Shown one piece after another: positions 1-64,000 of a stretch of 64,000 nt of DNA. Within the stretch, counting starts at the first letter, position 1. Each line of letters begins with the position of its first letter. Under the pieces are notes generated by a model that saw nothing but the letters and a program-made list of their open reading frames with translations, did no database searches and was not told the DNA's origin. The position numbers and the translations under genes are program-made. The DNA is from Roseobacter sp. MH60115 (GTDB lineage Bacteria; Pseudomonadota; Alphaproteobacteria; Rhodobacterales; Rhodobacteraceae). Location of the stretch: assembly GCF_015644665.1 (NCBI RefSeq), contig NZ_JADOBQ010000010.1:1-64000 (forward strand), written 5' to 3'.

Positions 1-1362
1 GCGCGCGCGCTGGTCGAAGAGGTGCTTTCCGAAGATGACAGCCAGATCCTCGCCCTGCAGATGAAAGCCGGCTGGCATATCGAGAACGATGAGGCGGGCG
101 AAGCGATCCAGCTCCTGCGCAGTGCGCTCGACAAGGAACCAAAGAATGCCAAGACGCTGACCCTGATGGCCCAGGCGCATCTGCGGGACGGCAGCCGGAG
201 CCTGGCGGGCGAGCGCCTGTCCCTCGCAGTCGAGGTGTCGAACAACGCGCCGGACGAATCCGTGCGCTATGCGAATTTTCTGCTGCAGGACGGCCGCTTC
301 CCCCCTGCGGAAAGTGTTCTGATCGACGCTCTGCGGCGTTCACCGAATAACATTCAGATCCTTCAGACCCTTGGTGTCGCCTATCTGTCGCAGGCAGACT
401 GGGGCCGCACCGAGGGCGTGATACGCCAGCTTGAGGGCGTCGGAACCCCGACGGCAGGAAATGTGGCCACGGCTCTGCAGGCCGAGCTTTTGCTGCGCCA
501 GAACAAGACCGAAGAGAGCATCGCCTTTCTGCAAGGTCTGATCGACGAGGGGAGCGCGTCTCTCGAAGCCTCTGCCCTGATCGTGCAGACCCATTTGCGC
601 GACGGCAATATTTCAGAGGCGCAGTCCTTCCTGGACGGGATCATCTCTGAAAACCCCGACAACATCCCGCTGCGCTATGTGCAGGCGGCGCTCTACTCGG
701 CAAGCGGAGAGGTTGAAAAGGCCAAGGCAACCTATCGCAACCTGATTGTCGAAGACCCGCAGAACGATGCCCCGGTCCTCGCCCTTTTCGTGATATTGCG
801 GGACGATGGTCAGCAAGAGGCGGCAACGCGTCTGCTGGATCAGGCGCTCGACAGAATGGAAGGGCCTCCCCCGCGTCTGAAGGCCGTGAAGGCCTCTCAG
901 CTGGAAGAAGAGGGCGATTTCGACGGGGCCATCGCGATCTATGAAGAGCTTTACGCCCAGAACACCGACAATATCGTTCTGGCCAACAACCTCGCCAGCC
1001 TGATCACGACCCATCGCGACGATGCCGAAAGCCTTGAACGCGCCGATGCCGTCGCCCGCCGCCTGCGCGGCGTCGAGGTCCCGGCGTTCCAGGATACCTA
1101 TGGCTGGATTCAGTATCGCCGCGGAAATTTCGAGGAAGCGGTCGAGTATCTGGAACCGGCTGCTGCCGGCCTGCCGGATGATCCATTGGTGCAGGCGCAT
1201 CTTGGCCTTGCCTATGCCGCAACCGAGCAGGTGAATCTGGCTCGCGAAACCCTGATCCGGGCGCTGGAAATGGCGGGCGACAGCACCCTGCCCCGCTATG
1301 ATCAGGCACGCGAGGTGCTCGAAAGCCTGCCCGAGGCGCAGCCTCAAACCGATCAGAACTGA
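1..1362 (+). CDS. TPR-repeat protein of exosortase/EPS locus (PrsT-like), 5' partial
   Basis: The reading frame is open from base 1 (Ala-Arg-Ala-Leu-Val-Glu-Glu), so the true start lies outside the window; about 453 residues are visible. They form a long alpha-helical chain of TPR-like repeats with the usual Ala/Leu/Gly/Tyr spacing, for example around bases 70-330, 520-720 and 900-1300. No signal peptide or lipobox can be judged because the N-terminus is missing. Large TPR proteins of the PrsT type are regular members of PEP-CTERM/exosortase-linked exopolysaccharide loci and are thought to act as periplasmic or outer-membrane scaffolds. The next genes on the same strand (export protein, beta-barrel, exosortase) fit this. 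The precise function is inferred from context; the TPR call itself is secure. Confidence 0.75.
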   Translation, partial: ARALVEEVLSEDDSQILALQMKAGWHIENDEAGEAIQLLRSALDKEPKNAKTLTLMAQAHLRDGSRSLAGERLSLAVEVSNNAPDESVRYANFLLQDGRFPPAESVLIDALRRSPNNIQILQTLGVAYLSQADWGRTEGVIRQLEGVGTPTAGNVATALQAELLLRQNKTEESIAFLQGLIDEGSASLEASALIVQTHLRDGNISEAQSFLDGIISENPDNIPLRYVQAALYSASGEVEKAKATYRNLIVEDPQNDAPVLALFVILRDDGQQEAATRLLDQALDRMEGPPPRLKAVKASQLEEEGDFDGAIAIYEELYAQNTDNIVLANNLASLITTHRDDAESLERADAVARRLRGVEVPAFQDTYGWIQYRRGNFEEAVEYLEPAAAGLPDDPLVQAHLGLAYAATEQVNLARETLIRALEMAGDSTLPRYDQAREVLESLPEAQPQTDQN

Positions 1363-1506
1363 ATGTTGCAAATGAGCGACGGACACGTCGGGTTCCCGCC
1401 GGCCCGGTAAAAACGGCTTTGATCGATGGGAAAATCTGGGTAAGCAGAATAAAAGCCACATAAAAAGACGGCTATACATACGCCTGTAGCCTCAGAGGTC
1501 CTGATC

Positions 1507-2106
1507 ATGAGCCGCCTATTTGCCCTATTTGTCGCGCTGTTGCTGACTGCAACCACTGCCACCGCACAGCAACAATACAGACTGAGACCCGGTGACGTCT
1601 TGCGGATTGATATCCTTGAGGATTCCTCTCTGAACAGACAGGAATTCATCCTGCCGGACGGGCGCATCAACGTCCCGCTTGCCGGCTCGATCCTTGCCGG
1701 GGGCCGCACGGTCAGCCAGGTTCAGGCGAACATCACCACGGCGCTGGCCCCGAATTTTGCCGCGCCTCCCACCGTTTTTGTCTCTGTCGTGGGGCTTGGC
1801 GGGTCGGGTGAGGCCATCGAACAGGCCAATCTGATCGATGTCTATATCGCCGGTGAAGCGGCGAACCCGGGCAAGCGTCAGATCGAAGCCGGGACAACCC
1901 TGCTGCAGTTTCTGGGCGAGATCGGCGGGTTCAGCCGCTTTGCCGCCATCAAACGTCTGCAGCTGCGGCGCCCGTCCTCCCAGGGCGGCGAACAGATATT
2001 CATCATCAATTATCGCGATATTGAGCGTGGTGCTCCGATCAAGTCGAACATCGTCATGAAGGATGGTGATACGCTGGTCGTGCCGCAACGACGGCTTTTT
2101 GAATAA
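1507..2106 (+). CDS. Polysaccharide biosynthesis/export protein, short Wza-like with SLBB domain
   Basis: This 199-residue protein starts with a signal peptide (residues 1-20, cleavage near Thr-Ala-Gln). A Poly_export domain follows (about 23-100, YRLRPGDVLRI motif), then an SLBB beta-grasp segment (about 115-180, VYIAGEAANPGKRQI). It lacks a lipobox cysteine and is much shorter than enteric Wza (about 380 residues), so it is unlikely to build a full outer-membrane channel alone. In exosortase-linked loci such short export proteins accompany a separate beta-barrel protein, and one follows 52 bp downstream. The role is export of the EPS through the outer envelope. The family call is firm; the exact pore architecture is inference. 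Confidence 0.85.
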   Translation: MSRLFALFVALLLTATTATAQQQYRLRPGDVLRIDILEDSSLNRQEFILPDGRINVPLAGSILAGGRTVSQVQANITTALAPNFAAPPTVFVSVVGLGGSGEAIEQANLIDVYIAGEAANPGKRQIEAGTTLLQFLGEIGGFSRFAAIKRLQLRRPSSQGGEQIFIINYRDIERGAPIKSNIVMKDGDTLVVPQRRLFE

Positions 2107-2158
2107 AAAGCACGATGCACGTCAGGGGTGATGTGCATCTGACAGCAGGGGCAGTGTT

Positions 2159-3541
2159 TTGGGCAGTTTGTTCAACAGGAAAATTGGATTGGCAGCTGTC
2201 CTGGCCGCCTCGACGGTGACGGTGTCGATCGCCCAAGAGGGCGAGGCTCCCACCAGACGGTTTGGCCTGACCCTGGATCAGCGGTTCAGCGCAACGGACA
2301 ATCAGGCGCGCGATCCCGACAGCGCCGGGGTGACCTATAATTCGACAACCCGGCTGGGGTTTACCGCGGTCACGCGCAACCCGCTCAACCAGCTCGATTT
2401 TTCCACCTCCACGGCCCTGCGCTTCAGCGAACGCCCCGATGAAGACAACATATCAGAGCTCGACAATCCCCGGCTGAACCTGAACTACATCCGCTCCGGC
2501 GCCACCAGCACCTTTTCGATTTCGGGCAATATCCGCAGGGATGACATCGATTTCCTGCAGCCGCTTGATGATTTCGTGAACGAGGAGGGCGAGCTTGAGA
2601 TCCCCGATGACATCGATGATCTGAACGCATCCGGCACCCGCACAAGCTATCGCTCGGACGTATCGCTGAACCTGCTGCGCGACGCGCCGGTGTCGCTGAC
2701 GTTCAACTTTGGTGTGAATGGGCGGGACTACAGCGATGTGACCGACCCCGATCTTTTCGACACCCGGACCACGCGCTATGGCGTCACCGCCGGGTTCCAG
2801 CTGGGGCCGGAGTTCGACGGCAGGCTGTCGCTGACGGAATCCCGGTTTCGGGCCGATGATGAGGACCAGACCCGCCGGGACCGGCAAGGGGTGACCTTCA
2901 GCGTGGACAAGGCGCTGTCGAAGGTTCTGACCGGGCGCGCCTCGATCGGCCGCACGGAAATCGAGACCGAGACCATAAACGGCACGACCCGCACGACAGG
3001 GACCGATGGCTCCCTGGGCCTGACCCTGGCCCGGCCCAATGGGGATATCGGCCTGAATTTCTCCAACAGCACCAATGTGAACGGCGACCGCCGGCGGCTG
3101 AACCTGCAGCGCAGTCTGGATCTGCCAAACGGGTCCCTCTCTGCCCGGATAGGCCTTACGCGCCTTGAGGAGGGCAATACCGATACGACCGCCGGTTTGC
3201 GGTACAACCAGAGACTGCCCAATGGCCGCATGGCGTTCTCGCTGGACCGGTCGATCCGGTTTGTCGAAGAAGACGGCAACGACCAGGAATTCCTGAGCGC
3301 CTCGGCGAGCCACACCTATGACATCAACCAGATTTCATCTGTCACCCTGCGGGGCGCCCTGAGCCAGAATGAGGATTCCGACCGCACCACCCTGAGCGTC
3401 AACTACAACTATGCCCTGACCGAGGATTGGAACCTGACGTCCGGATACAGCTATTCCACGCTGGACGAGGACAACAGCTCCCGGGCGGACACACATCAGA
3501 TTTTCGTCGGCTTCAGCCGCCGGTTCGACCTGCCCTTCTGA
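2159..3541 (+). CDS. Outer-membrane beta-barrel protein of exosortase/EPS locus
   Basis: This 460-residue protein has an N-terminal signal sequence (positively charged NRK, hydrophobic AAVLAAS, cleavage near SIAQ). The rest consists of alternating beta-strand segments rich in Thr, Asn, Asp and Arg, and it ends in a terminal strand FVGFSRRFDLPF with a C-terminal Phe, typical of outer-membrane barrels. The start codon is TTG at 2159 after a GGGG-type ribosome site. The size and position between the export protein and XrtD resemble the EpsL-type outer-membrane proteins of PEP-CTERM EPS loci. It probably forms the outer-membrane exit for the polysaccharide. The barrel prediction is good; the EpsL-like role rests on synteny. 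Confidence 0.7.
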   Translation: MGSLFNRKIGLAAVLAASTVTVSIAQEGEAPTRRFGLTLDQRFSATDNQARDPDSAGVTYNSTTRLGFTAVTRNPLNQLDFSTSTALRFSERPDEDNISELDNPRLNLNYIRSGATSTFSISGNIRRDDIDFLQPLDDFVNEEGELEIPDDIDDLNASGTRTSYRSDVSLNLLRDAPVSLTFNFGVNGRDYSDVTDPDLFDTRTTRYGVTAGFQLGPEFDGRLSLTESRFRADDEDQTRRDRQGVTFSVDKALSKVLTGRASIGRTEIETETINGTTRTTGTDGSLGLTLARPNGDIGLNFSNSTNVNGDRRRLNLQRSLDLPNGSLSARIGLTRLEEGNTDTTAGLRYNQRLPNGRMAFSLDRSIRFVEEDGNDQEFLSASASHTYDINQISSVTLRGALSQNEDSDRTTLSVNYNYALTEDWNLTSGYSYSTLDEDNSSRADTHQIFVGFSRRFDLPF

Positions 3542-3742
3542 CCCTCTCACATCCGCCCCGGAGGACACGCCGGGGTCGGAAACCCCTGCCCCGCACTACA
3601 CGGAATATTGATCATACCGGATGCCGTCTGCCATGGGCCTTGCAACCTAATTTCTCGCCTTTAAATCGTATTTAGGATATGGTCCTGCAGAAGTTCTGTA
3701 GCGACCCCGATTTTATTTCTGCTTCTGCCAAGGTTTTTTGTA

Positions 3743-5344
3743 ATGATGACAAAGATTTTCAATCCAGCGCCGTCTTTGACAGATCTTCGTGTGAACCCGA
3801 CCGGGCTTTTCTGGTTCGGGCTGCTGGTGATCGGCGCCCTGCCCGTCTTCTGGATGGGCCTGGCCTCGCTTCTGTCGGCCTGGAGCACACCGGAATACAG
3901 CCACGGGCCGCTTATCCCGCTGATTTCTTTGTATCTTTTCCTCAGAGAGCTGCGCAACGCCCCACCCGACAGGCTGCATGCGCCCGTGGATCGCCGCCCC
4001 GGGCTGCTGGTGGTGCTGGCCTCCCTGATCCTGGGCATCTTCGGCAATCTGGTGCAGATCCCCGACATCATCACCTATGCCTTCATCATCTGGGTCGGTG
4101 GCGTGGTGCTGACCTGCTTTGGCTGGCAGCGCGGCAAACACCACCAGCTGCCGGTGCTGCATCTGGTCTTCATGCTGCCCCTGCCACAGTTTCTCTATTG
4201 GAAACTGACCATTTTCCTGCAGGGCGTCAGTTCGGAACTGGGCGTGTGGTTCGTGGCCCTTGCCGGGGTGCCCGTCTACCTGGAAGGCAACATCATCGAT
4301 CTGGGGGTCTACAAGCTGCATGTGGCCGAGGCCTGCTCCGGCCTGCGCTACCTCTTCCCGATCCTCAGCTTTTCCTACCTGACGGCGATCCTCTACCGCG
4401 GGCCGATGTGGCACAAGGCACTGCTGCTGCTGGCCGCCGCCCCCATCACGGTCTTCATGAATTCCTTCCGCATCGGCGTGATCGGCGTTCTGGTCAACAG
4501 CTACGGGATCGAACACGCCCAGGGCTTCATGCATTTCTTCGAGGGCTGGATCATCTTCCTGGCCTGCATCGGCATCCTGTTCCTGATGGCCATTGCCCTG
4601 CAGCGGCTGACCCCGAACCCGCTGCCGTTGGCGGATGCCATTGATCTGGACTTCCAGGGCTTCGGCGGCCAGTTCAAGAAGTTCTTTGCCCTCTCCAGCG
4701 CACGCACCCTCGTGGTCACCGCGCTGATGACCACGGTGATCGGCCTGGCCTTTGTGCTGGCCCCCTCCCCGCAGCGTCAGCATGTGGACCGCGACAGCTT
4801 CCAGCTGTTCCCCCGCGATCTGGCGGGTTGGTCGGGCTCCATGCGGTCACTGGACCCGGAGATCGAACGCGTTCTGGGCGCCAGTGACTACGTGAACGGC
4901 ACTTACCACAACGCCGATGAAGCGGCCTACGTCAACTTCTTTGTCGCCTATTACGACAAGCAGACAGAAGGCTCCGGCATTCACAGCCCGGAGGTTTGTC
5001 TGCCGGTCGGTGGCTGGGAAGTCTTCAGCCTCGACACCCATCAGGTCACCATCGCAGACACGGTCTATGGCACCTTCGACGTGAACCGGGCAGTGATCCA
5101 GAAAGGCCTGTCCAAGCAGCTGGTCTATTACTGGTTCGAACAGCGCGGGCGCCGCATGACCAATGATTTCGCCGCGAAAGCGACCGTTGTCTATGACAGC
5201 CTCGTCAAAGGCCGCACCGATGGGGCGATGGTGCGCTATGTGACGCCCATTGCCGAAGACGAGAGCGAGGCGGACGCGGACGCCCGCCTGCAGCGGTTCA
5301 TGGGGGTCAGCCTGGCACGGCTGCCCCGCTTCGTGCCCGAATAA
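3743..5344 (+). CDS. xrtD: Exosortase D (XrtD, VPLPA-CTERM-specific) with fused EpsI domain
   Basis: This 533-residue protein has two parts. The N-terminal part (about 1-310) is a multi-pass membrane exosortase with the catalytic triad visible: Cys198 in [10 protein letters not shown], Arg243 in MNSFRIGV and His264 in FMHFFEGW. The C-terminal part (about 330-533) is a periplasmic EpsI-type domain with the FxVxYY and [10 protein letters not shown] motifs. This fused layout is known for the XrtD family of alphaproteobacteria, which recognises VPLPA-CTERM tails. A matching substrate lies at 23559-24281. The enzyme cleaves the sorting signal at the inner membrane and probably couples the protein to a glycan carrier. 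It closes the plus-strand EPS operon and is convergent with the next gene, 6 bp away. Confidence 0.92.
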
Positions 5345-5350
5345 TCCGCC

Positions 5351-6469
5351 TCAGGGCGCCAGCACTGTGATCCCGCGCGCCGCCAGCCGGTCGCGGGAGC
5401 GCTGCAGGATCGCCTCGAGTTCCGCAACACTCTTGGCGCTCTGCCAGACAATCATCTCGGCACAGTCAAAGCTGCCCACAAAGGATCCGGCATCGAAATG
5501 CACATCCCCCAGGGCGACATTCACCGCCCGCACCGTACCTCTGCCCGCATTGCCTGAGCTGACGATACTGGTCCCCAGCGTCCCGCGGAAATAGACATGC
5601 TCCCCCGTCGCACTGAGCGAGACCGCCAGGAAATAGAAGGCGTCGAGCGGCGAGCTGTTGTCCAGCTCGACAATCTCGGTCCCGCCCTTGTTGCGCACAT
5701 GCAGATCGTTGGTGTCCCAGGTGAACGGAGACCAGCCTGCCTGCTCGACCCCTGCCCCGCTGTCCATGACACCCCCCAGAATGGCCCGTGAGGCCCCCTG
5801 AGGGCGCCGTACAACGGCACAGAAGGTAATATCGGCACTATCTGCCACATGGCTCAGCAAACCGTTCCCCTGGCCCAGAATGCTCAGGTAGCCGCTTGAC
5901 CGGGTGGGCTGCGCGCCATTGGCGGTCAGCGCCTGCCCGGTGATCATGTCACTGTCCGTGACATTGTCGGTGCCAAAGAACCAATGCCCCTGCGCATCGG
6001 CTTCCGCCTCCGCCGGGATGGCGAGCGAGAAAGGTGTGCCCGAAGCGGTGGCCGAGAAGCTGCCTGTTCCGACCGCCGTGACCGCGGCAACCCGGTAGGT
6101 ATATGCCGTGCCGTTTGTCAGGCCGGTGTGGGTGAAGCCCGTGTTTGCGGAGACGCCATCCGTCACGGCGGCAAAACCACTGCCGCTGTCGACCTCGATG
6201 AGGTAATCCGTGATCGCGCTGCCGCCATCGGCAGGCGCGGACCATGTCAGGGTGATTTCACCATCGCCCTCGGTCACCGAGAGATCCGCGACCTGATCCG
6301 GCAAGACAGCGCTCGCGGTCGCGATGGTGATGGTGGCCGGCGCTTCGTCAGAGAGGGCCTGCACCGTGTATGTGCCATCCGGCAGCAGCCCGCTGACGTT
6401 GAAAGGGACATTCCCCGCCAGTGTCGTCACCGCACCGGTCGAGGTATTGCGAAATGAAAAAGTGGGCAT
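5351..6469 (-). CDS. Leaderless exoprotein: shared N-terminal module, FN3 domain, LamG/concanavalin-like domain
   Basis: The ATG at 6469 follows a GGAAGGAAG ribosome site and lies just past the stop of the upstream esterase gene, giving 372 residues; the longer frame upstream is not needed. Residues 1-50 form a module starting MPTFSFRNTSTG that recurs in the genes at 7472 and 30620. Residues about 55-150 are a fibronectin type III domain (ITLTWSAPADGGSAITDY, NGTAYTYRVAAV). Residues about 170-372 look like a LamG/concanavalin-type beta sandwich. No signal peptide is present, so export would have to use a leaderless route, or the protein is assembled into a particle. It is the last gene of a four-gene operon. 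The function is probably glycan binding; nothing catalytic is seen. Confidence 0.8.
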   Translation of the reverse strand: MPTFSFRNTSTGAVTTLAGNVPFNVSGLLPDGTYTVQALSDEAPATITIATASAVLPDQVADLSVTEGDGEITLTWSAPADGGSAITDYLIEVDSGSGFAAVTDGVSANTGFTHTGLTNGTAYTYRVAAVTAVGTGSFSATASGTPFSLAIPAEAEADAQGHWFFGTDNVTDSDMITGQALTANGAQPTRSSGYLSILGQGNGLLSHVADSADITFCAVVRRPQGASRAILGGVMDSGAGVEQAGWSPFTWDTNDLHVRNKGGTEIVELDNSSPLDAFYFLAVSLSATGEHVYFRGTLGTSIVSSGNAGRGTVRAVNVALGDVHFDAGSFVGSFDCAEMIVWQSAKSVAELEAILQRSRDRLAARGITVLAP

Positions 6470-6470
6470 G

Positions 6471-7472
6471 TCAGCTTCCTTCCATGACAGTTGTACCCAC
6501 CACAATTGGCGTGGGAACGTCGGTGTAAGAGTGAATTGTTTGATCTGCGATCTGCCATCCGTCCGGCACGTTCTGGTCCGCGTTTGCCAGAGCGGTGGCG
6601 TAGCGCGCGCCCAGGGTGCGCATGGAGGCCGCATCGAAATGGATGCCATCAAAGACGCTCAGCCCGGTGCTGGCGGCATAAGACGAATAGGCCACCCGGT
6701 TGGGCGTATCCTCAATGCCGGCCTGTACGGTCTGACGGTTTGAGTTCCCCGCGACCCAGGGCGGCGCCAGCCCCCCCAGAACAAAGGGCGTGCTGTCATC
6801 TGCGGCCGCGATCCCGCTGCGCAACGCGGCAATCATCGCATCCTGCGCCGCTGCGTGCGCGCCAGCGTCCCCGGCTGTCTCCGCATCCGTCTCCCCCTGA
6901 TGCCACAGAATGCCGCGGAACAGAAAATCCGGGTGCGCCGCCATCAGCGCGTTGCTCCGGTCTACAGCATCCTGAAACAGATCGTTGCCCGGGTTCCAGC
7001 GGTTGTTCTGGAAACCGGATCCGCCCCGTGCAGCGGGGACAAGCACCAGATCCACATCAGGATGCTGCGCCAGGTAATCTATGCTGAACTGCAGCGCCCA
7101 GCCCATCGCGCCGGGCAGCCTCTGCGTGCCGTGATCCAGTGGCCGTGTCGCGGGGATCAGCACCTGATCGTCATGTGACGTCAAAAACGACGCATCCGCA
7201 TTGTCCGGGCTTCTGCTCCACTGCCGCACGTTGCCCGGCCAGTCCGCCCCGCCGTCAAACGCAACACGGCTGGTGGCGTTCGACTGGCCTGCCAGCAGGA
7301 AAACATGGGTTGTGCGGTTGGAAGAGACCGTGAGCACGTTATCCGCCCACGGGCTGACGGTGGCCACCTGCCATGTGCCTTCGCCCACAACCCCTGACGC
7401 GTCAAAGGGCACGGTACCCGATGCCCGGATCAACGCACCTGTCACGGTGTTGCGAAAAAGAAAATCTATCAT
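6471..7472 (-). CDS. SASA/SGNH carbohydrate O-acetylesterase with shared N-terminal module
   Basis: This 333-residue protein begins with the module MIDFLFRNTVTG (about 1-50) and continues with a sialate O-acetylesterase-like SGNH hydrolase (pfam SASA type). The nucleophile block is LLAGQSNA with Ser64, a WHQGETDA block lies mid-protein, and the catalytic Asp275/His278 are in DGIHFD. These proteins remove O-acetyl groups from polysaccharides. No signal peptide is present, which is unusual for an esterase acting on extracellular glycan. The start lies 5 bp after the stop of the Ig-like gene upstream, and its stop is 1 bp before the ATG of the LamG gene, so the genes are co-transcribed. It may trim acetyl groups added by the OafA-type transferase at 21586. 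Confidence 0.85.
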   Translation of the reverse strand: MIDFLFRNTVTGALIRASGTVPFDASGVVGEGTWQVATVSPWADNVLTVSSNRTTHVFLLAGQSNATSRVAFDGGADWPGNVRQWSRSPDNADASFLTSHDDQVLIPATRPLDHGTQRLPGAMGWALQFSIDYLAQHPDVDLVLVPAARGGSGFQNNRWNPGNDLFQDAVDRSNALMAAHPDFLFRGILWHQGETDAETAGDAGAHAAAQDAMIAALRSGIAAADDSTPFVLGGLAPPWVAGNSNRQTVQAGIEDTPNRVAYSSYAASTGLSVFDGIHFDAASMRTLGARYATALANADQNVPDGWQIADQTIHSYTDVPTPIVVGTTVMEGS

Positions 7473-7477
7473 GGGTT

Positions 7478-7900
7478 TCAGACCTCGATTATGGAAGCGG
7501 TAACTGCCGGTGGGGAGGGCACCCCCGGAACGTTCAGGATGATCAATCCGCTCAGCAGCCAGTCGCCCGTGATCACGGAAATGGTGTTGCTATAGGCAAA
7601 AAGCGGCGCGTACCCGGCCCGAAAGCAACGGACCAGGACACGGATGTCGGCCCCGGAATCGGCAAGCGTTTTTTGGTATGTAGACCCTGTTTCGCCCGGA
7701 ATAGAGACTGAATCGCGCAACCACTGGCGCGTCACGATCGCATCTGCGGGTGCTGCGACCTGCACCGGCTGCAGCGTGAGCGTCCCGCTCAGCGTCTCAT
7801 CCCCCGAAATCACCGGGGCCGCCCCAAGCACGATGGCCGGCAGGGACGGGGCCGCAACACCGCCCGGGGCGTTTACCCCAACTGAGAGACCAAGCTGCAT
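7478..7900 (-). CDS. Small Ig-like / phage-tail-associated-type protein
   Basis: This 140-residue protein has no signal peptide. It has a Gly/Pro/Ala-rich N-terminus (MQLGLSVGVNAPGG) followed by an Ig-like segment (about 30-120, with TRQWLRDSVSIPGETGSTY and DIRVLVRCF). Such single Ig-like units with a QWxRD-type strand are common in alphaproteobacterial phage tail and particle proteins. Its ATG overlaps the stop of the preceding spike-base-like gene (TGATG), so translation is coupled. The exact role is unknown; a linker or fibre subunit between the spike base and the glycan-active proteins downstream is an inference from the operon. Confidence 0.65.
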   Translation of the reverse strand: MQLGLSVGVNAPGGVAAPSLPAIVLGAAPVISGDETLSGTLTLQPVQVAAPADAIVTRQWLRDSVSIPGETGSTYQKTLADSGADIRVLVRCFRAGYAPLFAYSNTISVITGDWLLSGLIILNVPGVPSPPAVTASIIEV

Positions 7901-8160
7901 CAGCTCAGACCGACAATGCCTGTTGCATCCGTGCCTGTCGCCCAGACCCGGCGCGCGCGCAGCGGGAAGGCGATGCCGGCGGCGACATAGACCTGCGCCT
8001 CATCGCCGTTGACCGTCGTGACCCGCACGACACCGGCAGAGGAGACGTTGATGGCGCGTGTTGCGCGTGCCAGATCGGTGCTGTCGCTGGGAACGATCGC
8101 TGCAAGAGACGCAGGCGGGCTGTCCAGGCCAGCTTGATAGGATTCAAAGAAATCGGTCAT
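7900..8160 (-). CDS. Spike-base-like protein (Rcc01079/GhsA family)
   Basis: This 86-residue leaderless protein has an N-terminal MTDFFESYQAGLDSP block, a central PSDSTDLARATRAI block and a C-terminal RARRVWATGTDATGIVGL block. This pattern matches the small head-spike base family of the Rhodobacter capsulatus gene transfer agent (Rcc01079, GhsA), which carries spikes that bind capsular polysaccharide. The ATG at 8160 is preceded by an AGGAGACTTTC-like ribosome site, and it opens a four-gene minus-strand operon. No capsid, portal or terminase gene is nearby, so it is either a stray particle gene or a domain recruited to a glycan-binding complex. Family resemblance is from memory of its sequence pattern, not from a search. 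Confidence 0.7.
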   Translation of the reverse strand: MTDFFESYQAGLDSPPASLAAIVPSDSTDLARATRAINVSSAGVVRVTTVNGDEAQVYVAAGIAFPLRARRVWATGTDATGIVGLS

Positions 8161-8323
8161 GAAAGTCTCCTGTGCGAGGGGAACGGTCTGGGATCAGAAT
8201 GCCAGCAGCACTTTGCCCGAGAGAAAGCCTGCGACGGCGGACCATAGGAAGATTGGATTAACGAGTGGCGAGGGCTGCGTACGCTCTCTTGCGCCGCCCC
8301 CTGCCCGGTGTCAGAACAAGGCG

Positions 8324-8983
8324 ATGATGCCAATGCAGAATACGCAGACCGGGTGGCGCCTTCTCATCCTCCTCCTGATCGCGGTCAATGTCATTCCCGA
8401 AGCCATTCTGCAGATGGCCGAAGCCGGTTGGATCGGTGCCGCACACTGGCGTCTGACGGCCTATGGCTATGGCGCGCTCTGGAAAGGTCTGCTGGCGGGC
8501 TGGCAGCCCAATTTCACCGGCCAACCCGCCCTGATGTTCCTCAGCTACGGGTTCCTGCACGCAGGCTTCCTGCATCTGGCGGGCAACATCATCGGCATTC
8601 TCTGGCTGGCACCGCTGACGGCCCGGCAGGTCGGGGCAGCGGGTCTGGCCCTGATCTATGCGATCTCTGTCCTGGGCGGCGGTCTGGTCTTTGTTCTGCT
8701 GTCCGACAGCATCCGCCCGATGGTGGGGGCGTCAGGGGCCGTCTACGGGCTGGCCACCGCCTGGATCTACTGGGACTACCGGGAACGCCGACAACAGCGC
8801 CTGCCCCTCGGGATCATCTGGGCCAAATTGCTGACCGTCTGCCTGTGCAATCTCATCGGGTGGTGGATCGCCGCCGGGGAAATGGCCTGGCAGACCCATC
8901 TGGGGGGCATGATCGCCGCCTGGTGCTGCGCCCGGGCTCTCAGACGGCCCCAGGACAGCGAACCACCGTCCCCGCAGCCCTAG
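8324..8983 (+). CDS. Rhomboid-family intramembrane serine protease
   Basis: I chose the ATG at 8324 because the protein then begins just before the first membrane helix; the frame upstream to 8159 has low hydrophobicity and overlaps the divergent gene's leader. The 219-residue product has about six membrane segments. It carries the rhomboid signature GASGAVYG with the catalytic Ser137, the partner His192 in QTHLGGM, and a conserved HAGFLHLAGN block in an early helix. It cleaves membrane proteins within the bilayer. In some bacteria rhomboid-type proteases process sorted surface proteins (rhombosortase), so its place near XrtD is suggestive, but no GlyGly-CTERM substrate was seen. The 3' end overlaps the convergent GT4 gene by 4 bp. 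Confidence 0.88.
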   Translation: MMPMQNTQTGWRLLILLLIAVNVIPEAILQMAEAGWIGAAHWRLTAYGYGALWKGLLAGWQPNFTGQPALMFLSYGFLHAGFLHLAGNIIGILWLAPLTARQVGAAGLALIYAISVLGGGLVFVLLSDSIRPMVGASGAVYGLATAWIYWDYRERRQQRLPLGIIWAKLLTVCLCNLIGWWIAAGEMAWQTHLGGMIAAWCCARALRRPQDSEPPSPQP

Positions 8984-10179
8984 CGCTCAAAGACCCGGTC
9001 ATAGGCCGCCAGCAAATGCGGCGCGGAATGATCCCAGGACAGGTTCTCCAACACGCGCGCGCGCCCCAGCAGGCCCATCTGGTGCCCCTTCTCGGGATCT
9101 TCGATGAGATCGGCCAATTTCGCCGCGAAATCCTGCGGATCATTGGCCATCGCATACAACGAGGCGTCACCCGCTGACGCCCGGCCCTCCTTGAGGTCAA
9201 ACTGCACGCTGGGCTTTTCAAGGGTCATATATTCCATGACCTTGTTCATGGTGGAGATATCATTCATCTCGTTCTTCGGATCCGGCGCCACGCCGATATC
9301 GGCCGTATTGAGCACCCGCAGCAGATCATCCCCGTAAAGCGGGCCTGTGAAGGTGAAATACGGCTCTAATCCGCGGCTTTTCACGTCCTCGATCACATTC
9401 GGCACTTCCGGTCCAAAGCCGACGATGGCGAAATGCACATCCTTGTGCCCCAGGCTGTGGATCAGATGCTCGGCGGCCTGCACCAGCAGATCCATGCCTT
9501 CCTGCTGGCCGATGACGCCGACATAGCCGATCAGCGTCGACGCCCCCTTTTTCACCTCGGGGTCTGCCGGGCCGGGCTTGAACTTCTCGATCTGCGGGGC
9601 GGAGCGGACCACAAAGACATCATCGGGCGACATGCGCCCGCGCCGGATCGCAATCTCGCGGAAACTTTCATTGGTCGCCATGGAGACATGGGCGGTGGCA
9701 AAGGTCATCCGTTCCCAGAGCTTCATGATCTTGTAGAGCACACCCTTATTGCCGAATTTCGCCTCGAAAAGTTCCGGGCAGACATCGTGGTGATCAAAGA
9801 GGTACCGCACGCCCGACAGCCGGTAGCGCAGCGCCAGCAGAAAGATCAGATCCGGCGGGTTGCAGCCGTGAATGACATCAAAGCCGCGCTCGCGCCGGAC
9901 GGTGCGGGCCAGGCGGAACATGTGCCACAGCGCGCCACCCCATTCACGGGCATAGGAGAGCGCCCCGGAATGCGCCTCGGGCGGTTCGGGGTAGCGGTAG
10001 ATGTGCACCCCGTCGATCTCTTCGTACTGCGCATCCCAGCCGCGCCCCGTGGGGCAGATGACACTGACGCGGTAGCCCTGCCCGGCCAGCGTGGTCGCCT
10101 CAAGCCAGACACGACGATCCAGAGGCACCGGCAGGTTTTCAACGACGATCAGAACCCTGCGGTTGGTCTTGTCTGTCAT
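8980..10179 (-). CDS. Glycosyltransferase family 4 (GT-B)
   Basis: This 399-residue cytoplasmic GT-B enzyme has an N-terminal acceptor domain (VENLPVPLDRRVWLEA, HGCNPPDLIFLLALRYR, DHHDVCPELFEAKFG). Its C-terminal nucleotide-sugar domain (IGYVGVIGQQEGMDLLVQA, NTADIGVAPDP, MNKVMEYMTLEKP) includes the Glu-rich GT4 donor site. It resembles the WbuB/colanic-acid-type GT4 enzymes often found beside exosortase loci. The donor sugar cannot be told from sequence. It is monocistronic on the minus strand, with its promoter in the 150-bp gap next to the parB end. Confidence 0.88.
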   Translation of the reverse strand: MTDKTNRRVLIVVENLPVPLDRRVWLEATTLAGQGYRVSVICPTGRGWDAQYEEIDGVHIYRYPEPPEAHSGALSYAREWGGALWHMFRLARTVRRERGFDVIHGCNPPDLIFLLALRYRLSGVRYLFDHHDVCPELFEAKFGNKGVLYKIMKLWERMTFATAHVSMATNESFREIAIRRGRMSPDDVFVVRSAPQIEKFKPGPADPEVKKGASTLIGYVGVIGQQEGMDLLVQAAEHLIHSLGHKDVHFAIVGFGPEVPNVIEDVKSRGLEPYFTFTGPLYGDDLLRVLNTADIGVAPDPKNEMNDISTMNKVMEYMTLEKPSVQFDLKEGRASAGDASLYAMANDPQDFAAKLADLIEDPEKGHQMGLLGRARVLENLSWDHSAPHLLAAYDRVFER

Positions 10180-10314
10180 ATCATTGCTCTATTCTGATCT
10201 CGCCCGCCTCTACCTACCCAAGCCGCCCCTCTGATACCAGAGACAATCGCGGGGCATGGGAATTCCGAATCTGTCGGGGAGAAAGTGAATTCTATCAAGG
10301 GTATAGGGAAATTT

Positions 10315-10330
10315 GTTTCGCGTGCGAAAC
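10315..10330. promoter_or_regulatory. parS-like centromere palindrome
   Basis: A 16-bp inverted repeat GTTTCGC-GT-GCGAAAC has perfect 7-bp arms and a 2-bp centre, and sits 3 bp beyond the parB stop codon. Palindromes with this 16-bp plan and GTTnC...GnAAC ends are typical ParB binding sites (chromosomal parS is also 16 bp with GTTTCAC-type arms). Position next to parB and sequence together make it the best candidate centromere of the replicon. Confidence 0.7.
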
Positions 10331-10333
10331 ATT

Positions 10334-11299
10334 TCACTGCTGCTGCAGCCATGCCTGCAGGCGCTTTTGGAACTCGGGGGTGACCGCCTTGCCGCTCAGG
10401 GAAAGGGTCAGCCCGGACCGCCCGGCGCTGGTCTTGAGAAACACGCCCGCGGTGACCTCTTCGGCGGCAGGTTTACGCGGGGCGGTTTTCTGCGGCCGGT
10501 CGGCCAGGGTCTCCGACAACAGCGCGATCTCTTCCTCGGCGGTTGACGGGTCGGCCTTGCGCAGCCGGTCCTTGAGCCGCACGACAAAGCCCGCATCCTT
10601 GTCCAGCCGTGCTGCCAGCGCCAGCCCCAGCCGTTCTGCAATCGCCGTCGGAAACCGCAGCATGTCTCCCAGCACATGATGCAGGGTGACAAAACTGTTG
10701 ATCTTGGAGCGTTTGGACCGGCTCGCGGTGCTGAAGAGCGCCTGCACCGCCTTGGCCGTGGTGGGATAAAGTCCAAGCTCTGCCGCTTTCGCAGCGATCC
10801 GTGCGCGTTCGAAATAGGACAGGCCCACCCGGATTTCGTTTTCCTCGACCATGGCCAGATAGGCATCGGCGGCGGTGTCGGGTTTGCGGATGATCGCCAG
10901 GATCGTGTCGGCCTGCAGCTGGCGCAGCGCCTGCAGCCGCCGCCAGCCGGAGATCAACCCATAGCGCCCCGGGGCCAGCTCCAGCACTTCGATCGGGGTC
11001 TGCTGGCCGCGCTCCTGCAGGCTCTGCATTAGGCTGCGCATCTCATCGTCATCCAGGGCCACACGGTCGCGGATCAGGTGATCACCCTCGATGGCCTCCA
11101 GCGGCAGTTCCAGCAGCAGACGGCCCGCGTCACGCGCGCTCTGAAAGGCGTCGGCCACCTCCTCCAGTGCTGCATGAGTGGCTGCCTCACCCGCCACATG
11201 GGCGATGGGGGCTCGCAGCGGGCTGGCAGGTGATTGCGGCGGGCGCTCCACAGAGCCTGCATCGCCGCGGGCAGGGGTCAGTCTCTTACGCTTTGCCAT
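10334..11299 (-). CDS. parB: ParB-type plasmid partition protein
   Basis: The ATG at 11299 (MAKRKRLTPARG) overlaps the parA stop by 14 bp, giving 321 residues. The ParB/Spo0J nuclease-like domain covers about 60-150 (LPLEAIEGDHLIRDR, GRYGLISGWRRLQALRQL, MVEENEIRVGLSYFERA), and the helix-turn-helix follows at about 155-215 (ERARIAAKAAELGLYPTT, SKINSFVTLHHVLG). The basic N-terminus would contact ParA. It binds a parS centromere, probably the palindrome at 10315-10330. It is co-transcribed with parA and divergent from repA, the arrangement known for RepA-I-type replicons of roseobacters. Confidence 0.92.
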   Translation of the reverse strand: MAKRKRLTPARGDAGSVERPPQSPASPLRAPIAHVAGEAATHAALEEVADAFQSARDAGRLLLELPLEAIEGDHLIRDRVALDDDEMRSLMQSLQERGQQTPIEVLELAPGRYGLISGWRRLQALRQLQADTILAIIRKPDTAADAYLAMVEENEIRVGLSYFERARIAAKAAELGLYPTTAKAVQALFSTASRSKRSKINSFVTLHHVLGDMLRFPTAIAERLGLALAARLDKDAGFVVRLKDRLRKADPSTAEEEIALLSETLADRPQKTAPRKPAAEEVTAGVFLKTSAGRSGLTLSLSGKAVTPEFQKRLQAWLQQQ

Positions 11300-12689
11300 C
11301 GGCACTCTCCTCTTCTGCAGCCGCCAGTTCATCCCGCCGCCAGCAGCCCAGCAAAAGCCGCTTGAACGCGGCATATGTCTCGTCAAACACCTCGCGGCCC
11401 CGCACATAGGTGTCGCGGTTGAAGTCCCGGTAATCCGCCTCGTAGATGCCGGAGACCTGTTCGCCCGCCTGACCGATCAGTGCCGTGAAATCCTGCCGGT
11501 GCGGCGAGAGTACAGGGCCCAGATAGGACTGCATGAGGGCCGCCAGCTCGCCCTGCTGGGCGGCATCGTACCGGGTGACCACGGCGCGCACCGCATCCCA
11601 CTCAAAGGCCAGTTCTTCGCGCCCCAGGGCGCGGGAGGCCACGTTTTCCCCCTCTTCGATGGAGGCAAAGGTCGAATGCAGCATATCGAAAAACCGCCCC
11701 GTGCTGTCGAACTCCAGAAACGACGCCCCCAGCGGCACCAGCAGAATATCCGCCGCCGCCAGCCCGTTGATGGTCAGATAGCCCAGGGCAGGCGGCGTAT
11801 CGAGGAACACCAGGTCATACTCCTCCAGCACGCCGTCTTCTTCCAACGTCTCGGCCAGCGCGTCCCACAGCTTCCACTGCCGCAGCCCGGTGCGCCAGAC
11901 CGGGATCTGGAACTCGGCCCAATAGAGGTTGAGCTGCGCGCCAATGAGGTCGATATTCGGCCAATGGGTGGTCTGGATCAGATCCTGCGCGGTCAGCTTC
12001 ATCGCATCGCTGAGCGTGTCGTCAAAGGGCAGGGGAGGCTCACCCCGGTCGATCCGGCGCTGGTTCTCATCGCGCAGCCGGGCGCCGTAGTGGCGCGCCA
12101 TCAGCGGAAAGACCGTCTGCCATTCATCCGCAACCTGTCCGCCCAGAATGGAGGTCATGGAACCCTGGCTGTCCAGATCAATCACCAGCACCTTGTAGCC
12201 GTCCAGCGCGGCAGACATGGCCAGATGTGCTGCGGTGGAGGTCTTGCCCACACCACCCTTGAAGTTGGTCACCGCCACGATCTTTGCTGGCAGCCCCTCG
12301 GGCCGGTAGGGTAGGTATTCCTTGGCCTTTGATCCCTCCGCCCCGAAATGCGCCCGCAGCCTGAGGACTTCATCTAGTGAAAACCATTTGGCCCCGCCCT
12401 CACTTTCCGACCGCCCCTGGGGCAGGCTGGGGGTGTTCTTGAGGACGCGGCGAAAATGCTGGGGGGCCACGGGGATCAGGTATTTTGTGATCTCCCAGGT
12501 CGAGAACAGCCGCAGGCTTTTACGGCCGGTGCCATCCAGCCCCCGGCTTGCCAGATCCTCACGGCCCGCGGCACAGGAGGCCGCAATCTGCGCAAAGCCC
12601 GATGTATCCACAGGGGCGTCTAGGGCCGCCAAAGCAGCATCGGGGGCGATGTTGAAATAGGGGGGAAGATCGCTGGGAGACCGGACCAT
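11286..12689 (-). CDS. parA: ParA-type plasmid partition ATPase
   Basis: This 467-residue protein has an N-terminal DNA-binding region (about 55-125, WEITKYLIPVAPQHFRRVLK) followed by a MinD/ParA ATPase domain. The deviant Walker A is KGGVGKT at 144-150, the A' motif is KVLVIDLDSQGSMTS, and the Walker B is LVFLDTPPALGY. The long N-terminal extension is typical of type Ia plasmid ParA, which also represses its own operon. ParA and ParB segregate the replicon. The gene starts 418 bp upstream of repA on the opposite strand; its promoter is in the AT-rich stretch around 12700-12880. Confidence 0.94.
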   Translation of the reverse strand: MVRSPSDLPPYFNIAPDAALAALDAPVDTSGFAQIAASCAAGREDLASRGLDGTGRKSLRLFSTWEITKYLIPVAPQHFRRVLKNTPSLPQGRSESEGGAKWFSLDEVLRLRAHFGAEGSKAKEYLPYRPEGLPAKIVAVTNFKGGVGKTSTAAHLAMSAALDGYKVLVIDLDSQGSMTSILGGQVADEWQTVFPLMARHYGARLRDENQRRIDRGEPPLPFDDTLSDAMKLTAQDLIQTTHWPNIDLIGAQLNLYWAEFQIPVWRTGLRQWKLWDALAETLEEDGVLEEYDLVFLDTPPALGYLTINGLAAADILLVPLGASFLEFDSTGRFFDMLHSTFASIEEGENVASRALGREELAFEWDAVRAVVTRYDAAQQGELAALMQSYLGPVLSPHRQDFTALIGQAGEQVSGIYEADYRDFNRDTYVRGREVFDETYAAFKRLLLGCWRRDELAAAEEESADGKA

Positions 12690-12930
12690 ATCATGCTCGA
12701 TGTTAGCTGTTTTCTATAATATACCTGAAAACACGTTACATGGAATGAAAAACGGCACACATCTGTATTTCTAAGCAAAATCAAGGCTGAATCCAAAGAA
12801 CGACCCATGGATATTCGGGAAATTCCAAAAAAATATCAGTTAGATATTTGTTATATAGTAGTTACGGGATAACCCTATTTCTCTATTCCCTTGTAATTGA
12901 AGCTTTTATTAGGTTCCATTTCAAACAAGT

Positions 12931-12996
12931 GACTCTGATCCCACGAAAGAGCGACTCTGGTCCCACGTTCACCCGACTCCGATCCCACGTTGGTGG
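12931..12996 (+). repeat. Three 22-bp iterons, RepA binding sites
   Basis: The core GACTCYGRTCCCACG occurs at 12931-12945, 12953-12967 and 12975-12989, so the repeats start exactly 22 bp apart, two helical turns. Copy 1 and copy 2 differ at one core base and copy 3 at one or two. They sit about 112-177 bp upstream of the repA ATG in the same orientation. Equal phasing and location make them the likely initiator binding sites and copy-number control element. Confidence 0.85.
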
Positions 12997-13009
12997 AATA
13001 GACCGACCC

Positions 13010-13018
13010 TGTGGATAT
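13010..13018 (-). promoter_or_regulatory. Candidate DnaA box
   Basis: TGTGGATAT is the complement of ATATCCACA and differs at one base from the DnaA consensus TTATCCACA. It lies 20 bp after the last iteron core and 90 bp before repA. A single box next to iterons is common in theta-replicating plasmids; a 9-mer with one mismatch is weak evidence alone. Confidence 0.45.
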
Positions 13019-13107
13019 CTCTAAGGTGGGCGTCAATAAAACCACGATACGATTCGCCGGATCAACCGGTGATCCATTGAGCAGAACCAGAACGGGGCAG
13101 GCACATC

Positions 13108-14139
13108 ATGGGGCCAAGGCAAACGGGTGTGGCAGCGGGGCAGGGGCTTTTGCCCGACCGTTATCCGACGGCGGATTTCTTTGTCTGCGATATTTTTGAT
13201 GCCATCCCCAAGGCCGATCTGGGCACGATGGAACATCCGGTATTTTCGCTCTCCACCCGGCCGGACAGGCGCATTCTGGACTACGCCCACAACGGGGTGG
13301 AAATCTCGGTGATCCCCTCGGTGAAGGGGCTGGCCACAATCCACGACAAGGACATCCTGATCTTCTGTATCAGCCAGTTGATGGCGGCGCTGAACGCGGG
13401 CCGCGAGATCAGCCGCACGGTCAAGCTCAAGGCGCATGACCTGCTGGTGGCCACGAACCGCGACACCTCCGGGGATGGGTACAAGCGGCTGCGCGATGCC
13501 TTTGAGCGTCTGGCGGGCACACGGATCACCACCAACCTTTCCACCGGTCCGAAAGACGATCAGATAGAGGTCACGCGCGGCTTTGGCCTGATTGAGAGCT
13601 GGGAGATCATTCGCCATTCCCGCAAGGGTCGGATGATCTCTGTCTCCGTGACCCTGTCAGAGTGGCTCTATCGCGCGGTGCTGGGCAAATCCGTGCTGAC
13701 CCTGAACCGGGATTACTTCCGCCTGCGCAAGCCGCTGGAGCGGCGGGTCTATGAGCTGGCGCGCAAACACTGCGGGCGGCAGAGCAGCTGGCGGATTTCC
13801 GTCGACACGCTGCACAAGAAATCAGGCTCTGCCAGCCCGCGCCGGGTGTTCCGCGCCATGCTGCGCCAGATCATCCAGGCGGACATCCTGCCGGACTATC
13901 ACATCACCGAGGAACCGGGCGACCTGATCCGGTTTACCCTGCGCGATCAGGTGATCGAGAGCGGGGCGGGCCCTGTTCTGTCGCCGGAGGTCTTCGAGGA
14001 AATCCGTGCCCTGGCCCCCGGGCGGGACGTCTATGCGCTGGAGGCCGAATGGCGGCGCTTCTGGGCCAGCTCCGGCAGGCCCCGGCTGCGCTCTCCAGAC
14101 AAGGCCTTTGTCGGCTGGGTGCGGTCGCGCAAGGAATGA
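13108..14139 (+). CDS. repA: Replication initiator protein RepA (RepA-I type)
   Basis: This 343-residue protein belongs to the RPA/replication initiator family of alphaproteobacterial plasmids. The N-terminal block (GLLPDRYPTADFFVCDIFD, MEHPVFSLSTRPDRRI) and the middle winged-helix regions (KGLATIHDKDILIFCISQL, RDTSGDGYKRLRDAFERL, RKPLERRVYELARKHCG) are characteristic. The start at 13108 follows GGGGCAGG at a normal distance. It binds the iterons upstream and starts replication. Roseobacter replicons are typed by this gene, and the RepA-I class with divergent parAB is the one associated with biofilm plasmids. It is convergent with the epimerase gene, 7 bp apart. Confidence 0.93.
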   Translation: MGPRQTGVAAGQGLLPDRYPTADFFVCDIFDAIPKADLGTMEHPVFSLSTRPDRRILDYAHNGVEISVIPSVKGLATIHDKDILIFCISQLMAALNAGREISRTVKLKAHDLLVATNRDTSGDGYKRLRDAFERLAGTRITTNLSTGPKDDQIEVTRGFGLIESWEIIRHSRKGRMISVSVTLSEWLYRAVLGKSVLTLNRDYFRLRKPLERRVYELARKHCGRQSSWRISVDTLHKKSGSASPRRVFRAMLRQIIQADILPDYHITEEPGDLIRFTLRDQVIESGAGPVLSPEVFEEIRALAPGRDVYALEAEWRRFWASSGRPRLRSPDKAFVGWVRSRKE

Positions 14140-14146
14140 AGCGGCC

Positions 14147-15160
14147 CTATTTCCCGTAATAGTCTCTGAACCAGGCGACAAAGGCCTGCACCCCGTCGCG
14201 GAAATCGGTCTGCGGCCGGTAACCTGTCAGGGTTTTGAGCAGATCGGCATTGGCCCAGGTGGCCGGCACGTCTCCGGTCTGCATCGGCATCATGTTGCGG
14301 ATGGCCTTTTGACCGAGGCTGTCCTCGATGGCCTCGATGAAATCCAGCAGCCGCACCTTGTCGGAATTGCCGATGTTGACGACACGGAAAGGGGCGGCGG
14401 GGCTGAGGCTGTCGCCTTCGGGGACGCTCTCGCCCGGGGCCGGGCGCTGCGGCACCGCATCCACCAGCAGGCGGATGCCGCGCACGAGGTCCGTCACATA
14501 GGTGAAATCGCGGTACATCTCGCCATTGTTGTAGATGTCGATGGGCCGGCCTTCGAGGATGGCATCGACAAATTTGAAAAGCGCCATATCCGGGCGGCCC
14601 CAGGGGCCATAGACGGTAAAGAAACGGAACATCGTCGTGGGCAGGTCGTAGAGATGCGCATAGGAATGCCCCATCGCCTCATTGGCCTTTTTCGTGGCCG
14701 CATAGATGGTCAGGGGCGTGTCGGCCTTATCCGTCTCTGCGAAGGGCATTTCCTCATTGGCGCCATAGACCGAGGAGGTCGAGGCCATGAGCAAATGCTG
14801 CACCTTGAGCTGGCGCGCGGCCTCCATCACGTTGAAGGTACCCACCACATTGCTCTCGATATAGGCGCGGGGGTTTTCCAGGCTGTAACGCACCCCGGCC
14901 TGGCCCGCGAGATGCACGATCACATCGGGCTGGAAGTTTTCCGCCATGGCCTGGAAGGTCTCGTTGTCCTCCAGCATGGCCTCGGTCATGGAGAAGCCCG
15001 GTTTCTGCAGCAGCTTCTGGTGCCGGCGCTGTTTCAGCGTGACATCGTAATAATCGGTCAGCCCGTCAAAGCCATGTACGGTAAAACCTTCGTCCAGCAG
15101 CAGTTCCGCCAGATGAAACCCGATGAAACCTGCGGTTCCGGTGATGAGAATACGCTTCAT
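14147..15160 (-). CDS. NAD-dependent epimerase, probable UDP-glucuronate 4-epimerase
   Basis: This 337-residue extended SDR enzyme has the NAD motif TGTAGFIG (8-15), a conserved [14 protein letters not shown] block (about 87-100), the catalytic STSSVYG serine/threonine and a YAATKKANE YxxxK pair. [20 protein letters not shown] is the signature of UDP-glucuronate 4-epimerases, in contrast to GalE-type enzymes. It converts UDP-glucuronate to UDP-galacturonate in the cytoplasm. The substrate can come from Ugd at 25628-26953 on the same replicon. The gene stands alone on the minus strand. Confidence 0.9.
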
Positions 15161-15251
15161 TATTGATTATGCCTTGCCGAGGGAGGGGGATTTCAGGAGG
15201 TGGGGGTCTCTTATGTCGCGCGGCTGCCCCGCCGGGCACAACCGTTTCAGA

Positions 15252-16058
15252 CTACCGCGGTCCATAACGTCCGATCACGAAATGCCATGCCCCCTGCGCC
15301 ATGGCGGCAAGTTTCGACAGTTTGTTGTCTTCGAACAGGATCACATTCCGTGTGGCGTATACGATGTTTTTGATGTGCTGCATCCCATATTGCGGGAATT
15401 TCCGGCGCATATAGAGGCGGTTGCGCACCTGATAATAGCGGCGTGTCGGATTGTAGTTCGTGGTCGTGTAAGAGCGTCCGCGGAATTCCTTGGGTTCGGG
15501 ATCGCCCCTGTTGTGACGCATCTGGACCGCCCGATCCTGCATGATGCGGAACCCGGCCTCTTTCAACCGGAAGCAATATTCAAAATCGACCTGATCAATG
15601 AACAGGTCTTCATTGAACCCGTTGATCCGGGAGAAGGCGGACATGCGGTTCAGACAGCCGGACGTAATGACCTTGTTGACGTCTCTCAGACCCGTTTTTG
15701 ACGTGCTGCCGGTTTCTGAATACCCAATGACGGCAATGTCTGAAGACGCCGTCTCGATGTTTGCAAGCAGCAAGGAGACGTTCTCGCTTTCAAAAGAACT
15801 GTCCTGATCCATGGAGAGGACCCATTCCGCGCCAAGCTGCCGGGCGGTCTCGAAGCCGCGGTTCAGGGCTGCCGCGATCCCAAGGTTCTGATGCAGGGCC
15901 TGATAATGGACACCTGCGACGTCTGCCAGCAGGGCGGCGTTGTCGGTATTCGAGTTGTCGATGACGACGACATGGTCAACATGCTCTGCGTAACTCTTCA
16001 GATTTTCAACGAACAGCGGTTCGGGATTATACCAGATAACAACAGCGGCGGTTTTCAT
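15252..16058 (-). CDS. Glycosyltransferase family 2, rhamnosyltransferase-like
   Basis: This 268-residue GT-A enzyme starts at an ATG preceded by GGAG. The N-terminus AAVVIWYNPEPLFVENL, the VVIDNSNTDN strand, GIAAALNRGFETARQLGAEW and the DQDSSFE metal-binding DxD are typical of the RfbF/RfbN rhamnosyltransferase group. The C-terminal VRNRLYMRRKFPQY block is also usual there. It probably adds L-rhamnose to the EPS, using dTDP-rhamnose from the rfb operon at 52.5-55.9 kb. Substrate assignment is inference from subfamily motifs. Confidence 0.82.
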   Translation of the reverse strand: MKTAAVVIWYNPEPLFVENLKSYAEHVDHVVVIDNSNTDNAALLADVAGVHYQALHQNLGIAAALNRGFETARQLGAEWVLSMDQDSSFESENVSLLLANIETASSDIAVIGYSETGSTSKTGLRDVNKVITSGCLNRMSAFSRINGFNEDLFIDQVDFEYCFRLKEAGFRIMQDRAVQMRHNRGDPEPKEFRGRSYTTTNYNPTRRYYQVRNRLYMRRKFPQYGMQHIKNIVYATRNVILFEDNKLSKLAAMAQGAWHFVIGRYGPR

Positions 16059-16243
16059 GTTTCGTGCTCCGCGCCCCTTACAAAACGGGCCATTGGGGCG
16101 GTTCTAGACTGCCTTACCAATGGGATGTAGCTTTATTTGGGCTTTACGGCTGAATTTTTCCAAAGGTCGATTCGAGATGCCGCGTAGAAGTCTGGCGCGG
16201 GACATGCCATACCGCCATCTGCCCCGTCTGAGTGAGGTGTGAA

Positions 16244-17074
16244 ATGAAGCCGCGTATCGCAATCTGCTTTTTCGGGATCACCCGCTCGCTGCCGCATACG
16301 CTGCCCTCTATCGAGGCGCATGTGCTGGCCCCGGCCCGTGCGCTTGGGCAGGTGCGGATCTATGCGCATCTCTTTCGTCAGGACCAGATCGAGAACCCGC
16401 GGACGGGGGAAACGGGCACGCTGGACCCGCTGGAATACGAACTGCTGCAGGCCGACCGCCTGGAGCTGGAAGCGCCGGGAAACTGTCTCGAACACTGGGA
16501 TTTCGAGGCCCTCAAGACCCATGGGGATTTCTGGCGCAACGGGTTTGCCTCGCTGCGCAACCTGGTGCACCAGCAGCACTCGCTGCACCGGGTCAGCAGC
16601 CTGGTGCTGGAGGAGGGGGACACCGATATCTGCGTCTTTGTCCGGCCGGACCTGCGCTATCATGACAGCCTCGCGGTGCCGCTGCGTGCGGCCCTGACGG
16701 CGCCTGTGGGCACGGTGCTCCTGCCGCGCTGGCAGCCCTGGTTCGGGTATAACGACCGCTTTGCCATCGCGGTGGGGGCAGGGGCCATTGCCGCCTACGG
16801 CCAGCGCGCCGAGGATGCGTTGAACTACTGCCGTGATCGCGCCGCGCCACTGCATTCCGAACGGATGCTGAAATACCGGCTGGACGGGCAGGGGATCCGG
16901 GTGCGCAGGATTGCCGCCCGCGCCAGCCGGGTGCGGGCCGATGGCACCGAAGCGGCGGAGGATTTTTCGTGGCAGCTGGGCATAAAGGCGAAATATTACG
17001 CAAAGGCCGCCCTTGCCCGTATCGGATTGAAATCAACGGTCAAAAACTTGCTGCGCAGGGGCAGGGCGGGGTAG
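16244..17074 (+). CDS. Unknown protein, possible glycosyltransferase-like
   Basis: The ATG at 16244 (MKPRIAICFFG) follows GAGGTG at a good distance and gives 276 residues. No signal peptide or membrane helix is seen. The N-terminus ICFFGITRSLPHTLPSIEAHV resembles proteins encoded in capsule and sulfated-glycan clusters that look like GT-A folds, with strand-ending acidic residues in ICVFVRPDLRYHD. The C-terminus is basic (KSTVKNLLRRGR). It sits 60 bp upstream of the sulfotransferase, so a glycan-linked role is likely. I do not recognise a named family with certainty. Confidence 0.6.
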   Translation: MKPRIAICFFGITRSLPHTLPSIEAHVLAPARALGQVRIYAHLFRQDQIENPRTGETGTLDPLEYELLQADRLELEAPGNCLEHWDFEALKTHGDFWRNGFASLRNLVHQQHSLHRVSSLVLEEGDTDICVFVRPDLRYHDSLAVPLRAALTAPVGTVLLPRWQPWFGYNDRFAIAVGAGAIAAYGQRAEDALNYCRDRAAPLHSERMLKYRLDGQGIRVRRIAARASRVRADGTEAAEDFSWQLGIKAKYYAKAALARIGLKSTVKNLLRRGRAG

Positions 17075-17134
17075 ACCGCAAACGGTCCAATCTGTATCGC
17101 GTGAAACCGGATCGCCGCAAAAAAGGGATGAAAC

Positions 17135-17827
17135 ATGCCAATCGTCCGTATCGGGTCGTCTCTGGTTTACTACGCACATGTGCCCAAATGCGCCGGAACC
17201 TCCGTTGAGCATTATCTGATCGAAAGATTTGGCCCGCTTGCCTTTCTGAACGGGGACCGCAAGACGCCTGGGCCGCAAAGATGGTCCGCGACATCCCCGC
17301 AGCATATAGATGTGTCCACGTTGCAGGGCCTCTTTCCCCCCGATTTTTTCGAGACGTCTTTTGCCGTGGTGCGCCACCCGGTGTCCCGGATGGTCAGTGC
17401 CTTTGGGTTTCATCAGGCCCGGCGGCTGATCCCGCTGCGCATGACCTTCGAGACTTGGCTCACCACATATGCCCGTGACCGCGAGACGACGCCCTACCAG
17501 TTTGACAACCATCTGCGCCGGATGACGGAAATTGTCCCCGATGGCGCCCATGTCTTCAAGATGGAGGAGGAGGGGCTGAAGGCGATCGTGCCCTGGCTCG
17601 ACACGCTGGCAGGTAATGACGCGGGTCCCCGGGAAATCCCCAAAGCCAACAAGACCGACGACGTGATCTGGAAATCGCGGACACCCTGGAAAGAGTGGAT
17701 CAGATCGCGGCTGCAGGCCGACAAACCCCCTGTGAACGATACTACCTGCAGTCTGGTCTACAGTCTCTACAAGGAAGATTACGACCGGTTTGGCTATGAC
17801 CCGGCCGGGCCGCCCAAACGGGCGTGA
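17135..17827 (+). CDS. Sulfotransferase family protein
   Basis: This 230-residue cytoplasmic enzyme has both PAPS-binding motifs: the 5'-phosphosulfate loop YAHVPKCAGTSVEHYL (about 13-28) and the 3'-phosphate site VVRHPVSRMVSAF (about 76-88). The ATG at 17135 follows AGGGA. The carbohydrate sulfotransferase type (sulfotransfer family 2) transfers sulfate from PAPS to a sugar hydroxyl. Sulfated EPS is common in marine bacteria, so it probably modifies the polysaccharide made here. It probably shares a transcript with the unknown gene before it. Confidence 0.85.
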   Translation: MPIVRIGSSLVYYAHVPKCAGTSVEHYLIERFGPLAFLNGDRKTPGPQRWSATSPQHIDVSTLQGLFPPDFFETSFAVVRHPVSRMVSAFGFHQARRLIPLRMTFETWLTTYARDRETTPYQFDNHLRRMTEIVPDGAHVFKMEEEGLKAIVPWLDTLAGNDAGPREIPKANKTDDVIWKSRTPWKEWIRSRLQADKPPVNDTTCSLVYSLYKEDYDRFGYDPAGPPKRA

Positions 17828-17832
17828 CAGAC

Positions 17833-17864
17833 AAAAAAACCCCGACCGCAAGGGCCGGGGTTTC
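17833..17864. terminator. Convergent rho-independent terminator
   Basis: A hairpin with AAACCCCG and CGGGGTTT arms, extended by CC/GG around a short GCAA-containing loop, has an A-run on the left and a T-run on the right. It therefore can serve both the sulfotransferase (plus) and the protease gene (minus), which end on either side of it. Confidence 0.75.
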
Positions 17865-17894
17865 TGAAAATGGTCTTTGGGGTGCCGGGCCGGA

Positions 17895-20534
17895 TCAGGC
17901 CAGATCAAAGACACCTTCTGTCATTGTGAACCATGCCAGCTTTTCCACCGCATGGGTGATCTCGCTGTCATAGGATTCTTCCTCCTCGACGCGCACCGAA
18001 ACGCGGCCATCGGAGCCTCTGTCATAGCGCAGTCCCGAAGGGTCGGTCCCAATGAGCGTCTGCATGTCGGCAAAGAAGGCTTCATTGCCGTCCAGGACCG
18101 TGCCGGTGTTGGTATAGTTGTGATCTGCGTTCACAAAGCCTCTCTCGAAGATGGAGCTGCCGTCGGCAATATCCAGCGCGACCCAGTAGAGGTTCTCATC
18201 GTCGATATCTCTGACGGTGTTACGATCACTTTCCTGGGCCTGCAGTCTGAAGTCGAAGGAATCCGCCGAGATATCGTCCAGACGGTGCGTGATGGCACGG
18301 TCTTCCGCATCGCCGGTCAATTGCGCAAACACCATTGGCTTGTCGTCAAACCCGTTCAGGGCAACGGTACCGCCATCGGTGGTCTTGGCATCCGCCTTGC
18401 CGAAGGAGATTTTTGTGCCATCGGTCATGACGTGGTCGCCAACGCTGCCGGCCATCCAGCTGATGTTCACGGGGATATGGTAATCGTCCAGGTAATCCCA
18501 TTCATCGATCTGGAATTCGAAACCGTTCTCGGTCACGTTACGCACACGCACTGTCAACGGCTGGTCTCCGTCGGAGGAGGCCGGACCCATCACAACTGCG
18601 GCATTCTCGATGGCCTGGTCGAAGCTGATGCTGTGCCACTGGTTGGCATCCATCTGTTCCACCCGCGTATTCCCGATCTCGATATGCGCGTCGGAACCTT
18701 CCACCGGATCTACAGGAGGATCTACCGGATCCACGGGGTCGGGATCGGTATCCGCGCCGGTGTCAGGGTCGGGGTCCGCTGCGGGGGCCTTGTCAATCTC
18801 CGTCATGTTGACCGTGTAGGACTCATTGCTGGAGGCAGAGATGTTCCCGTAGTTTGCTTTCAACTGGGCAATCACATCGGCCACGTCCAGAGTCGCATCG
18901 TTGAACTGCAGCTTTTCGATATTGATCAGCGTGTTTTCATCACCTGCCTGATTGAAGATCCGGATGGGTCCACCATTGGCAGCCTCCGCGTCATAAACAA
19001 TCTGGAAGTTCTCGATGACGTTGCTGAAAACGGCGCTGTCAGTTCCTTCGCCGCCGTCAAGCGTATCATTGCCGCCACCGCCGTTCAGCTTGTCGTTGCC
19101 GCCCATCCCGTAGATCATATCGTTCCCGAGACCACTGGAGATCTCGTTATCGGCGGCGTTGCCGGTGATGTTGTCGTCACCCGACCCGGTGATGGCATTC
19201 TCGATCACGGTATCGCGGGCGATCGAGACATTGCCCTTCTTGCCGTTGAGGTCGGAATAGGTCTCCTGGCGCATGTCCAGCCGCTGATCGGCAGAGCGCG
19301 AGCCCAGGTTGATCAGGTCGATGCCGCCATTGTCGTGGATCATCACCGAGCGCGAGCTGGGCAGGTCCATGGCGAACTGGCCGGTGTTGTTGCCATCGCC
19401 ATAGACGCTGTCGCCGGTATGCACGCTTGTCGGTGTGCCGTAGAGGCTGTGGATCGCCGCGACATCGCCCAGCTGTGGGGTCGCCAGACGCAGTTTGCTG
19501 GCATCGGTATTGGGGTTATCGTTCTGGTCAAAATACGACATGACCGTGGTCTGCCAGCTGTCATTGGCGAAATGCGCATTCGAGCCGAAGCCGGCGCTGC
19601 CGTTGTAGTTGCCGGAGTGACCCAGGCCCAGGGCGTGGCCGATCTCATGGATGTAGGTCTGCAGGTAGTAGGAGCCGTATTTCGTCCAGCCGTCATCGAT
19701 GTTGATGGAGGCGCTCTGGATCGTGTTGCCGATCGTGGTCGAGCTGGCATAGGCGCCGGCATTGCTCTCACCAAAGGTGATATCCGCCGTCGACATGCTG
19801 CGGCCGCCGCTGATGTTCAGCTCGTAGTTGCCGGTGTTCGTGCCGTAGCCGCTTGCCTCGATGTAGAAGGTGCCGCTCTGACCGGCGGTGAACTCGATCT
19901 CGGAGGACCGGTCGCCTGCGGCGCGGTCGTCATTCTGGGCAACACTGTCGCCATTGGGGTTGATCAGCTTCAGGAAAGTGTCGCTGATCTGACCGCCGGA
20001 TCCGTCACCCGACATGGTGATGGTATAGGTCTCGCCGGCTTCCAGCTCGACTGCGATCCAGTCCTTTTCATTGGCGCTGCTGATCGATCCCTTGAACTGT
20101 TCGCCCACATCCAGCTGTGCCGATGTGCTGGCATTGCCGGCGGCGTCCGAACCTTCCTGATGGATCGCGGTTGGCGCGCTGTCGACGGTCGACTGGTTGC
20201 TGATTTCGACGAATTCCAGGCCGCTGACGGCTGTCCAGGCGTCCAGCGCCTGACGGGCGGTCGCGGCACCGGTTGTGCCCAGGGCAGAGAGGTCCACGGT
20301 CAGGACGTCGCCGGTCTGGACGTCAAACGACCGCGGCGCGCGGCCGGTATCGCTCCAGTACCCTTCGGTCAGGTAATCGGCGATTTCATCGTAGGAATAG
20401 GTCGGCAGCCCACCGGCATCCCCGGATGAGGCAGAGCCTGAATGGTCGATGGAAGAGCCGTCTTCGAGGCTTTCCAGGTCGTGGTAGTCATAGGTTTCAA
20501 CAGTGGGGTTCAGTGTCTGGCAGAGGGTACACAT
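17895..20534 (-). CDS. Serralysin-like M10 metalloprotease with PPC-like insert and RTX repeats
   Basis: The ATG at 20534 (MCTLCQTLNP) gives 879 residues without a signal peptide. A zinc-protease domain begins at about 45-112 and is interrupted by a PPC-like beta domain (about 126-242, DWIAVELEAGETYTITMSG). It resumes with HEIGHALGLGH, with zinc ligands His296, His300 and His306, catalytic Glu297 and a VMSYF Met-turn. RTX nonapeptides (GNDMIYGMGGND, GGGGNDTLDGG) lie at about 450-505, followed by a C-terminal region of about 370 residues with a beta-rich repeat. This is a calcium-dependent exoprotease for type I secretion, with the transporter at 31.1-34.1 kb the likely exporter. Confidence 0.9.
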   Translation of the reverse strand: MCTLCQTLNPTVETYDYHDLESLEDGSSIDHSGSASSGDAGGLPTYSYDEIADYLTEGYWSDTGRAPRSFDVQTGDVLTVDLSALGTTGAATARQALDAWTAVSGLEFVEISNQSTVDSAPTAIHQEGSDAAGNASTSAQLDVGEQFKGSISSANEKDWIAVELEAGETYTITMSGDGSGGQISDTFLKLINPNGDSVAQNDDRAAGDRSSEIEFTAGQSGTFYIEASGYGTNTGNYELNISGGRSMSTADITFGESNAGAYASSTTIGNTIQSASINIDDGWTKYGSYYLQTYIHEIGHALGLGHSGNYNGSAGFGSNAHFANDSWQTTVMSYFDQNDNPNTDASKLRLATPQLGDVAAIHSLYGTPTSVHTGDSVYGDGNNTGQFAMDLPSSRSVMIHDNGGIDLINLGSRSADQRLDMRQETYSDLNGKKGNVSIARDTVIENAITGSGDDNITGNAADNEISSGLGNDMIYGMGGNDKLNGGGGNDTLDGGEGTDSAVFSNVIENFQIVYDAEAANGGPIRIFNQAGDENTLINIEKLQFNDATLDVADVIAQLKANYGNISASSNESYTVNMTEIDKAPAADPDPDTGADTDPDPVDPVDPPVDPVEGSDAHIEIGNTRVEQMDANQWHSISFDQAIENAAVVMGPASSDGDQPLTVRVRNVTENGFEFQIDEWDYLDDYHIPVNISWMAGSVGDHVMTDGTKISFGKADAKTTDGGTVALNGFDDKPMVFAQLTGDAEDRAITHRLDDISADSFDFRLQAQESDRNTVRDIDDENLYWVALDIADGSSIFERGFVNADHNYTNTGTVLDGNEAFFADMQTLIGTDPSGLRYDRGSDGRVSVRVEEEESYDSEITHAVEKLAWFTMTEGVFDLA

Positions 20535-20582
20535 TATAGGGGTCTTTCGCGGTTCAAAGCGCACCTGACGTGAGGCGTTGGC

Positions 20583-21014
20583 CTACATCGGGATGTTGCT
20601 GGATTGCAGAAGTTGTTTGGCGAAGTCGTTCAGCATTTGATCCGTCAGGACGGTGTCCATGGCGGAAAGCTCCAGAGTGGGTCCGGTTTCAAGCGCGCCC
20701 CCAGCGGCTTGCCAGACGAGATACCCTGAAATGCTGTCATCAGTTTGTACGTTCTGCACAAAGCGGATTGTCATGTAGTGCGGATCAGGCACGGGTGTGT
20801 CCTCGGACACCACCCTGACATCGCGCTGTTTGGCCGTCAGGACCAACACATCTGCAAGTGCCTTGCAGACCGGTGTGTCCTGATCGTGGCCGCAAATCAG
20901 ATAGACGGGCGGTTCAGTGCCAGTATCCGTGCCGCCGGCAAGTGCCGAAGTACTTGCGGCGAGAAGCAGGGTCATGGCTGATCCGCGTGTGAGATTTGTG
21001 AGTGTTTTGAACAT
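20583..21014 (-). CDS. Small secreted protein upstream of the serralysin, unknown
   Basis: This 143-residue protein has a clear signal peptide (about 1-27, TLLLAASTSALAGG). The mature part is about 115 residues with two cysteines eleven apart at its start (ICGHDQDTPVCKAL), probably a disulfide. It lies 48 bp upstream of the protease on the same strand, so both may share a promoter. Periplasmic serralysin inhibitors (Inh/AprI) are of this size, secreted by Sec and carry one disulfide, but the sequence does not visibly match their family. A role as inhibitor or accessory factor is only a hypothesis. Confidence 0.65.
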   Translation of the reverse strand: MFKTLTNLTRGSAMTLLLAASTSALAGGTDTGTEPPVYLICGHDQDTPVCKALADVLVLTAKQRDVRVVSEDTPVPDPHYMTIRFVQNVQTDDSISGYLVWQAAGGALETGPTLELSAMDTVLTDQMLNDFAKQLLQSSNIPM

Positions 21015-21585
21015 TGCCTATCAGTTTTTTTAGTCGTGTTTCTTAGTCGTGATTTCGACGAGATGACGTTGATCATGCTGATCGTGTGACCAAGTCTTAC
21101 GAGAGGATTAAGGGTTAATTTGGACGCAATCCGGGCTGATCTGAGAACCTTGCGGCGCAATCGGGGCGGGACGGTGACGTCCTGCCTTGGTTGGGTTTCG
21201 GATGCAAAGGAGTACCTTCCGCTGATCAATGTGAGAGCGCTCACATTCAGCAGAGCCAAAGTCGCGATGATGCATAAAGAGGGGTAGGTCTTTCTTGTTT
21301 GTCGTAGAGTGGACCAACAGTAATCGGGACTTGAACAGACTTCCGGCGGCGCGGATAACCCTACCTGCAAGAAATGCCCAATCCTTTTGTGACAAACCGC
21401 AGTAGATGGGCGGATGGCTGCTCGTTTTACGGGAATGAGCGCCGATTTCCGCGTAATTCAGGTGTGATTGGTTTTAAGAAAATGATCCGTAAACTTTAAT
21501 GAAACGCTAATCTGTCCTAAAAAAATGCTACTGATTCGTGCTATGCGTGTAATCAGTTGAGATTACATTCGTATAGCGAGCCAGG
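21015..21585. promoter_or_regulatory. Divergent regulatory region between protease unit and acyltransferase
   Basis: No convincing gene lies in these 571 bp; frames on the minus strand (to 21395) lack ribosome sites and familiar composition. The stretch holds a CRP-like palindrome at 21231-21246 and an AT-rich run near 21470-21540 upstream of the acyltransferase start. Its length suggests more regulation than usual for this replicon. Confidence 0.5.
21231..21246. promoter_or_regulatory. CRP/FNR-type operator palindrome
   Basis: TGTGA-GAGCGC-TCACA fits the CRP consensus TGTGA-N6-TCACA exactly, and the arms extend to AATGTGAG/CTCACATT (8 bp each around a 4-bp centre). It is about 217 bp upstream of the small secreted protein and protease unit and about 340 bp upstream of the acyltransferase. 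The regulator is unknown; CRP-like proteins are numerous in roseobacters. Confidence 0.55.
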
Positions 21586-23460
21586 ATGCACTATCGCCCC
21601 GACGTAGACGGCCTGCGGGCAGTGGCTGTTTTATCCGTCATTTTCTACCATGCAGGGATCGTGGTTTTCAGTGGTGGCTTCATTGGCGTGGACGTCTTCT
21701 TTGTCCTGTCGGGCTATCTGATCACGTCACTGATGCTGAAAGACATGTCGGCCGGACGCTTCAGCCTGCTGCATTTCTACGAACGCCGGGCGCGCCGCAT
21801 CCTGCCTGCCCTGATCGTGGTGGCGCTTGTCTGCCTGCCTTTTGCCTGGGTGTTGATGGTGCCGGCCCAGTTTGTCGATTTCTCCCAGAGCCTGGTTGCT
21901 GTCGCCACTTTCTCCTCCAATATCCTCTTTCTGCTTGAAAGCGGCTATTTCGAAGGGTCAGCGGAACTCAAGCCCCTGCTGCACACCTGGAGCCTGGCAG
22001 TTGAGGAGCAGTTCTACCTGCTCTTCCCGCTGCTGCTGATGGCGCTGTGGCGGTTTGGCCGGTCCCGTGTCGTGCAGGTTCTGATCACCATCCTGCTGCT
22101 CAGCCTGGCGTGGAGCGAGTGGGGTTGGCGGCATCTGCCGGATGCCAATTTCTACCTGCTGCCGTCGCGCGCCTGGGAGCTGCTGGCCGGCAGCCTCTGT
22201 GCCTTTGTGCTGCAGGGGGGGCCGGCCCGGGCCCGCAACCTGCCGGCGGCGGCCGGTCTGGGGATGATCCTGCTTGCCGTCTTCCTCTATGACACCAGCA
22301 CGCCGGTGCCATCGCTTTATATGCTCCTGCCGGTGGGGGGGACCTGCCTCGTCATCCTCTTTGCCGGGCCCGGCACCTGGGTTGCTGCGCTGCTCTCCAC
22401 CAGGGCGTTGGTCGGTATCGGCCTGATCAGCTATTCGGCCTATCTGTGGCACCAGCCGCTTTTCGTCTTTGCGCGGTTGCAGCTCTGGCTCCCGCCGACG
22501 CCTGCAGCCATGCTGGGGCTCTCTGCGGTCAGCCTGGTTCTGGGCTGGATCAGCTGGCGCTATGTGGAACAGCCCTTCCGGCGGGCGGGGCCGCTGCTGG
22601 CAGCGCGCCCGCAGGTGTTCACGGCAAGCGCTCTGACCAGTGCCCTGATCCTTGCCGTCGGGCTTGTGGGGCATTTCGCCAATGGCTTTCCGAACCGGCT
22701 GCCTGCCGGGTACGAAATACGGCAGGAGCGGCTGGCAGAGCTGCGCGCGGTGCGTCATGCCGACATCCGGTCGGGGGTCTGCAATTTCAACCGCAAGGGT
22801 CCGCACCGGACGCTGGAGGACTTCCTGGGCCACTGGGATTGCGCGCCCGAGGAACAGGGCGCCCGGGCGCCGCGCCTCATCGTGGTCGGGGACAGCCATG
22901 CGGCGGATATTTCAAGTGCGCTGACCCTGAATGGCATAGACCACATCCAGATCACCAGTTCCGCCTGTCCGCTCCTTCTGGACAAGGCGGGGCTCCCGCC
23001 CAATTGCGCAGCTGTCCGCACCCTGCTGGACAAACACCTGCGGGCCGATGACTGGGTCATTCTCGCCAATCAGTTCCAGCGCGACGAGGCGACACAAAGC
23101 TATATCCGCAATGTGATGCAGGAATGGGCGCCCCGCAGTGCCAAGACATTATTGCTCGCGCCGCGGTTCGAGTTTCCCAGGTTCGAAAACGCCTTTCTGA
23201 TGCAGGGGCCGGAACGGTTGCATAATCTGCCCCCCGAAACGACCGTATGGCAGGACTTCACCGAGGCCGTCGCCACGCTGGACGTGCCCAAGACCATGCG
23301 GGTGATCGACACGGTATCCCTGCTCTGCTCTGATCTGGCCCATTGCACCGCGGTGAAGGATGGTCAGCTGATGTATGTGGACAGCCACCATTTTTCCGGT
23401 CAGGCGGCCAGACAGGTCGGCGCAGGTCTGGCCCAGCATCTGCAGGCCGAGGGCTGGTAA
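21586..23460 (+). CDS. OafA/YrhL-type acyltransferase with C-terminal SGNH domain
   Basis: This 624-residue membrane protein starts with the acyltransferase-3 hallmark YRPDVDGLRAVAVLSVIFYH, containing the catalytic-type His, followed by GGFIGVDVFFVLSGYLI and about ten membrane helices up to residue 370. The C-terminal part (about 380-624) is an SGNH hydrolase-like domain with VVGDSHAADISSA and the Asp-His pair in YVDSHHFS. Such two-domain enzymes move acetyl groups across the inner membrane onto polysaccharides. It is a candidate to O-acetylate the EPS, opposing the esterase at 6471-7472. The ribosome site at 21586 is weak (AGG directly before ATG). Confidence 0.9.
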   Translation: MHYRPDVDGLRAVAVLSVIFYHAGIVVFSGGFIGVDVFFVLSGYLITSLMLKDMSAGRFSLLHFYERRARRILPALIVVALVCLPFAWVLMVPAQFVDFSQSLVAVATFSSNILFLLESGYFEGSAELKPLLHTWSLAVEEQFYLLFPLLLMALWRFGRSRVVQVLITILLLSLAWSEWGWRHLPDANFYLLPSRAWELLAGSLCAFVLQGGPARARNLPAAAGLGMILLAVFLYDTSTPVPSLYMLLPVGGTCLVILFAGPGTWVAALLSTRALVGIGLISYSAYLWHQPLFVFARLQLWLPPTPAAMLGLSAVSLVLGWISWRYVEQPFRRAGPLLAARPQVFTASALTSALILAVGLVGHFANGFPNRLPAGYEIRQERLAELRAVRHADIRSGVCNFNRKGPHRTLEDFLGHWDCAPEEQGARAPRLIVVGDSHAADISSALTLNGIDHIQITSSACPLLLDKAGLPPNCAAVRTLLDKHLRADDWVILANQFQRDEATQSYIRNVMQEWAPRSAKTLLLAPRFEFPRFENAFLMQGPERLHNLPPETTVWQDFTEAVATLDVPKTMRVIDTVSLLCSDLAHCTAVKDGQLMYVDSHHFSGQAARQVGAGLAQHLQAEGW

Positions 23461-23558
23461 GCGGCTATTTGCATGTGACATCGCTGACCCTTTGAACGAT
23501 GCTGATAGAGTGGCAAGCCTCTGGCGCGTGCCGAAGCTCATTGGAAATGGAAAGACTT

Positions 23559-24281
23559 ATGAGATTTTTCATATCGGCAGTTTTGGCGCTGCTCATGCTG
23601 GGGCAGGGCCGTCCCGTTTCCGCAGTGACAATTGAACCACTGACCAGCTTCACCTATGAATACTACTCATATAGCTATGATGTCAGCTATTCGTCCGGCG
23701 AAGGTGTGCGGTTCCGGGACAAAACAACCCTCAGGTCCTCTTCGTATATCGCATTTTCTGTAGACGGCGTTTGGGAAACATCACCGCTGGCTCAGAAAAC
23801 GATCTCTTTCGACGTCGGCGTTATTCAGGATGTCGGCGTGCCCGGAGTGTCCGGGGCTTACGGCCTTCAAGGCTATGACAGCGTCGTCGGGCAGATGAAA
23901 TTTGATCGCAACGGCGCAATTGTCCTATGGGATATCTACTCCAATGTTGGCCATGGCAGCCGGTATTCCAGTTCGAGCACTGCAAGAGATGCTCTGACGC
24001 CGCGCAGTGGTCCGCTTCTCGTGGACGGCAAGCCGCTCAAGGTGTTCGAGCAGGTGAGAGGGGAGTTATCTTCCATCACAAGTATCTACAGCACCCAGCG
24101 GGGCTTCTGGCTCGGAACCCGGATGGTCGATTGTTATGTGTATAACGATCAGGGTCAGATTCTGGACGTATATGATTGTACCACCCGGCCGATTGATGCG
24201 GCGGTTGTGCCGCTCCCCGCCTCGGCGCTGCTGCTTTTGTCAGGTTTTCTGCTGCTGGTGGGCAGAAGGCGCAGGGCCTAG
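23559..24281 (+). CDS. VPLPA-CTERM sorting-domain protein (XrtD substrate)
   Basis: The ATG at 23559 with GGAAAG upstream gives 240 residues: a signal peptide (1-22, ISAVLALLMLGQGRPVSA), a Tyr/Ser-rich extracellular part, and a C-terminal sorting tail. The tail reads VPLPA at about 217-221, then a hydrophobic helix (SALLLLSGFLLLVG) and a basic end GRRRRA. This three-part signal is the defining VPLPA-CTERM tail cut by XrtD, which is encoded at 3743. The mature domain has no recognised enzyme motif; it may be structural or adhesive. The protein should be processed at the inner membrane and released to the surface. Confidence 0.9.
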   Translation: MRFFISAVLALLMLGQGRPVSAVTIEPLTSFTYEYYSYSYDVSYSSGEGVRFRDKTTLRSSSYIAFSVDGVWETSPLAQKTISFDVGVIQDVGVPGVSGAYGLQGYDSVVGQMKFDRNGAIVLWDIYSNVGHGSRYSSSSTARDALTPRSGPLLVDGKPLKVFEQVRGELSSITSIYSTQRGFWLGTRMVDCYVYNDQGQILDVYDCTTRPIDAAVVPLPASALLLLSGFLLLVGRRRRA

Positions 24282-24299
24282 GATCCCTGCTTTCCAATT

Positions 24300-25589
24300 T
24301 CAGGGTGTTGCGTGCAGGGGCAACCCGTCGATGCGCGTCTCGATGCGGTCCAGCATCGCGCGATAGGCAGGGCTGTCCACGGAGCCGAAGCGGTCGTCGA
24401 ACTCTTTGCGCGGCATCAACCCGGGGATGCCCTCGAAGGAGGCCAGCACGTCGCTTTCGGTCTGGATCCGGCCCAGCAGGCGCGGCCAGTCGTCGGCGGG
24501 CGCACCCATCATCCGGTTGGCCAGCCGGATGCCGGAATTATTCGCGGTGATATCGGTGAAATCAAACCCGCCCGAGCGGGTCTTGTCGAAAAGCTCCTTG
24601 AACTCCCCGATGGAGACCGCCACGCCGCGGTTGCTGGCCGCCTGAATGGCCGAGGCGGTCACGAAATGCCGCTTGGAGTCGATGCGGTTTGCAAAGGTGA
24701 CCTTGGAGCAGCCGTTCTGCCAGTCGCGCCCGGCGTCCGTCCAGTCCGGCACCAGCCGTTCCGAGATCAGGCCGAACTCGCTGGCCCCACAGGCCTCGGC
24801 CAGCGCAAAGATCGCCGCCGTATAGGCATTGGCGCGGTTGTCTGCGCCTGTGTCCTCGGCGGCCATTTCCAGCGCAAAGCGCAGATGCGGTATGAAGCTG
24901 CCGCGTGTGGGCAGGCGTCCGTCATCCAGCGCTTCCCGGATCGCCACGTAATAGCGGTCGATCTCGGGGGCAGAGGGCAGGGTGCCGCCGCGCAGGGTAC
25001 CAAAGACCCGGGCCGCGATCTCGCTGCGCTGTGAGACATCCAGATCAAGCCGCGCGGTGATCTGCTCCGGTGTGACGTCCAACTGTTCGACGGCGGTCAT
25101 GATCGCCTCGCTGCTGCCCGCCCCCATGAAGAGATCGGCCCCCACCCGCCCGATCCAGAGCGCCAGCGCAGGGGGCAGGGAAATCCGACCGATCCGCACC
25201 TCATTGAGTTGCAATTCGCCTGTGTAGGAAGGCACGGAGACATCGAGGTTGACCCAGAAAGCGCCCTTGGTCTTGGGGATGGGCGCCGCGGCCAGAACCC
25301 GCAGCTGACCCTCTTCCAACTCGGTCTTGCCGCGAAACCCCGGCACCATGCGTGCGCCCATGCGCAAGACGCCCTCGACCGTGGCGGCGGGCACCTCCAG
25401 CACCTGCTCCGAGGCCTCTGGGCTGCGCGACAGAAAGCGGATCCTCTGCACCAGCGCCCGCGCCTCGCGCACGTCCTTGGAACTGGGCGGCTCGGTCTTG
25501 GCGATGATCGGATCGCGCTCCACCATACCGAAACCCACAAGGCCGAGGGCCAGCAGGAGGATCAGGAACAGGCGAAAGAGCCAGCGCAT
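24300..25589 (-). CDS. Unknown membrane-anchored envelope protein
   Basis: This 429-residue protein has one N-terminal membrane segment (about 4-22, LFLILLLALGLVGFG), probably uncleaved, and a periplasmic body. The middle part (about 60-190) looks beta-rich (GELQLNEVRIGRISLPPAL). The C-terminal half has a regular pattern of polar helices with ANAYTAAIFALAEACG and a cysteine pair, followed by an ITANNSGIRLANRMM block. Similar proteins appear in exopolysaccharide or exosortase neighbourhoods as far as I recall, but I cannot name a function. It is separated from ugd by 38 bp and may be co-transcribed with it, ugd being first. Confidence 0.6.
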   Translation of the reverse strand: MRWLFRLFLILLLALGLVGFGMVERDPIIAKTEPPSSKDVREARALVQRIRFLSRSPEASEQVLEVPAATVEGVLRMGARMVPGFRGKTELEEGQLRVLAAAPIPKTKGAFWVNLDVSVPSYTGELQLNEVRIGRISLPPALALWIGRVGADLFMGAGSSEAIMTAVEQLDVTPEQITARLDLDVSQRSEIAARVFGTLRGGTLPSAPEIDRYYVAIREALDDGRLPTRGSFIPHLRFALEMAAEDTGADNRANAYTAAIFALAEACGASEFGLISERLVPDWTDAGRDWQNGCSKVTFANRIDSKRHFVTASAIQAASNRGVAVSIGEFKELFDKTRSGGFDFTDITANNSGIRLANRMMGAPADDWPRLLGRIQTESDVLASFEGIPGLMPRKEFDDRFGSVDSPAYRAMLDRIETRIDGLPLHATP

Positions 25590-25627
25590 GGGTAAAACCT
25601 CAACAGAAAGCCTGCACTTTTACAAGC

Positions 25628-26953
25628 TCAGGCCGCGTCCTCGGCATCCCGCCGCCCGATGGAGGCATAGGCGGCGAACCCCGCGCGCGTGGCATCCTCG
25701 TGGCTGTAGATATTGCGCAGATCGATCATCCGCGCCGTGCGCATCGCCTGTGCCAGCCGTTCCAGATCGAGGCCGCGGAACTCGTTCCATTCCGTCAGCA
25801 GGATCACCGCATCCGCGTCTGCGGCGGCGGCATAGGCATCCTCGATCCATTCCACGCCGGGCAGCAGGGCCTGGCCTTCATGCCGCCCCTGCGGGTCCGA
25901 GACGCGCACGGTAGCACCACTGCCCACAAGGGCGGGCACGATGGTCAGGGCCGGTGCGTCGCGCATGTCATCGGTATTGGGTTTGAAGGTCACGCCCAGC
26001 ACCGCCACGGTCAGCCCGTTCACAGAGCCGCCGCAAAGGTCGGTGATCTTGGAGATCATCCGGCGTTTCATCTCTTCGTTGACCTTGATCACGGTCTCGG
26101 TGATCTGCATCGGGATCGCATGCTCCTGCCCGATGCGCGCCAGCGCCTTGGTGTCTTTGGGGAAGCACGAGCCGCCATAGCCGGGGCCTGCGTGCAGGAA
26201 CTTGTTGCCGATGCGGTTATCAAGCCCGATCCCCTTGGAGACCTGCTTCACATCCGCGCCGGTGCGTTCGCAGAGGGCTGCGATCTCATTGATGAAGGTG
26301 ATCTTGGTGGCCAGAAAGGCGTTGGCCGCATATTTGATCATCTCCGCACTTTCCAGATCGGTGGTGATGATCGGGAAGTCCCGCAGGAAGAGCGGGCGGT
26401 AAATCTCGGACATCACCTCGGCGGCGCGCTCGGTCTCGGCGCCCACCACAACCCGGTCGGGGCGCATGAAATCGTCGATCGCCGCCCCCTCGCGCAGGAA
26501 TTCAGGGTTCGAGGCCACATCGAAATCAAGCCCGGGGCGGGCCTTTTCGATCACCTCTTGTACCTTGCGATTGGTGCCAAGCGGCACGGTGGATTTGGTC
26601 ACGACAACCGTATAGCCGGTGATCGCATGGGCGATCTCTTCGGCGGCGGCATAGACATAGGTGAGGTCCGCATGGCCATCACCGCGCCGTGTCGGCGTGC
26701 CCACAGCGATAAACACGGCATCCGCGCCGTCAACAGCAGCCTTGAGGTCCTGGGTGAAGGTCAGCCGGCCTGCGGCGACATTCTTGGCCATCAGCGTATC
26801 GAGACCCGGCTCATAGATCGGCACCTCGCCGCGCTCCAGCATCTCGATCTTGGACTGATCCTTGTCGACGCAAATGACGTCATGGCCAAAGTCTGAGAAA
26901 CAAACCCCTGAAACCAACCCCACATACCCAGTACCGATCATCGTAATACGCAT
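25628..26953 (-). CDS. ugd: UDP-glucose 6-dehydrogenase
   Basis: This 441-residue enzyme begins with the NAD motif MIGTGYVGLVSGVCFSDFGH. The catalytic cysteine lies in GPGYGGSCFPKDTKAL and the conserved lysine in NAFLATKITFINEIAAL, followed by a C-terminal UDP-binding domain (AVLGVTFKPNTDDMRDAP). Length and motifs fit the bacterial UDP-glucose dehydrogenase family. It oxidises UDP-glucose twice to UDP-glucuronate, the precursor for acidic EPS sugars and for the 4-epimerase at 14147. A palindrome overlapping a TTGACA-like box lies about 50 bp upstream. Confidence 0.93.
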   Translation of the reverse strand: MRITMIGTGYVGLVSGVCFSDFGHDVICVDKDQSKIEMLERGEVPIYEPGLDTLMAKNVAAGRLTFTQDLKAAVDGADAVFIAVGTPTRRGDGHADLTYVYAAAEEIAHAITGYTVVVTKSTVPLGTNRKVQEVIEKARPGLDFDVASNPEFLREGAAIDDFMRPDRVVVGAETERAAEVMSEIYRPLFLRDFPIITTDLESAEMIKYAANAFLATKITFINEIAALCERTGADVKQVSKGIGLDNRIGNKFLHAGPGYGGSCFPKDTKALARIGQEHAIPMQITETVIKVNEEMKRRMISKITDLCGGSVNGLTVAVLGVTFKPNTDDMRDAPALTIVPALVGSGATVRVSDPQGRHEGQALLPGVEWIEDAYAAAADADAVILLTEWNEFRGLDLERLAQAMRTARMIDLRNIYSHEDATRAGFAAYASIGRRDAEDAA

Positions 26954-27000
26954 AGTAACATCCTTTGGCTCATCCGGTGCCTAGATGCTTGTGACATCAA

Positions 27001-27016
27001 TTTGTGTCAACACAAA
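27001..27016. promoter_or_regulatory. Operator-like palindrome in the ugd promoter
   Basis: TTTGTGT-CA-ACACAAA has perfect 7-bp arms around 2 bp. On the minus strand it contains TTGACA (27010-27005), a consensus -35 box, 52 bp upstream of the ugd ATG. A regulator bound here would block the promoter. It has the same 7-2-7 plan as the parS-like site but a different sequence. Confidence 0.5.
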
Positions 27017-27018
27017 GT

Positions 27019-27067
27019 AACAGGGCGGGGGGCGAACTGCTGTCACGCGGTCCCCGCCGCCCTGTTT
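27019..27067 (-). terminator. Terminator of the 1184-aa gene
   Basis: Perfect 10-bp arms AACAGGGCGG (27019-27028) and CCGCCCTGTT (27057-27066) form a hairpin that begins at the stop codon of the minus-strand gene. A T-rich stretch follows it on that strand (TTACTTTGTG). The loop is long, about 28 nt. Confidence 0.5.
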
Positions 27068-30000
27068 ATATGCGCTCGATTTTGAGGCTGATGATCCCCA
27101 GTCCCGCCCCGGCCGTGCCACCGCCCACGCTCGACAGGAACAGATCGAAGGTGATGCGCTTGCCCTCAGCGGAGGCGGGAACGGTATGGATAGCATCCTT
27201 GATCCTTACGACCCGCGGATCGACGCCGGCGGTATAGGTGCCAATCTCGGAAATGGTAGACCCTGCGCGGATACTGGCGCGTGTCTTGCCTTTTGATCCC
27301 GTGATGATTTCTGCATTGACGCGATACCGGTCTCCGGCCCGTCCGAACTCCTGGGTCTGAATACGGAGTGTGGCATTTGATCCGTCCTTGCTGTTGAAAA
27401 CATAGCCCGGAGTTGAGGCCCCGCTGCTGTAGAAGTCGTTCGACAGGGATTTGGTTCCATTGGCGATGGCAATGTCATCCCAAAGGTCGCGATGATCGAG
27501 GCGGAAGGCATCGGTAAATTCGGTGTCCATCAGGACATTGGCGGACAGGGTGACGCGTTGCGGCATGAAGATACGCGGGCTGACCGCCTCTGTTATCCCA
27601 TTGGCGTTGCTGGCTTCGATCACGACCTCCAGCCAGGTGTCATTCGGCAAGGTCGAATAGTCTTCCTGCGTGCGGGTGTATTTGTTGACCTCGGCCCAGT
27701 CTCCGCCCTGATCCAGGGCAAAAGGCGCGTATTCGGTGATATCCATGCCGTTCCGGCGCAGCTTCCAGCGGTAGGTCGGCACGGGGGAGCCGGTCCAGTC
27801 GCCGATGGAGGGGTAGATGTCGACCGCCTCGCGCGGAATTGTGCCGCCGTCCGGGATGACATTGAAAAAGGGCATCCCGGCGTCGAGGAAGGGTCTGTAG
27901 GTCACGGCCGGCGCACGTGTGCTGACCGGGGCGGCGGCGGGGCTGCCGCCGGTCGGGGTGACGACATAGACCTCCGGGCCGACGCCACCGCGGTTTTCGG
28001 TCCAGATCCCCTTGCGGCCCTGTGTGTCCACATAGCGGATGCCCATGTAGTATTTCGCCCCGGCCATGAGACCGGTCCACCAGCCGGTTTTGTCCAGACC
28101 GGTCATTTCGGTCCAGGACCGCTGGTCGAGGGAATAGCGGATGTCGGCATGCGCGTAGGTGCCCGAGACCCCGTCGCGCTGATCGCTCCAGTCCCAGGAC
28201 ACGCCGTTCCTGATGGCCAGAAACTCCGCATCGCTCCCAAGCTTGGGCAATTGCTTGGGCGCTTCGGTATAGCGCGGACCCGCAAAATCCCGCCAGGCGT
28301 TATAATACCGGCGCGCATCGCCCCGGGTGTGCACCTCGCGGTAGGCATCCAGGGTGGCAATCGGCGCCGAGGTCGGGTTGTCCGGACCGATGGGCTCGGC
28401 GTTGCCGGTGATCGCCTCGATGCCGTTCTCGCCATCGGGACCGTTCTGCAGCAGGATCATTGCCAGCGTTGCCAGGGCGGCCCCATCCTGGATCAGGGAT
28501 GAGTAACGTGCATTGATCGCGGCGCCCTTGGCGTCGCCGTAGATATGGGCGGTCCCCACATGCTCCGGCAGGAACGGCGCGTTATACTGATCATTGCTGT
28601 CCGGATAGGCGCCGGATTTGCCGATCCGTGATTGCGGGACATAAGCGTGACGCCCCGGCCCCAGCTCCGATGACAGCGTGTTGCGGGCTTTTTCCAGCAG
28701 ACCGGGGTCCTGCAGCAGAAAGCCGCCAAAATACATGTAGGGAATGAACCCGAGCGCCTGTCCCGCGCCCTGCCGTCCGATCCAGCCCGCATCGACAATG
28801 GCTTCGAGGTCCAGCGCGTGGGTGATCATGATATAGGCAAGCTCACGTTTCTGCTCCAGCGTCAGCACATTGCTGTGCAGCGCCGCCCAGGCCAGTTTGC
28901 GCCGGTCCTGCCATTGGGTGGAATAGTTGTCATCCGGGCCGAAAACATTCTGCAATTCGCCGTTATCCGTCCCGTAGAACGCATGATCGAGGGCGGTATT
29001 GGCCAGGACCGTGTCATAATCGAACAGATAGCTTTGCGGGGGCGTCAGATCGCGCAGCACGTCCATGTGCAGGGTCCGGGCAAACTTCAGATGCCGGGTC
29101 TTGTCCAGCGCTGTGATGGCCGGGCGGAAGGCGTCTGCGGGCAGCGGGCGCGGCATGACGGAGAAGACTGCATAATCCCCGATCGCCCACTGCTGTGAGG
29201 GGGCATCGGCCCAGGGACGCTGGGCCTGATCAAGACGGATCGACTTGACCAGCGAGGTGGCGGCACCTTGCGTGATCTGCAGCGGGCCACTCACCGCCGG
29301 GTCGATATTGAGCTCAGGCACATAGGGCACCCGTGTCGTGGCATCGTTGCCATTGGCGATGAGTTCGTCAAAGCCCTGGGTCCGGCCCTGCCGGAACCAG
29401 CTGGGATCGCGCATCATGCCGTTGCCGATGGTATTGCCGCCCGGTTGCACGCCCGAGGCGGGGGTGACGCTTGTGATGGCAAAATCGGATGCGGAGATGA
29501 TCACCGGCCTGCCGTCCACGGTCTGGCCCACGGGCATGGGGCGATCAAGCGTCAGCGTGACACCGTTGAAGGAAACGGTATCCGACAGGGTTGTCGCCAT
29601 CGGGGGCGGCAGGTCTTGCGTCACCGTGGCCCGGTGCAGCTCGCTCCAGGCGCCGGGCCTGCCGCGTGCATTCACTGCCCGGACCCGCACGTCATAGGTC
29701 AGGTTGGCAAGATCCTGCAGATAGGCGCTTGTGTGATCAAAGAACTCGGGCAGGACGGTGCCGTTTATCTCGACCTGATAGCCCTGCAGGGGCGGCTCCT
29801 GCTCCGATATGGCAGAGCGCCAGTAGATGCCGAGCACCCCGGCGGCCGGGATCAGCGTGACATTCTGGACCTGGCGTGGCACATCGTAGAGCGGCAGGGT
29901 GCCGGCGTCTTCGGTGACCGGTTGATTGACGTAGATGCGGGCATTGCCAAAGGCCCCGCCCGGCAGATGCGTGGCTTCCGGAACACCAGGCGATATCTCT

Positions 30001-30620
30001 TGCACAACGGCACCTGTGCCGCCGGTGGACAGATAGCGCCCGCTGTCGGAGCCAAAAAGCCCGCTCGCCGCCGCAAGCGATGTCACCGAGGCAAGCCAAA
30101 TTCTGTTGATCCAGACCCGAACGCGCACCCTGCCATCACCCAATTGCGTGAATTCACCAATATACTGTCCCGCGGCGGGCACATCCTCCGCCTTGACCAC
30201 TGCGATTGCACAATCGTCATCCAGCTCAGACATACCACTTCCGCAGCGCGAAACCAGATCGCCATTGGCCCGAAAGCCGATGTAAAGCCCCAGCGTGACA
30301 CCGCCCTGTTCCAGGATCAGCCCGCCACCCGACCCGTCAAGATCAGAGAAATCGAAGGCAACGACAAGGCTGCCCTGACCGTCCAGACTGTTTGTGGCGA
30401 TGTTCTGCGTGCCCTTCGGCAGATTGTGCTGCATCGGCTGTGCGAGCGTGCGTTCCGGGTGATACCCGGGCGGGATAAAGAGGGGCGCCGGTGCCTCGGC
30501 GGACAGGCGTTGCACGGTATAGGCCCCGCTGGAAAGCCATTCGCGCAGCTGCAGGGGTGTTGGACCCTCTATTTCTGTTCTGGTGCCTGTCAGTGTGTTT
30601 CGTAAAGAAAACCGAGGCAT
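27066..30620 (-). CDS. Large leaderless exoprotein: shared N-terminal module, LamG-like, FN3 and (alpha/alpha)-like regions
   Basis: This 1184-residue protein has no signal peptide. Residues 1-50 repeat the module seen at 6469 and 7472 (MPRFSLRNTLTG). A LamG-like part follows (about 75-220), then an FN3 domain (about 245-340, LGIYWRSAISEQEPPLQGY). The central 400 residues are mostly helical (YIMITHALDLEAIVDAGW, DGAALATLAMILLQNG), reminiscent of toroid polysaccharide lyases/hydrolases but without a motif I can name. FN3-like domains follow at about 850-1050, and a beta-sandwich, carbohydrate-binding-like domain ends the protein. An AAGGAA ribosome site precedes the ATG. It may bind or degrade a glycan. 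It is divergent from the type I secretion genes. Confidence 0.75.
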   Translation of the reverse strand: MPRFSLRNTLTGTRTEIEGPTPLQLREWLSSGAYTVQRLSAEAPAPLFIPPGYHPERTLAQPMQHNLPKGTQNIATNSLDGQGSLVVAFDFSDLDGSGGGLILEQGGVTLGLYIGFRANGDLVSRCGSGMSELDDDCAIAVVKAEDVPAAGQYIGEFTQLGDGRVRVRVWINRIWLASVTSLAAASGLFGSDSGRYLSTGGTGAVVQEISPGVPEATHLPGGAFGNARIYVNQPVTEDAGTLPLYDVPRQVQNVTLIPAAGVLGIYWRSAISEQEPPLQGYQVEINGTVLPEFFDHTSAYLQDLANLTYDVRVRAVNARGRPGAWSELHRATVTQDLPPPMATTLSDTVSFNGVTLTLDRPMPVGQTVDGRPVIISASDFAITSVTPASGVQPGGNTIGNGMMRDPSWFRQGRTQGFDELIANGNDATTRVPYVPELNIDPAVSGPLQITQGAATSLVKSIRLDQAQRPWADAPSQQWAIGDYAVFSVMPRPLPADAFRPAITALDKTRHLKFARTLHMDVLRDLTPPQSYLFDYDTVLANTALDHAFYGTDNGELQNVFGPDDNYSTQWQDRRKLAWAALHSNVLTLEQKRELAYIMITHALDLEAIVDAGWIGRQGAGQALGFIPYMYFGGFLLQDPGLLEKARNTLSSELGPGRHAYVPQSRIGKSGAYPDSNDQYNAPFLPEHVGTAHIYGDAKGAAINARYSSLIQDGAALATLAMILLQNGPDGENGIEAITGNAEPIGPDNPTSAPIATLDAYREVHTRGDARRYYNAWRDFAGPRYTEAPKQLPKLGSDAEFLAIRNGVSWDWSDQRDGVSGTYAHADIRYSLDQRSWTEMTGLDKTGWWTGLMAGAKYYMGIRYVDTQGRKGIWTENRGGVGPEVYVVTPTGGSPAAAPVSTRAPAVTYRPFLDAGMPFFNVIPDGGTIPREAVDIYPSIGDWTGSPVPTYRWKLRRNGMDITEYAPFALDQGGDWAEVNKYTRTQEDYSTLPNDTWLEVVIEASNANGITEAVSPRIFMPQRVTLSANVLMDTEFTDAFRLDHRDLWDDIAIANGTKSLSNDFYSSGASTPGYVFNSKDGSNATLRIQTQEFGRAGDRYRVNAEIITGSKGKTRASIRAGSTISEIGTYTAGVDPRVVRIKDAIHTVPASAEGKRITFDLFLSSVGGGTAGAGLGIISLKIERI

Positions 30621-31092
30621 TCAAATTCCTTTGTCTTGGTGGACGTTGATCGAACTTTGCCTGATGCGGCGCCGGACGGTATGAGAAGCGCCGTCCGGTT
30701 AGTACAATTGGAATTCATGGTCAGTCTTTATGAGGTCAGCCCGCAGGCCGTCTTGTGTGATACGCGGGCCATCTCAAGGTCCCGTTAACCGTGCGTGCTC
30801 TGGCGCCGCCAATACCCCTTTTTGACAGGCCTGCGCGCGGTCCGCACCGGGGGCGAACCGCTCTGCTTTCGGGGAGAATTGCGCGCATTTATCCGCAGGA
30901 CGCAGGTGATCTGAGCGGGCACCGACGGAAGGACTTGCGGATAAGGGGTGGATTTATCATTCTTTACAGGTTTTCAGCGAAAATCCCGCGGGACCACTCG
31001 GTGGGAATATGCTCGGTCATGCAATAAGACCGTGACATTTGGGCCGTCGGCGATCAGGTTGCGCGGAAATTATTCAATGTGGCGATGAACAG
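30621..31092. promoter_or_regulatory. Divergent promoter region with 9-bp inverted repeat
   Basis: No gene is seen in these 472 bp between the 1184-aa gene and the type I secretion operon. It contains TTATCCGCA at 30889-30897 and its exact inverse TGCGGATAA at 30936-30944, 38 bp apart. The same 9-mer, within the 11-mer ATTTATCCGCA shared with the first copy, lies upstream of the ABC transporter at 49254. These could be sites for a common regulator. Confidence 0.4.
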
Positions 31093-32826
31093 ATGAAAGC
31101 GAATACCAAACCGGGTTTTCCCGAGCTGCGCGAAGCCCGTCGGGCAGGCATCTGGCTTTTGTGGGCCGTGTTCCTGTTCAGTATCTTCGTGAACCTGCTG
31201 ATGCTGACCGGCCCGCTGTTCATGCTGCAGGTCTATGACCGCGTGCTGGGATCGCGCTCCGAAGAGACCCTGGTGGCCCTCTTTGCCCTGGTGGGGGCGC
31301 TCTACGGGCTGATGGCGCTGCTCGATTATGCGCGCGGGCGGGTGCTGGCGCGCTTTGGCGCACGCTTTCAGGCGCAACTGGATGACCGGGTTTTCAGGGC
31401 CGTGCTCAAACGCGCTCTGTTGCCCAAGGAACGGGCAAACCCTGCCGGCGGGCTGCGGGATCTGGAATCGGTGCAGGGTCTTTTCACCTCGCCGGTGATG
31501 CTGGCGCTTTTCGACATTCCCTGGACGCCGTTCTTTCTGGGCGCGATCTTCATCTTCCACCCCTGGCTCGGCTGGGTGGCGATCTTTGGCGGCGGGATGC
31601 TGGTCATCATCACGCTGCTGAATGGGTTTCTGACGCGGAGTAAGACAATGGAGGCACAGCACGCCTCCAGCCATGCCAGCGGCTTTGCCGAACAGGCCCG
31701 CCGGTCAGCCGAGGTTGTCCGGGCGCAGGGGATGGGTCCTGCGGTTTCCGCGCGCTGGCACAAGATGCGCGACGTCTCTCTTGAGCAGACCGTGAAATCC
31801 AGCGACTGGACAGGTCTGTTTTCCGCGACGACAAAGTCATTCCGGCTGTTTTTGCAGTCTGCCATGCTGGCCGTGGGGGCCTATCTGGTGCTCCGGGGGG
31901 AAATGACCGCCGGGGCGATGATTGCAGGCTCGATTCTGCTGGGTCGCGCGCTGGCGCCGATTGAACAGACCATCGGGCAATGGGCCATGGTGCAGCGCGC
32001 GCGGGCAGCCTGGTCCGCGCTTGGCGCCTTGCTGGAAACCACACCCGAGGCCCCGAAAGCACTGACCCTGCCGCAGCCGGAGGCGAATGTCTCCTTTGCC
32101 GGCGTGTCGGTCATGTCCCCGGGGGCCAAGTTCCCGACCCTGAAGAGCGTCTCCTTCTACCTGGGGGCAGGGGAGGCCCTGGGGGTCATCGGCAAAAGCG
32201 GGTCGGGCAAGACGACACTGGCGAAAACCCTTTTGGGCCTGACACATGTGGCCACCGGAGAGGTCCGGTTCGGGGGGGCGACGCTGGATCAGTACGATCC
32301 CGATGATCTGGGCGCCTACATCGGCTATCTGCCGCAGAATGTCGTCCTCTTCTCGGGCACGATTGCGGAGAACATCGCCCGCATGTCGACCGAGCCCGAT
32401 GAGGCAAAGGTGGTCGAAGCTGCAAAGCGCGCCAATGCCCATGAGATGATCCTGTCCCTGCCGGACGGCTACGACACGGTTGTGCAGGGGGATGACAGCC
32501 AGCTGTCGGGCGGGCAGCGCCAGCGCATCGCCCTAGCACGCGCCTTTTACGGGGACCCGGTCCTGCTGATCCTGGATGAGCCCAATTCCGCACTGGACAA
32601 CGACGGCTCCGTAGCCTTGAACCGGGCGGTGCGTGAATTCAAGGCCAGCAACCGGGCGGTCATCATCACCACGCATCGCCCCTCCGCGATTTCCGAATGT
32701 GACCGGCTGGTGGTCATTGACGGCGGACAGATCAAGGCCGACGGCCCCCGCGACGAGGTGCTCAAATCCATGGTGAGCAACGTCCAGAACATCAAGCAAT
32801 CCATCGCAACGGCAAAGAAATCATGA
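31093..32826 (+). CDS. Type I secretion ABC transporter (PrtD/HlyB-like permease-ATPase)
   Basis: The ATG at 31093 is chosen because the protein MKANTKPGFPELREARR then aligns with the usual start of PrtD-type proteins; 577 residues. It has six membrane helices (about 20-300, with FMLQVYDRVLGSRSEETL) and an ATPase domain with Walker A GKSGSGKTT (367-375), signature LSGGQRQR (471-478) and Walker B VLLILDEPNSALD. There is no N-terminal C39 peptidase domain. PrtD-type transporters export leaderless RTX proteases and adhesins, which matches the substrates at 17895 and 58073. It is coupled to the adaptor by an ATGA overlap. Confidence 0.93.
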   Translation: MKANTKPGFPELREARRAGIWLLWAVFLFSIFVNLLMLTGPLFMLQVYDRVLGSRSEETLVALFALVGALYGLMALLDYARGRVLARFGARFQAQLDDRVFRAVLKRALLPKERANPAGGLRDLESVQGLFTSPVMLALFDIPWTPFFLGAIFIFHPWLGWVAIFGGGMLVIITLLNGFLTRSKTMEAQHASSHASGFAEQARRSAEVVRAQGMGPAVSARWHKMRDVSLEQTVKSSDWTGLFSATTKSFRLFLQSAMLAVGAYLVLRGEMTAGAMIAGSILLGRALAPIEQTIGQWAMVQRARAAWSALGALLETTPEAPKALTLPQPEANVSFAGVSVMSPGAKFPTLKSVSFYLGAGEALGVIGKSGSGKTTLAKTLLGLTHVATGEVRFGGATLDQYDPDDLGAYIGYLPQNVVLFSGTIAENIARMSTEPDEAKVVEAAKRANAHEMILSLPDGYDTVVQGDDSQLSGGQRQRIALARAFYGDPVLLILDEPNSALDNDGSVALNRAVREFKASNRAVIITTHRPSAISECDRLVVIDGGQIKADGPRDEVLKSMVSNVQNIKQSIATAKKS

Positions 32827-34136
32827 GCGCAGCCCCACAGACACCTCGGAAATGGACCGCAAAGGGCCCCTTGTTCATCGGGGCTTTTGCCCTGCTGGTG
32901 CTGGTGGGCGTGTTGGGCGTGTGGAGCGTGCAGGCCCGCATCGCAGGGGCTGTGATCGCCTCTGGCATGATCCAGGTGGAATCGAACCGCCAGGTGCTGC
33001 AGCACCCGCAGGGCGGCGTCGTCGGCGCGCTCTTGGTGAAAGACGGGGATCAGGTCGCGGCCGGGGACGTGGTGCTGAAGTTTGATGACACGCAGCTGCG
33101 GTCCGAGCTTGCGATCATCGAGGGGCAGCTTTTTGAAATCCTTGCCCGCAAGGCCCGCCTGCAGGCAGAGCGGGACGGGCTCTCAGAGCTGCCGGTGTCG
33201 GAGGAATTGCAGGAACTGGCTGCCGAGGACCCTGCGGTGCAGGCCCTGATCGACGGTCAGGCGCAGCTCTTCGAGGCGCGCGCCACATCCCTGCAGCAAA
33301 GTGCCGAGCAGATCATCGAACAGATCGCGCAGGCGGAAAATCAGATTGATGGGGCGTCCGCACAGCTCGAGGCGCTGGAGACGCAGAAAGGTCTGATCGA
33401 GACCGAACTGGCCGACAGCCAGCAGCTCTTTGAAAAGGGCCTGGCGCCCGTGTCGCGCGTCTCTGCCCTGCAGCGGGAGCAGGCGCGGCTGCTGGGCGAG
33501 ATTGGCAGCATCACCGCAAGCGTGGCGCAGTTGCGCGGTCAGATCGCCGCGCTGAACATCGAACGCATCGCCCTGACCTCGCGTCTGCGCGAAGAGGCGA
33601 TCACCACCCTGCGCGACCTGCAGTTTCAGGAAGTGGAACTGGTGCAGCGGCGCCTCAGCACCAAGGATACCCTGTCGCGCATGGACCTGCGTGCGCCGGT
33701 CAGTGGCGTGGTCTATGGCAGCCGTGTCTTTGCCCTGCAGTCGGTGGTCTCCCCGGCCGAGGCCATCATGTATATCATTCCGCAGGACCAGCCGATGATT
33801 GTGTCCTCGCGGGTCGATCCCATCCATGTGGATCAGGTCTATGTGGGACAGGAAGCTTCCCTGCGCTTTGCCGCCCTCGACCAGCGTATGACACCGGAGA
33901 TTTTCGGGCAGGTGACAAAGCTGTCTGCGGATGTCTTCATCGATGAGGCCACAGGCGTGTCCTACTACCAGGTCGAACTGATCCCGAAGGAGGGTGAGAT
34001 GGCGAAGCTGAACGGCCAGATCCTGTTGCCGGGCATGCCGGTCGAAGCCTTCATCAAGACGGCCGAGAGATCACCGCTCAATTATCTGGCCAAACCGCTC
34101 ACCGATTACTTCACGCGCGCCTTTCGCGAAGGGTGA
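32823..34136 (+). CDS. HlyD-family periplasmic adaptor of type I secretion (PrtE-like)
   Basis: This 437-residue protein has one N-terminal membrane helix (about 16-38, FIGAFALLVLVGVLGVWSV), then a lipoyl-like strand pair (SNRQVLQHPQGGVVGALLV). A long coiled coil (about 130-270, rich in Glu/Gln/Ala/Leu) follows, and a C-terminal beta-barrel domain (DLRAPVSGVVYGSRVFALQSVVSP, VYVGQEASLRFAALDQR). This is the membrane-fusion partner that links the ABC transporter to an outer-membrane TolC channel. No tolC gene is in the window, so a channel from elsewhere must be shared. Confidence 0.93.
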   Translation: MSAAPQTPRKWTAKGPLFIGAFALLVLVGVLGVWSVQARIAGAVIASGMIQVESNRQVLQHPQGGVVGALLVKDGDQVAAGDVVLKFDDTQLRSELAIIEGQLFEILARKARLQAERDGLSELPVSEELQELAAEDPAVQALIDGQAQLFEARATSLQQSAEQIIEQIAQAENQIDGASAQLEALETQKGLIETELADSQQLFEKGLAPVSRVSALQREQARLLGEIGSITASVAQLRGQIAALNIERIALTSRLREEAITTLRDLQFQEVELVQRRLSTKDTLSRMDLRAPVSGVVYGSRVFALQSVVSPAEAIMYIIPQDQPMIVSSRVDPIHVDQVYVGQEASLRFAALDQRMTPEIFGQVTKLSADVFIDEATGVSYYQVELIPKEGEMAKLNGQILLPGMPVEAFIKTAERSPLNYLAKPLTDYFTRAFREG

Positions 34137-34390
34137 GCCGTGCAGGCGTGGCAGGTTTAAAAGCGCCCTCACTGCCAAGGCGGGCGCGATTGATCCTGCG
34201 GATATTCAGCTTTAAATTTACATAATCTTGATTATCTTTGGCTTGCATATCACAAGGGCAAGCCTCCCCGCAATATGTTCTACCCGTGTGCTTTGAAGCT
34301 GACCTTCGGTTGACCTCTGGCATCGGTAAATTTGAGTTCCGAGCGGGTGCTGATCTTTGCAACGCCTCACTTGAGAAATTGCGATGGCCC

Positions 34391-35392
34391 TCAGGACATG
34401 CCGCGCTGCATGAAATTCCAGGCATCGGTGATGATGTTTTCCAGTGAGGAATGCTCGGCGCGCCAGCCTAGGACATCATGCGCACGCGATGGATCGGAGA
34501 CAAGCGCGGCAGGATCGCCCGGACGGCGGTCGCTTTCCACTACGGTGAAGGCCCGGTTGGTGACCCGTTTGGCGGTCTCGATCACCTGGCGCACGGAATA
34601 GCCCTGCCCGGTGCCGAGGTTGATGGGTGTGACCCCCCCTGCCGCCTCGTCGGTTGAGAGCAGCTTTTCCAAGGCGGCCACATGGCCGCGCGCCAGATCG
34701 GTGACGTGGATGTAGTCGCGGATGCAGGTGCCGTCCTCGGTCGGGTAATCGGTCCCGAAAACCGTGATCTGCGTGCGGTCCCCGGCTGCGGTCTGCAGAA
34801 CCAGCGGAATGAGATGAGTTTCGGGGTCATGCCGTTCCCCGGTGCGCGCGCGCGCATCCGCGCCCGAGGCATTGAAATAGCGCAGGGCGATGGCCTTGAG
34901 GCCGGAGGCGGCGGCCACGTCTTTCAGCATCGCTTCCACGGCAGCCTTGGTCTGGCCATAGGGGTTGATGGGCTGGACGGGCAACCCTTCATGCAGCAGC
35001 CCGGCATCGGCCTGATTGCCATAGACGGCCGCGGTGGAGGAGAACACCAGCCGGTCGACCCCCGCGGCCTGCATCGCCTCCAGCAGTGATACGGTAGAAG
35101 CCACGTTGTTGCGGTAAAAGAGCAGCGGTTCGACCACGGACTGGCCCGCCTCGATGAGCGCAGCGAAATGCACCACACTGCCGATCTGATGGTCGGTCAT
35201 CGCCTGCCTCAGACGCGCGCTGTCGGAAAGTTCGCCTTCGACCACATGGTCCGAGAAGACCGCATCCCGGTGACCGCTGGAGAAATTGTCATAGACAACC
35301 GGATTGAACCCCGCCTCCTGCAGCGCCAGCACCGTGTGAGAGCCGATATAGCCCGCGCCCCCCGCAACCAAAACGTTTCTGTTGAGAGGCAT
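34391..35392 (-). CDS. galE: UDP-glucose 4-epimerase
   Basis: This 333-residue extended SDR enzyme begins VLVAGGAGYIGSHTVLALQE. It has the conserved YDNFSSGH block, the catalytic FSSTAAVYG and NPYGQTKAAVE (Tyr and Lys), LRYFNASGAD and the C-terminal DRRPGDPAALVSDPSRA motif typical of GalE. It interconverts UDP-glucose and UDP-galactose in the cytoplasm, supplying galactose units for the EPS. It stands alone on the minus strand at the left edge of the low-GC cassette; its own composition is high-GC. Confidence 0.93.
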   Translation of the reverse strand: MPLNRNVLVAGGAGYIGSHTVLALQEAGFNPVVYDNFSSGHRDAVFSDHVVEGELSDSARLRQAMTDHQIGSVVHFAALIEAGQSVVEPLLFYRNNVASTVSLLEAMQAAGVDRLVFSSTAAVYGNQADAGLLHEGLPVQPINPYGQTKAAVEAMLKDVAAASGLKAIALRYFNASGADARARTGERHDPETHLIPLVLQTAAGDRTQITVFGTDYPTEDGTCIRDYIHVTDLARGHVAALEKLLSTDEAAGGVTPINLGTGQGYSVRQVIETAKRVTNRAFTVVESDRRPGDPAALVSDPSRAHDVLGWRAEHSSLENIITDAWNFMQRGMS

Positions 35393-35871
35393 TATCTAGT
35401 CCAATTCACTGAAAGCATAAGATTATTTGCACACAGGGAGGCATCCTTGAGGCTGTTTTGGTTTGATAGTCATCGAATTCCGCCTAGGCAAGCTTGTCGT
35501 ACTCTTTGGATGGCTTTCTAGGAAGGCAGCCAGCCTGTCAGGAATTTCAAGCATCAACCCGCTCTTGAATGGAGGTTCCGTACTGGTTGGATATGCCGAA
35601 TATCTGCAAAAACCCTACCCGCACCGATCATTTTCAGGGCTTCTCAATTTCATGACGTATGGGCTCTAGTGAGCTGTACATGACGTTTTTACCTGACTGC
35701 AACCACTTCTCAACTTGGGCACATTTTAAAGTGTAAATTTTATCGAAACGGAAGACTACTCGAAGGGTAGAAAATGAAAAGTGCCCCTTTAATTTGTATT
35801 GCTCGACACATTCGGGAAAGTGTGAAAAAACCGCCTCACCAAAATCAGGCATGGGCAAAAGCGTATAAATT
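35393..35871. other. Gene-free AT-rich junction at the left edge of the glycan cassette
   Basis: These 479 bp are visibly AT-richer than the replicon backbone. Short frames exist on both strands (for example 35634-35894 minus), but none has a ribosome site, a recognisable domain or fitting codon use. I see no transposase remnant or clear repeat. It marks the change from high-GC galE to the low-GC cassette and may contain a cassette promoter. Confidence 0.5.
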
Positions 35872-37404
35872 ATGAGATCGCCCGTACGGACCAACAGGAT
35901 TTTTTCAGAAGTCGTACCCCAAACTGTTTGGGTGCTGTTGATGGTGCTTTTGTTGGCGCCTATTGCGGTATCTTACCAAAGATTAGTGCCTTCATGGGAT
36001 GAGCTATACTTCTTACACCGTGCTGTCTGCGTAAACCGCGCTATTTATGACCTCAGTCTGAGCGATGTGAATAGATGCCTGGGCGCCATGTCAAAATCGC
36101 CGGTTCTGGCTATGCTTCTGGTTCCTTTCGGATCTGTCGAAGGTGCGCCGCATAAATTAGCTCTCGGTTCAGCCAGTCTTGCGCTTCTGTGCTTTGTGCA
36201 AATTCTGATCCTCATTCGCCTTGCGGTAAAGGTTGAGATATTGCGCGTTGCGATGGTGGTTGCTGCCCTGTCAACGCTTGTGGCCGCACCTTTGGCAATG
36301 GCTCCTGCGCCTTTTCTCGTAGATGGGTTGTTGAGCCTCACAGTAGCCTGCCTGCTTTTGCTGGTGATCGCCGAGGCAGGTGATCGAGACCGAACGCCTT
36401 CTCGAAGGGACAATATTCTTCGGGGACTTGTCTGGGGTTGGATCCTTGGCGTGGGCCTGCTTAGCAAACTGACCTTCTTATATTTTGCCGGCGTTGCCGG
36501 CGCAGCCGGATTGGCGCTCTCTTTTTATAACGGTGGATGGGCTGCCAGCAGGCAAAAGTTGTTGGGATGCTCAATTTCGATATTCATCCCTCTGCTCATC
36601 TTCTTAAGGTATCTTGATAACTACATCGCGCATGCCTCGACTTCTTCCTTCGGCAGTCTTTCGGCATTTTACAACGATGGACTGGGTCGGTGGGAGTATC
36701 TTGCCACGACGTTGCCGGAACTCGGCATATGGTATTGGGGCCTCCTGACCAGCCTGATTGTTATGGCTTTTTTGTTTCCTGCCTCCAAACACCAGCGTGT
36801 TGCGGCTCTGTTCATATGCCTGGCGGTGCTGGGATACCTTTGGATCGCCGCTGGCAGCCCTAATAAAGATGCACGCTTTTTCTGGCCAGTCTGGGCAGCA
36901 CTACCGTTTTGCCTGGCAGCTTTTGTCTCACCGCGAAGCGCCTCCTCGACCCATTCTGGGACGACACCAATACTGGCAGGTACGGTCCTAGCGATATTGC
37001 TGGCGTTACCGGCAGCGGTCAGGTTCGATATGACAGCTGTCATGGGGGCTGATGCTCTTCTAAACGAAATCTCTGAAAATCAGCCACTTTCCGTGACCCT
37101 TGCAAGCGATGAGCCAGCCTTTAATGTCGAAACGATCCTGCTGGCGCGCGAAGTCAACCACGAGAGATACAATCAACTCGCGCTGGATACAGTGGTTTAT
37201 GACATCACAAAAGATATGACGCGCGAGCAGTCGCTGGAGCGATTGGTGACATCAGATATCGTTGTTTTCCGTGACCCAGTTACACTTGGCGCACCTGAAT
37301 GGGCCAACCGCCATCTGGCGTTCTTTGCGCAGCAGATGCGTGCCAGATGTGCGGAACAAACCACGGTTGGGGCCTCTATTCATATTCTGCGAAATTGCCA
37401 GTAA
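35872..37404 (+). CDS. Multi-pass membrane protein, glycosyltransferase-C-like (ArnT/GT39-type layout)
   Basis: This 510-residue protein has about ten membrane helices and a short periplasmic C-terminal part from about 400. Just after the first helix it carries VPSWDELYFLHRA, an acidic loop in the position of the catalytic DE/EE motif of GT-C enzymes that use lipid-linked sugars. No named family can be fixed from sequence. A role in transferring a lipid-linked sugar to the glycan on the periplasmic side is plausible. The related layout at 46464 suggests two such proteins flank the cassette. The ribosome site is poor and the gene is low in GC. Confidence 0.6.
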   Translation: MRSPVRTNRIFSEVVPQTVWVLLMVLLLAPIAVSYQRLVPSWDELYFLHRAVCVNRAIYDLSLSDVNRCLGAMSKSPVLAMLLVPFGSVEGAPHKLALGSASLALLCFVQILILIRLAVKVEILRVAMVVAALSTLVAAPLAMAPAPFLVDGLLSLTVACLLLLVIAEAGDRDRTPSRRDNILRGLVWGWILGVGLLSKLTFLYFAGVAGAAGLALSFYNGGWAASRQKLLGCSISIFIPLLIFLRYLDNYIAHASTSSFGSLSAFYNDGLGRWEYLATTLPELGIWYWGLLTSLIVMAFLFPASKHQRVAALFICLAVLGYLWIAAGSPNKDARFFWPVWAALPFCLAAFVSPRSASSTHSGTTPILAGTVLAILLALPAAVRFDMTAVMGADALLNEISENQPLSVTLASDEPAFNVETILLAREVNHERYNQLALDTVVYDITKDMTREQSLERLVTSDIVVFRDPVTLGAPEWANRHLAFFAQQMRARCAEQTTVGASIHILRNCQ

Positions 37405-37522
37405 CTTACGCGTTTAAGACAACGGTCGAACCTGTATTCGCGCAAAACCTGCTTGCAAACGCCGAAGCGATCATGTTGCACAGACTGACGAAGATGATCG
37501 TTGCCGCTGGAAGCCCAAGACG

Positions 37523-38290
37523 ATGAAAAAGCCAGATCTCAAGATCATGAAGCTACGCACCGGTGAAGCGACGCGGGATGTGTATCTTCGAAATGATTCC
37601 AGTGACACAATGCTGGTTGGTGACATATTTGTTGATAAGGCACTGCATCTTTCAAGAACGCACCGTGCAAGTGAATTGGTGGATTGGTTAGACCGCTGCA
37701 GGGCAACGCCGCGGCGGCCTCTGATCGTGGATGCGGGGGCAAACATCGGGTTGAGCTGTATCGTTCTGTCTGCACAGGCGCCGGACGCACTGATTGTTGC
37801 GCTTGAACCTGAAGCGAGCAATTACGGATTGCTGCTTGCCAACACGCGGTCGCTGCCAGTTCTGCCCCTGCCCGTCGCTTTGGCCGCAGAGCCGGGTTGT
37901 GTGGTTGTTGAGGACCCGGGAGATGGTGAATGGGCTTATCGAACGCGATCTCTTGATGAAACTCATGTTGAAACAGCGGCGGTTTCTGCAGTTACAATAG
38001 ATGAAATTTTCGCGGCACATCGTGAGACATGTGTTCCCTATATTGTTAAAATCGACATCGAAGGTGCCGAAGAAGGCGTCTTTAATTGCGATGCGAAATG
38101 GATCGATGAAACCCCGCTCATTATCGTGGAGCTTCACGACTGGATGCTGCCCAAGGCTAGAACTGCGCAGCCTGTACTCAGGCGTCTTGTTCAGTCAGAC
38201 CGGGATTTCATCGTCCTGGGCGAAAACCTGATTTCAATGGCGATAGATCTGCCAGATCCTGCGTCTCAGCTGCCGGGAGGTCCTTCATGA
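37523..38290 (+). CDS. FkbM-family SAM methyltransferase
   Basis: This 255-residue protein has the SAM-binding loop LIVDAGANIGLSCIVLSA (about 68-85), an acidic strand IVALEPEASNYGLL, and the FkbM hallmark YIVKIDIEGAEEGVF (about 173-187), followed by IIVELHDWM. FkbM enzymes O-methylate sugars in polysaccharide and glycolipid pathways. It overlaps the next glycosyltransferase gene by ATGA. It probably methylates a sugar of the cassette glycan. Confidence 0.88.
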   Translation: MKKPDLKIMKLRTGEATRDVYLRNDSSDTMLVGDIFVDKALHLSRTHRASELVDWLDRCRATPRRPLIVDAGANIGLSCIVLSAQAPDALIVALEPEASNYGLLLANTRSLPVLPLPVALAAEPGCVVVEDPGDGEWAYRTRSLDETHVETAAVSAVTIDEIFAAHRETCVPYIVKIDIEGAEEGVFNCDAKWIDETPLIIVELHDWMLPKARTAQPVLRRLVQSDRDFIVLGENLISMAIDLPDPASQLPGGPS

Positions 38291-40455
38291 GCAAAGATCA
38301 TCCATCTAATTTAGAAGGCTATGATTATCTGCAGCGTATTCTATCCCAGCGGATGAACGAAAATGCGCTCAAAGAGGCGAAAAATTCACTGGACGTCGAT
38401 TTCGAGATCGTTGGCTATGAAGCGATAGACCGTCAAAGTTCCGGCACCAATCGACAGGTAGAGCGGAAAGGTGAGCGCCCGCGCGTCGAAATGCTTGAGA
38501 TCGAGCTTACCAGGATACTTCGGCGTCCTTGGAAACCACTTCTGGAAACATTCAAGCGCAAGCTCGCATTTGCCGGTGCAGCCATCGCAAAACATGTCGC
38601 TCCAGGAAAAGTGGGAGGCCTGCAACGCTCCGTGAAAAAGCGAAATCCTGACAGATTTCTATCAGCTTCAACGAAGTTTGATGATCGCGGCTCTCGAAAG
38701 TACCGGCGACAGAGCAAGAAGATGATTCAGAAATTTGGGGACCCTGGGTTATCCGCAATGCCGCTGCACATGCACGTTGGCAGTGGGAGCGTGGTTCAGC
38801 AGATGCTCGCGGCTGTCAGGGTGCCGGAGACAGCGGGTGCGCGCACCAATGCAAGTTTTTCAGTTGTTACACCATTTCACACACATGTGGCGTATTTTGA
38901 AACCTGTGCGCAGAGCGTTCTTGCTACGCTCGAGTACTGCAAGCAGCCCGTTGAATGGGTTATTTTCAATGACGACCCCAATGTTGCAGATGACGATCTG
39001 CGCGCACTCATACCTGAGAAACTGCTTGCGCAAACGACAATTCTTTCCGATGGGCAAAATCATGGGATTGCAGGGGCACAGAATCTTGCAATCGCATCGG
39101 CGCGACATTCCTGGATTGTTTTGCTTGATTGTGATGATGCCCTGGAACCTCAGGCGCTGCCAACGCTCAACAGCGAAATTATCAAGGCCCCGAGGTGTCG
39201 ATATTTTACATCCCTGATGATCGACATGGACAAGAACGGTAAGCAAATCCGGCAGCGTAAACGTGAACATGCCCTGACGAATATGTTCGACAAAGGCATG
39301 CTGGCGGGCCATATGGTTGCCTTTCGCAAGGACCTTTTCGAAGAACTTGGCGGCTTCGATACGCGATTTGCCGGTGTTCAAGACTTCGATTTTGCGCTTC
39401 GCACAGCGATACGTGAGCCCATCAAGGGTATTGACCAATATCTTTACCGGTATCGCTGGCATCACCAAACACAATCTGTGGGCAAATCTTCGTGGCAGGA
39501 AACCCGGTCTTATGCCGTACGCGCGCAGTTTTTACGAAATCTGTCCGAGCAGCCATGCCCGCCAGCAATCAGCACCAAGAGATTGCCGCACGCGCCAACC
39601 GCCTTGTGCGTCATTCGCACCCAAGGCAACCGGATGGAGTTGCTGGACGAAACGATTGCCTCAGTGCGTAGCCAGTCCATCGCTATGACGCCTTGCGTGA
39701 TCGTACATGGCGATCAGGACAAATTTGGGTTCGTCAGCAGGCGACTGGCCGCAGCGGACAAAAAATCCGGCTCCTCCCCTGTGGTGGTCCTGCATGCCGA
39801 TGAGGTGGAAAAGCGGCGGGGATATCCTTGTAACGTCGGGCTGGATTATCTGTGCGAAAATCAAAGCAAATACGATCTGCTTTGTTTCCTTGACGATGAC
39901 GACCACTATTTGCCGGGCTTTGGGGAACGTCTGGCCAATGTCCTGCGTGACCGATCTGCAGATTTTGCCTTTGGCATCTCAAATGCGCTGCCCGTCTCTG
40001 GCGAACCGTTTGTGCAGCATGGGTTGCGACCCGCAGTTGGGCTGCTTGCCGGGAATTTCATCACCTTTAACAGCTTCATCGTCCGCACAGATGCCATTCT
40101 AAATTCGGGTATCAGGTTTGATGAAACCATTCACTATATGGAGGATTATGACTTCTTGTTGAAAATGCTGCAGGCTGGATTCCGGATGGAACCTTTGCCA
40201 GAAGCTGTTTGTGAATACCGCCTTATTGGCGACGGCAATGCGGAGATTAAACAGGACGAACCACACTTCAAGGTATGTCAGACCAAGGTTAAAAACCGTG
40301 CCAAAGCGATCGCAACACGTTTCCCGGCCAAACGTTTCTGGGCAGAGCTTGCTTCTTTCCCCGGGGTGCAGCGGCCGCCCTTTGAGGAAGAAGAGATCAT
40401 ACATATGCAGATAGCTTGGGAACTGATTAGAAAGTCGCAAAAGGGTGCTCTGTAA
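38287..40455 (+). CDS. Large protein with two GT2 (GT-A) glycosyltransferase domains
   Basis: This 722-residue protein starts at an ATG after GGAGG. An N-terminal region of about 190 residues is helical and basic, with no known domain. The first GT-A domain follows (about 195-420; SVVTPFHTHVAYFETCAQS, NHGIAGAQNLAIASA, LLDCDDALEPQ). The second GT-A domain is at about 440-690 (CVIRTQGNRMELLDETIASV, YDLLCFLDDDDHYLPG, MEDYDFLLKM). Both have the metal-binding acidic motif. Two-domain GT2 proteins often build a disaccharide repeat or act in sequence. Donors cannot be told from sequence. Confidence 0.82.
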   Translation: MSKDHPSNLEGYDYLQRILSQRMNENALKEAKNSLDVDFEIVGYEAIDRQSSGTNRQVERKGERPRVEMLEIELTRILRRPWKPLLETFKRKLAFAGAAIAKHVAPGKVGGLQRSVKKRNPDRFLSASTKFDDRGSRKYRRQSKKMIQKFGDPGLSAMPLHMHVGSGSVVQQMLAAVRVPETAGARTNASFSVVTPFHTHVAYFETCAQSVLATLEYCKQPVEWVIFNDDPNVADDDLRALIPEKLLAQTTILSDGQNHGIAGAQNLAIASARHSWIVLLDCDDALEPQALPTLNSEIIKAPRCRYFTSLMIDMDKNGKQIRQRKREHALTNMFDKGMLAGHMVAFRKDLFEELGGFDTRFAGVQDFDFALRTAIREPIKGIDQYLYRYRWHHQTQSVGKSSWQETRSYAVRAQFLRNLSEQPCPPAISTKRLPHAPTALCVIRTQGNRMELLDETIASVRSQSIAMTPCVIVHGDQDKFGFVSRRLAAADKKSGSSPVVVLHADEVEKRRGYPCNVGLDYLCENQSKYDLLCFLDDDDHYLPGFGERLANVLRDRSADFAFGISNALPVSGEPFVQHGLRPAVGLLAGNFITFNSFIVRTDAILNSGIRFDETIHYMEDYDFLLKMLQAGFRMEPLPEAVCEYRLIGDGNAEIKQDEPHFKVCQTKVKNRAKAIATRFPAKRFWAELASFPGVQRPPFEEEEIIHMQIAWELIRKSQKGAL

Positions 40456-41462
40456 TGTCAGCCGACACACATCTTGGCATCAGTGTCGTTTTGCCAGTTT
40501 TTTTCCGTCATGTGTCTGAAGACAACATCCGGTTATTGCGCGATGCACTGTCATCGGTTTTCGACCAGTCTTATGATGCGCCTTGCGAAGTTCTCCTGAT
40601 TGATGACGGTAGTCCTGTTCCGGTTGAAAGCCTCGCGGGTGAACTGGGTTCCGCTGCCGCTCAAGTGACCTGGCTGCGCCTTGATCGGAACCAAGGCATC
40701 GTAGGGGCTTTGAACAGAGGGATTGATGCGGCCCGGCATCCGTTGATCGCACGTATGGATGCGGATGACCTCTGGCTGGATGGGAAGCTTGCCGCGCAGA
40801 TGGCGCTTTTCAAGTCAGATCCTGATCTGACGATCTGTGCAACAGGTATGACACGGATTAATTCCACAGGCGATGAGATTGATACACATATACGTCCAGG
40901 GGATTGGGGCGGCATTCTTAAGTTTTTTGTCGAGGGAGGCTGCCCGTTTCCGCATGGGAGCGTGATCGCGCGGAAACAGATCTATCAAGTGCTTGGAGGG
41001 TATCCTCATTCTGCAGAAGTGCGGCATTGTGAAGACTATGCCCTGTGGAGCCATTGGCTGCGTTTTTTCAAACCGGCCATGGTCGAGGCAGCACTGTATT
41101 CCTATCGCGTCAGTGACAGTTCGGTTTCTGGTGAACACGCCGCACAACAGGCAAAGTCGTCTGCGTTTATCCGCGACAGCTTCGAGATGCTGGGTCTGTC
41201 CGAAGTATTGCCCACCGCGCTACCTGCTTTGGCTGATGCGCTTGGTGCCTCTTTGATTGAGGCGGGGCATCTGGCCTATAGAATGTGGCATTTCCAGTCT
41301 CCCGCCGCGCTACCTGCACAGGCAATAGAGCCTTTGGCTGCCGTTTTGCCGGATCGTGTTCTTGTATCTTGCGATACTGCACAGTCGTGGCAGGATGCTC
41401 TACATCTGCAAGGGAACAGCGGAACCAGTCTCAAAGGGATTGCGGCAGAGGTTGTGGGCTAG
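40455..41462 (+). CDS. Glycosyltransferase family 2
   Basis: This 335-residue GT-A enzyme begins ISVVLPVFFRHVSEDNIRLL and has LLIDDGSPVP, NQGIVGALNRGIDAA and RMDADDLWLDGKL (metal-binding DADD). HCEDYALWSHWLRFFKP near 195 is the usual acceptor-side ED motif. Its ATG overlaps the stop of the previous gene (TAATG), so translation is coupled. It adds a sugar to the cassette glycan. Confidence 0.88.
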   Translation: MSADTHLGISVVLPVFFRHVSEDNIRLLRDALSSVFDQSYDAPCEVLLIDDGSPVPVESLAGELGSAAAQVTWLRLDRNQGIVGALNRGIDAARHPLIARMDADDLWLDGKLAAQMALFKSDPDLTICATGMTRINSTGDEIDTHIRPGDWGGILKFFVEGGCPFPHGSVIARKQIYQVLGGYPHSAEVRHCEDYALWSHWLRFFKPAMVEAALYSYRVSDSSVSGEHAAQQAKSSAFIRDSFEMLGLSEVLPTALPALADALGASLIEAGHLAYRMWHFQSPAALPAQAIEPLAAVLPDRVLVSCDTAQSWQDALHLQGNSGTSLKGIAAEVVG

Positions 41463-41512
41463 AATCCCGTGGAACCTATGTGCTAACCGACCTGCAATGG
41501 AAAAAACCAGCG

Positions 41513-42760
41513 ATGTACCACTTCAGCGGTACTCCAGCAGAAAAGACACAAACCATGACTGACGCGCGCCATGTTCCCTTGAACGTCAACACACTCGGAG
41601 CGGAGGAAATTGCCGCGGCGAAAAACGTTCTAGACAGCGGCTATATGACAATGGGTAAGGAAGTTGCGGCTTTCGAGGCGGAATTTGCTGACTATGTTGG
41701 CGCGCGCCACGCTCTGATGGTCAACTCAGGCTCTTCTGCAAATCTGCTGGGTGCATTTGCTCTCGCCAACCCGATTTGTCCCGTACCTTCAGGGCTGAAG
41801 CCCATCAAGCCAGGAGATGAGGTCATTGTTCCGGCGCTCACATGGTCGACGACAATCTGGCCGTTTGTTCAGGTTGGAGCTGTGCCTGTTTTTGTGGATT
41901 GTGATCCTGCGACATTGCAAATGCAACCTGCTGCGATCAAGGCCGCCATCACGGATAAAACTGCTGCGATCGCAGTAGTGCATGTGTTGGGAGGCGCGAT
42001 GGATGCAGCGGCAACCCGTGATATCGCAAGAGCGCACAATCTATGGTTCTTCGAAGATACCTGTGAGAGCCTGGGAGTGCAGTTGGATGGCCAGCAATGC
42101 GGTACCTTTGGCCATATCGGGACCTATAGCTTTTATTTTGCCCACCATATCACGACCATCGAAGGAGGTATGGTGGTCACGGATGATGATGATCTTGCAG
42201 ATCTTATGCGGGCCATGCGCGCGCATGGATGGGTTCGGCATATGAAGGGTGGCGATCACATTGCCAGCCAATATCCGCACATCGATGCGCGTTTCTTGTT
42301 TCATACAACGGGCTTCAATCTGCGCTCCACCGATTTGAACGCCGCAATCGGTCGAATTCAGTTGAAGCGGTTGGATTCTTTCAATGAAGCACGACGTGAT
42401 GTCGGAGAGAAGCTGGCCGAGGCGCTACGTCCCATCACCGAGAAAGATATATTACAGATCATGCAGTTTGACACACGGGTGTCTCCCGCACCGTTCGGGT
42501 ATCCCGTGATCTGTCAGTCCACAGCAGTGCGCGATAAACTTCAAGCGCACCTGGAGGCTGCGGGTGTTGAAACCCGACCAGTGATCTGTGGCAACCTCGC
42601 GCGCCAACCGGCCATGTCTCACATCCCACACCGATGTGCGAATGATCTGGCGGGCGCCGACAGGATAATGGATTGCGGGCTATATTGGGGGACGCATCCC
42701 TTCATGACATCCCAGGATATCGACTATATCGCTACGCGCGTGATTGAAGGGCTCACATGA
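41513..42760 (+). CDS. colD: DegT-family PLP enzyme of ColD/RfbH type (sugar 3-dehydratase)
   Basis: This is a DegT/DnrJ/EryC1/StrS-fold protein of about 415 residues. The PLP lysine position reads [14 protein letters not shown], with His (codon 42143-42145) where aminotransferases have Lys. This change is known from ColD (GDP-4-keto-6-deoxymannose 3-dehydratase) and RfbH/E1, which remove the 3-hydroxyl. The remaining PLP-site blocks, [14 protein letters not shown] and [10 protein letters not shown], are intact. The next genes are gmd and a GDP-fucose-synthase-like epimerase, the order expected for a GDP-3,6-dideoxyhexose route. The start is uncertain: ATG 41513 or 41555, neither with a strong ribosome site; 41555 gives a more usual N-terminus. 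The symbol is by analogy. Confidence 0.82.
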
Positions 42761-43764
42761 CAAAAACAGCACTTATTACCGGCATCACCGGACAGGATGG
42801 TTCCTATCTTGCGGAGCTTCTCCTGTCCAAAGGCTATGAGGTGCACGGGATCATTCGTCGGTCATCGTCGTTTAACAGTGGACGCATCATTCATCTTTTT
42901 GAAGAAGTTCAAAACCCTGATGCAAAGTTTCACCTGCATTATGGGGAGCTCACCGATGGTACCCGGCTGGAGAAGCTGATTGAGAAAGTGGAGCCTGATG
43001 AATTCTATAATCTCGGAGCGCAGAGCCACGTGCGGGTGTCTTTTGACGAGCCAGTTTACACAGCGGATGTCGTAGGTCTTGGTACGTTGCGTACATTGGA
43101 GGCTATCCGAAATGCAGGTGGCGCCCAAACCGTAAGGTTCTATCAGGCGTCTAGCTCGGAAATGTTTGGCCTTGTCCAGGAAGTGCCCCAAAGCGAGACA
43201 ACGCCCTTCTATCCACGTAGTCCCTATGCCTGCGCCAAAGTTTACAGCTATTGGCAGGTGGTGAACTACCGCGAGGCTTATGGGTTGCATGCGTCGAACG
43301 GAATTCTTTTTAATCACGAAAGCCCGCGGCGTGGCGAAACTTTTGTAACACGCAAGATCACCCGGGGTCTTGCACGGATTCTCGCGGGTCTCGACGACAA
43401 GCTGTATCTGGGTAATCTGGATGCAAAACGCGATTGGGGGTTTGCCGGTGATTATTGCGATGCCATGTGGCGGATGCTGCAGCAGGACACTCCGGACGAT
43501 TATGTGATTGCCACCGGAGAAACCTGGAGTGTGAAGGATTTCCTCAGAAAATGTTTCGAACGGGTCGGGTTGAACTGGGAAGACTATGTGGAATTCGATC
43601 CCCGCTACCTGCGCCCCTCTGAGGTGGAACTGCTGATCGGTGATCCCTCAAAGGCACGTAAACAATTAGGCTGGACTCCTAAAACTAGTTTTGACGATCT
43701 TGTGAAAATGATGGTCGATTCTGATCTGGAAGACCACAAGCAGTTGCATCGCATCGTTTCATGA
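42757..43764 (+). CDS. gmd: GDP-mannose 4,6-dehydratase
   Basis: This 335-residue extended SDR protein begins [20 protein letters not shown], the classic Gmd N-terminus, and continues with [29 protein letters not shown], the catalytic SSSEMFG and [15 protein letters not shown] (Tyr and Lys). [18 protein letters not shown] is also family-specific. It makes GDP-4-keto-6-deoxy-D-mannose from GDP-mannose, which ManC (62130) supplies. ATGA overlaps on both sides tie it to colD and the epimerase gene. Confidence 0.95.
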
Positions 43765-44816
43765 CCGGCTATCGGACTCTGGTTACGGCCGCTGACATCC
43801 ATCCGGATACCCGTGCTTTCTTTGAAGGGCGTGACGTACTGGTTTTAGGTGGCAGCGGCTTCATCGGCTCGCACGTGGTGGAGCAATTGCTGCAAATCGG
43901 GGCACATCCCTTTGTCGTGACACGGCAAAAGGATCCTGTTTTTCTGCATAGTGTCGCAGACCAGATAAAGTGTCTGCATGGCGATTTGACCGACAAGGCC
44001 TTTACCAAAGACGCTATGGCACGCGTCAGTGTGGTCATGAACCTTGCCGCAAATGTCGCAGGTCTGGAATACAACGCCACTCACCCGGCCTCGATCTTTA
44101 TGGATAATTTATCCGTATTCATGTCGTCCATTTCCGCTGCGGCAGAGGCGGGTATTGACCGATATCTGGTCACAAGCTCTGCTTGTGTCTATCCACGACA
44201 TTGTTCCGTGCCCACGCCTGAAACCGAAGGGTTCATGGACGAACCGGAACCCACCAATGCCGGATACGGCTGGGCCAAGCGGATGGAGGAGTTTCTGGGC
44301 GCAGCCACGGCGCAGGAATACGGGTTATCAGTTGCAATCGGTCGTCCTTACAACGCGTATGGACCGCGTGATAATTTTGACCCAGCCTCTTCCCATGTCA
44401 TTCCTGCCTTGATCCGCAAAGCTTTACTGACCGATGACGATACCTTTGACGTCTGGGGTGATGGTACGCACTCGCGCGATTTTCTCTATGTGGACGATTT
44501 CGCACGTGGTCTGATCGAAGTGGCGGCGCGGTTTCCAAAGGCAGAAGCCGTCAATCTCGGGGCGGCGATGGAATGTACTATCCGCGAGGTGGCAACCATT
44601 ATCGCTGAAGAGGTTTCCCGCCAGCGAGGGCGCAGTATTGTGCCGACGTTCAACCCGCAAGGCCTGACAGGACAACCGCGCCGCGCCTGTGATACCACCA
44701 AAGCGCAAACCGAGCTGGGATACAAAGCAGCTGTGCCTTTGCGTACCGGGCTGCGCCGCACAATAGAATGGTATGTAGACAATGAAAATTGCACTGATAA
44801 TCCTCACGCGAAATGA
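43761..44816 (+). CDS. NAD(P)-dependent epimerase/reductase, GDP-fucose/GDP-colitose synthase-like
   Basis: This 351-residue SDR enzyme has its nucleotide motif at [18 protein letters not shown] (about 26-43), later than usual because of an N-terminal extension. It has [15 protein letters not shown], the catalytic SSACVYPRH and [16 protein letters not shown] (Tyr/Lys), and [15 protein letters not shown], all typical of GDP-fucose synthases (WcaG/Fcl) and of the related ColC. Next to a ColD-like enzyme it most likely performs the 5-epimerisation and 4-reduction that yields GDP-L-colitose; without that context it would be called GDP-fucose synthase. It overlaps the next gene by 35 bp. Confidence 0.82.
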
Positions 44817-45507
44817 GCGCGACTGTGTAGAAATCGTGATGCCCGACGTGCCAGCGCCGGGTCCTGGTGCGGGGTATGACGATGTTGTCGTGATTGATGG
44901 CGGCTCGACGGATGGCACTGTGGAGTGGTTCGAAGAGAACGATATCCGCGTGGTCGGTCAGCAAAGCCGCCGAGGGCGCGGCCACGCGTTCCAGATTGCC
45001 TTTGAGAGCGTGGAGGCGGATGCCTACCTGTTTTTCTCGCCCGATGGCAACGAGGATCCTGCGGATTTACCTAAATTCCGACCATTACTTGAGGCTGGGA
45101 ATGACATTGTCATCGCCTCACGGATGATGAAAGGGGCCCACAACGAAGAAGACGATCAGCTGATCCGTTTGCGCAAGTGGGCAAACAATGCATTCAACTT
45201 CATGGCCAATACAGCTTTCCGGGGAAAACATCCCTACATCAGCGATTCCATCAACGGGTATCGAGCAATTACCAAATCCGCCGCCGACCGTTTGCTGCTT
45301 GACGCCCCTGACTACACTATCGAATACCAAATGACGATGCGCGCGTTTCAGGCTGGTCTCAAGATTGCAGAATTTCCGACAAACGAAGGACAGCGTGTGG
45401 CAGGCGATACACAGGCCCATGCAATCCCGACCGGCCTGCGCTTTATCAAAGCCTTCTGGACCGAGTTGCGTCGTGACAAGTCAAGTTTGACGGATGGGTC
45501 AGATTAA
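44782..45507 (+). CDS. Glycosyltransferase family 2, DPM/polyprenyl-phosphate-type
   Basis: This 241-residue protein begins [17 protein letters not shown], with DDVVVIDGGSTDGTVEWF, RRGRGHAFQIAFE and LFFSPDGNEDPADL; the SPDGN takes the place of DxD. DSINGYRAITKSAADRL and EYQMTMRAFQAG resemble dolichyl-phosphate mannose synthase-like GT2 proteins. No C-terminal membrane helices are present. It may load a sugar onto undecaprenyl phosphate for the GT-C-like proteins of the cassette. The start overlaps the previous gene by 35 bp and has no strong ribosome site, so coupling is likely. Confidence 0.82.
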   Translation: MKIALIILTRNERDCVEIVMPDVPAPGPGAGYDDVVVIDGGSTDGTVEWFEENDIRVVGQQSRRGRGHAFQIAFESVEADAYLFFSPDGNEDPADLPKFRPLLEAGNDIVIASRMMKGAHNEEDDQLIRLRKWANNAFNFMANTAFRGKHPYISDSINGYRAITKSAADRLLLDAPDYTIEYQMTMRAFQAGLKIAEFPTNEGQRVAGDTQAHAIPTGLRFIKAFWTELRRDKSSLTDGSD

Positions 45508-46477
45508 GAGGCCCGAAAACATGCCTGGGACCCGAGCCGCTAAACCGAAATCAGGTTGGTCAAGCGTCGGCTCTGTTGCCAAATACCTGGTTTCAATCGG
45601 CTTGGTTGGGCTTTTGTTTTGGCAGTTTCGTGATGGCTTGAGCCAAATTGCCCGGATTGAGCGGGATGATGCATTGTTTGCAACGGCGCTGCTGCTGTTC
45701 CAGCCGGTTCTTATCGGGTTGCGCTGGCATGTACTGCTGGGCCTATACGGCACCCGTTTCAGCAAACGCGCGGCGGTGGGGATAACCTGGTTCTCTGTGG
45801 CGGCTAATCAGATTTTGCCCGCTTCTGTTGGGGGCGACGCCATACGGATGTTTGCCTTGTCCCGGCACGGCGAAACCGCAACCATCGCAATTGGGTCTGT
45901 CGTACTGGACAGGATCTTTGCACTGGTCGCGTTGATTCTGATCATGGCGGCCTTTTCCCCCTTCATTGATGTGGATTTGCCAGCATGGGTGATAGCTTTT
46001 TTCGTGGCTGGTGCCGCGGGTTTGTGCATTGGTCTGGTCGTGGCGCGAAAAGTTCTGCCAGGACTGACCGCACGTATGTCTGAAGGCTGGATACGCACGT
46101 TTCTGAGCAAGGTTAACGATCTCCTCGTTGTTCTGGATTATCCAGTTATCGCACTATCGGTCCTGTCGATCTCCATGCTGATTCATGCGCTATCGCTGTT
46201 TGCCTTCCTTGTGCTGGCACAGGGTCTGGGGATTGAGGCCAGCCCTTCGGCCATTCTTGCAGTGGGAGCATTGATTACATTTGTGCAGGTCATCCCTATT
46301 TCCATCTCTGGCTGGGGACCGCGTGAAGCTGCAGCTATTTTTCTGCTAGGCTCAATCGGAGTAGCACAAGATACCGCATTTGCGGTATCGATCCTGTTTG
46401 GATTGTGTTTCCTCTTTGCCAGCCTGCCGGGGGCGGGCGGGCTCCTCTACATGGGCTCTGGTCGTGAAGAGCACTGA
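45494..46477 (+). CDS. Lysylphosphatidylglycerol-synthase-like membrane protein (flippase-like, UPF0104)
   Basis: This 327-residue protein has about eight membrane helices and the conserved GWRWHVLL-type loop (GLRWHVLLGLYG), a QILPASVGGDAIRMFALSR motif and a late SGWGPREAAAIFLLG motif, all typical of the LPG_synthase_TM/UPF0104 family. In glycan clusters such proteins accompany DPM-like GT2 enzymes and are thought to move or help lipid-linked sugars. It may start at 45494 or at 45521 (MPGTRAAKPK). It overlaps its neighbours on both sides. Confidence 0.82.
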   Translation: MGQIKRPENMPGTRAAKPKSGWSSVGSVAKYLVSIGLVGLLFWQFRDGLSQIARIERDDALFATALLLFQPVLIGLRWHVLLGLYGTRFSKRAAVGITWFSVAANQILPASVGGDAIRMFALSRHGETATIAIGSVVLDRIFALVALILIMAAFSPFIDVDLPAWVIAFFVAGAAGLCIGLVVARKVLPGLTARMSEGWIRTFLSKVNDLLVVLDYPVIALSVLSISMLIHALSLFAFLVLAQGLGIEASPSAILAVGALITFVQVIPISISGWGPREAAAIFLLGSIGVAQDTAFAVSILFGLCFLFASLPGAGGLLYMGSGREEH

Positions 46478-47918
46478 ACCTGTATCACACAGCGCACCTA
46501 GACGGCGCTTGATCTGGATTTTTTTTCTAGGCCTCTTTGCCGTTGTCGTACTGGTCAGAATACCTTTTCTCTCCCAGCCCTTCGTTGGTGAGGAAGGCTC
46601 ATTCGCCTATCTTATCGCTGGACAGCCAGCCTCCTCGACACTGACACCCGACGGGTTACCGCAAATGATGATTGGCATGCTAGACGGCACTCCGGCTCTT
46701 TATCCGTTTCAGCGCACTATCGCACCCTACGTTCTTTTGGAAAACGGACCTGGTGCTGTCATCCGTGCGTTGGACATCCAGCATTATTCTGAAGTATGGC
46801 GATATGTGATTATTCGCAGCGCTTATCTTGCTCTCTATCTCATGGGTGTGGCCGGCGTGCTGTGGCGCTGCGCGCGTCAAGCCGCAGGCCAGAATTACCT
46901 GCCGATGGTGATTGTGCTCTTTGCCTGTGTTACGCCCCTTGCTGTCGGCGCCTCCATTCAACCGCAGATTGATGGGGCTCTGGGTATTTGCCTGCTAGGG
47001 TTGGCCTCTCTATTGCTCACGCTTGGCCCCCAGAAACGCTCCCTCAAGCATCGACAGTTCTGTACTTTCCTTGCCGGGGCTTTTATTGGCCTTGGCCGTC
47101 ACGAATGGGTCATCTCATTTCTGGCTGCAGGAGTTATTTTAGGACTGGCCTTGCTGGCCTACAAGGCGCGCCGTGACGTATGGTATCTGAGCTTGCGCAT
47201 CGGAGCATTCTTTTGTCTTGGCTTGATCGCTACTACCGTCTTGTCCTTTGCGCTTTCACCCTCTGAATATCTTTCGGGCTTTGCCGTCCAGCAGCGTGTG
47301 ACAGGTATCGTCAACCCCCTGATCCTTTTAAAAAGGGATGATGAATTTGTCATTGCAGCTGTACTTTTGCTGGGATTGCTGGGTGTCTTACTGTTCCTCA
47401 GACGGCGTCACATTCTGGAAACAGCGCCCGGTGTCCTGGTCGTCAGCGGCGCCGCTTTTGTTCAATGTGCCGGGGCAGCGGCGACTGGTTGGCCCGGGGA
47501 TGGCTTTCCAAGATACTATGCGCCTGTTTTTGTACTGGCGGCGACGGCGCTGATCTATCTTACGTCATATCACCGTGACGATGTTGTCCGGCCGAATGTG
47601 TGGGTTGGGTACGCTTTGTCGGGCGTATTTCTTTTACTGACGGTCATTGCCATCACACCCATGATAGACGACGTCGGGGAGCGCGTATCTATCTCCTCAA
47701 ATCGCGGTGTGTCCTTGCAAGCGCTGGAGCAGCACTATGACGATGTCGCCGAAATATGGCGTGCCGATCCGGATAGAGCCCCCCTCGCTCTGATTGACGC
47801 CGGTATCTGGGGAAGGCATCCGGAAGTTTCTTTTCTAGGCAAGGATATGGGGCTGGATTCAGGATATCAGTACTTGCAGGAATTCCATCCCAACTGGGCA
47901 GAGCGTCTCGACAATTAG
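46464..47918 (+). CDS. Multi-pass membrane protein, GT-C/ArnT-like layout
   Basis: A GTG at 46464 inside the end of the previous gene gives VKSTEPVSHSAPRRRL and 484 residues; the frame upstream is an overlap artefact. It has about eleven membrane helices. The first periplasmic loop carries RIPFLSQPFVGEEGSFAYLI, with an acidic pair at the place of GT-C catalytic residues, as in the protein at 35872. A long loop at the C-terminus follows the last helix (about 390). No named family is fixed. It probably acts on lipid-linked sugars in the periplasmic leaflet. Confidence 0.6.
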   Translation: MKSTEPVSHSAPRRRLIWIFFLGLFAVVVLVRIPFLSQPFVGEEGSFAYLIAGQPASSTLTPDGLPQMMIGMLDGTPALYPFQRTIAPYVLLENGPGAVIRALDIQHYSEVWRYVIIRSAYLALYLMGVAGVLWRCARQAAGQNYLPMVIVLFACVTPLAVGASIQPQIDGALGICLLGLASLLLTLGPQKRSLKHRQFCTFLAGAFIGLGRHEWVISFLAAGVILGLALLAYKARRDVWYLSLRIGAFFCLGLIATTVLSFALSPSEYLSGFAVQQRVTGIVNPLILLKRDDEFVIAAVLLLGLLGVLLFLRRRHILETAPGVLVVSGAAFVQCAGAAATGWPGDGFPRYYAPVFVLAATALIYLTSYHRDDVVRPNVWVGYALSGVFLLLTVIAITPMIDDVGERVSISSNRGVSLQALEQHYDDVAEIWRADPDRAPLALIDAGIWGRHPEVSFLGKDMGLDSGYQYLQEFHPNWAERLDN

Positions 47919-47928
47919 AAAGACCCTG

Positions 47929-47961
47929 AAGGGCCGGTGTAGAATGTTTGCTGGCCCTTTT
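47929..47961. terminator. Convergent terminator
   Basis: AAGGGCC (47929-47935) and GGCCCTT (47953-47959) form a 7-bp stem with a 17-nt loop, followed by a T-run on the plus strand. It lies between the convergent membrane-protein gene (ends 47918) and the rhamnan-type gene (ends 47960) and overlaps the stop codon of the latter. Confidence 0.5.
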
Positions 47962-49093
47962 AGGCGCGCAGCTTCAGAAGTTTGGCTTCTTCTAGGGCTT
48001 CTCGCGCGGCGGGTGTGTCAACCTTTTCCAAAATTCGCAGCGAAATATCGGAAGTTTCCAGGTCAAGCCACAGAGGAGATTTTTTTAAAAACGGATACCC
48101 CAGCTCGAAGATTGAGAAATAGGCAAGTGCGTAGCTTGCGCCCTGACGGGCGGTTGCCGTCAGGATGAAATTCGTCAGGTCATCACGTGACAGCCTCTCC
48201 ATCTGGGGCCGCAAGTTATCCTTTACCCGCTTCATTCGACGGTCTTCCGGGACAATCACTTGCGATGCCACTTCTAAAAGCCGACCGTCATCCAGAGCAT
48301 CCAGATATTGCCTCAGATTGGCGACACCCAATGTTTCGCCATGTGTGAAACCATGCTTCAGGACCCATGAGGTCAATCCGATTTCGCCGTGTCGCACGGT
48401 TCTTTTCTTTTTGCTGGAGAGCGGGAAATGTTGCCAGAACTGCAAAAACCCAGGATGGCGCAGGATGTTTTCACCACAACTGAGTGCAAAGGAGCAATAG
48501 TGAAAGTTCTTGTGATCCGTCCGGTAGTTGAAAGTCAGATCCCGAAACGTTGTCGGCTCTACCCTGGGGATACCGTAATTGGAGCCAGCTCCCGCGAAAT
48601 CCACTCCAAGTGTGTCTACATCATCCAGCCAATCGGTTTCCGAACTGATTGGAAACCACACTGAATCGTTGATCAGAACGAGCTGTTTTGTGTTTGAAAG
48701 GTTTTGCCGCAGAGACAAAATACCATCTCTGTAGCCTCCAAAATCATATCCGAAATTCGATCTTTCGATATACCGGTAGCATAGCTTCAACAGCTTCATT
48801 TCATCTTCCTGGCCAAGTGGCCTATTAGAAACAACAGTGACGCTCAAACCTTTGGAGGTGAGGTACTCAAGTGTCCTGATATGTGTTGGTAGTAGGCCGT
48901 TTACTGGGAAAATAAGATACACTGCCTTTCGCTCTGAAGAGCCCTGGGCGCCTGACAGCGAGCGACGCTTCCCGGAGAGAAAGAGATCGTAGTAACGTGA
49001 TCCTAAAAAATAACTGAAAGCATCGCTTGGCAACCCTACTATCTGCTGAACCAGACGGGTTAGTTCGCGCCTGATTTTCCATACTTGTGGCAT
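47960..49093 (-). CDS. Rhamnan synthesis F (RgpF)-like glycosyltransferase
   Basis: The ATG at 49093 (MPQVWKIRREL) is preceded by GGAA and is preferred over a GTG at 49132; 377 residues. Residues about 65-300 match the RgpF family: VYLIFPVNGLLPTHIRTLEYL, NFGYDFGGYRDGI, LVLINDSVWFP and RHGEIGLTSWVLKHG. RgpF-like proteins build rhamnose-containing polysaccharides. It is the only minus-strand gene of the cassette. It should use dTDP-rhamnose made by the rfb operon. Confidence 0.85.
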   Translation of the reverse strand: MPQVWKIRRELTRLVQQIVGLPSDAFSYFLGSRYYDLFLSGKRRSLSGAQGSSERKAVYLIFPVNGLLPTHIRTLEYLTSKGLSVTVVSNRPLGQEDEMKLLKLCYRYIERSNFGYDFGGYRDGILSLRQNLSNTKQLVLINDSVWFPISSETDWLDDVDTLGVDFAGAGSNYGIPRVEPTTFRDLTFNYRTDHKNFHYCSFALSCGENILRHPGFLQFWQHFPLSSKKKRTVRHGEIGLTSWVLKHGFTHGETLGVANLRQYLDALDDGRLLEVASQVIVPEDRRMKRVKDNLRPQMERLSRDDLTNFILTATARQGASYALAYFSIFELGYPFLKKSPLWLDLETSDISLRILEKVDTPAAREALEEAKLLKLRA

Positions 49094-49389
49094 ATTTGGA
49101 TTTCCAACTGTTATGTATTGCGCGCCCAGCACGGTTTAGTACATGCGTTCTACGAGGTTTAGAGACAAGCAATCTGAAACGGACAAAGCTTATCTGTAAG
49201 CCGTCTTAGGAAAATCGCACGGTAGGTTCAACCGGCGCGCGATTTTTGGGGATTTATCCGCAAAAATTGCTCTATATCGGTTCTTTGGATGCCTATATGA
49301 TCGGAGTATCGGTTTTATTTGACGGTCCTTTACAGGCTTGGTGATCCCCCCTACGTAAAGGGACTGTATAGGATCCGGGCATCTTCACC
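49094..49389. promoter_or_regulatory. Divergent promoter region upstream of the ABC transporter
   Basis: No gene is visible. The stretch includes TTATCCGCA at 49254-49262, the same 9-mer as upstream of the type I secretion operon, in an 11-base match ATTTATCCGCA with the 30889 copy. An AT-rich run CTATATCGG...TATATGATCGG near 49270-49310 could hold the promoter of the transporter. Confidence 0.4.
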
Positions 49390-51153
49390 ATGATCAATAG
49401 TTTTCGGGCAAACAATAGCAACAAAATGCTTGGTCGACTGCTGCAGGAAAACCTGCGCTCACAGGCATTCAACTACGGCGTTGCCATTGTTGCCATGGTC
49501 GTGATCGCTGTCACAACAGCGCTGACAGCCTGGATCATGAAAGACATTATCGATTCCATGGTGCAGACTGGTGATCGTGTCAGAGTTTTCGCTGTTGCGG
49601 GAGCGGTTGCGCTCATCTTTACTGTCAAAGGCCTTGCAAACTACGTGCAGGTGGTTGCCCTCAGCCGGGCAGGTAACCGGATCGTAGCGAACCAGCAACG
49701 CAAGCTCTATGATAAGCTGCTGCAGCATGGTGTCGCCTTTTTCAACACTCTTAATACGTCCAATATCCTGATGCGTGTGACCAGTTCCGCCCATGCGGCC
49801 CGCGGTGTCATAGATACTTTGATCATGGGTTTTGTGCGTGACCTGCTGACTCTGATCGGGCTGGTTGTTGTCATGATTTATCAGCAGCCGACCCTGTCGC
49901 TGTTCGCCTTGATCTTCGGGCCTTTGGCAATTCTCGGAGTGCGCCAGATCCTCCAACGCGTTCAAGGCATCGTTGAAGCAAACATGATGTCAGGCGCTGA
50001 AATCATCAAAGTTATTCAAGAAACATCGACTGGTATCCGTGTGGTTAAGGCCTTTGCACTGGAAAAGCACATGGCGTCACGTATGAATTCGGCGATTACA
50101 ACAGTGGAAAGCCGGTCAAATGCGATGGCCCGGTTGTCAGGGGCGACCAGTCCGTTGATGGAGACGTTGTCCGGCTTTGCAATTGCTTCCGTGGTTGCGT
50201 TGAGTACCGTCAGCATTTTTGGTGATGCCACGACTTCACCAGGTGAGCTGATGTCGTTCGTGACCGCGCTTTTAATGGCCTATGATCCTGCAAAACGGTT
50301 GGCTCGCATGCGTGTTGGTATCGAAGCGGGCCTTGTCGGTGTGGGAATGATGTATCAAATTCTCGATACCCCGATTGCAGTCAACGAAAAGCCCGATGCA
50401 CATCCTCTGCCTGATGGGCCGGGAGAGGTTGCTTTCAAAAATGTCACTTTCAACTACGAAGGCAATACTGCACTGCTGCGCGATCTTAATGTGACCTTCG
50501 AGGCAGGCAAGACCACTGCGCTGGTAGGCCCTTCCGGCGGGGGCAAGTCTACAATAATCAACCTGATCTTGCGGCTTTATGATCCTGTCGAGGGACGAAT
50601 CGAAATTGATGGGTTCGATCTGCGCAGCGCGACCTTTGAATCCCTGCGGGATAAAATTGCCTTCGTGGGTCAGGAGACGTTTCTGTTCGATGGATCGCTA
50701 AAGCAGAATATCTCTCTGGGGCGTGAAGATGCCAGCGATGAAGAGATTGTCGCAGCAGCCAAGGCCGCCAATGCTCATGACTTCATTCAGGGCATGCCGG
50801 AGCAATATGAAATGGATGCGGGTGAAAACGGCGGCAATCTCTCAGGCGGGCAGCGTCAGCGCATTGCTATTGCGCGCGCGATCCTGCGCAACAGCCCGAT
50901 CCTGATCATGGATGAGGCCACCAGCGCGCTTGATTCAGAATCCGAATATCTCGTGAATGAGGCCCTGCAGAAACTGTCCAAGGGCCGCACCACAATTGTC
51001 ATCGCCCATAGGCTCTCCACCATATTGAGTGCGGATAAGATCGTGGTGGTCAAGGAAGGCCAGGTGGTGGAACAGGGAACTCAAAGCGAGTTGCTGTCGC
51101 AAAACGGTATATTCCGCGCCCTCTATGACCGGCAATTCAGCGCAGCAGAATAG
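49390..51153 (+). CDS. ABC exporter/flippase, MsbA-like half transporter
   Basis: This 587-residue protein has a membrane domain with six helices (about 20-320) and an ATPase with Walker A VGPSGGGKSTIINLI, Q-loop VGQETFLFDGS, signature LSGGQRQRIAIARA, Walker B PILIMDEATSALD and H-loop VIAHRLSTI. The layout is that of type IV (MsbA/PglK) transporters. Within a glycan cassette it most likely flips a lipid-linked oligosaccharide or glycolipid across the inner membrane. The start at 49390 lacks a strong ribosome site. Confidence 0.9.
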   Translation: MINSFRANNSNKMLGRLLQENLRSQAFNYGVAIVAMVVIAVTTALTAWIMKDIIDSMVQTGDRVRVFAVAGAVALIFTVKGLANYVQVVALSRAGNRIVANQQRKLYDKLLQHGVAFFNTLNTSNILMRVTSSAHAARGVIDTLIMGFVRDLLTLIGLVVVMIYQQPTLSLFALIFGPLAILGVRQILQRVQGIVEANMMSGAEIIKVIQETSTGIRVVKAFALEKHMASRMNSAITTVESRSNAMARLSGATSPLMETLSGFAIASVVALSTVSIFGDATTSPGELMSFVTALLMAYDPAKRLARMRVGIEAGLVGVGMMYQILDTPIAVNEKPDAHPLPDGPGEVAFKNVTFNYEGNTALLRDLNVTFEAGKTTALVGPSGGGKSTIINLILRLYDPVEGRIEIDGFDLRSATFESLRDKIAFVGQETFLFDGSLKQNISLGREDASDEEIVAAAKAANAHDFIQGMPEQYEMDAGENGGNLSGGQRQRIAIARAILRNSPILIMDEATSALDSESEYLVNEALQKLSKGRTTIVIAHRLSTILSADKIVVVKEGQVVEQGTQSELLSQNGIFRALYDRQFSAAE

Positions 51154-51162
51154 ACTGGCCGT

Positions 51163-52533
51163 TCATAATGTCTGCCTGAGCCTGCGCAGTGCCTGGCTCA
51201 GCAGATTTTCAGCTGAAACAGGGTCTCTTGTCTCTATATAGAGCCTGAGTTCGGGGGCGTTGCCGGACGGTCGTATGTGGATCACGTCCCCGTCTGTGAG
51301 CTCCATGCGCAGCCCGTCTGTCAGGTCCATGCGCTGTTCCTGCTTGCCCAAAGGTTCCAGAAAAGCGGCACGCGCGGCAGGATCGTTCTGCCAGGTCTCC
51401 AACAACGCATGGCTTTTGGCCTGATCCACCTCCTGCAGCCGGTCCGCCACTGTGACCACGGGGGGTTCCTGGGCGACACGGACGGCGATGCCTTCTTTCC
51501 GACCTGCATAAAGCACGGTAAGGATCGGCAGGGTGCAGTCACGGGTCATCAGCGGCGCCAGTGACCCGGCAGGCCCCTGCGCCTCAAAGCCCAGCAGAAA
51601 GCCGCCATTGGCCTCATAGCCAACCACCCGGCCCGTCGCCGCCTCCATTGCGGCGATGACATAAGGCGAGCCAATCCGCGTCAGGCGCGCGTCCCTGAAC
51701 CCTTTCATCGTCACGCCGCTGTTGGAGGAGATCGGCGTCGCGATCACCTCCGCCCCCAGCGTCTCGGCGGTGATCTGGCCCAGGATATCACCGGGGATCA
51801 CGCGTCCGGTTTCATCGGCCAGCAGCGGGCGATCTGAATCGCCATCGGTAGAGACCAGCGCGTGCAGCCCATGGGTCTTCACCCATTCTGCAATCTGCAC
51901 GCGGACCTCTGGATCAACCGCTTCGGTATCCAAGGGGATGAAGTCGTCTGACCGGCCCAGCTCGATCACCTCGGCGCCGAGGTCGGTCAGGATGCGGGCC
52001 AGGGCATCGCGGCCCACGGCGCTATGGGCATAGAGCCCGATGCGCTGACCTGCGAGCGCACCGGGCCCAAAGGCTGCGACGAAGCGTGCGATATAGCGAT
52101 CATTGGCGCCTTTATCCGTCTCTAACGTCCCGGGATGCGCGGCCCCATGGGGGGCATCCAGACGCGACAGGATCGCGGCCTCATCGGCCTTGCTGATCTC
52201 GCCGGTCCGAACATAGAACTTCAGCCCGTTGCGATCTGCCGGGATATGGCTGCCGGTGACCATGACGGCACCACCACCCACCGCCTGTGCCGCGAGCGCC
52301 AGTGCAGGCGTGGGCAGCTCACCACAATCAATCACGCGGGTGCCCATGGCACGGGCCGCGGTGATCACGTCACCTGCGATCCGCGGGGAAGAAGGGCGCA
52401 GATCACGGCCCACACAGAGCACGCCGCCGGTGTCACAAGCCGCCAGAAAGGCCTGCACATGGGCGGTGATCAGATCGGGGGTCATGGCTGTCACCAGCCC
52501 GCGCAACCCGCTTGTTCCGAATTTGACGGACAC
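51163..52533 (-). CDS. Phosphohexomutase (phosphomannomutase/phosphoglucomutase type)
   Basis: The GTG at 52533 (MSVKFGTSGLRG) has AGGGGGG 6 bases upstream and is preferred over the TTG at 52557, which overlaps the rfbA stop; 456 residues. It has the FGTSGLRG start, the phosphoserine loop VMVTGSHIPADRNGLK, the metal loop STDGDSDRPLLADE, the sugar loop YEANGGFLLG and the phosphate loop IRPSGNAPELRLY. It makes hexose 1-phosphates, for ManC (mannose 1-P) or RfbA (glucose 1-P). Position at the end of the rfb operon suggests co-regulation. Confidence 0.85.
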   Translation of the reverse strand: MSVKFGTSGLRGLVTAMTPDLITAHVQAFLAACDTGGVLCVGRDLRPSSPRIAGDVITAARAMGTRVIDCGELPTPALALAAQAVGGGAVMVTGSHIPADRNGLKFYVRTGEISKADEAAILSRLDAPHGAAHPGTLETDKGANDRYIARFVAAFGPGALAGQRIGLYAHSAVGRDALARILTDLGAEVIELGRSDDFIPLDTEAVDPEVRVQIAEWVKTHGLHALVSTDGDSDRPLLADETGRVIPGDILGQITAETLGAEVIATPISSNSGVTMKGFRDARLTRIGSPYVIAAMEAATGRVVGYEANGGFLLGFEAQGPAGSLAPLMTRDCTLPILTVLYAGRKEGIAVRVAQEPPVVTVADRLQEVDQAKSHALLETWQNDPAARAAFLEPLGKQEQRMDLTDGLRMELTDGDVIHIRPSGNAPELRLYIETRDPVSAENLLSQALRRLRQTL

Positions 52534-52553
52534 GCGCAGCCCCCCTGTCGCTG

Positions 52554-53417
52554 TCAAAGCTTGCTCAGATAGGTCCCGTAGTCATTCTTGGCATATTTCG
52601 CGGCCTCGCGGTGCAGATCCTCGCGGCTGATCCAGCCGAGCTCAAAGGCGATCTCTTCGGGGCTGCCGATCTGCAACCCCTGCCGCTTTTCGATGGTGCG
52701 TACGAAATTGCCCGCATCGAGCAGACTGCCGTGGGTGCCGGTATCGAGCCAGGCATAGCCACGCCCCATGCGCTGTACCGTCAGGGTCTCTTCGGTCAGG
52801 TACATTTCCAGCAGGGTGGTGATTTCCACCTCGCCCCGCGCCGAGGGTTCCACGCGACGCGCTTTCTCAGGCGCCGTGCCATCAACGAAATAAAGACCCG
52901 TGACCGCGAAATTCGAAGGCGGCACCTCGGGTTTCTCGATGATGCCACGCGCCACACCGCTTTCATCAAAATCCACCACGCCATAGCGTTCCGGATCAGC
53001 CACCTGATAGCCAAAGACCGTGGCGCCCGCCTCCTGCGCATCGGCGGCGGCCATCAGGTCGGGCAGACCGTGGCCAAAGAAGATATTATCCCCCAACACC
53101 AGCGCCGAAGGGGCACCGTCCAGAAAGTCCTCGGCCAGGATAAAGGCCTGCGCCAGCCCGTCCGGCGAGGGCTGTACGATATAGGTGAGCGTGATGCCCC
53201 ATTGCGACCCATCTCCCAGCATGCGCTGGAACTGTTCCTGATCTGCGGGGGTGGTGATCATCGCGATCTCGCGGATGCCTGCCAGCATCAGCACCGAGAG
53301 CGGATAATAGATCATCGGCTTGTCATAGATCGGCAGCAGCTGCTTGGAGACCCCCAGCGTGATCGGATAGAGCCGCGTGCCCGAGCCACCCGCCAGAATG
53401 ATACCTTTGCGTTTCAT
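52554..53417 (-). CDS. rfbA: Glucose-1-phosphate thymidylyltransferase
   Basis: This 287-residue nucleotidyltransferase has the signature [27 protein letters not shown] (shown in part: GGSGTRLYP), [10 protein letters not shown] and [11 protein letters not shown], exactly the pattern of RmlA/RfbA. An AAGGAGA ribosome site precedes the ATG. It makes dTDP-glucose, the first step to dTDP-L-rhamnose. It is the fourth gene of the rfbC-rfbB-rfbD-rfbA transcription unit. Confidence 0.96.
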
Positions 53418-53433
53418 CGTGAAGTCTCCTTCG

Positions 53434-54279
53434 TCAGGTTTTCAGGTCTGCAAGAACCTCTGCCAGCCCGGCGCGCCAGTCGGGACGCGCGATGCCAAAA
53501 ACGGCCTCGGTGGTGGCGCAGTCGAGCCGGGAATTCAGCGGACGCGTCGCCGGCGTGGGGTAATCGGCGGTCGGGATGCCAGTCACATCGACGCTCAAGC
53601 CTGCCTGGGCAAAAATTTCACGAGCGAAATCAGCCCAGCTCACGTCCGGCGCGCCGCTGAAATGATAGGTGCCGACCTTGCCCGCCTCCTCTTTCAGCGC
53701 CTTTGCCATCCCCATACAGGCTGCCGCGATATCGCGCGCCGGGGTTGGCCCGCCGATCTGATCCGCGACGATGCTCAAGCTGTCCCGCTCTGCCCCCAGA
53801 CGCAGCATGGTCTTGGCAAAGTTATTGCCATGGGCGGAAAACACCCAGGAGGTGCGCAGAATGGCATGTCGCCCCCCTGCCCCGACGACACCCGTTTCGC
53901 CGCCCAGCTTGCTGGCGCCGTAGACGCCCAGGGGGCCGGTGGCATCCGTCGGCTGCCAGGGGTCCGTGCCGCCGCCCTCAAAGACGTAATCGGTAGAGAT
54001 ATGGACAAAGGGCAGATCGCGCGCGGCGGCGGCGGCAGCCATGGCGGTGGGGGCCATGGCGTTCACGATCATCGCCGTGTCGCGGTCCTCCTCGGCCTTG
54101 TCCACGGCGGTATAGGCGGCGGCGTTGATGACGGCATCCGCATCGCAGTCGGCGATCATGCGCTCGCAGGTGCCCGGGTCACTCAGGTCTGCCTGATCGC
54201 GGCCCAGACAGGTCACGCCGTCAAAGCGGGCCAGTTCCCTGGCCACCTGCCCGGTCTTGCCAAAGACCAGAACCTTCAC
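53434..54279 (-). CDS. rfbD: dTDP-4-dehydrorhamnose reductase
   Basis: The GTG at 54279 ([18 protein letters not shown]) overlaps the rfbB stop as GTGA, giving 281 residues; the longer frame is not needed. It has the NADPH motif [32 protein letters not shown] and the YGASKLGGE Tyr/Lys pair, as in RmlD. It performs the last, reductive step to dTDP-L-rhamnose. Confidence 0.95.
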
Positions 54280-55316
54280 GCTTTGGCCCCGAGACGCTGG
54301 CCCACGCCGTCGCGGTCCTGCAGCGCGCGCCACCAATCCTCATTGTCGAGATACCACTGCACGGTTTTCTCCAGACCTTCTTCCAGCGTCACCGACGGCC
54401 GCCAGCCCAGTTCCGTGGCGATGCGCGTGGGATCGATTGCATAGCGCAGGTCATGGCCCGGACGGTCGGTCACAAAGGTGATCTGCTCGACGTAGGGGCT
54501 GTTTTTCGGGCGTTTCTCTTCGAGGATGGCGCAGATCGTGCGCACGATATCGATGTTCTTCGCCTCGTTCTCGCCGCCGATATTATAGCTGCGTCCCAGT
54601 TGGCCCTTTTCCAGCACGGTCAGCAGCGCGTCGGCATGATCCTCCACATAAAGCCAGTCGCGCACATTCTCGCCCGCGCCATAGACCGGGATATCCTTGC
54701 CCGCCAGCGCGTTCAGGATCACCACGGGGATCAGCTTTTCGGGGAAGTGATAAGGCCCGTAGTTGTTCGAACAATTGGTCATCACGATGGGCAGCCCATA
54801 GGTCTCGCCCCAGGCGCGGACCAGATGATCAGAGGCCGCCTTGGAGGCCGAATAGGGGCTGCGCGGGTCGTAGGGCGTGGTTTCGGTGAATTGCCCGGTC
54901 TCGCCGAGGCTGCCAAAGACCTCATCCGTCGAGATATGATGGAAGCGGAAGCTCTCGGGCTTGCCGGCCTGTGTCCAATAGGCCCGTGTGGCCTCCAGCA
55001 GCTGATAGGTGCCGGTGATATTGGTTTCGATGAAATCACCCGGTCCGTCGATGGAGCGGTCCACATGGCTTTCTGCCGCCAGATGCATCACCGCATCCGG
55101 CTTATGGGTGGCAAAGATGCGGTCAAGGGCTGCGCGGTCGCGGATATCGGCCTGCTCAAAGGCATAAGACGGGTTGCCCGCGACAGAAGCCACATTCTCC
55201 AGACAGGCGGCATAGGTCAGCGCATCGAGGTTCACCACCTCATGGCCGCGCGCGATGGCCTGCCGCACCACGGCAGAGCCAATGAACCCCGCCCCACCGG
55301 TTACAAGCAATTTCAT
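54276..55316 (-). CDS. rfbB: dTDP-glucose 4,6-dehydratase
   Basis: This 346-residue SDR enzyme begins [19 protein letters not shown] and contains [26 protein letters not shown] (with the RmlB-specific Asp-Glu), [15 protein letters not shown] and [17 protein letters not shown]. All RmlB catalytic residues are present. It makes dTDP-4-keto-6-deoxyglucose. It lies 3 bp after the rfbC stop and overlaps rfbD by 4 bp. Confidence 0.96.
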
Positions 55317-55319
55317 GGC

Positions 55320-55886
55320 TTATCCTTCGTACACAAATGGGCTGTCAAAATCGGCAAGGCCCGGGGCTGCAGCATCTTTTTCGGACAGAACAGGCTCCAG
55401 ATCGCCCAGACCCCAGTCGACCCCGATGGTCGGGCAGTCAAACCGCACCGCGCCGTCACACTCCGGAGCATAGTAATCCGAGCATTTATAAATGATTTCC
55501 GTCTCAGGCGCCCGGGTGGCAAACCCGTGCAGGAAGCCCGCAGGCACCAGTATCTGCTGGCCGTTTTCAAAGCTCAGCTCGGCACCCACCCATTGCCCGT
55601 AGGTGGGCGAGCCGCGCCGGATATCGACCACAACGTCAAAGAGCGCGCCGCGCCCGCAGCGCACCAGCTTGTCCTGCGCATGGGGGGGCGACTGGAAATG
55701 CAGCCCGCGCACCGTGCCCACCTGCATCGACAGGGAGTGGTTGTCCTGAACCCAATCATAGTCGAGGCCCGCCTCGGCCATCTGGCGCTTGCTCCAGCTT
55801 TCGCTGAAGAACCCCCGTGCATCGCCAAAGCGTTTGGGTGTCAGAATATAAACACCGCTCAGTTTCGTTTTTTCAATCTGCACCAC
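55320..55886 (-). CDS. rfbC: dTDP-4-dehydrorhamnose 3,5-epimerase
   Basis: This 188-residue cupin enzyme has KRFGDARGFFSESW, VQDNHSLSMQVGTVRGLHFQ (catalytic His), LVRCGRGALFDVVVDIR and FLHGFATRAPETEI, the RmlC signature. The start is GTG at 55886 with TAAGGG just upstream. It is the first gene of the rhamnose operon. That ribosome site lies within one arm of an inverted repeat (see the leader entry). Confidence 0.95.
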   Translation of the reverse strand: MVQIEKTKLSGVYILTPKRFGDARGFFSESWSKRQMAEAGLDYDWVQDNHSLSMQVGTVRGLHFQSPPHAQDKLVRCGRGALFDVVVDIRRGSPTYGQWVGAELSFENGQQILVPAGFLHGFATRAPETEIIYKCSDYYAPECDGAVRFDCPTIGVDWGLGDLEPVLSEKDAAAPGLADFDSPFVYEG

Positions 55887-55887
55887 T

Positions 55888-55968
55888 TATACCCTTACAC
55901 GACGGCCATTCGCGGCCCAAATACCAAGCTCCCCTGCGGCTGTCATCCACAAAGCTTCTAAGGGTGTA
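55888..55968 (-). promoter_or_regulatory. rfbC leader with inverted repeat covering the ribosome site
   Basis: On the minus strand the leader has TACACCCTTA (55968-55959) and, 61 nt later, TAAGGGTATA (55897-55888). The arms pair with one mismatch. The second arm contains the TAAGGG ribosome site of rfbC, 5 nt before the GTG. The spacer contains a smaller GGCC-based hairpin. Pairing would hide the ribosome site, so translation of the rhamnose operon could be controlled. The 101-bp gap also must hold the operon promoter, unless it is read from the exosortase gene. Confidence 0.4.
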
Positions 55969-55987
55969 GGAAAACCCGACGTATTGG

Positions 55988-57583
55988 TCAGAGAATGTGC
56001 CAGGCGCCTGTAAGCAGGGCAAAGACGGCAATGATCCCATTGGCGGTCATATGCGCGACAATCGCATCCGTGATATTTCTGCTGTAGCAGAACAGCCCTG
56101 CAAAAACCGCGCCCGCAATGGCCGCGACGATCCAGCGGTCATGCAGCGCGGCAAAGGCCGCCGTGGACAGGATCAGGGCGACCCCCAGCATAATGCCGCG
56201 CCCTGCAGGGGCGATCCGGGTGATCAGGTAGTCACGAAAGAACAGCTCTTCGATGATGGGCACAAAAACGCTCGTGCCGATGATGCGCGCCATCAGCCAG
56301 AGCGCAAATGCGGTACCCGCCAGAGTGCCATAAGGCGCATCGCCACTGTCCGGCCCGGTCACGATCCACAGCACTGCAATCGCGGCGCCGGCCCCGACCG
56401 CCTGCGCGGAAACACGCCAAGGCAGGGCGCGGATGCCCGGCCAGACCAGTGCCAGGGCCGCCCCCATCGCCAGCGCGCGCCAGAGATAGAGCGTGCCGGG
56501 CGCTTGCGACCCGGTGCTGGCCAGCAGGGCAGAGGCCATGAAAACGATAAAGGGCAGGATGCGCACAACCGCAGGATCACTCAGGAACGGCGGCAAGGAG
56601 ACGGCGCTCCGGGGTGCATCCGCGCGCCGCAGTCCAGGCACCGCGCGGGACGCCATGATCAGCAGCAGCGACAGCAGCGTGAACGACAGCCAGCCCGCGT
56701 GGCTGTGAAAGGCGCCGATGGCCAGTTCGGGCTGGCCTTCGAAACCGATGACCATCAGCACCGAGATCCGCAGCACATTGAAGACCCAGCTCAGCAGCAG
56801 GCCCACCGGGAACAACAGCAGCGCATGGGGAAACCGGAGCTCTTTACGGAAGAGGCCAACATAAAGCGCCAGAAACACGGTGATCAGCATGAAGCCTTCA
56901 ACGCCGGAGCATTGCGGCCCGACGGCCACGGCAAATTCTTCGGTGCCGATGACCTTATCCGCGGGGATCGCCTGCACCGCATATCCCAGCATCCCCAATG
57001 TCCAGAGGGTGGCAAAGAAGGTGATATCGGTGATGGCCTCAACCCGCCAGAGCGGCTGCAACTGGTCGGAAAGCTCGGGCAGCCCGAGCCCGACCGCCAG
57101 CAGGACCGTCAGGACAAGACCGTTCCCCGCAATCAGTTCCCGCCAGGCCTGCCACGGCGCCAGCGCCAGGGCGAGGCCCGCGGCCGCCAGAATGCCGCCC
57201 ACGGACCAGGAGGCGGCGGCCAGAGAGACCATCGCGCTTGAGCTGCTGTCGCTCAGGCCGAACCAGGGGGCGAGGATCAGCGCGAACCCGGCCAGGTTCA
57301 GGGCAACGCCCGAAGGGCGCCCCGGGGTCGCCAGAAGCCGGGCAACGGCCGCGCGGCGCGCCACGATGAAGATGACAAGCACGGCCAGAATGGCCAGGAC
57401 ACGCGGCACAATGCGCCCGGCAAAGGCACAGAACCACACCGGCGCTGCTGCGCGGCAGGTGAAATCGAACCCATGTTGGTAGAGCAGCGAAAGGGCCAGC
57501 AGTTCGGCACCGGCCAGCACGATGACAAGCCCCAGCGCGCTTGCCATTCCGACGGGAGACACGGACGACATCGGCAATCTCAT
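55988..57583 (-). CDS. xrtE: Exosortase E fused to CAAX/CPBP-type protease (VPEID-CTERM system)
   Basis: The ATG at 57583 (MRLPMSSVSPVG) follows GAGGA and is preferred over 57607; 531 residues. The N-terminal half is an exosortase with about eight helices and the triad Cys225 (GPQCSGVEGF), Arg272 (NVLRISVLM) and His295 (HSHAGWLSF). The C-terminal part (about 410-531) is a CPBP/Abi membrane protease with IEELFFRDYL (Glu445, Glu446, Arg450) and later His-containing motifs ALHDRW and VAHMTANGI. This fusion is the known exosortase E/protease type, paired with VPEID-CTERM peptides; one is encoded 150 bp upstream at 57733-57933. What the protease half cuts is unknown. Confidence 0.92.
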   Translation of the reverse strand: MRLPMSSVSPVGMASALGLVIVLAGAELLALSLLYQHGFDFTCRAAAPVWFCAFAGRIVPRVLAILAVLVIFIVARRAAVARLLATPGRPSGVALNLAGFALILAPWFGLSDSSSSAMVSLAAASWSVGGILAAAGLALALAPWQAWRELIAGNGLVLTVLLAVGLGLPELSDQLQPLWRVEAITDITFFATLWTLGMLGYAVQAIPADKVIGTEEFAVAVGPQCSGVEGFMLITVFLALYVGLFRKELRFPHALLLFPVGLLLSWVFNVLRISVLMVIGFEGQPELAIGAFHSHAGWLSFTLLSLLLIMASRAVPGLRRADAPRSAVSLPPFLSDPAVVRILPFIVFMASALLASTGSQAPGTLYLWRALAMGAALALVWPGIRALPWRVSAQAVGAGAAIAVLWIVTGPDSGDAPYGTLAGTAFALWLMARIIGTSVFVPIIEELFFRDYLITRIAPAGRGIMLGVALILSTAAFAALHDRWIVAAIAGAVFAGLFCYSRNITDAIVAHMTANGIIAVFALLTGAWHIL

Positions 57584-57685
57584 TCTGCGGTCCTCATACA
57601 TAAACATCCGTCGCAGACAGGTGTGGCCCCGTTCGGATCATGCACCGGAATATGACAGCAAACGATTTACTCTGATGTAAACGGT

Positions 57686-57718
57686 AAAACGGCCCCACCC
57701 ACCGGGCGGGGCCGTTTT
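57686..57718. terminator. Strong rho-independent terminator
   Basis: AAAACGGCCCC and GGGGCCGTTTT form an 11-bp perfect stem with an 11-nt loop and T-runs on either side. It lies 15 bp after the stop of the VPEID-CTERM gene on the minus strand, and so separates it from xrtE transcription. Confidence 0.85.
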
Positions 57719-57732
57719 GTTTCATGGCCGGA

Positions 57733-57933
57733 TCAGGCCGCCTTGCGGCGACGCTCCCAGGCCAGCAGAACGATGGCTGCCACAACAGCCAGGGCTGCCG
57801 TACCTTCCAGCGCACTGATTTCCGGAACAGACGTCACACAGGCTTGTTGGTTGAAGGGGTCAAGGCAGTCAGCTGCCATACCCGCACCAGTGGACGCCAC
57901 CATCGTAACGATGGAAAGTGCCAGTTTCTTCAT
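57733..57933 (-). CDS. Tiny VPEID-CTERM peptide (exosortase E substrate)
   Basis: The ATG at 57933 has AAGGAG 7 bases upstream and gives 66 residues. Layout: signal peptide (1-20, KKLALSIVTMVASTGAGMA), a short Cys-containing segment (21-35, ADCLDPFNQQACVTS), the motif VPEIS at 36-40, a hydrophobic helix (about 45-58) and a basic end ERRRKAA. After removal of the signal and the tail, only about 15-20 residues with two cysteines remain. VPEID-CTERM proteins next to exosortase E are known to be short. Its strong ribosome site and own terminator suggest abundant, independent expression. Confidence 0.9.
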   Translation of the reverse strand: MKKLALSIVTMVASTGAGMAADCLDPFNQQACVTSVPEISALEGTAALAVVAAIVLLAWERRRKAA

Positions 57934-58072
57934 TTTGTTCTCCTTATAGAACAATCGTGAAATCAGAGGTCCGATTGAGTGCCCACCTAATTGTGGTGTC
58001 GGTTCTGACCGGCGGGGGCTCCGCCTGCTTCAGACGCCCGAGCCCCGGGCGCCTGACATCTCATGTGCATCC

Positions 58073-61000
58073 TCAGCAGATGCAGTCGTATTCTTCCCAA
58101 TCCACGCCCACGATGAAGGGCTGGATGTTATCCGCATCCGAGGTGCCCGGATCGACGATCACACCGATGGTGTCGCCCACGGCGAACTCGAAGCCTTCAC
58201 CCTGTGCCAGGGCCGCATCGACGATGGACTGGACACTTGCCGCATCCGAGTCCTGGAAGGCGCTGTAGTTGACCGCCGAGGCGTCGAAGTTGTCGGCCAA
58301 CTCCCAGACCGCGAACTGAACTTCCCAGCCCGAGAAGCCCTGATCTTCGAAGTTCTGGGCAATCACCCAGTTGATCAGATCGAGGTTTTCCGCGCCCGGC
58401 AGACCATTGGCGTTCGAGACCGTGTTGGGATCGAAGGCGTCCAGGGCTGCGGCACTTTGCGACCCGAAGATGGCGCCGACATTGTCCGGCCCGTTTTCTC
58501 CGAGGGTCCGCACGGCGGTGTTGAAGTCGAGGCAATAGGCCTCTTCGAACAGCACCCCGTCAAAGCGCGCGTCGCCGGTGTCGAGGAACCGCAGATCGAA
58601 GGCGTATTCCGGGAAGGGGCTGGCCTCATCTGCGGCATATTCCAGCTCGTAGGTGCCCCCGGCAGGCAGGGCCGCGCTGAAGCTGTCCACCGAATTGGCA
58701 TCACCCTTGATCGTGAGTGCGATATTCGCCGTCGTCGACCCGCCCTCGCCGTCTTCGACCTTGAAGCTGATGTTGGCAGTGGCGCTTTCACCGATGTCGA
58801 GGGCGGCAAAGGCATCCTCGGCGTCGAAGATGAATTCATCCCCATTGCGCGTCACTTCCAGACCGGTGAAGTCGAGAGTGCCGCCATCTGTGGTTGCCGT
58901 GCCATCGAGCAGAACCGTCTGGCCATCCGCGATGTTCTCGGTACCGATCATGGTGATCATGGCTGCATCGCCATCGGGGTCGGAGAAGTTGTCCGACAGA
59001 TCGACGGTGATCAGATCATCGGCACAGCCAAGACCCGCGTCATCGGTTGCATTGGGGTCATTGTTGGGCTCGACCACACCGGCGTCATTGTCCGGGGTGT
59101 TCTGACCGGCCACAACCACGATACCCTCGATCAGGGACTCGCCGCCGCCCAGATCGGAGGCATCGCTGTCGATGTCATCAGAGGCGTCATTATCGACGTT
59201 CTGCGTGGTCAGTTCCTTGCCGGAGACCGCATCGGCAAACATCACCCCGTAGGTCGCGGCCACCAGGCCCGCAAAGGAGTAGTTGCCCTGCGCATCCGTG
59301 GTGGTGGTGCGGGGGGTGCCGCCGCCATCCAGCACCGGATCACCGTTTGCGTCCAGCAGGGTGACTGTGACACCTTCGATGCCGTTGTCGGCGCCGTCGT
59401 TGTCCAGCCCGTCCTCATCGTCGTCGCAGAAGTAGCGCCCCGAGAGCGAGCCCAGAAGATCCTGAACGCCTGCGTCGACATCCTTGGTCTCCTGACCGGC
59501 CACAACCGTGACCGGTGCGGTCATGCCATTGGACGGATCCACATCGCTGTCGATGGTGTCGTCATTGCCGACATCCTGCGCGATGAACTCCTTGCCTTCG
59601 GTGGCCTCGAATTTCACCACGTAGTCACGTGCGCCGAGGTTGTCGAAACGGTAGTTGCCTTCCGCATCGGTCTGCACAGAGGCGATGGCATTGCCATCGA
59701 TATCCGTGGCAGGTGTGACGCCATCAGCTTCAAACAGCATGACGGTCTTGCCCGCGATATCCACATCGCCACCCGCGGCGCCGTCATCGACGCCATCCCG
59801 GTCGTCATCACAGAAATACGTCCCCGAGAGCGCGCCGGGCAGCTCAACCACACCGGCGTCATTGTCGGGCGTGTTTTCCCCGGCCACGACCACGATGCCG
59901 TTGATCACGGACATGCCGCCACCGATATCGCCCGCATCGCTGTCGATATCATCAGAGACATCGTTATCGACGTTCTGCGTGGTCAGCTCCTTGCCGGAGA
60001 CCGCGTCGGTGAATTTGACACCATAGGTGCCTGCCGCCAGATCAATGAAGGAATAATCCCCGTTCGCATCGGTGGTGGTGGTGATGCCGGTGCCGTTTCC
60101 ATTCTCGTCCAGCAGCTCGACCAGGACGCCTTCGATACCGTTGTTCGCACCGTCATTGTCCAGCCCGTCGCGGTTATCGTCACAGAAATAACGCCCCGAG
60201 AGCGAGCCCAGCGGTTCTTGTGCATCGCCCGGCACATAGCACAGGTCATCAATGGCGCCCGAGCCGTTGAGCTGCACATCCATGCGCACCACGTCCGCCA
60301 CATCCATGACCACCTGGCCCACGCCGCCATTGACGAGGTTCGGAATGTCGAAGGTCTGGGTGGAGCCATCTTCCAGCGTCAGGGTGATGGTGCCGCCTTC
60401 TTCGGTATCGATCACTTTCAGATCAAAGATCGACGAGGGGGCTTCGAATTCAAAGGTGATCTTGCCGCCGATCGCATCATCGGGGTCGTTCTTGTCACCA
60501 TCCTCGGAGACGATCAGCACATTGCCGAGCTGGGCCACCTGGGTTTCCAGGTCACCGTCGCCGCCTGTGGGGTTCTGGCTGTCGAAGATCATCGCATCGC
60601 CGGAACCGCCCATGGCCGAGATGGTCACACCATCGATCTGCGTGCCTAGAATGTCGCCGGTGGCGAAGTTTTCAAAGTCCAGCTTGACCGCGCCGGGCTC
60701 GTCACATTCCTCGAACTTGACCTGTTCGAATTTGATCGCATCGATCCGGACGTATTCATCGCCGCCGCGCCAGGCGCGGATTTCGACCTTGTCGCCTTCC
60801 GCAATCTCAAGACCCTGCAGCGTGACCTCGGAGAAGCCGCCATTGTTGGAGCCCCAGCCGTCCGCGCCACTGTCCAGGATGATGGTCTGCTGGAATTCGC
60901 CGTTCACATAGACCTTCAGCTTGGAGTTGCCGTCGCATTCGTCCTGAACGCAGATCGTCATGTTGTAGACACCGTCGGTGCCGCCGAAATCGGTGGAAAT

Positions 61001-61609
61001 CTTGCCGTCATGGCCGGAGATTTTCACCAGCTCGCCGCCGGAGGCCTGATCGCCGTCCACCTTGTGGAAATTATGCAGATCCCAGCTTTCGGCCTCGACG
61101 GTATAGGTGCAGGTTTCCTCGTTGAAATCCCATGGATCGTCTTCGGGCTTGTCCCCTGCGTCGAGGCATTTGTAATCAACCCAGTCGCCTTTGACATTGC
61201 ACTTGGAGCCAACGGTCAGTTCCGCGCCCGCAGGCGGCAGGGAATATCCGCCGCCCGTATAGAAGGTGAAATAATCGTCGTTCGTGCCTTCCTGCTCGAC
61301 CTCGATCATCACGTACCAGTTGCCGTTCTGATCGCTGACCCAGAAATAGCTCTCTGCGTAGATCTGCCCGCCATTGCCCAGATCGGTGCCGTCTTCGCCG
61401 ATGATCTCGGCCTGCTGGCCATAGCGGTCATTGGCGTTTTCGTTGCAGTAATTGTCACCGGAGAGGAAGCTGTCGTTATCCTTCACGCTGATGCAGATGG
61501 TCGCGTCACCCGGCATGGTGAACTTGTCACCGCAATTCAGGTTACCGTCACCGCCGCTCAGCAGGTCCGATTCCGCAAAAGCTGTAATTTCATAAGTCTT
61601 GTAAGTCAT
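58073..61609 (-). CDS. Large leaderless adhesin with SdrD-B-like repeats and candidate thioester domain
   Basis: The ATG at 61609 (MTYKTYEITAFAESD) gives 1178 acidic residues and no signal peptide, so type I secretion is likely. Domains in order: an N-terminal beta-rich part (1-150); a carbohydrate-binding-like domain (about 180-310); a second beta domain (about 320-460). Then come three SdrD-B/Cna-B-like Ca-binding repeats (60208-59843, 59836-59464, 59452-59069) with DDNRDGLDND-type loops, a cadherin-like segment (about 850-980), and a C-terminal domain with YCLD (Cys1026) and VQFAVWEL (Gln1098). Repeats 1 and 3 are nearly identical. RTX nonapeptides are absent. The function is probably surface attachment. 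Confidence 0.82.
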   Translation of the reverse strand: MTYKTYEITAFAESDLLSGGDGNLNCGDKFTMPGDATICISVKDNDSFLSGDNYCNENANDRYGQQAEIIGEDGTDLGNGGQIYAESYFWVSDQNGNWYVMIEVEQEGTNDDYFTFYTGGGYSLPPAGAELTVGSKCNVKGDWVDYKCLDAGDKPEDDPWDFNEETCTYTVEAESWDLHNFHKVDGDQASGGELVKISGHDGKISTDFGGTDGVYNMTICVQDECDGNSKLKVYVNGEFQQTIILDSGADGWGSNNGGFSEVTLQGLEIAEGDKVEIRAWRGGDEYVRIDAIKFEQVKFEECDEPGAVKLDFENFATGDILGTQIDGVTISAMGGSGDAMIFDSQNPTGGDGDLETQVAQLGNVLIVSEDGDKNDPDDAIGGKITFEFEAPSSIFDLKVIDTEEGGTITLTLEDGSTQTFDIPNLVNGGVGQVVMDVADVVRMDVQLNGSGAIDDLCYVPGDAQEPLGSLSGRYFCDDNRDGLDNDGANNGIEGVLVELLDENGNGTGITTTTDANGDYSFIDLAAGTYGVKFTDAVSGKELTTQNVDNDVSDDIDSDAGDIGGGMSVINGIVVVAGENTPDNDAGVVELPGALSGTYFCDDDRDGVDDGAAGGDVDIAGKTVMLFEADGVTPATDIDGNAIASVQTDAEGNYRFDNLGARDYVVKFEATEGKEFIAQDVGNDDTIDSDVDPSNGMTAPVTVVAGQETKDVDAGVQDLLGSLSGRYFCDDDEDGLDNDGADNGIEGVTVTLLDANGDPVLDGGGTPRTTTTDAQGNYSFAGLVAATYGVMFADAVSGKELTTQNVDNDASDDIDSDASDLGGGESLIEGIVVVAGQNTPDNDAGVVEPNNDPNATDDAGLGCADDLITVDLSDNFSDPDGDAAMITMIGTENIADGQTVLLDGTATTDGGTLDFTGLEVTRNGDEFIFDAEDAFAALDIGESATANISFKVEDGEGGSTTANIALTIKGDANSVDSFSAALPAGGTYELEYAADEASPFPEYAFDLRFLDTGDARFDGVLFEEAYCLDFNTAVRTLGENGPDNVGAIFGSQSAAALDAFDPNTVSNANGLPGAENLDLINWVIAQNFEDQGFSGWEVQFAVWELADNFDASAVNYSAFQDSDAASVQSIVDAALAQGEGFEFAVGDTIGVIVDPGTSDADNIQPFIVGVDWEEYDCIC

Positions 61610-62129
61610 CCGTACGTCCCAACTTGATACGTGCCCGACGGCGGGATGTCCCAACCAAGCCGGCTGTCGCGCCGACACGGCAGATCTCTCCACATGACGT
61701 GGTCAGACCGGATGCAGTCGTTTAATCTTCGGTACGGAAAGCGGGGCCATAAAAGCCCCTGAAATTTGTAAATCCTCTACACCAATGGCGAAAATGCCAT
61801 CGCACTCGTCCCGAAACTTCTACAACCACCCCCGCTGGTGCCCGTCACTCGTAAGGCTCCTGGTTTTTATGAGGCGACCCTACAGCAAGTTTCCGCTCAA
61901 ATGGTAACGAAATTTTAATTAACTTTGATCTTCGTTAAAATTCAGCGCGTTTTTTGAGAAAAATCCCGGTATGGTAGTTTTTAGACAGGGAATTCAACCG
62001 ATTGGATAGGTTTCCCCCCCTGCGACTCACCTGAAAGCTGTGGGTCGGGCCACCAACACCCCCACCCCGCAGAGCTTTCCTGAATCACCCGGTGGCGGTT
62101 TTTAGCCTGTCTGGCGCGCCATGGCTGTC
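61610..62129. promoter_or_regulatory. Long leader/promoter region of the adhesin gene
   Basis: No gene is seen in these 520 bp. It includes an inverted repeat TAACGAA (61905-61911) / TTCGTTA (61931-61937) with an AT-rich 19-bp spacer, about 300 bp upstream of the adhesin ATG, followed by an AT-rich stretch. The long leader may carry regulation; a promoter in the AT-rich spacer is plausible. The manC gene ends at 62130 on the same strand, so the adhesin needs its own promoter here. Confidence 0.45.
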
Positions 62130-63542
62130 TCAGCTGCGGTTGTACACATCCTCGTAGCGCACGATGTCATCCTCGCCCAGATAGGCGCCGGTCTGCACCT
62201 CGATCAGATACATCGGCAGCTGCCCAGGGTTGGCCATCCGGTGCACGGCCCCCAGCGGAATATAGACGGACTGGTTCTCGGTGAGCAGCTGCACCTCTTC
62301 GCCCACGGTCACCTCGGCGGTGCCAGCCACGACGATCCAGTGCTCGGAGCGGTGCACATGGCTTTGCAGGGACAGCTCGCCCCCCGGTTTGACCATGATG
62401 CGCTTGACCTGAAAGCGGGTGCCAAGGCACAGCGTCTCGTACCAGCCCCAGGGGCGGTGGAAACGCGGATACTCGGTGGCCTGGGCGACCTCGGCCGCCT
62501 TGAGCAGCGTCACCGCATCCTTGACCTGCTGGGAGGCATTCATATCCGCAACCAGCACGGCATCGCGCATCGCCACGGCCACGATGTTCCTGAGCCCCAC
62601 GCCGACCAGATGCATGTTCTCATCTTCCGAGCGCAGAAAGGTGTTTTCACAGTCCAACGCCGTTGCCGCGCCCTGCTGAACCACCCCTTGCGCATCCGGC
62701 CCCAAAGCGGCCCAGAGCGCATCCCAGCTGCCCAGATCAGACCAGCCACTGCTGAGCGGCACGGCCATCACGTTCTGGGCATGCTCCATCACCGCGTAAT
62801 CAACGGAATCCGCGCGCAGGGTTTCAAAGGCCTCTGCCCCAAGGCGGGTGAAGCCCAGATCCTCCTCGCTGTCGGCGATGGCCTGCCGGCAGGGGGCGAT
62901 CATATCCGGCGCATGGGCTTCATAGGCGGCAATGATATCGCGCACCCGCCACAGGAAAAGCCCTGCATTCCAGAGGTGGCGCCCGCTTGCCACCAGCTTG
63001 CGGGCGGTCTCTGCATCGGGCTTTTCGGTGAAACTGGTCAGCTTGACGGGGGTGGTGTCCGCAGGCATCTCTGCCAGTTCCAGATACCCATAGGCGGTCT
63101 CCGGCCGGTCCGGGGTGATCCCGAAGGTGACCAGATGACCCTGGGCGGCGGCCTCCGCCCCGGCCATTACGGCGGCATGAAAGGCTTCCGTGCCGCTCAT
63201 GATGTGATCGGAGGGGGCCACCAGCATCATCGCGTCGGGCTCCTCTTCCAGCAGCAGGGCGGCGCAGAGAATGGCAGGCGCGGTGTTGCGCAGCGCCGGT
63301 TCGATCACCACGCGCGCATCCGTCAGGCCGATGGCGGCGCATTGCTCCATCGCGATGAAGCGAAAATCGGCATTGGTCATCACCAGCGGGGCTGCGAATT
63401 CCGGCCCCGTGAGCCGTCTGAGCGTGGTCTGGAAGAGGGTTTCGGACCCGATCAACCGGTTGAACTGCTTGGGAAAGGCCTTGCGTGAGGAGGGCCAGAG
63501 GCGCGTACCGGAGCCCCCGCAAAGAACAACTGGATAGATCAT
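62130..63542 (-). CDS. manC: Mannose-1-phosphate guanylyltransferase / mannose-6-phosphate isomerase
   Basis: This 470-residue two-domain protein begins VVLCGGSGTRLWPSSRKAFPKQF (shown in part: GGSGTRLWP). It has LLVAPSDHIMSGTEAFH-type and FTEKPDAETA blocks of GDP-mannose pyrophosphorylases, and a C-terminal cupin isomerase domain (about 345-470; PWGWYETLCLG, SLQSHVHRSEHWIVV). It makes GDP-mannose, the input for Gmd. The gene is divergent from the dehydrogenase at 63817. Confidence 0.94.
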   Translation of the reverse strand: MIYPVVLCGGSGTRLWPSSRKAFPKQFNRLIGSETLFQTTLRRLTGPEFAAPLVMTNADFRFIAMEQCAAIGLTDARVVIEPALRNTAPAILCAALLLEEEPDAMMLVAPSDHIMSGTEAFHAAVMAGAEAAAQGHLVTFGITPDRPETAYGYLELAEMPADTTPVKLTSFTEKPDAETARKLVASGRHLWNAGLFLWRVRDIIAAYEAHAPDMIAPCRQAIADSEEDLGFTRLGAEAFETLRADSVDYAVMEHAQNVMAVPLSSGWSDLGSWDALWAALGPDAQGVVQQGAATALDCENTFLRSEDENMHLVGVGLRNIVAVAMRDAVLVADMNASQQVKDAVTLLKAAEVAQATEYPRFHRPWGWYETLCLGTRFQVKRIMVKPGGELSLQSHVHRSEHWIVVAGTAEVTVGEEVQLLTENQSVYIPLGAVHRMANPGQLPMYLIEVQTGAYLGEDDIVRYEDVYNRS

Positions 63543-63816
63543 GAGGGCGGATACTCCAATTCAGATCGGGGGCGTGTGGTTTTGCCGGGTCTCCAGCAGT
63601 GTGATGCCATGAAATGCCCCGGGCGCAAACCTGCAAAAAGGACCGCCCCCCGATCCCGGTCACGAAGCCGCGAAGCCCCTTGGCGTTCAGATCAAAGGCA
63701 GCTTAGAAAGAGCGACCGGTGCCACGCGAAAGCGGGACCGGCGGGATTTATGGAAATCCGTCGCGCGCCTGTCGGGCCCTGTCGGCGGATGCAACAGGAA
63801 CGGCAAGGCAGACCCC

Positions 63817-64000
63817 ATGGATGAAGAAAAGATCGCCGTCATCGGCCTTGGATATGTCGGGCTGCCGCTGGCGGTGGCATTCGGGCGCATCCGTCCGGTC
63901 ATCGGGTTCGACATCAGCGATGCGCGCATCGCGGCGCTGAAAGACGGCCAGGACATCACCCGCGAAACCCCGGCCGAGGATCTGGCCGCGGCCAGGCATC
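63817..64000 (+). CDS. Nucleotide-sugar dehydrogenase (TviB/WbpA-like), 3' partial
   Basis: The ATG at 63817 opens a frame that runs off the window, 61 codons visible. The start MDEEKIAVIGLGYVGLPLAV has the GxGxxG NAD motif of UDP-sugar dehydrogenases, and GLPLAVAFGR followed by GFDISDARIAALKDGQD is the pattern of the UDP-N-acetyl-hexosamine dehydrogenases (TviB/VipA, WbpA) rather than Ugd. It would make a UDP-N-acetylhexosaminuronate. Substrate choice needs the missing part. Confidence 0.75.
   Translation, partial: MDEEKIAVIGLGYVGLPLAVAFGRIRPVIGFDISDARIAALKDGQDITRETPAEDLAAARH

Follow-up and report, generated by a model that had tools for sequence, protein, structure and literature searches.

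What is the role of an N-terminus shared by three proteins of otherwise different build? The window (the whole stretch of Roseobacter DNA analysed here, 64,000 nucleotides) encodes on its minus strand a 372-aa protein, g4 (5351-6469), a 333-aa protein, g3 (6471-7472), and a 1184-aa protein (27066-30620), which start at 6469, 7472 and 30620, respectively. A preliminary description of this DNA had pointed out that these proteins begin alike, that their bodies differ and that the third copy lies more than 20 kb from the others. Our alignments agree: about 50 N-terminal residues are common to all three, the sequences diverge thereafter, and the 1184-aa copy was found 23 kb from the two neighbouring ones. 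The description took the shared part for a docking or export tag; a docking domain, rather than an export tag, is the best reading of the evidence that follows.

An N-terminal module on three different bodies

Thirteen residues are invariant in the three-module alignment of about 50 residues (M1, F4, R7, N8, T9, T11, G12, G19, P22, G32, V36, S40 and A43). When the first 65 residues of g4 were used as a query against the whole genome, the other two modules were retrieved (E = 3e-8 and 3e-7). In blastp against a small database of operon proteins, the 1184-aa protein matched g4 over residues 1-49 (51%, E = 4e-8; 1e-8 in the reverse direction) and g3 matched g4 over residues 1-51 (41%, E = 2e-6), while the pair of the 1184-aa protein and the g3 esterase was not listed at E = 1 or better in that database. 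The Smith-Waterman score was reached by 0 of 2000 shuffles in each of the three window pairs. Similarity searches, shuffles and alignment together place the putative docking module of g4 at 6308-6469; those of g3 (7311-7472) and the 1184-aa protein (30459-30620) span residues 1-54, and the last is closest to the g4 module. All three lie on the minus strand.

The description had allowed that the module might be an ordinary part of a known domain. We rejected this idea, as the module has no Pfam, PDB-sequence or Foldseek match. No Pfam match begins before residue 46 in g3, g4 or the 1184-aa protein, leaving residues 1-45 uncovered, and a module profile run against PDB sequences gave nothing below E = 0.04. 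Structure prediction of the module alone, from the three window copies, yielded a small four-stranded sheet (strands 3-8, 14-18, 33-38 and 47-50) of only fair quality (pLDDT 70, pTM 0.54), too uncertain for fold assignment, and with this model Foldseek returned nothing below E = 0.3. Given so weak a fold model, no gp10-like or XD linker domain appeared among the listed PDB-profile and Foldseek matches. The top viral Foldseek match was a pectin-lyase-fold protein of Rhizobium phage RHph_Y2_6 (probability 0.97 but E = 0.32). A match in Microbacterium phage Terij, which lies near residue 245 of its protein and not at the N-terminus, was treated as chance. We found no published description of the module in the literature searched; an earlier multilocus survey of gene transfer agents (GTAs) may cover spike-gene neighbourhoods.

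Behind the module, g3 continues as a SASA carbohydrate esterase (PF03629, E = 7e-31), for which a single-sequence structure model reached pLDDT 35. The body of g4 combines an fn3 domain (E = 7e-14) with a LamG-like domain (E = 0.002, below the cut-off) and matches phrog_4390 (E = 3e-20). The 1184-aa protein has a weak fn3 as its sole Pfam match and then a long body whose middle and C-terminal pieces gave nothing in Pfam at E = 1; a search of the other 18 genus genomes with the whole protein gave no relative at E = 1e-6. Its central region weakly resembles proteins of a Microcystis phage and of six mycobacteriophages (E = 5e-6 and 9e-4), and short stretches of it weakly match the spike proteins encoded at other loci (E = 0.001-0.008).

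The three proteins had also been called leaderless, and by the hydropathy of their first 35 residues they are: the most hydrophobic ten residues average −0.1 to 1.1, whereas a protein of the window that has a visible leader reaches 3.2.

The spike operon and its genomic setting

The genes of g3 and g4 are the last two of a four-gene operon on the minus strand (8160-5351; g1 8160-7900, g2 7900-7478, g3 7472-6471, g4 6469-5351). At its head, g1 (7900-8160) encodes the 86-aa protein that the description had called spike-base-like, correctly so, since it is a homolog of Rcc01079 (GhsA), the head spike base of RcGTA. It matches a chain of PDB entry 6tb9 over residues 3-82 (phmmer, E = 3.2e-11), has the stretch PSDSTDLAR in common with Rcc01079 and belongs with the tail fiber family phrog_12296 (E = 3.8e-21). 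The start codon of g2 (7478-7900) overlaps the g1 stop by 1 nt. Its 140-aa product is a predicted head-fibre adaptor, with an N-terminus, MQLGLSVGV, that resembles the peptide plugging the RcGTA head fibre into its base, an Ig-like middle with two stretches of weak resemblance to T4 Hoc (5vf3, combined E = 1.3e-5) and a C-terminal tail ending ...PSPPAVTASIIEV. In the PDB sequence search g2 matched only Ig-like Hoc and tail proteins, and not Rcc01080. An exosortase gene of the EpsH family with DUF3485 (3743-5344, plus strand; PF09721 E = 8.5e-68, PF11984 E = 1.3e-54) converges on the operon.

Roseobacter cerasinus, of the same genus, carries the operon on contig NZ_BLIV01000013.1, which is collinear with the 3-15 kb part of the window. 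Between the two genomes dS of the operon genes is 0.7-1.4 and dN/dS is 0.03 for g1, 0.16 for g2, 0.13 for g3 and 0.19 for g4; all four genes are under purifying selection.

The window belongs to contig C2 of a 4.76-Mb draft genome; this contig has 105,407 bases and, by reading, repABC-like genes. The GTA cluster lies on another contig, C3, recognised by GTA_TIM (E = 1.6e-155) and, by reading, a GTA-like gene order. Since the single base gene detected in the genome is on C2, the head-spike locus of this GTA is, as far as our searches see, on a plasmid-like replicon.

A rival owner of the spike would be a phage, a prophage or its remnant, in which case the module would dock on a phage virion. 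The base family phrog_12296 does occur in 35 phage records, including Rhodobacter, Dinoroseobacter and Ruegeria phages, and two loci of the genus (L037 and L043) have, by reading, phage-like genes nearby. However, we read no phage genes in the vicinity of the operon, which has exosortase and glycosyltransferase genes close to it, as well as others read as rhomboid-like and repABC-like. The base is present in 17 of the 19 genus genomes and GTA_TIM in all 19, the operon is under purifying selection at the divergence given above, and searches for the module gave nothing better than E = 0.2 among phage records and no match among viral contigs or plasmid records. We consider a phage origin improbable.

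We surveyed base genes more widely with a profile. At a threshold of E = 1e-6 it detected them in 62 of 198 family genomes, at 69 places including that in the window. Sixty of the other 68 places were taken as wider base loci and, with 19 genus regions and the window, make up 80 parsed loci, in which a few picks are clearly wrong ORFs. An ORF of at least 100 aa starts −10 to +55 nt from the base stop in 60 loci; in 35 of these 60 ORFs, compared with 14 of 493 control ORFs, the N-terminus alternates strongly between hydrophobic and small residues (p = 6e-28). In three loci (L072, L114 and L121) a SASA esterase is fused directly to the gene-2 protein, which scores 7, 6 and 5 of 8, respectively, for the plug pattern. 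To judge by these sequences, module and plug peptide look like alternative attachments for the same kind of cargo: SASA esterases sit behind a module in the window and behind a plug-peptide protein elsewhere, as a docking function would predict. Five genus genomes (L048-L052; G303, G309, G297, G296 and G299) have base genes of a second lineage, with 39-41% identity to that of the window; these are mostly on contigs of more than 4 Mb and, in L051 and L052, no parsed fibre gene follows the base. In L053, L054 and L047 the spike genes are followed by a conserved 113-aa hydrophobic protein (MTAAHIYFA/MTAAHLYFA...).

Base loci lie near polysaccharide genes more often than control stretches do. Relatives of a panel of 15 polysaccharide proteins (ten from the window, five from L038) were found in 32 of the 60 wider base loci and in 12 of 17 genus loci, compared with 0 of 20 control stretches (p = 5e-6 and 3e-6); the 17 leave out R. 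cerasinus and L038 and include two near-identical loci, L045 and L046. Control stretches were drawn from 20 genomes with long contigs, in each case from the contig that holds the base; the base loci of those 20 genomes alone gave 10 with a match. The panel had no match in 28 of the 60 wider loci. Within the window, an AT3 acyltransferase with an SGNH domain (21586-23460, plus strand; PF01757 E = 3.5e-32) may, judging from its domain family, be a source of acyl groups removable by the g3 esterase. A 260-aa protein (23499-24281, plus strand), encoded in the same window as the exosortase of 3743-5344, ends in VVPLPASALLLLSGFLLLVGRRRRA, which we take to be a VPLPA-CTERM-like sorting tail.

The gene of the 1184-aa protein stands alone in this polysaccharide region, with a UDP-glucose dehydrogenase gene on one side and a type I secretion pair (31039-34136) on the other. 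The DNA around it has no blastn match of more than 150 bases in R. cerasinus contig NZ_BLIV01000013.1, the one contig compared, and an upstream motif shared with the operon is not clear (34 of 500 shuffles were as good). A perfect 8-bp inverted repeat, CCGGACGG-N11-CCGTCCGG (30672-30698), single in the window, lies about 50 bases upstream of the gene and is a possible operator. The replicon of the type I pair also encodes a serralysin-like M10 metalloprotease with RTX repeats (17895-20564, minus strand).

This neighbourhood bears on the second half of the earlier proposal, export. In the version that we weighed, the module would be an export or surface-anchoring tag for extracellular polysaccharide-modifying enzymes and the 1184-aa protein perhaps a type I substrate. 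An ABC transporter gene, followed by an HlyD-like ORF (by reading), is indeed divergent to the 1184-aa gene, and the cargo domains act on carbohydrate. Type I secretion signals are C-terminal, however, whereas the module is N-terminal; the RTX protease is a more obvious type I substrate; export leaves the spike base and the plug-peptide protein at the head of the operon unexplained; and the same SASA cargo is attached behind a plug peptide elsewhere. Proteins of the virion type leave the cell by lysis, for which no export signal is needed, so that a spike context explains the missing leaders. Docking, favoured by an operon headed by a spike-base homolog, is the half of the proposal that is probably correct; with no leader and a spike-like context, we rejected the export tag as highly unlikely.

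Relatives of the module and the tails that precede them

The preliminary description had suggested a profile search for the module beyond the three proteins. Such copies exist: with likely relatives included, we count ten modules across six genomes, three of them in the window, two in R. cerasinus and, by weaker similarity, one in L040, two in L044, one in L088 and one in genome G330. Among 19 genus genomes, a three-row profile detected copies in none but those of the window and of R. cerasinus, and 295 family genomes gave five weak matches besides the window (E = 0.003-0.009); the copies of L040, L044 and L088 were not found by this profile at E = 0.01. They came from reading operons, where the same layout with related N-termini was recognised in L040 (G307), L044 (G309, two tandem copies) and L088 (G001). 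When the five close copies were used as a query against 11,188 ORFs, the best outsider was exactly the N-terminus of L088 gene 3 (E = 0.063), and the L088 module proved similar to the g3, g4 and 1184-aa modules (0 of 2000 shuffles each). A nine-row profile run against 394 family genomes found G330, which was outside the query, at E = 1.1e-6 (about 4e-4 after multiplication by 394).

The G330 module is similar to those of g3, g4, L040 and L044 (0 of 2000 shuffles each) and not to that of the 1184-aa protein (1871 of 2000 shuffles). Modules of the window type and of the L040/L044 type have no significant direct similarity, save weakly, and G330 is the bridge between them. In G330 the start of the module gene lies within the stop codon of the preceding gene, which encodes a 198-aa Ig-like protein, and some genes of the region were read as exosortase-like and UDP-glucose-dehydrogenase-like. 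The first ORF of this operon is a different, small one of 77 aa, and the G330 base lies about 5 kb away on the other strand. This 77-aa ORF (L127, 648-881) occupies the position of a spike base and overlaps the beginning of the adaptor-like gene; it has no Pfam or PHROG match and is possibly a second base family. Four Paenibacillus matches from a scan of named genomes look like chance, and the one that we checked (L155) is antisense to a sigma-factor-like gene.

The spread of these copies speaks to the simplest account of a shared N-terminus, a recent duplication of coding sequence that serves no function. The copies in the window are paralogs on one replicon, as such an event would leave them. 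Yet R. cerasinus has kept the g3 and g4 modules, with dN/dS of 0.13-0.19 over the two genes, and related modules occupy the same gene position in distant genomes; we give this account almost no weight.

What comes before the module also recurs. Upstream of the ten copies there is a short tailed protein in seven cases (six mutually similar, one weak), an esterase with a fainter tail in two and neither in one, the copy at 30620. Except for g3 of the window and of R. cerasinus, the pre-module proteins are short (96-198 aa). The shortest, in L044, consists of just a module, a linker and a tail, encoded between two other genes. In the 80 parsed loci, five of the six ORFs of 100-159 aa after the base precede a module and the remaining one (L119, 121 aa) seems to have been picked in error, while no longer second gene precedes a detected module. 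The tails end in TASIIEV (window), TASIVEV (R. cerasinus), AITVEIS (L040), TIIVEIA (L044, gene 2 and the 96-aa gene 3), TATDAIEIE (L088) and NTDFSVEAA (G330).

Comparisons among the g2 tails gave uneven results. The R. cerasinus tail resembles those of L044 g2 and L088 g2 (0 of 2000 shuffles each); the window tail resembles that of L088 g2 (29 of 2000) and not significantly that of L044 g2 (375 of 2000). Against the window g2 tail, the g3 tails of the window and R. cerasinus ranked 9 and 4 among 11,521 C-termini (12 and 3 of 2000 shuffles), whereas the C-terminus of g4, the last gene, ranked 7784 and has no tail. With the R. cerasinus g2 tail as query, its own g3 tail ranked 11 and the window g3 tail only 397, and the 14 matches listed for a profile built from the two g2 tails include neither g3 tail. 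The G330 tail is supported against L044 g2 (rank 68 of 11,521; 8 of 2000 shuffles) and unsupported against L040 g2, L044 g3, window g2 and L088 g2. The idea that every pre-module protein bears the same tail is weakened by this G330 result, which is confined to L044 g2. Tail similarity and module similarity are correlated (r = 0.86; over five loci r = 0.76, exact 1/120), a relation confounded by common descent. From sequence comparison, then, the tails offer moderate evidence, weak in one locus, that g2 may be the docking partner of the module.

The partner suggested in the preliminary description was the spike base; the evidence favours g2 over the base because the predicted base-binding peptide is on g2 and the tail recurs just upstream of modules. 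All modules could nevertheless bind at a single place, g2 or the base for instance, to form a branched spike in which the tail takes no part in docking. The tailspikes of Ackermannviridae form branched complexes whose proteins have N-terminal linker domains, three paralogous modules of one genome could well share one site, and the support for the tail is, as described, uneven. The L044 gene 3 product, with only module, linker and tail, suits a chain link better, the absence of a tail from the last gene, g4, also argues against a single site, and in tail profiles run against 11,521 ORFs no ORF had E below 0.4 besides the profiles' own members, which match by construction. A single shared site thus seems to us possible, if somewhat doubtful.

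Assembly of the spike and its place among known systems

Our preferred explanation, which we hold to be probable, is that the module is a virion docking domain of GTA head spikes, with g2, g3 and g4 forming a chain that the 1184-aa protein joins in trans. By homology, the g1 base would bind capsid vertices as a pentamer, placing the spike on the GTA head; by the pattern of its N-terminal alternating hydrophobic/small peptide, the g2 adaptor would plug into the base. From co-occurrence and gene position we infer that the g3 module physically binds the g2 C-terminal tail. The g4 module would probably dock on the g3 tail, so that the spike grows as a chain. The 1184-aa protein would be a further component of the spike, its module attaching in trans to the same tail, and would bring in an alternative or additional enzyme or lectin. 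The carbohydrate-active domains at the tip, judged by domain family, may bind and modify the capsule or exopolysaccharide of the recipient.

More tentatively, and as a possibility that we hold somewhat less likely than not, Roseobacter GTA spikes in general may be open-ended chains, in which the C-terminal strand of the adaptor is capped by any module-bearing protein, some of these having a tail of their own. New receptor-binding enzymes could then be added from a gene anywhere in the genome, the 1184-aa gene being an example, and one plasmid would set both the coat of the recipient and the matching specificity of a particle whose body is encoded on another part of the genome. GTAs move host DNA between kin. 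To our knowledge, little is known beyond R. capsulatus of how GTA particles are matched to the coats of relatives. If a plasmid carries a polysaccharide cluster together with head spike genes, it couples a receptor to its receptor-binding protein, and kin targeting, if this is true, becomes directly testable by curing or exchanging the plasmid. A short module with its matching tail would likewise be a small assembly tag for virus-like particles.

The module-bearing spike would be a variant of the known GTA head spike. The capsule genes of R. capsulatus adjoin the head spike genes and are co-regulated with them, and the spikes bind that capsule (PMC10218006). The two systems are alike in a homologous base (Rcc01079/GhsA) followed by a protein with an N-terminal plug peptide (Rcc01080/GhsB, the fibre), and in genes that lie outside the main GTA cluster, beside polysaccharide genes. 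They differ in that RcGTA has one 325-residue fibre, whereas the window has a 140-aa tailed adaptor and two spike proteins (a third is encoded elsewhere), each with its own module. Unlike those of RcGTA, the window spike genes are on a plasmid-like contig and include an esterase domain. The branched tailspikes of Ackermannviridae, with XD and T4 gp10-like domains, are similar in having several receptor-binding proteins with conserved N-terminal linkers and variable carbohydrate-active bodies; they sit on the tail and not the head, and their linkers are gp10-like, to which we found no module match in sequence or fold among the matches listed. The RcGTA tailspike TspA is also borne by a GTA and degrades biofilm, but it is a protein of the baseplate.
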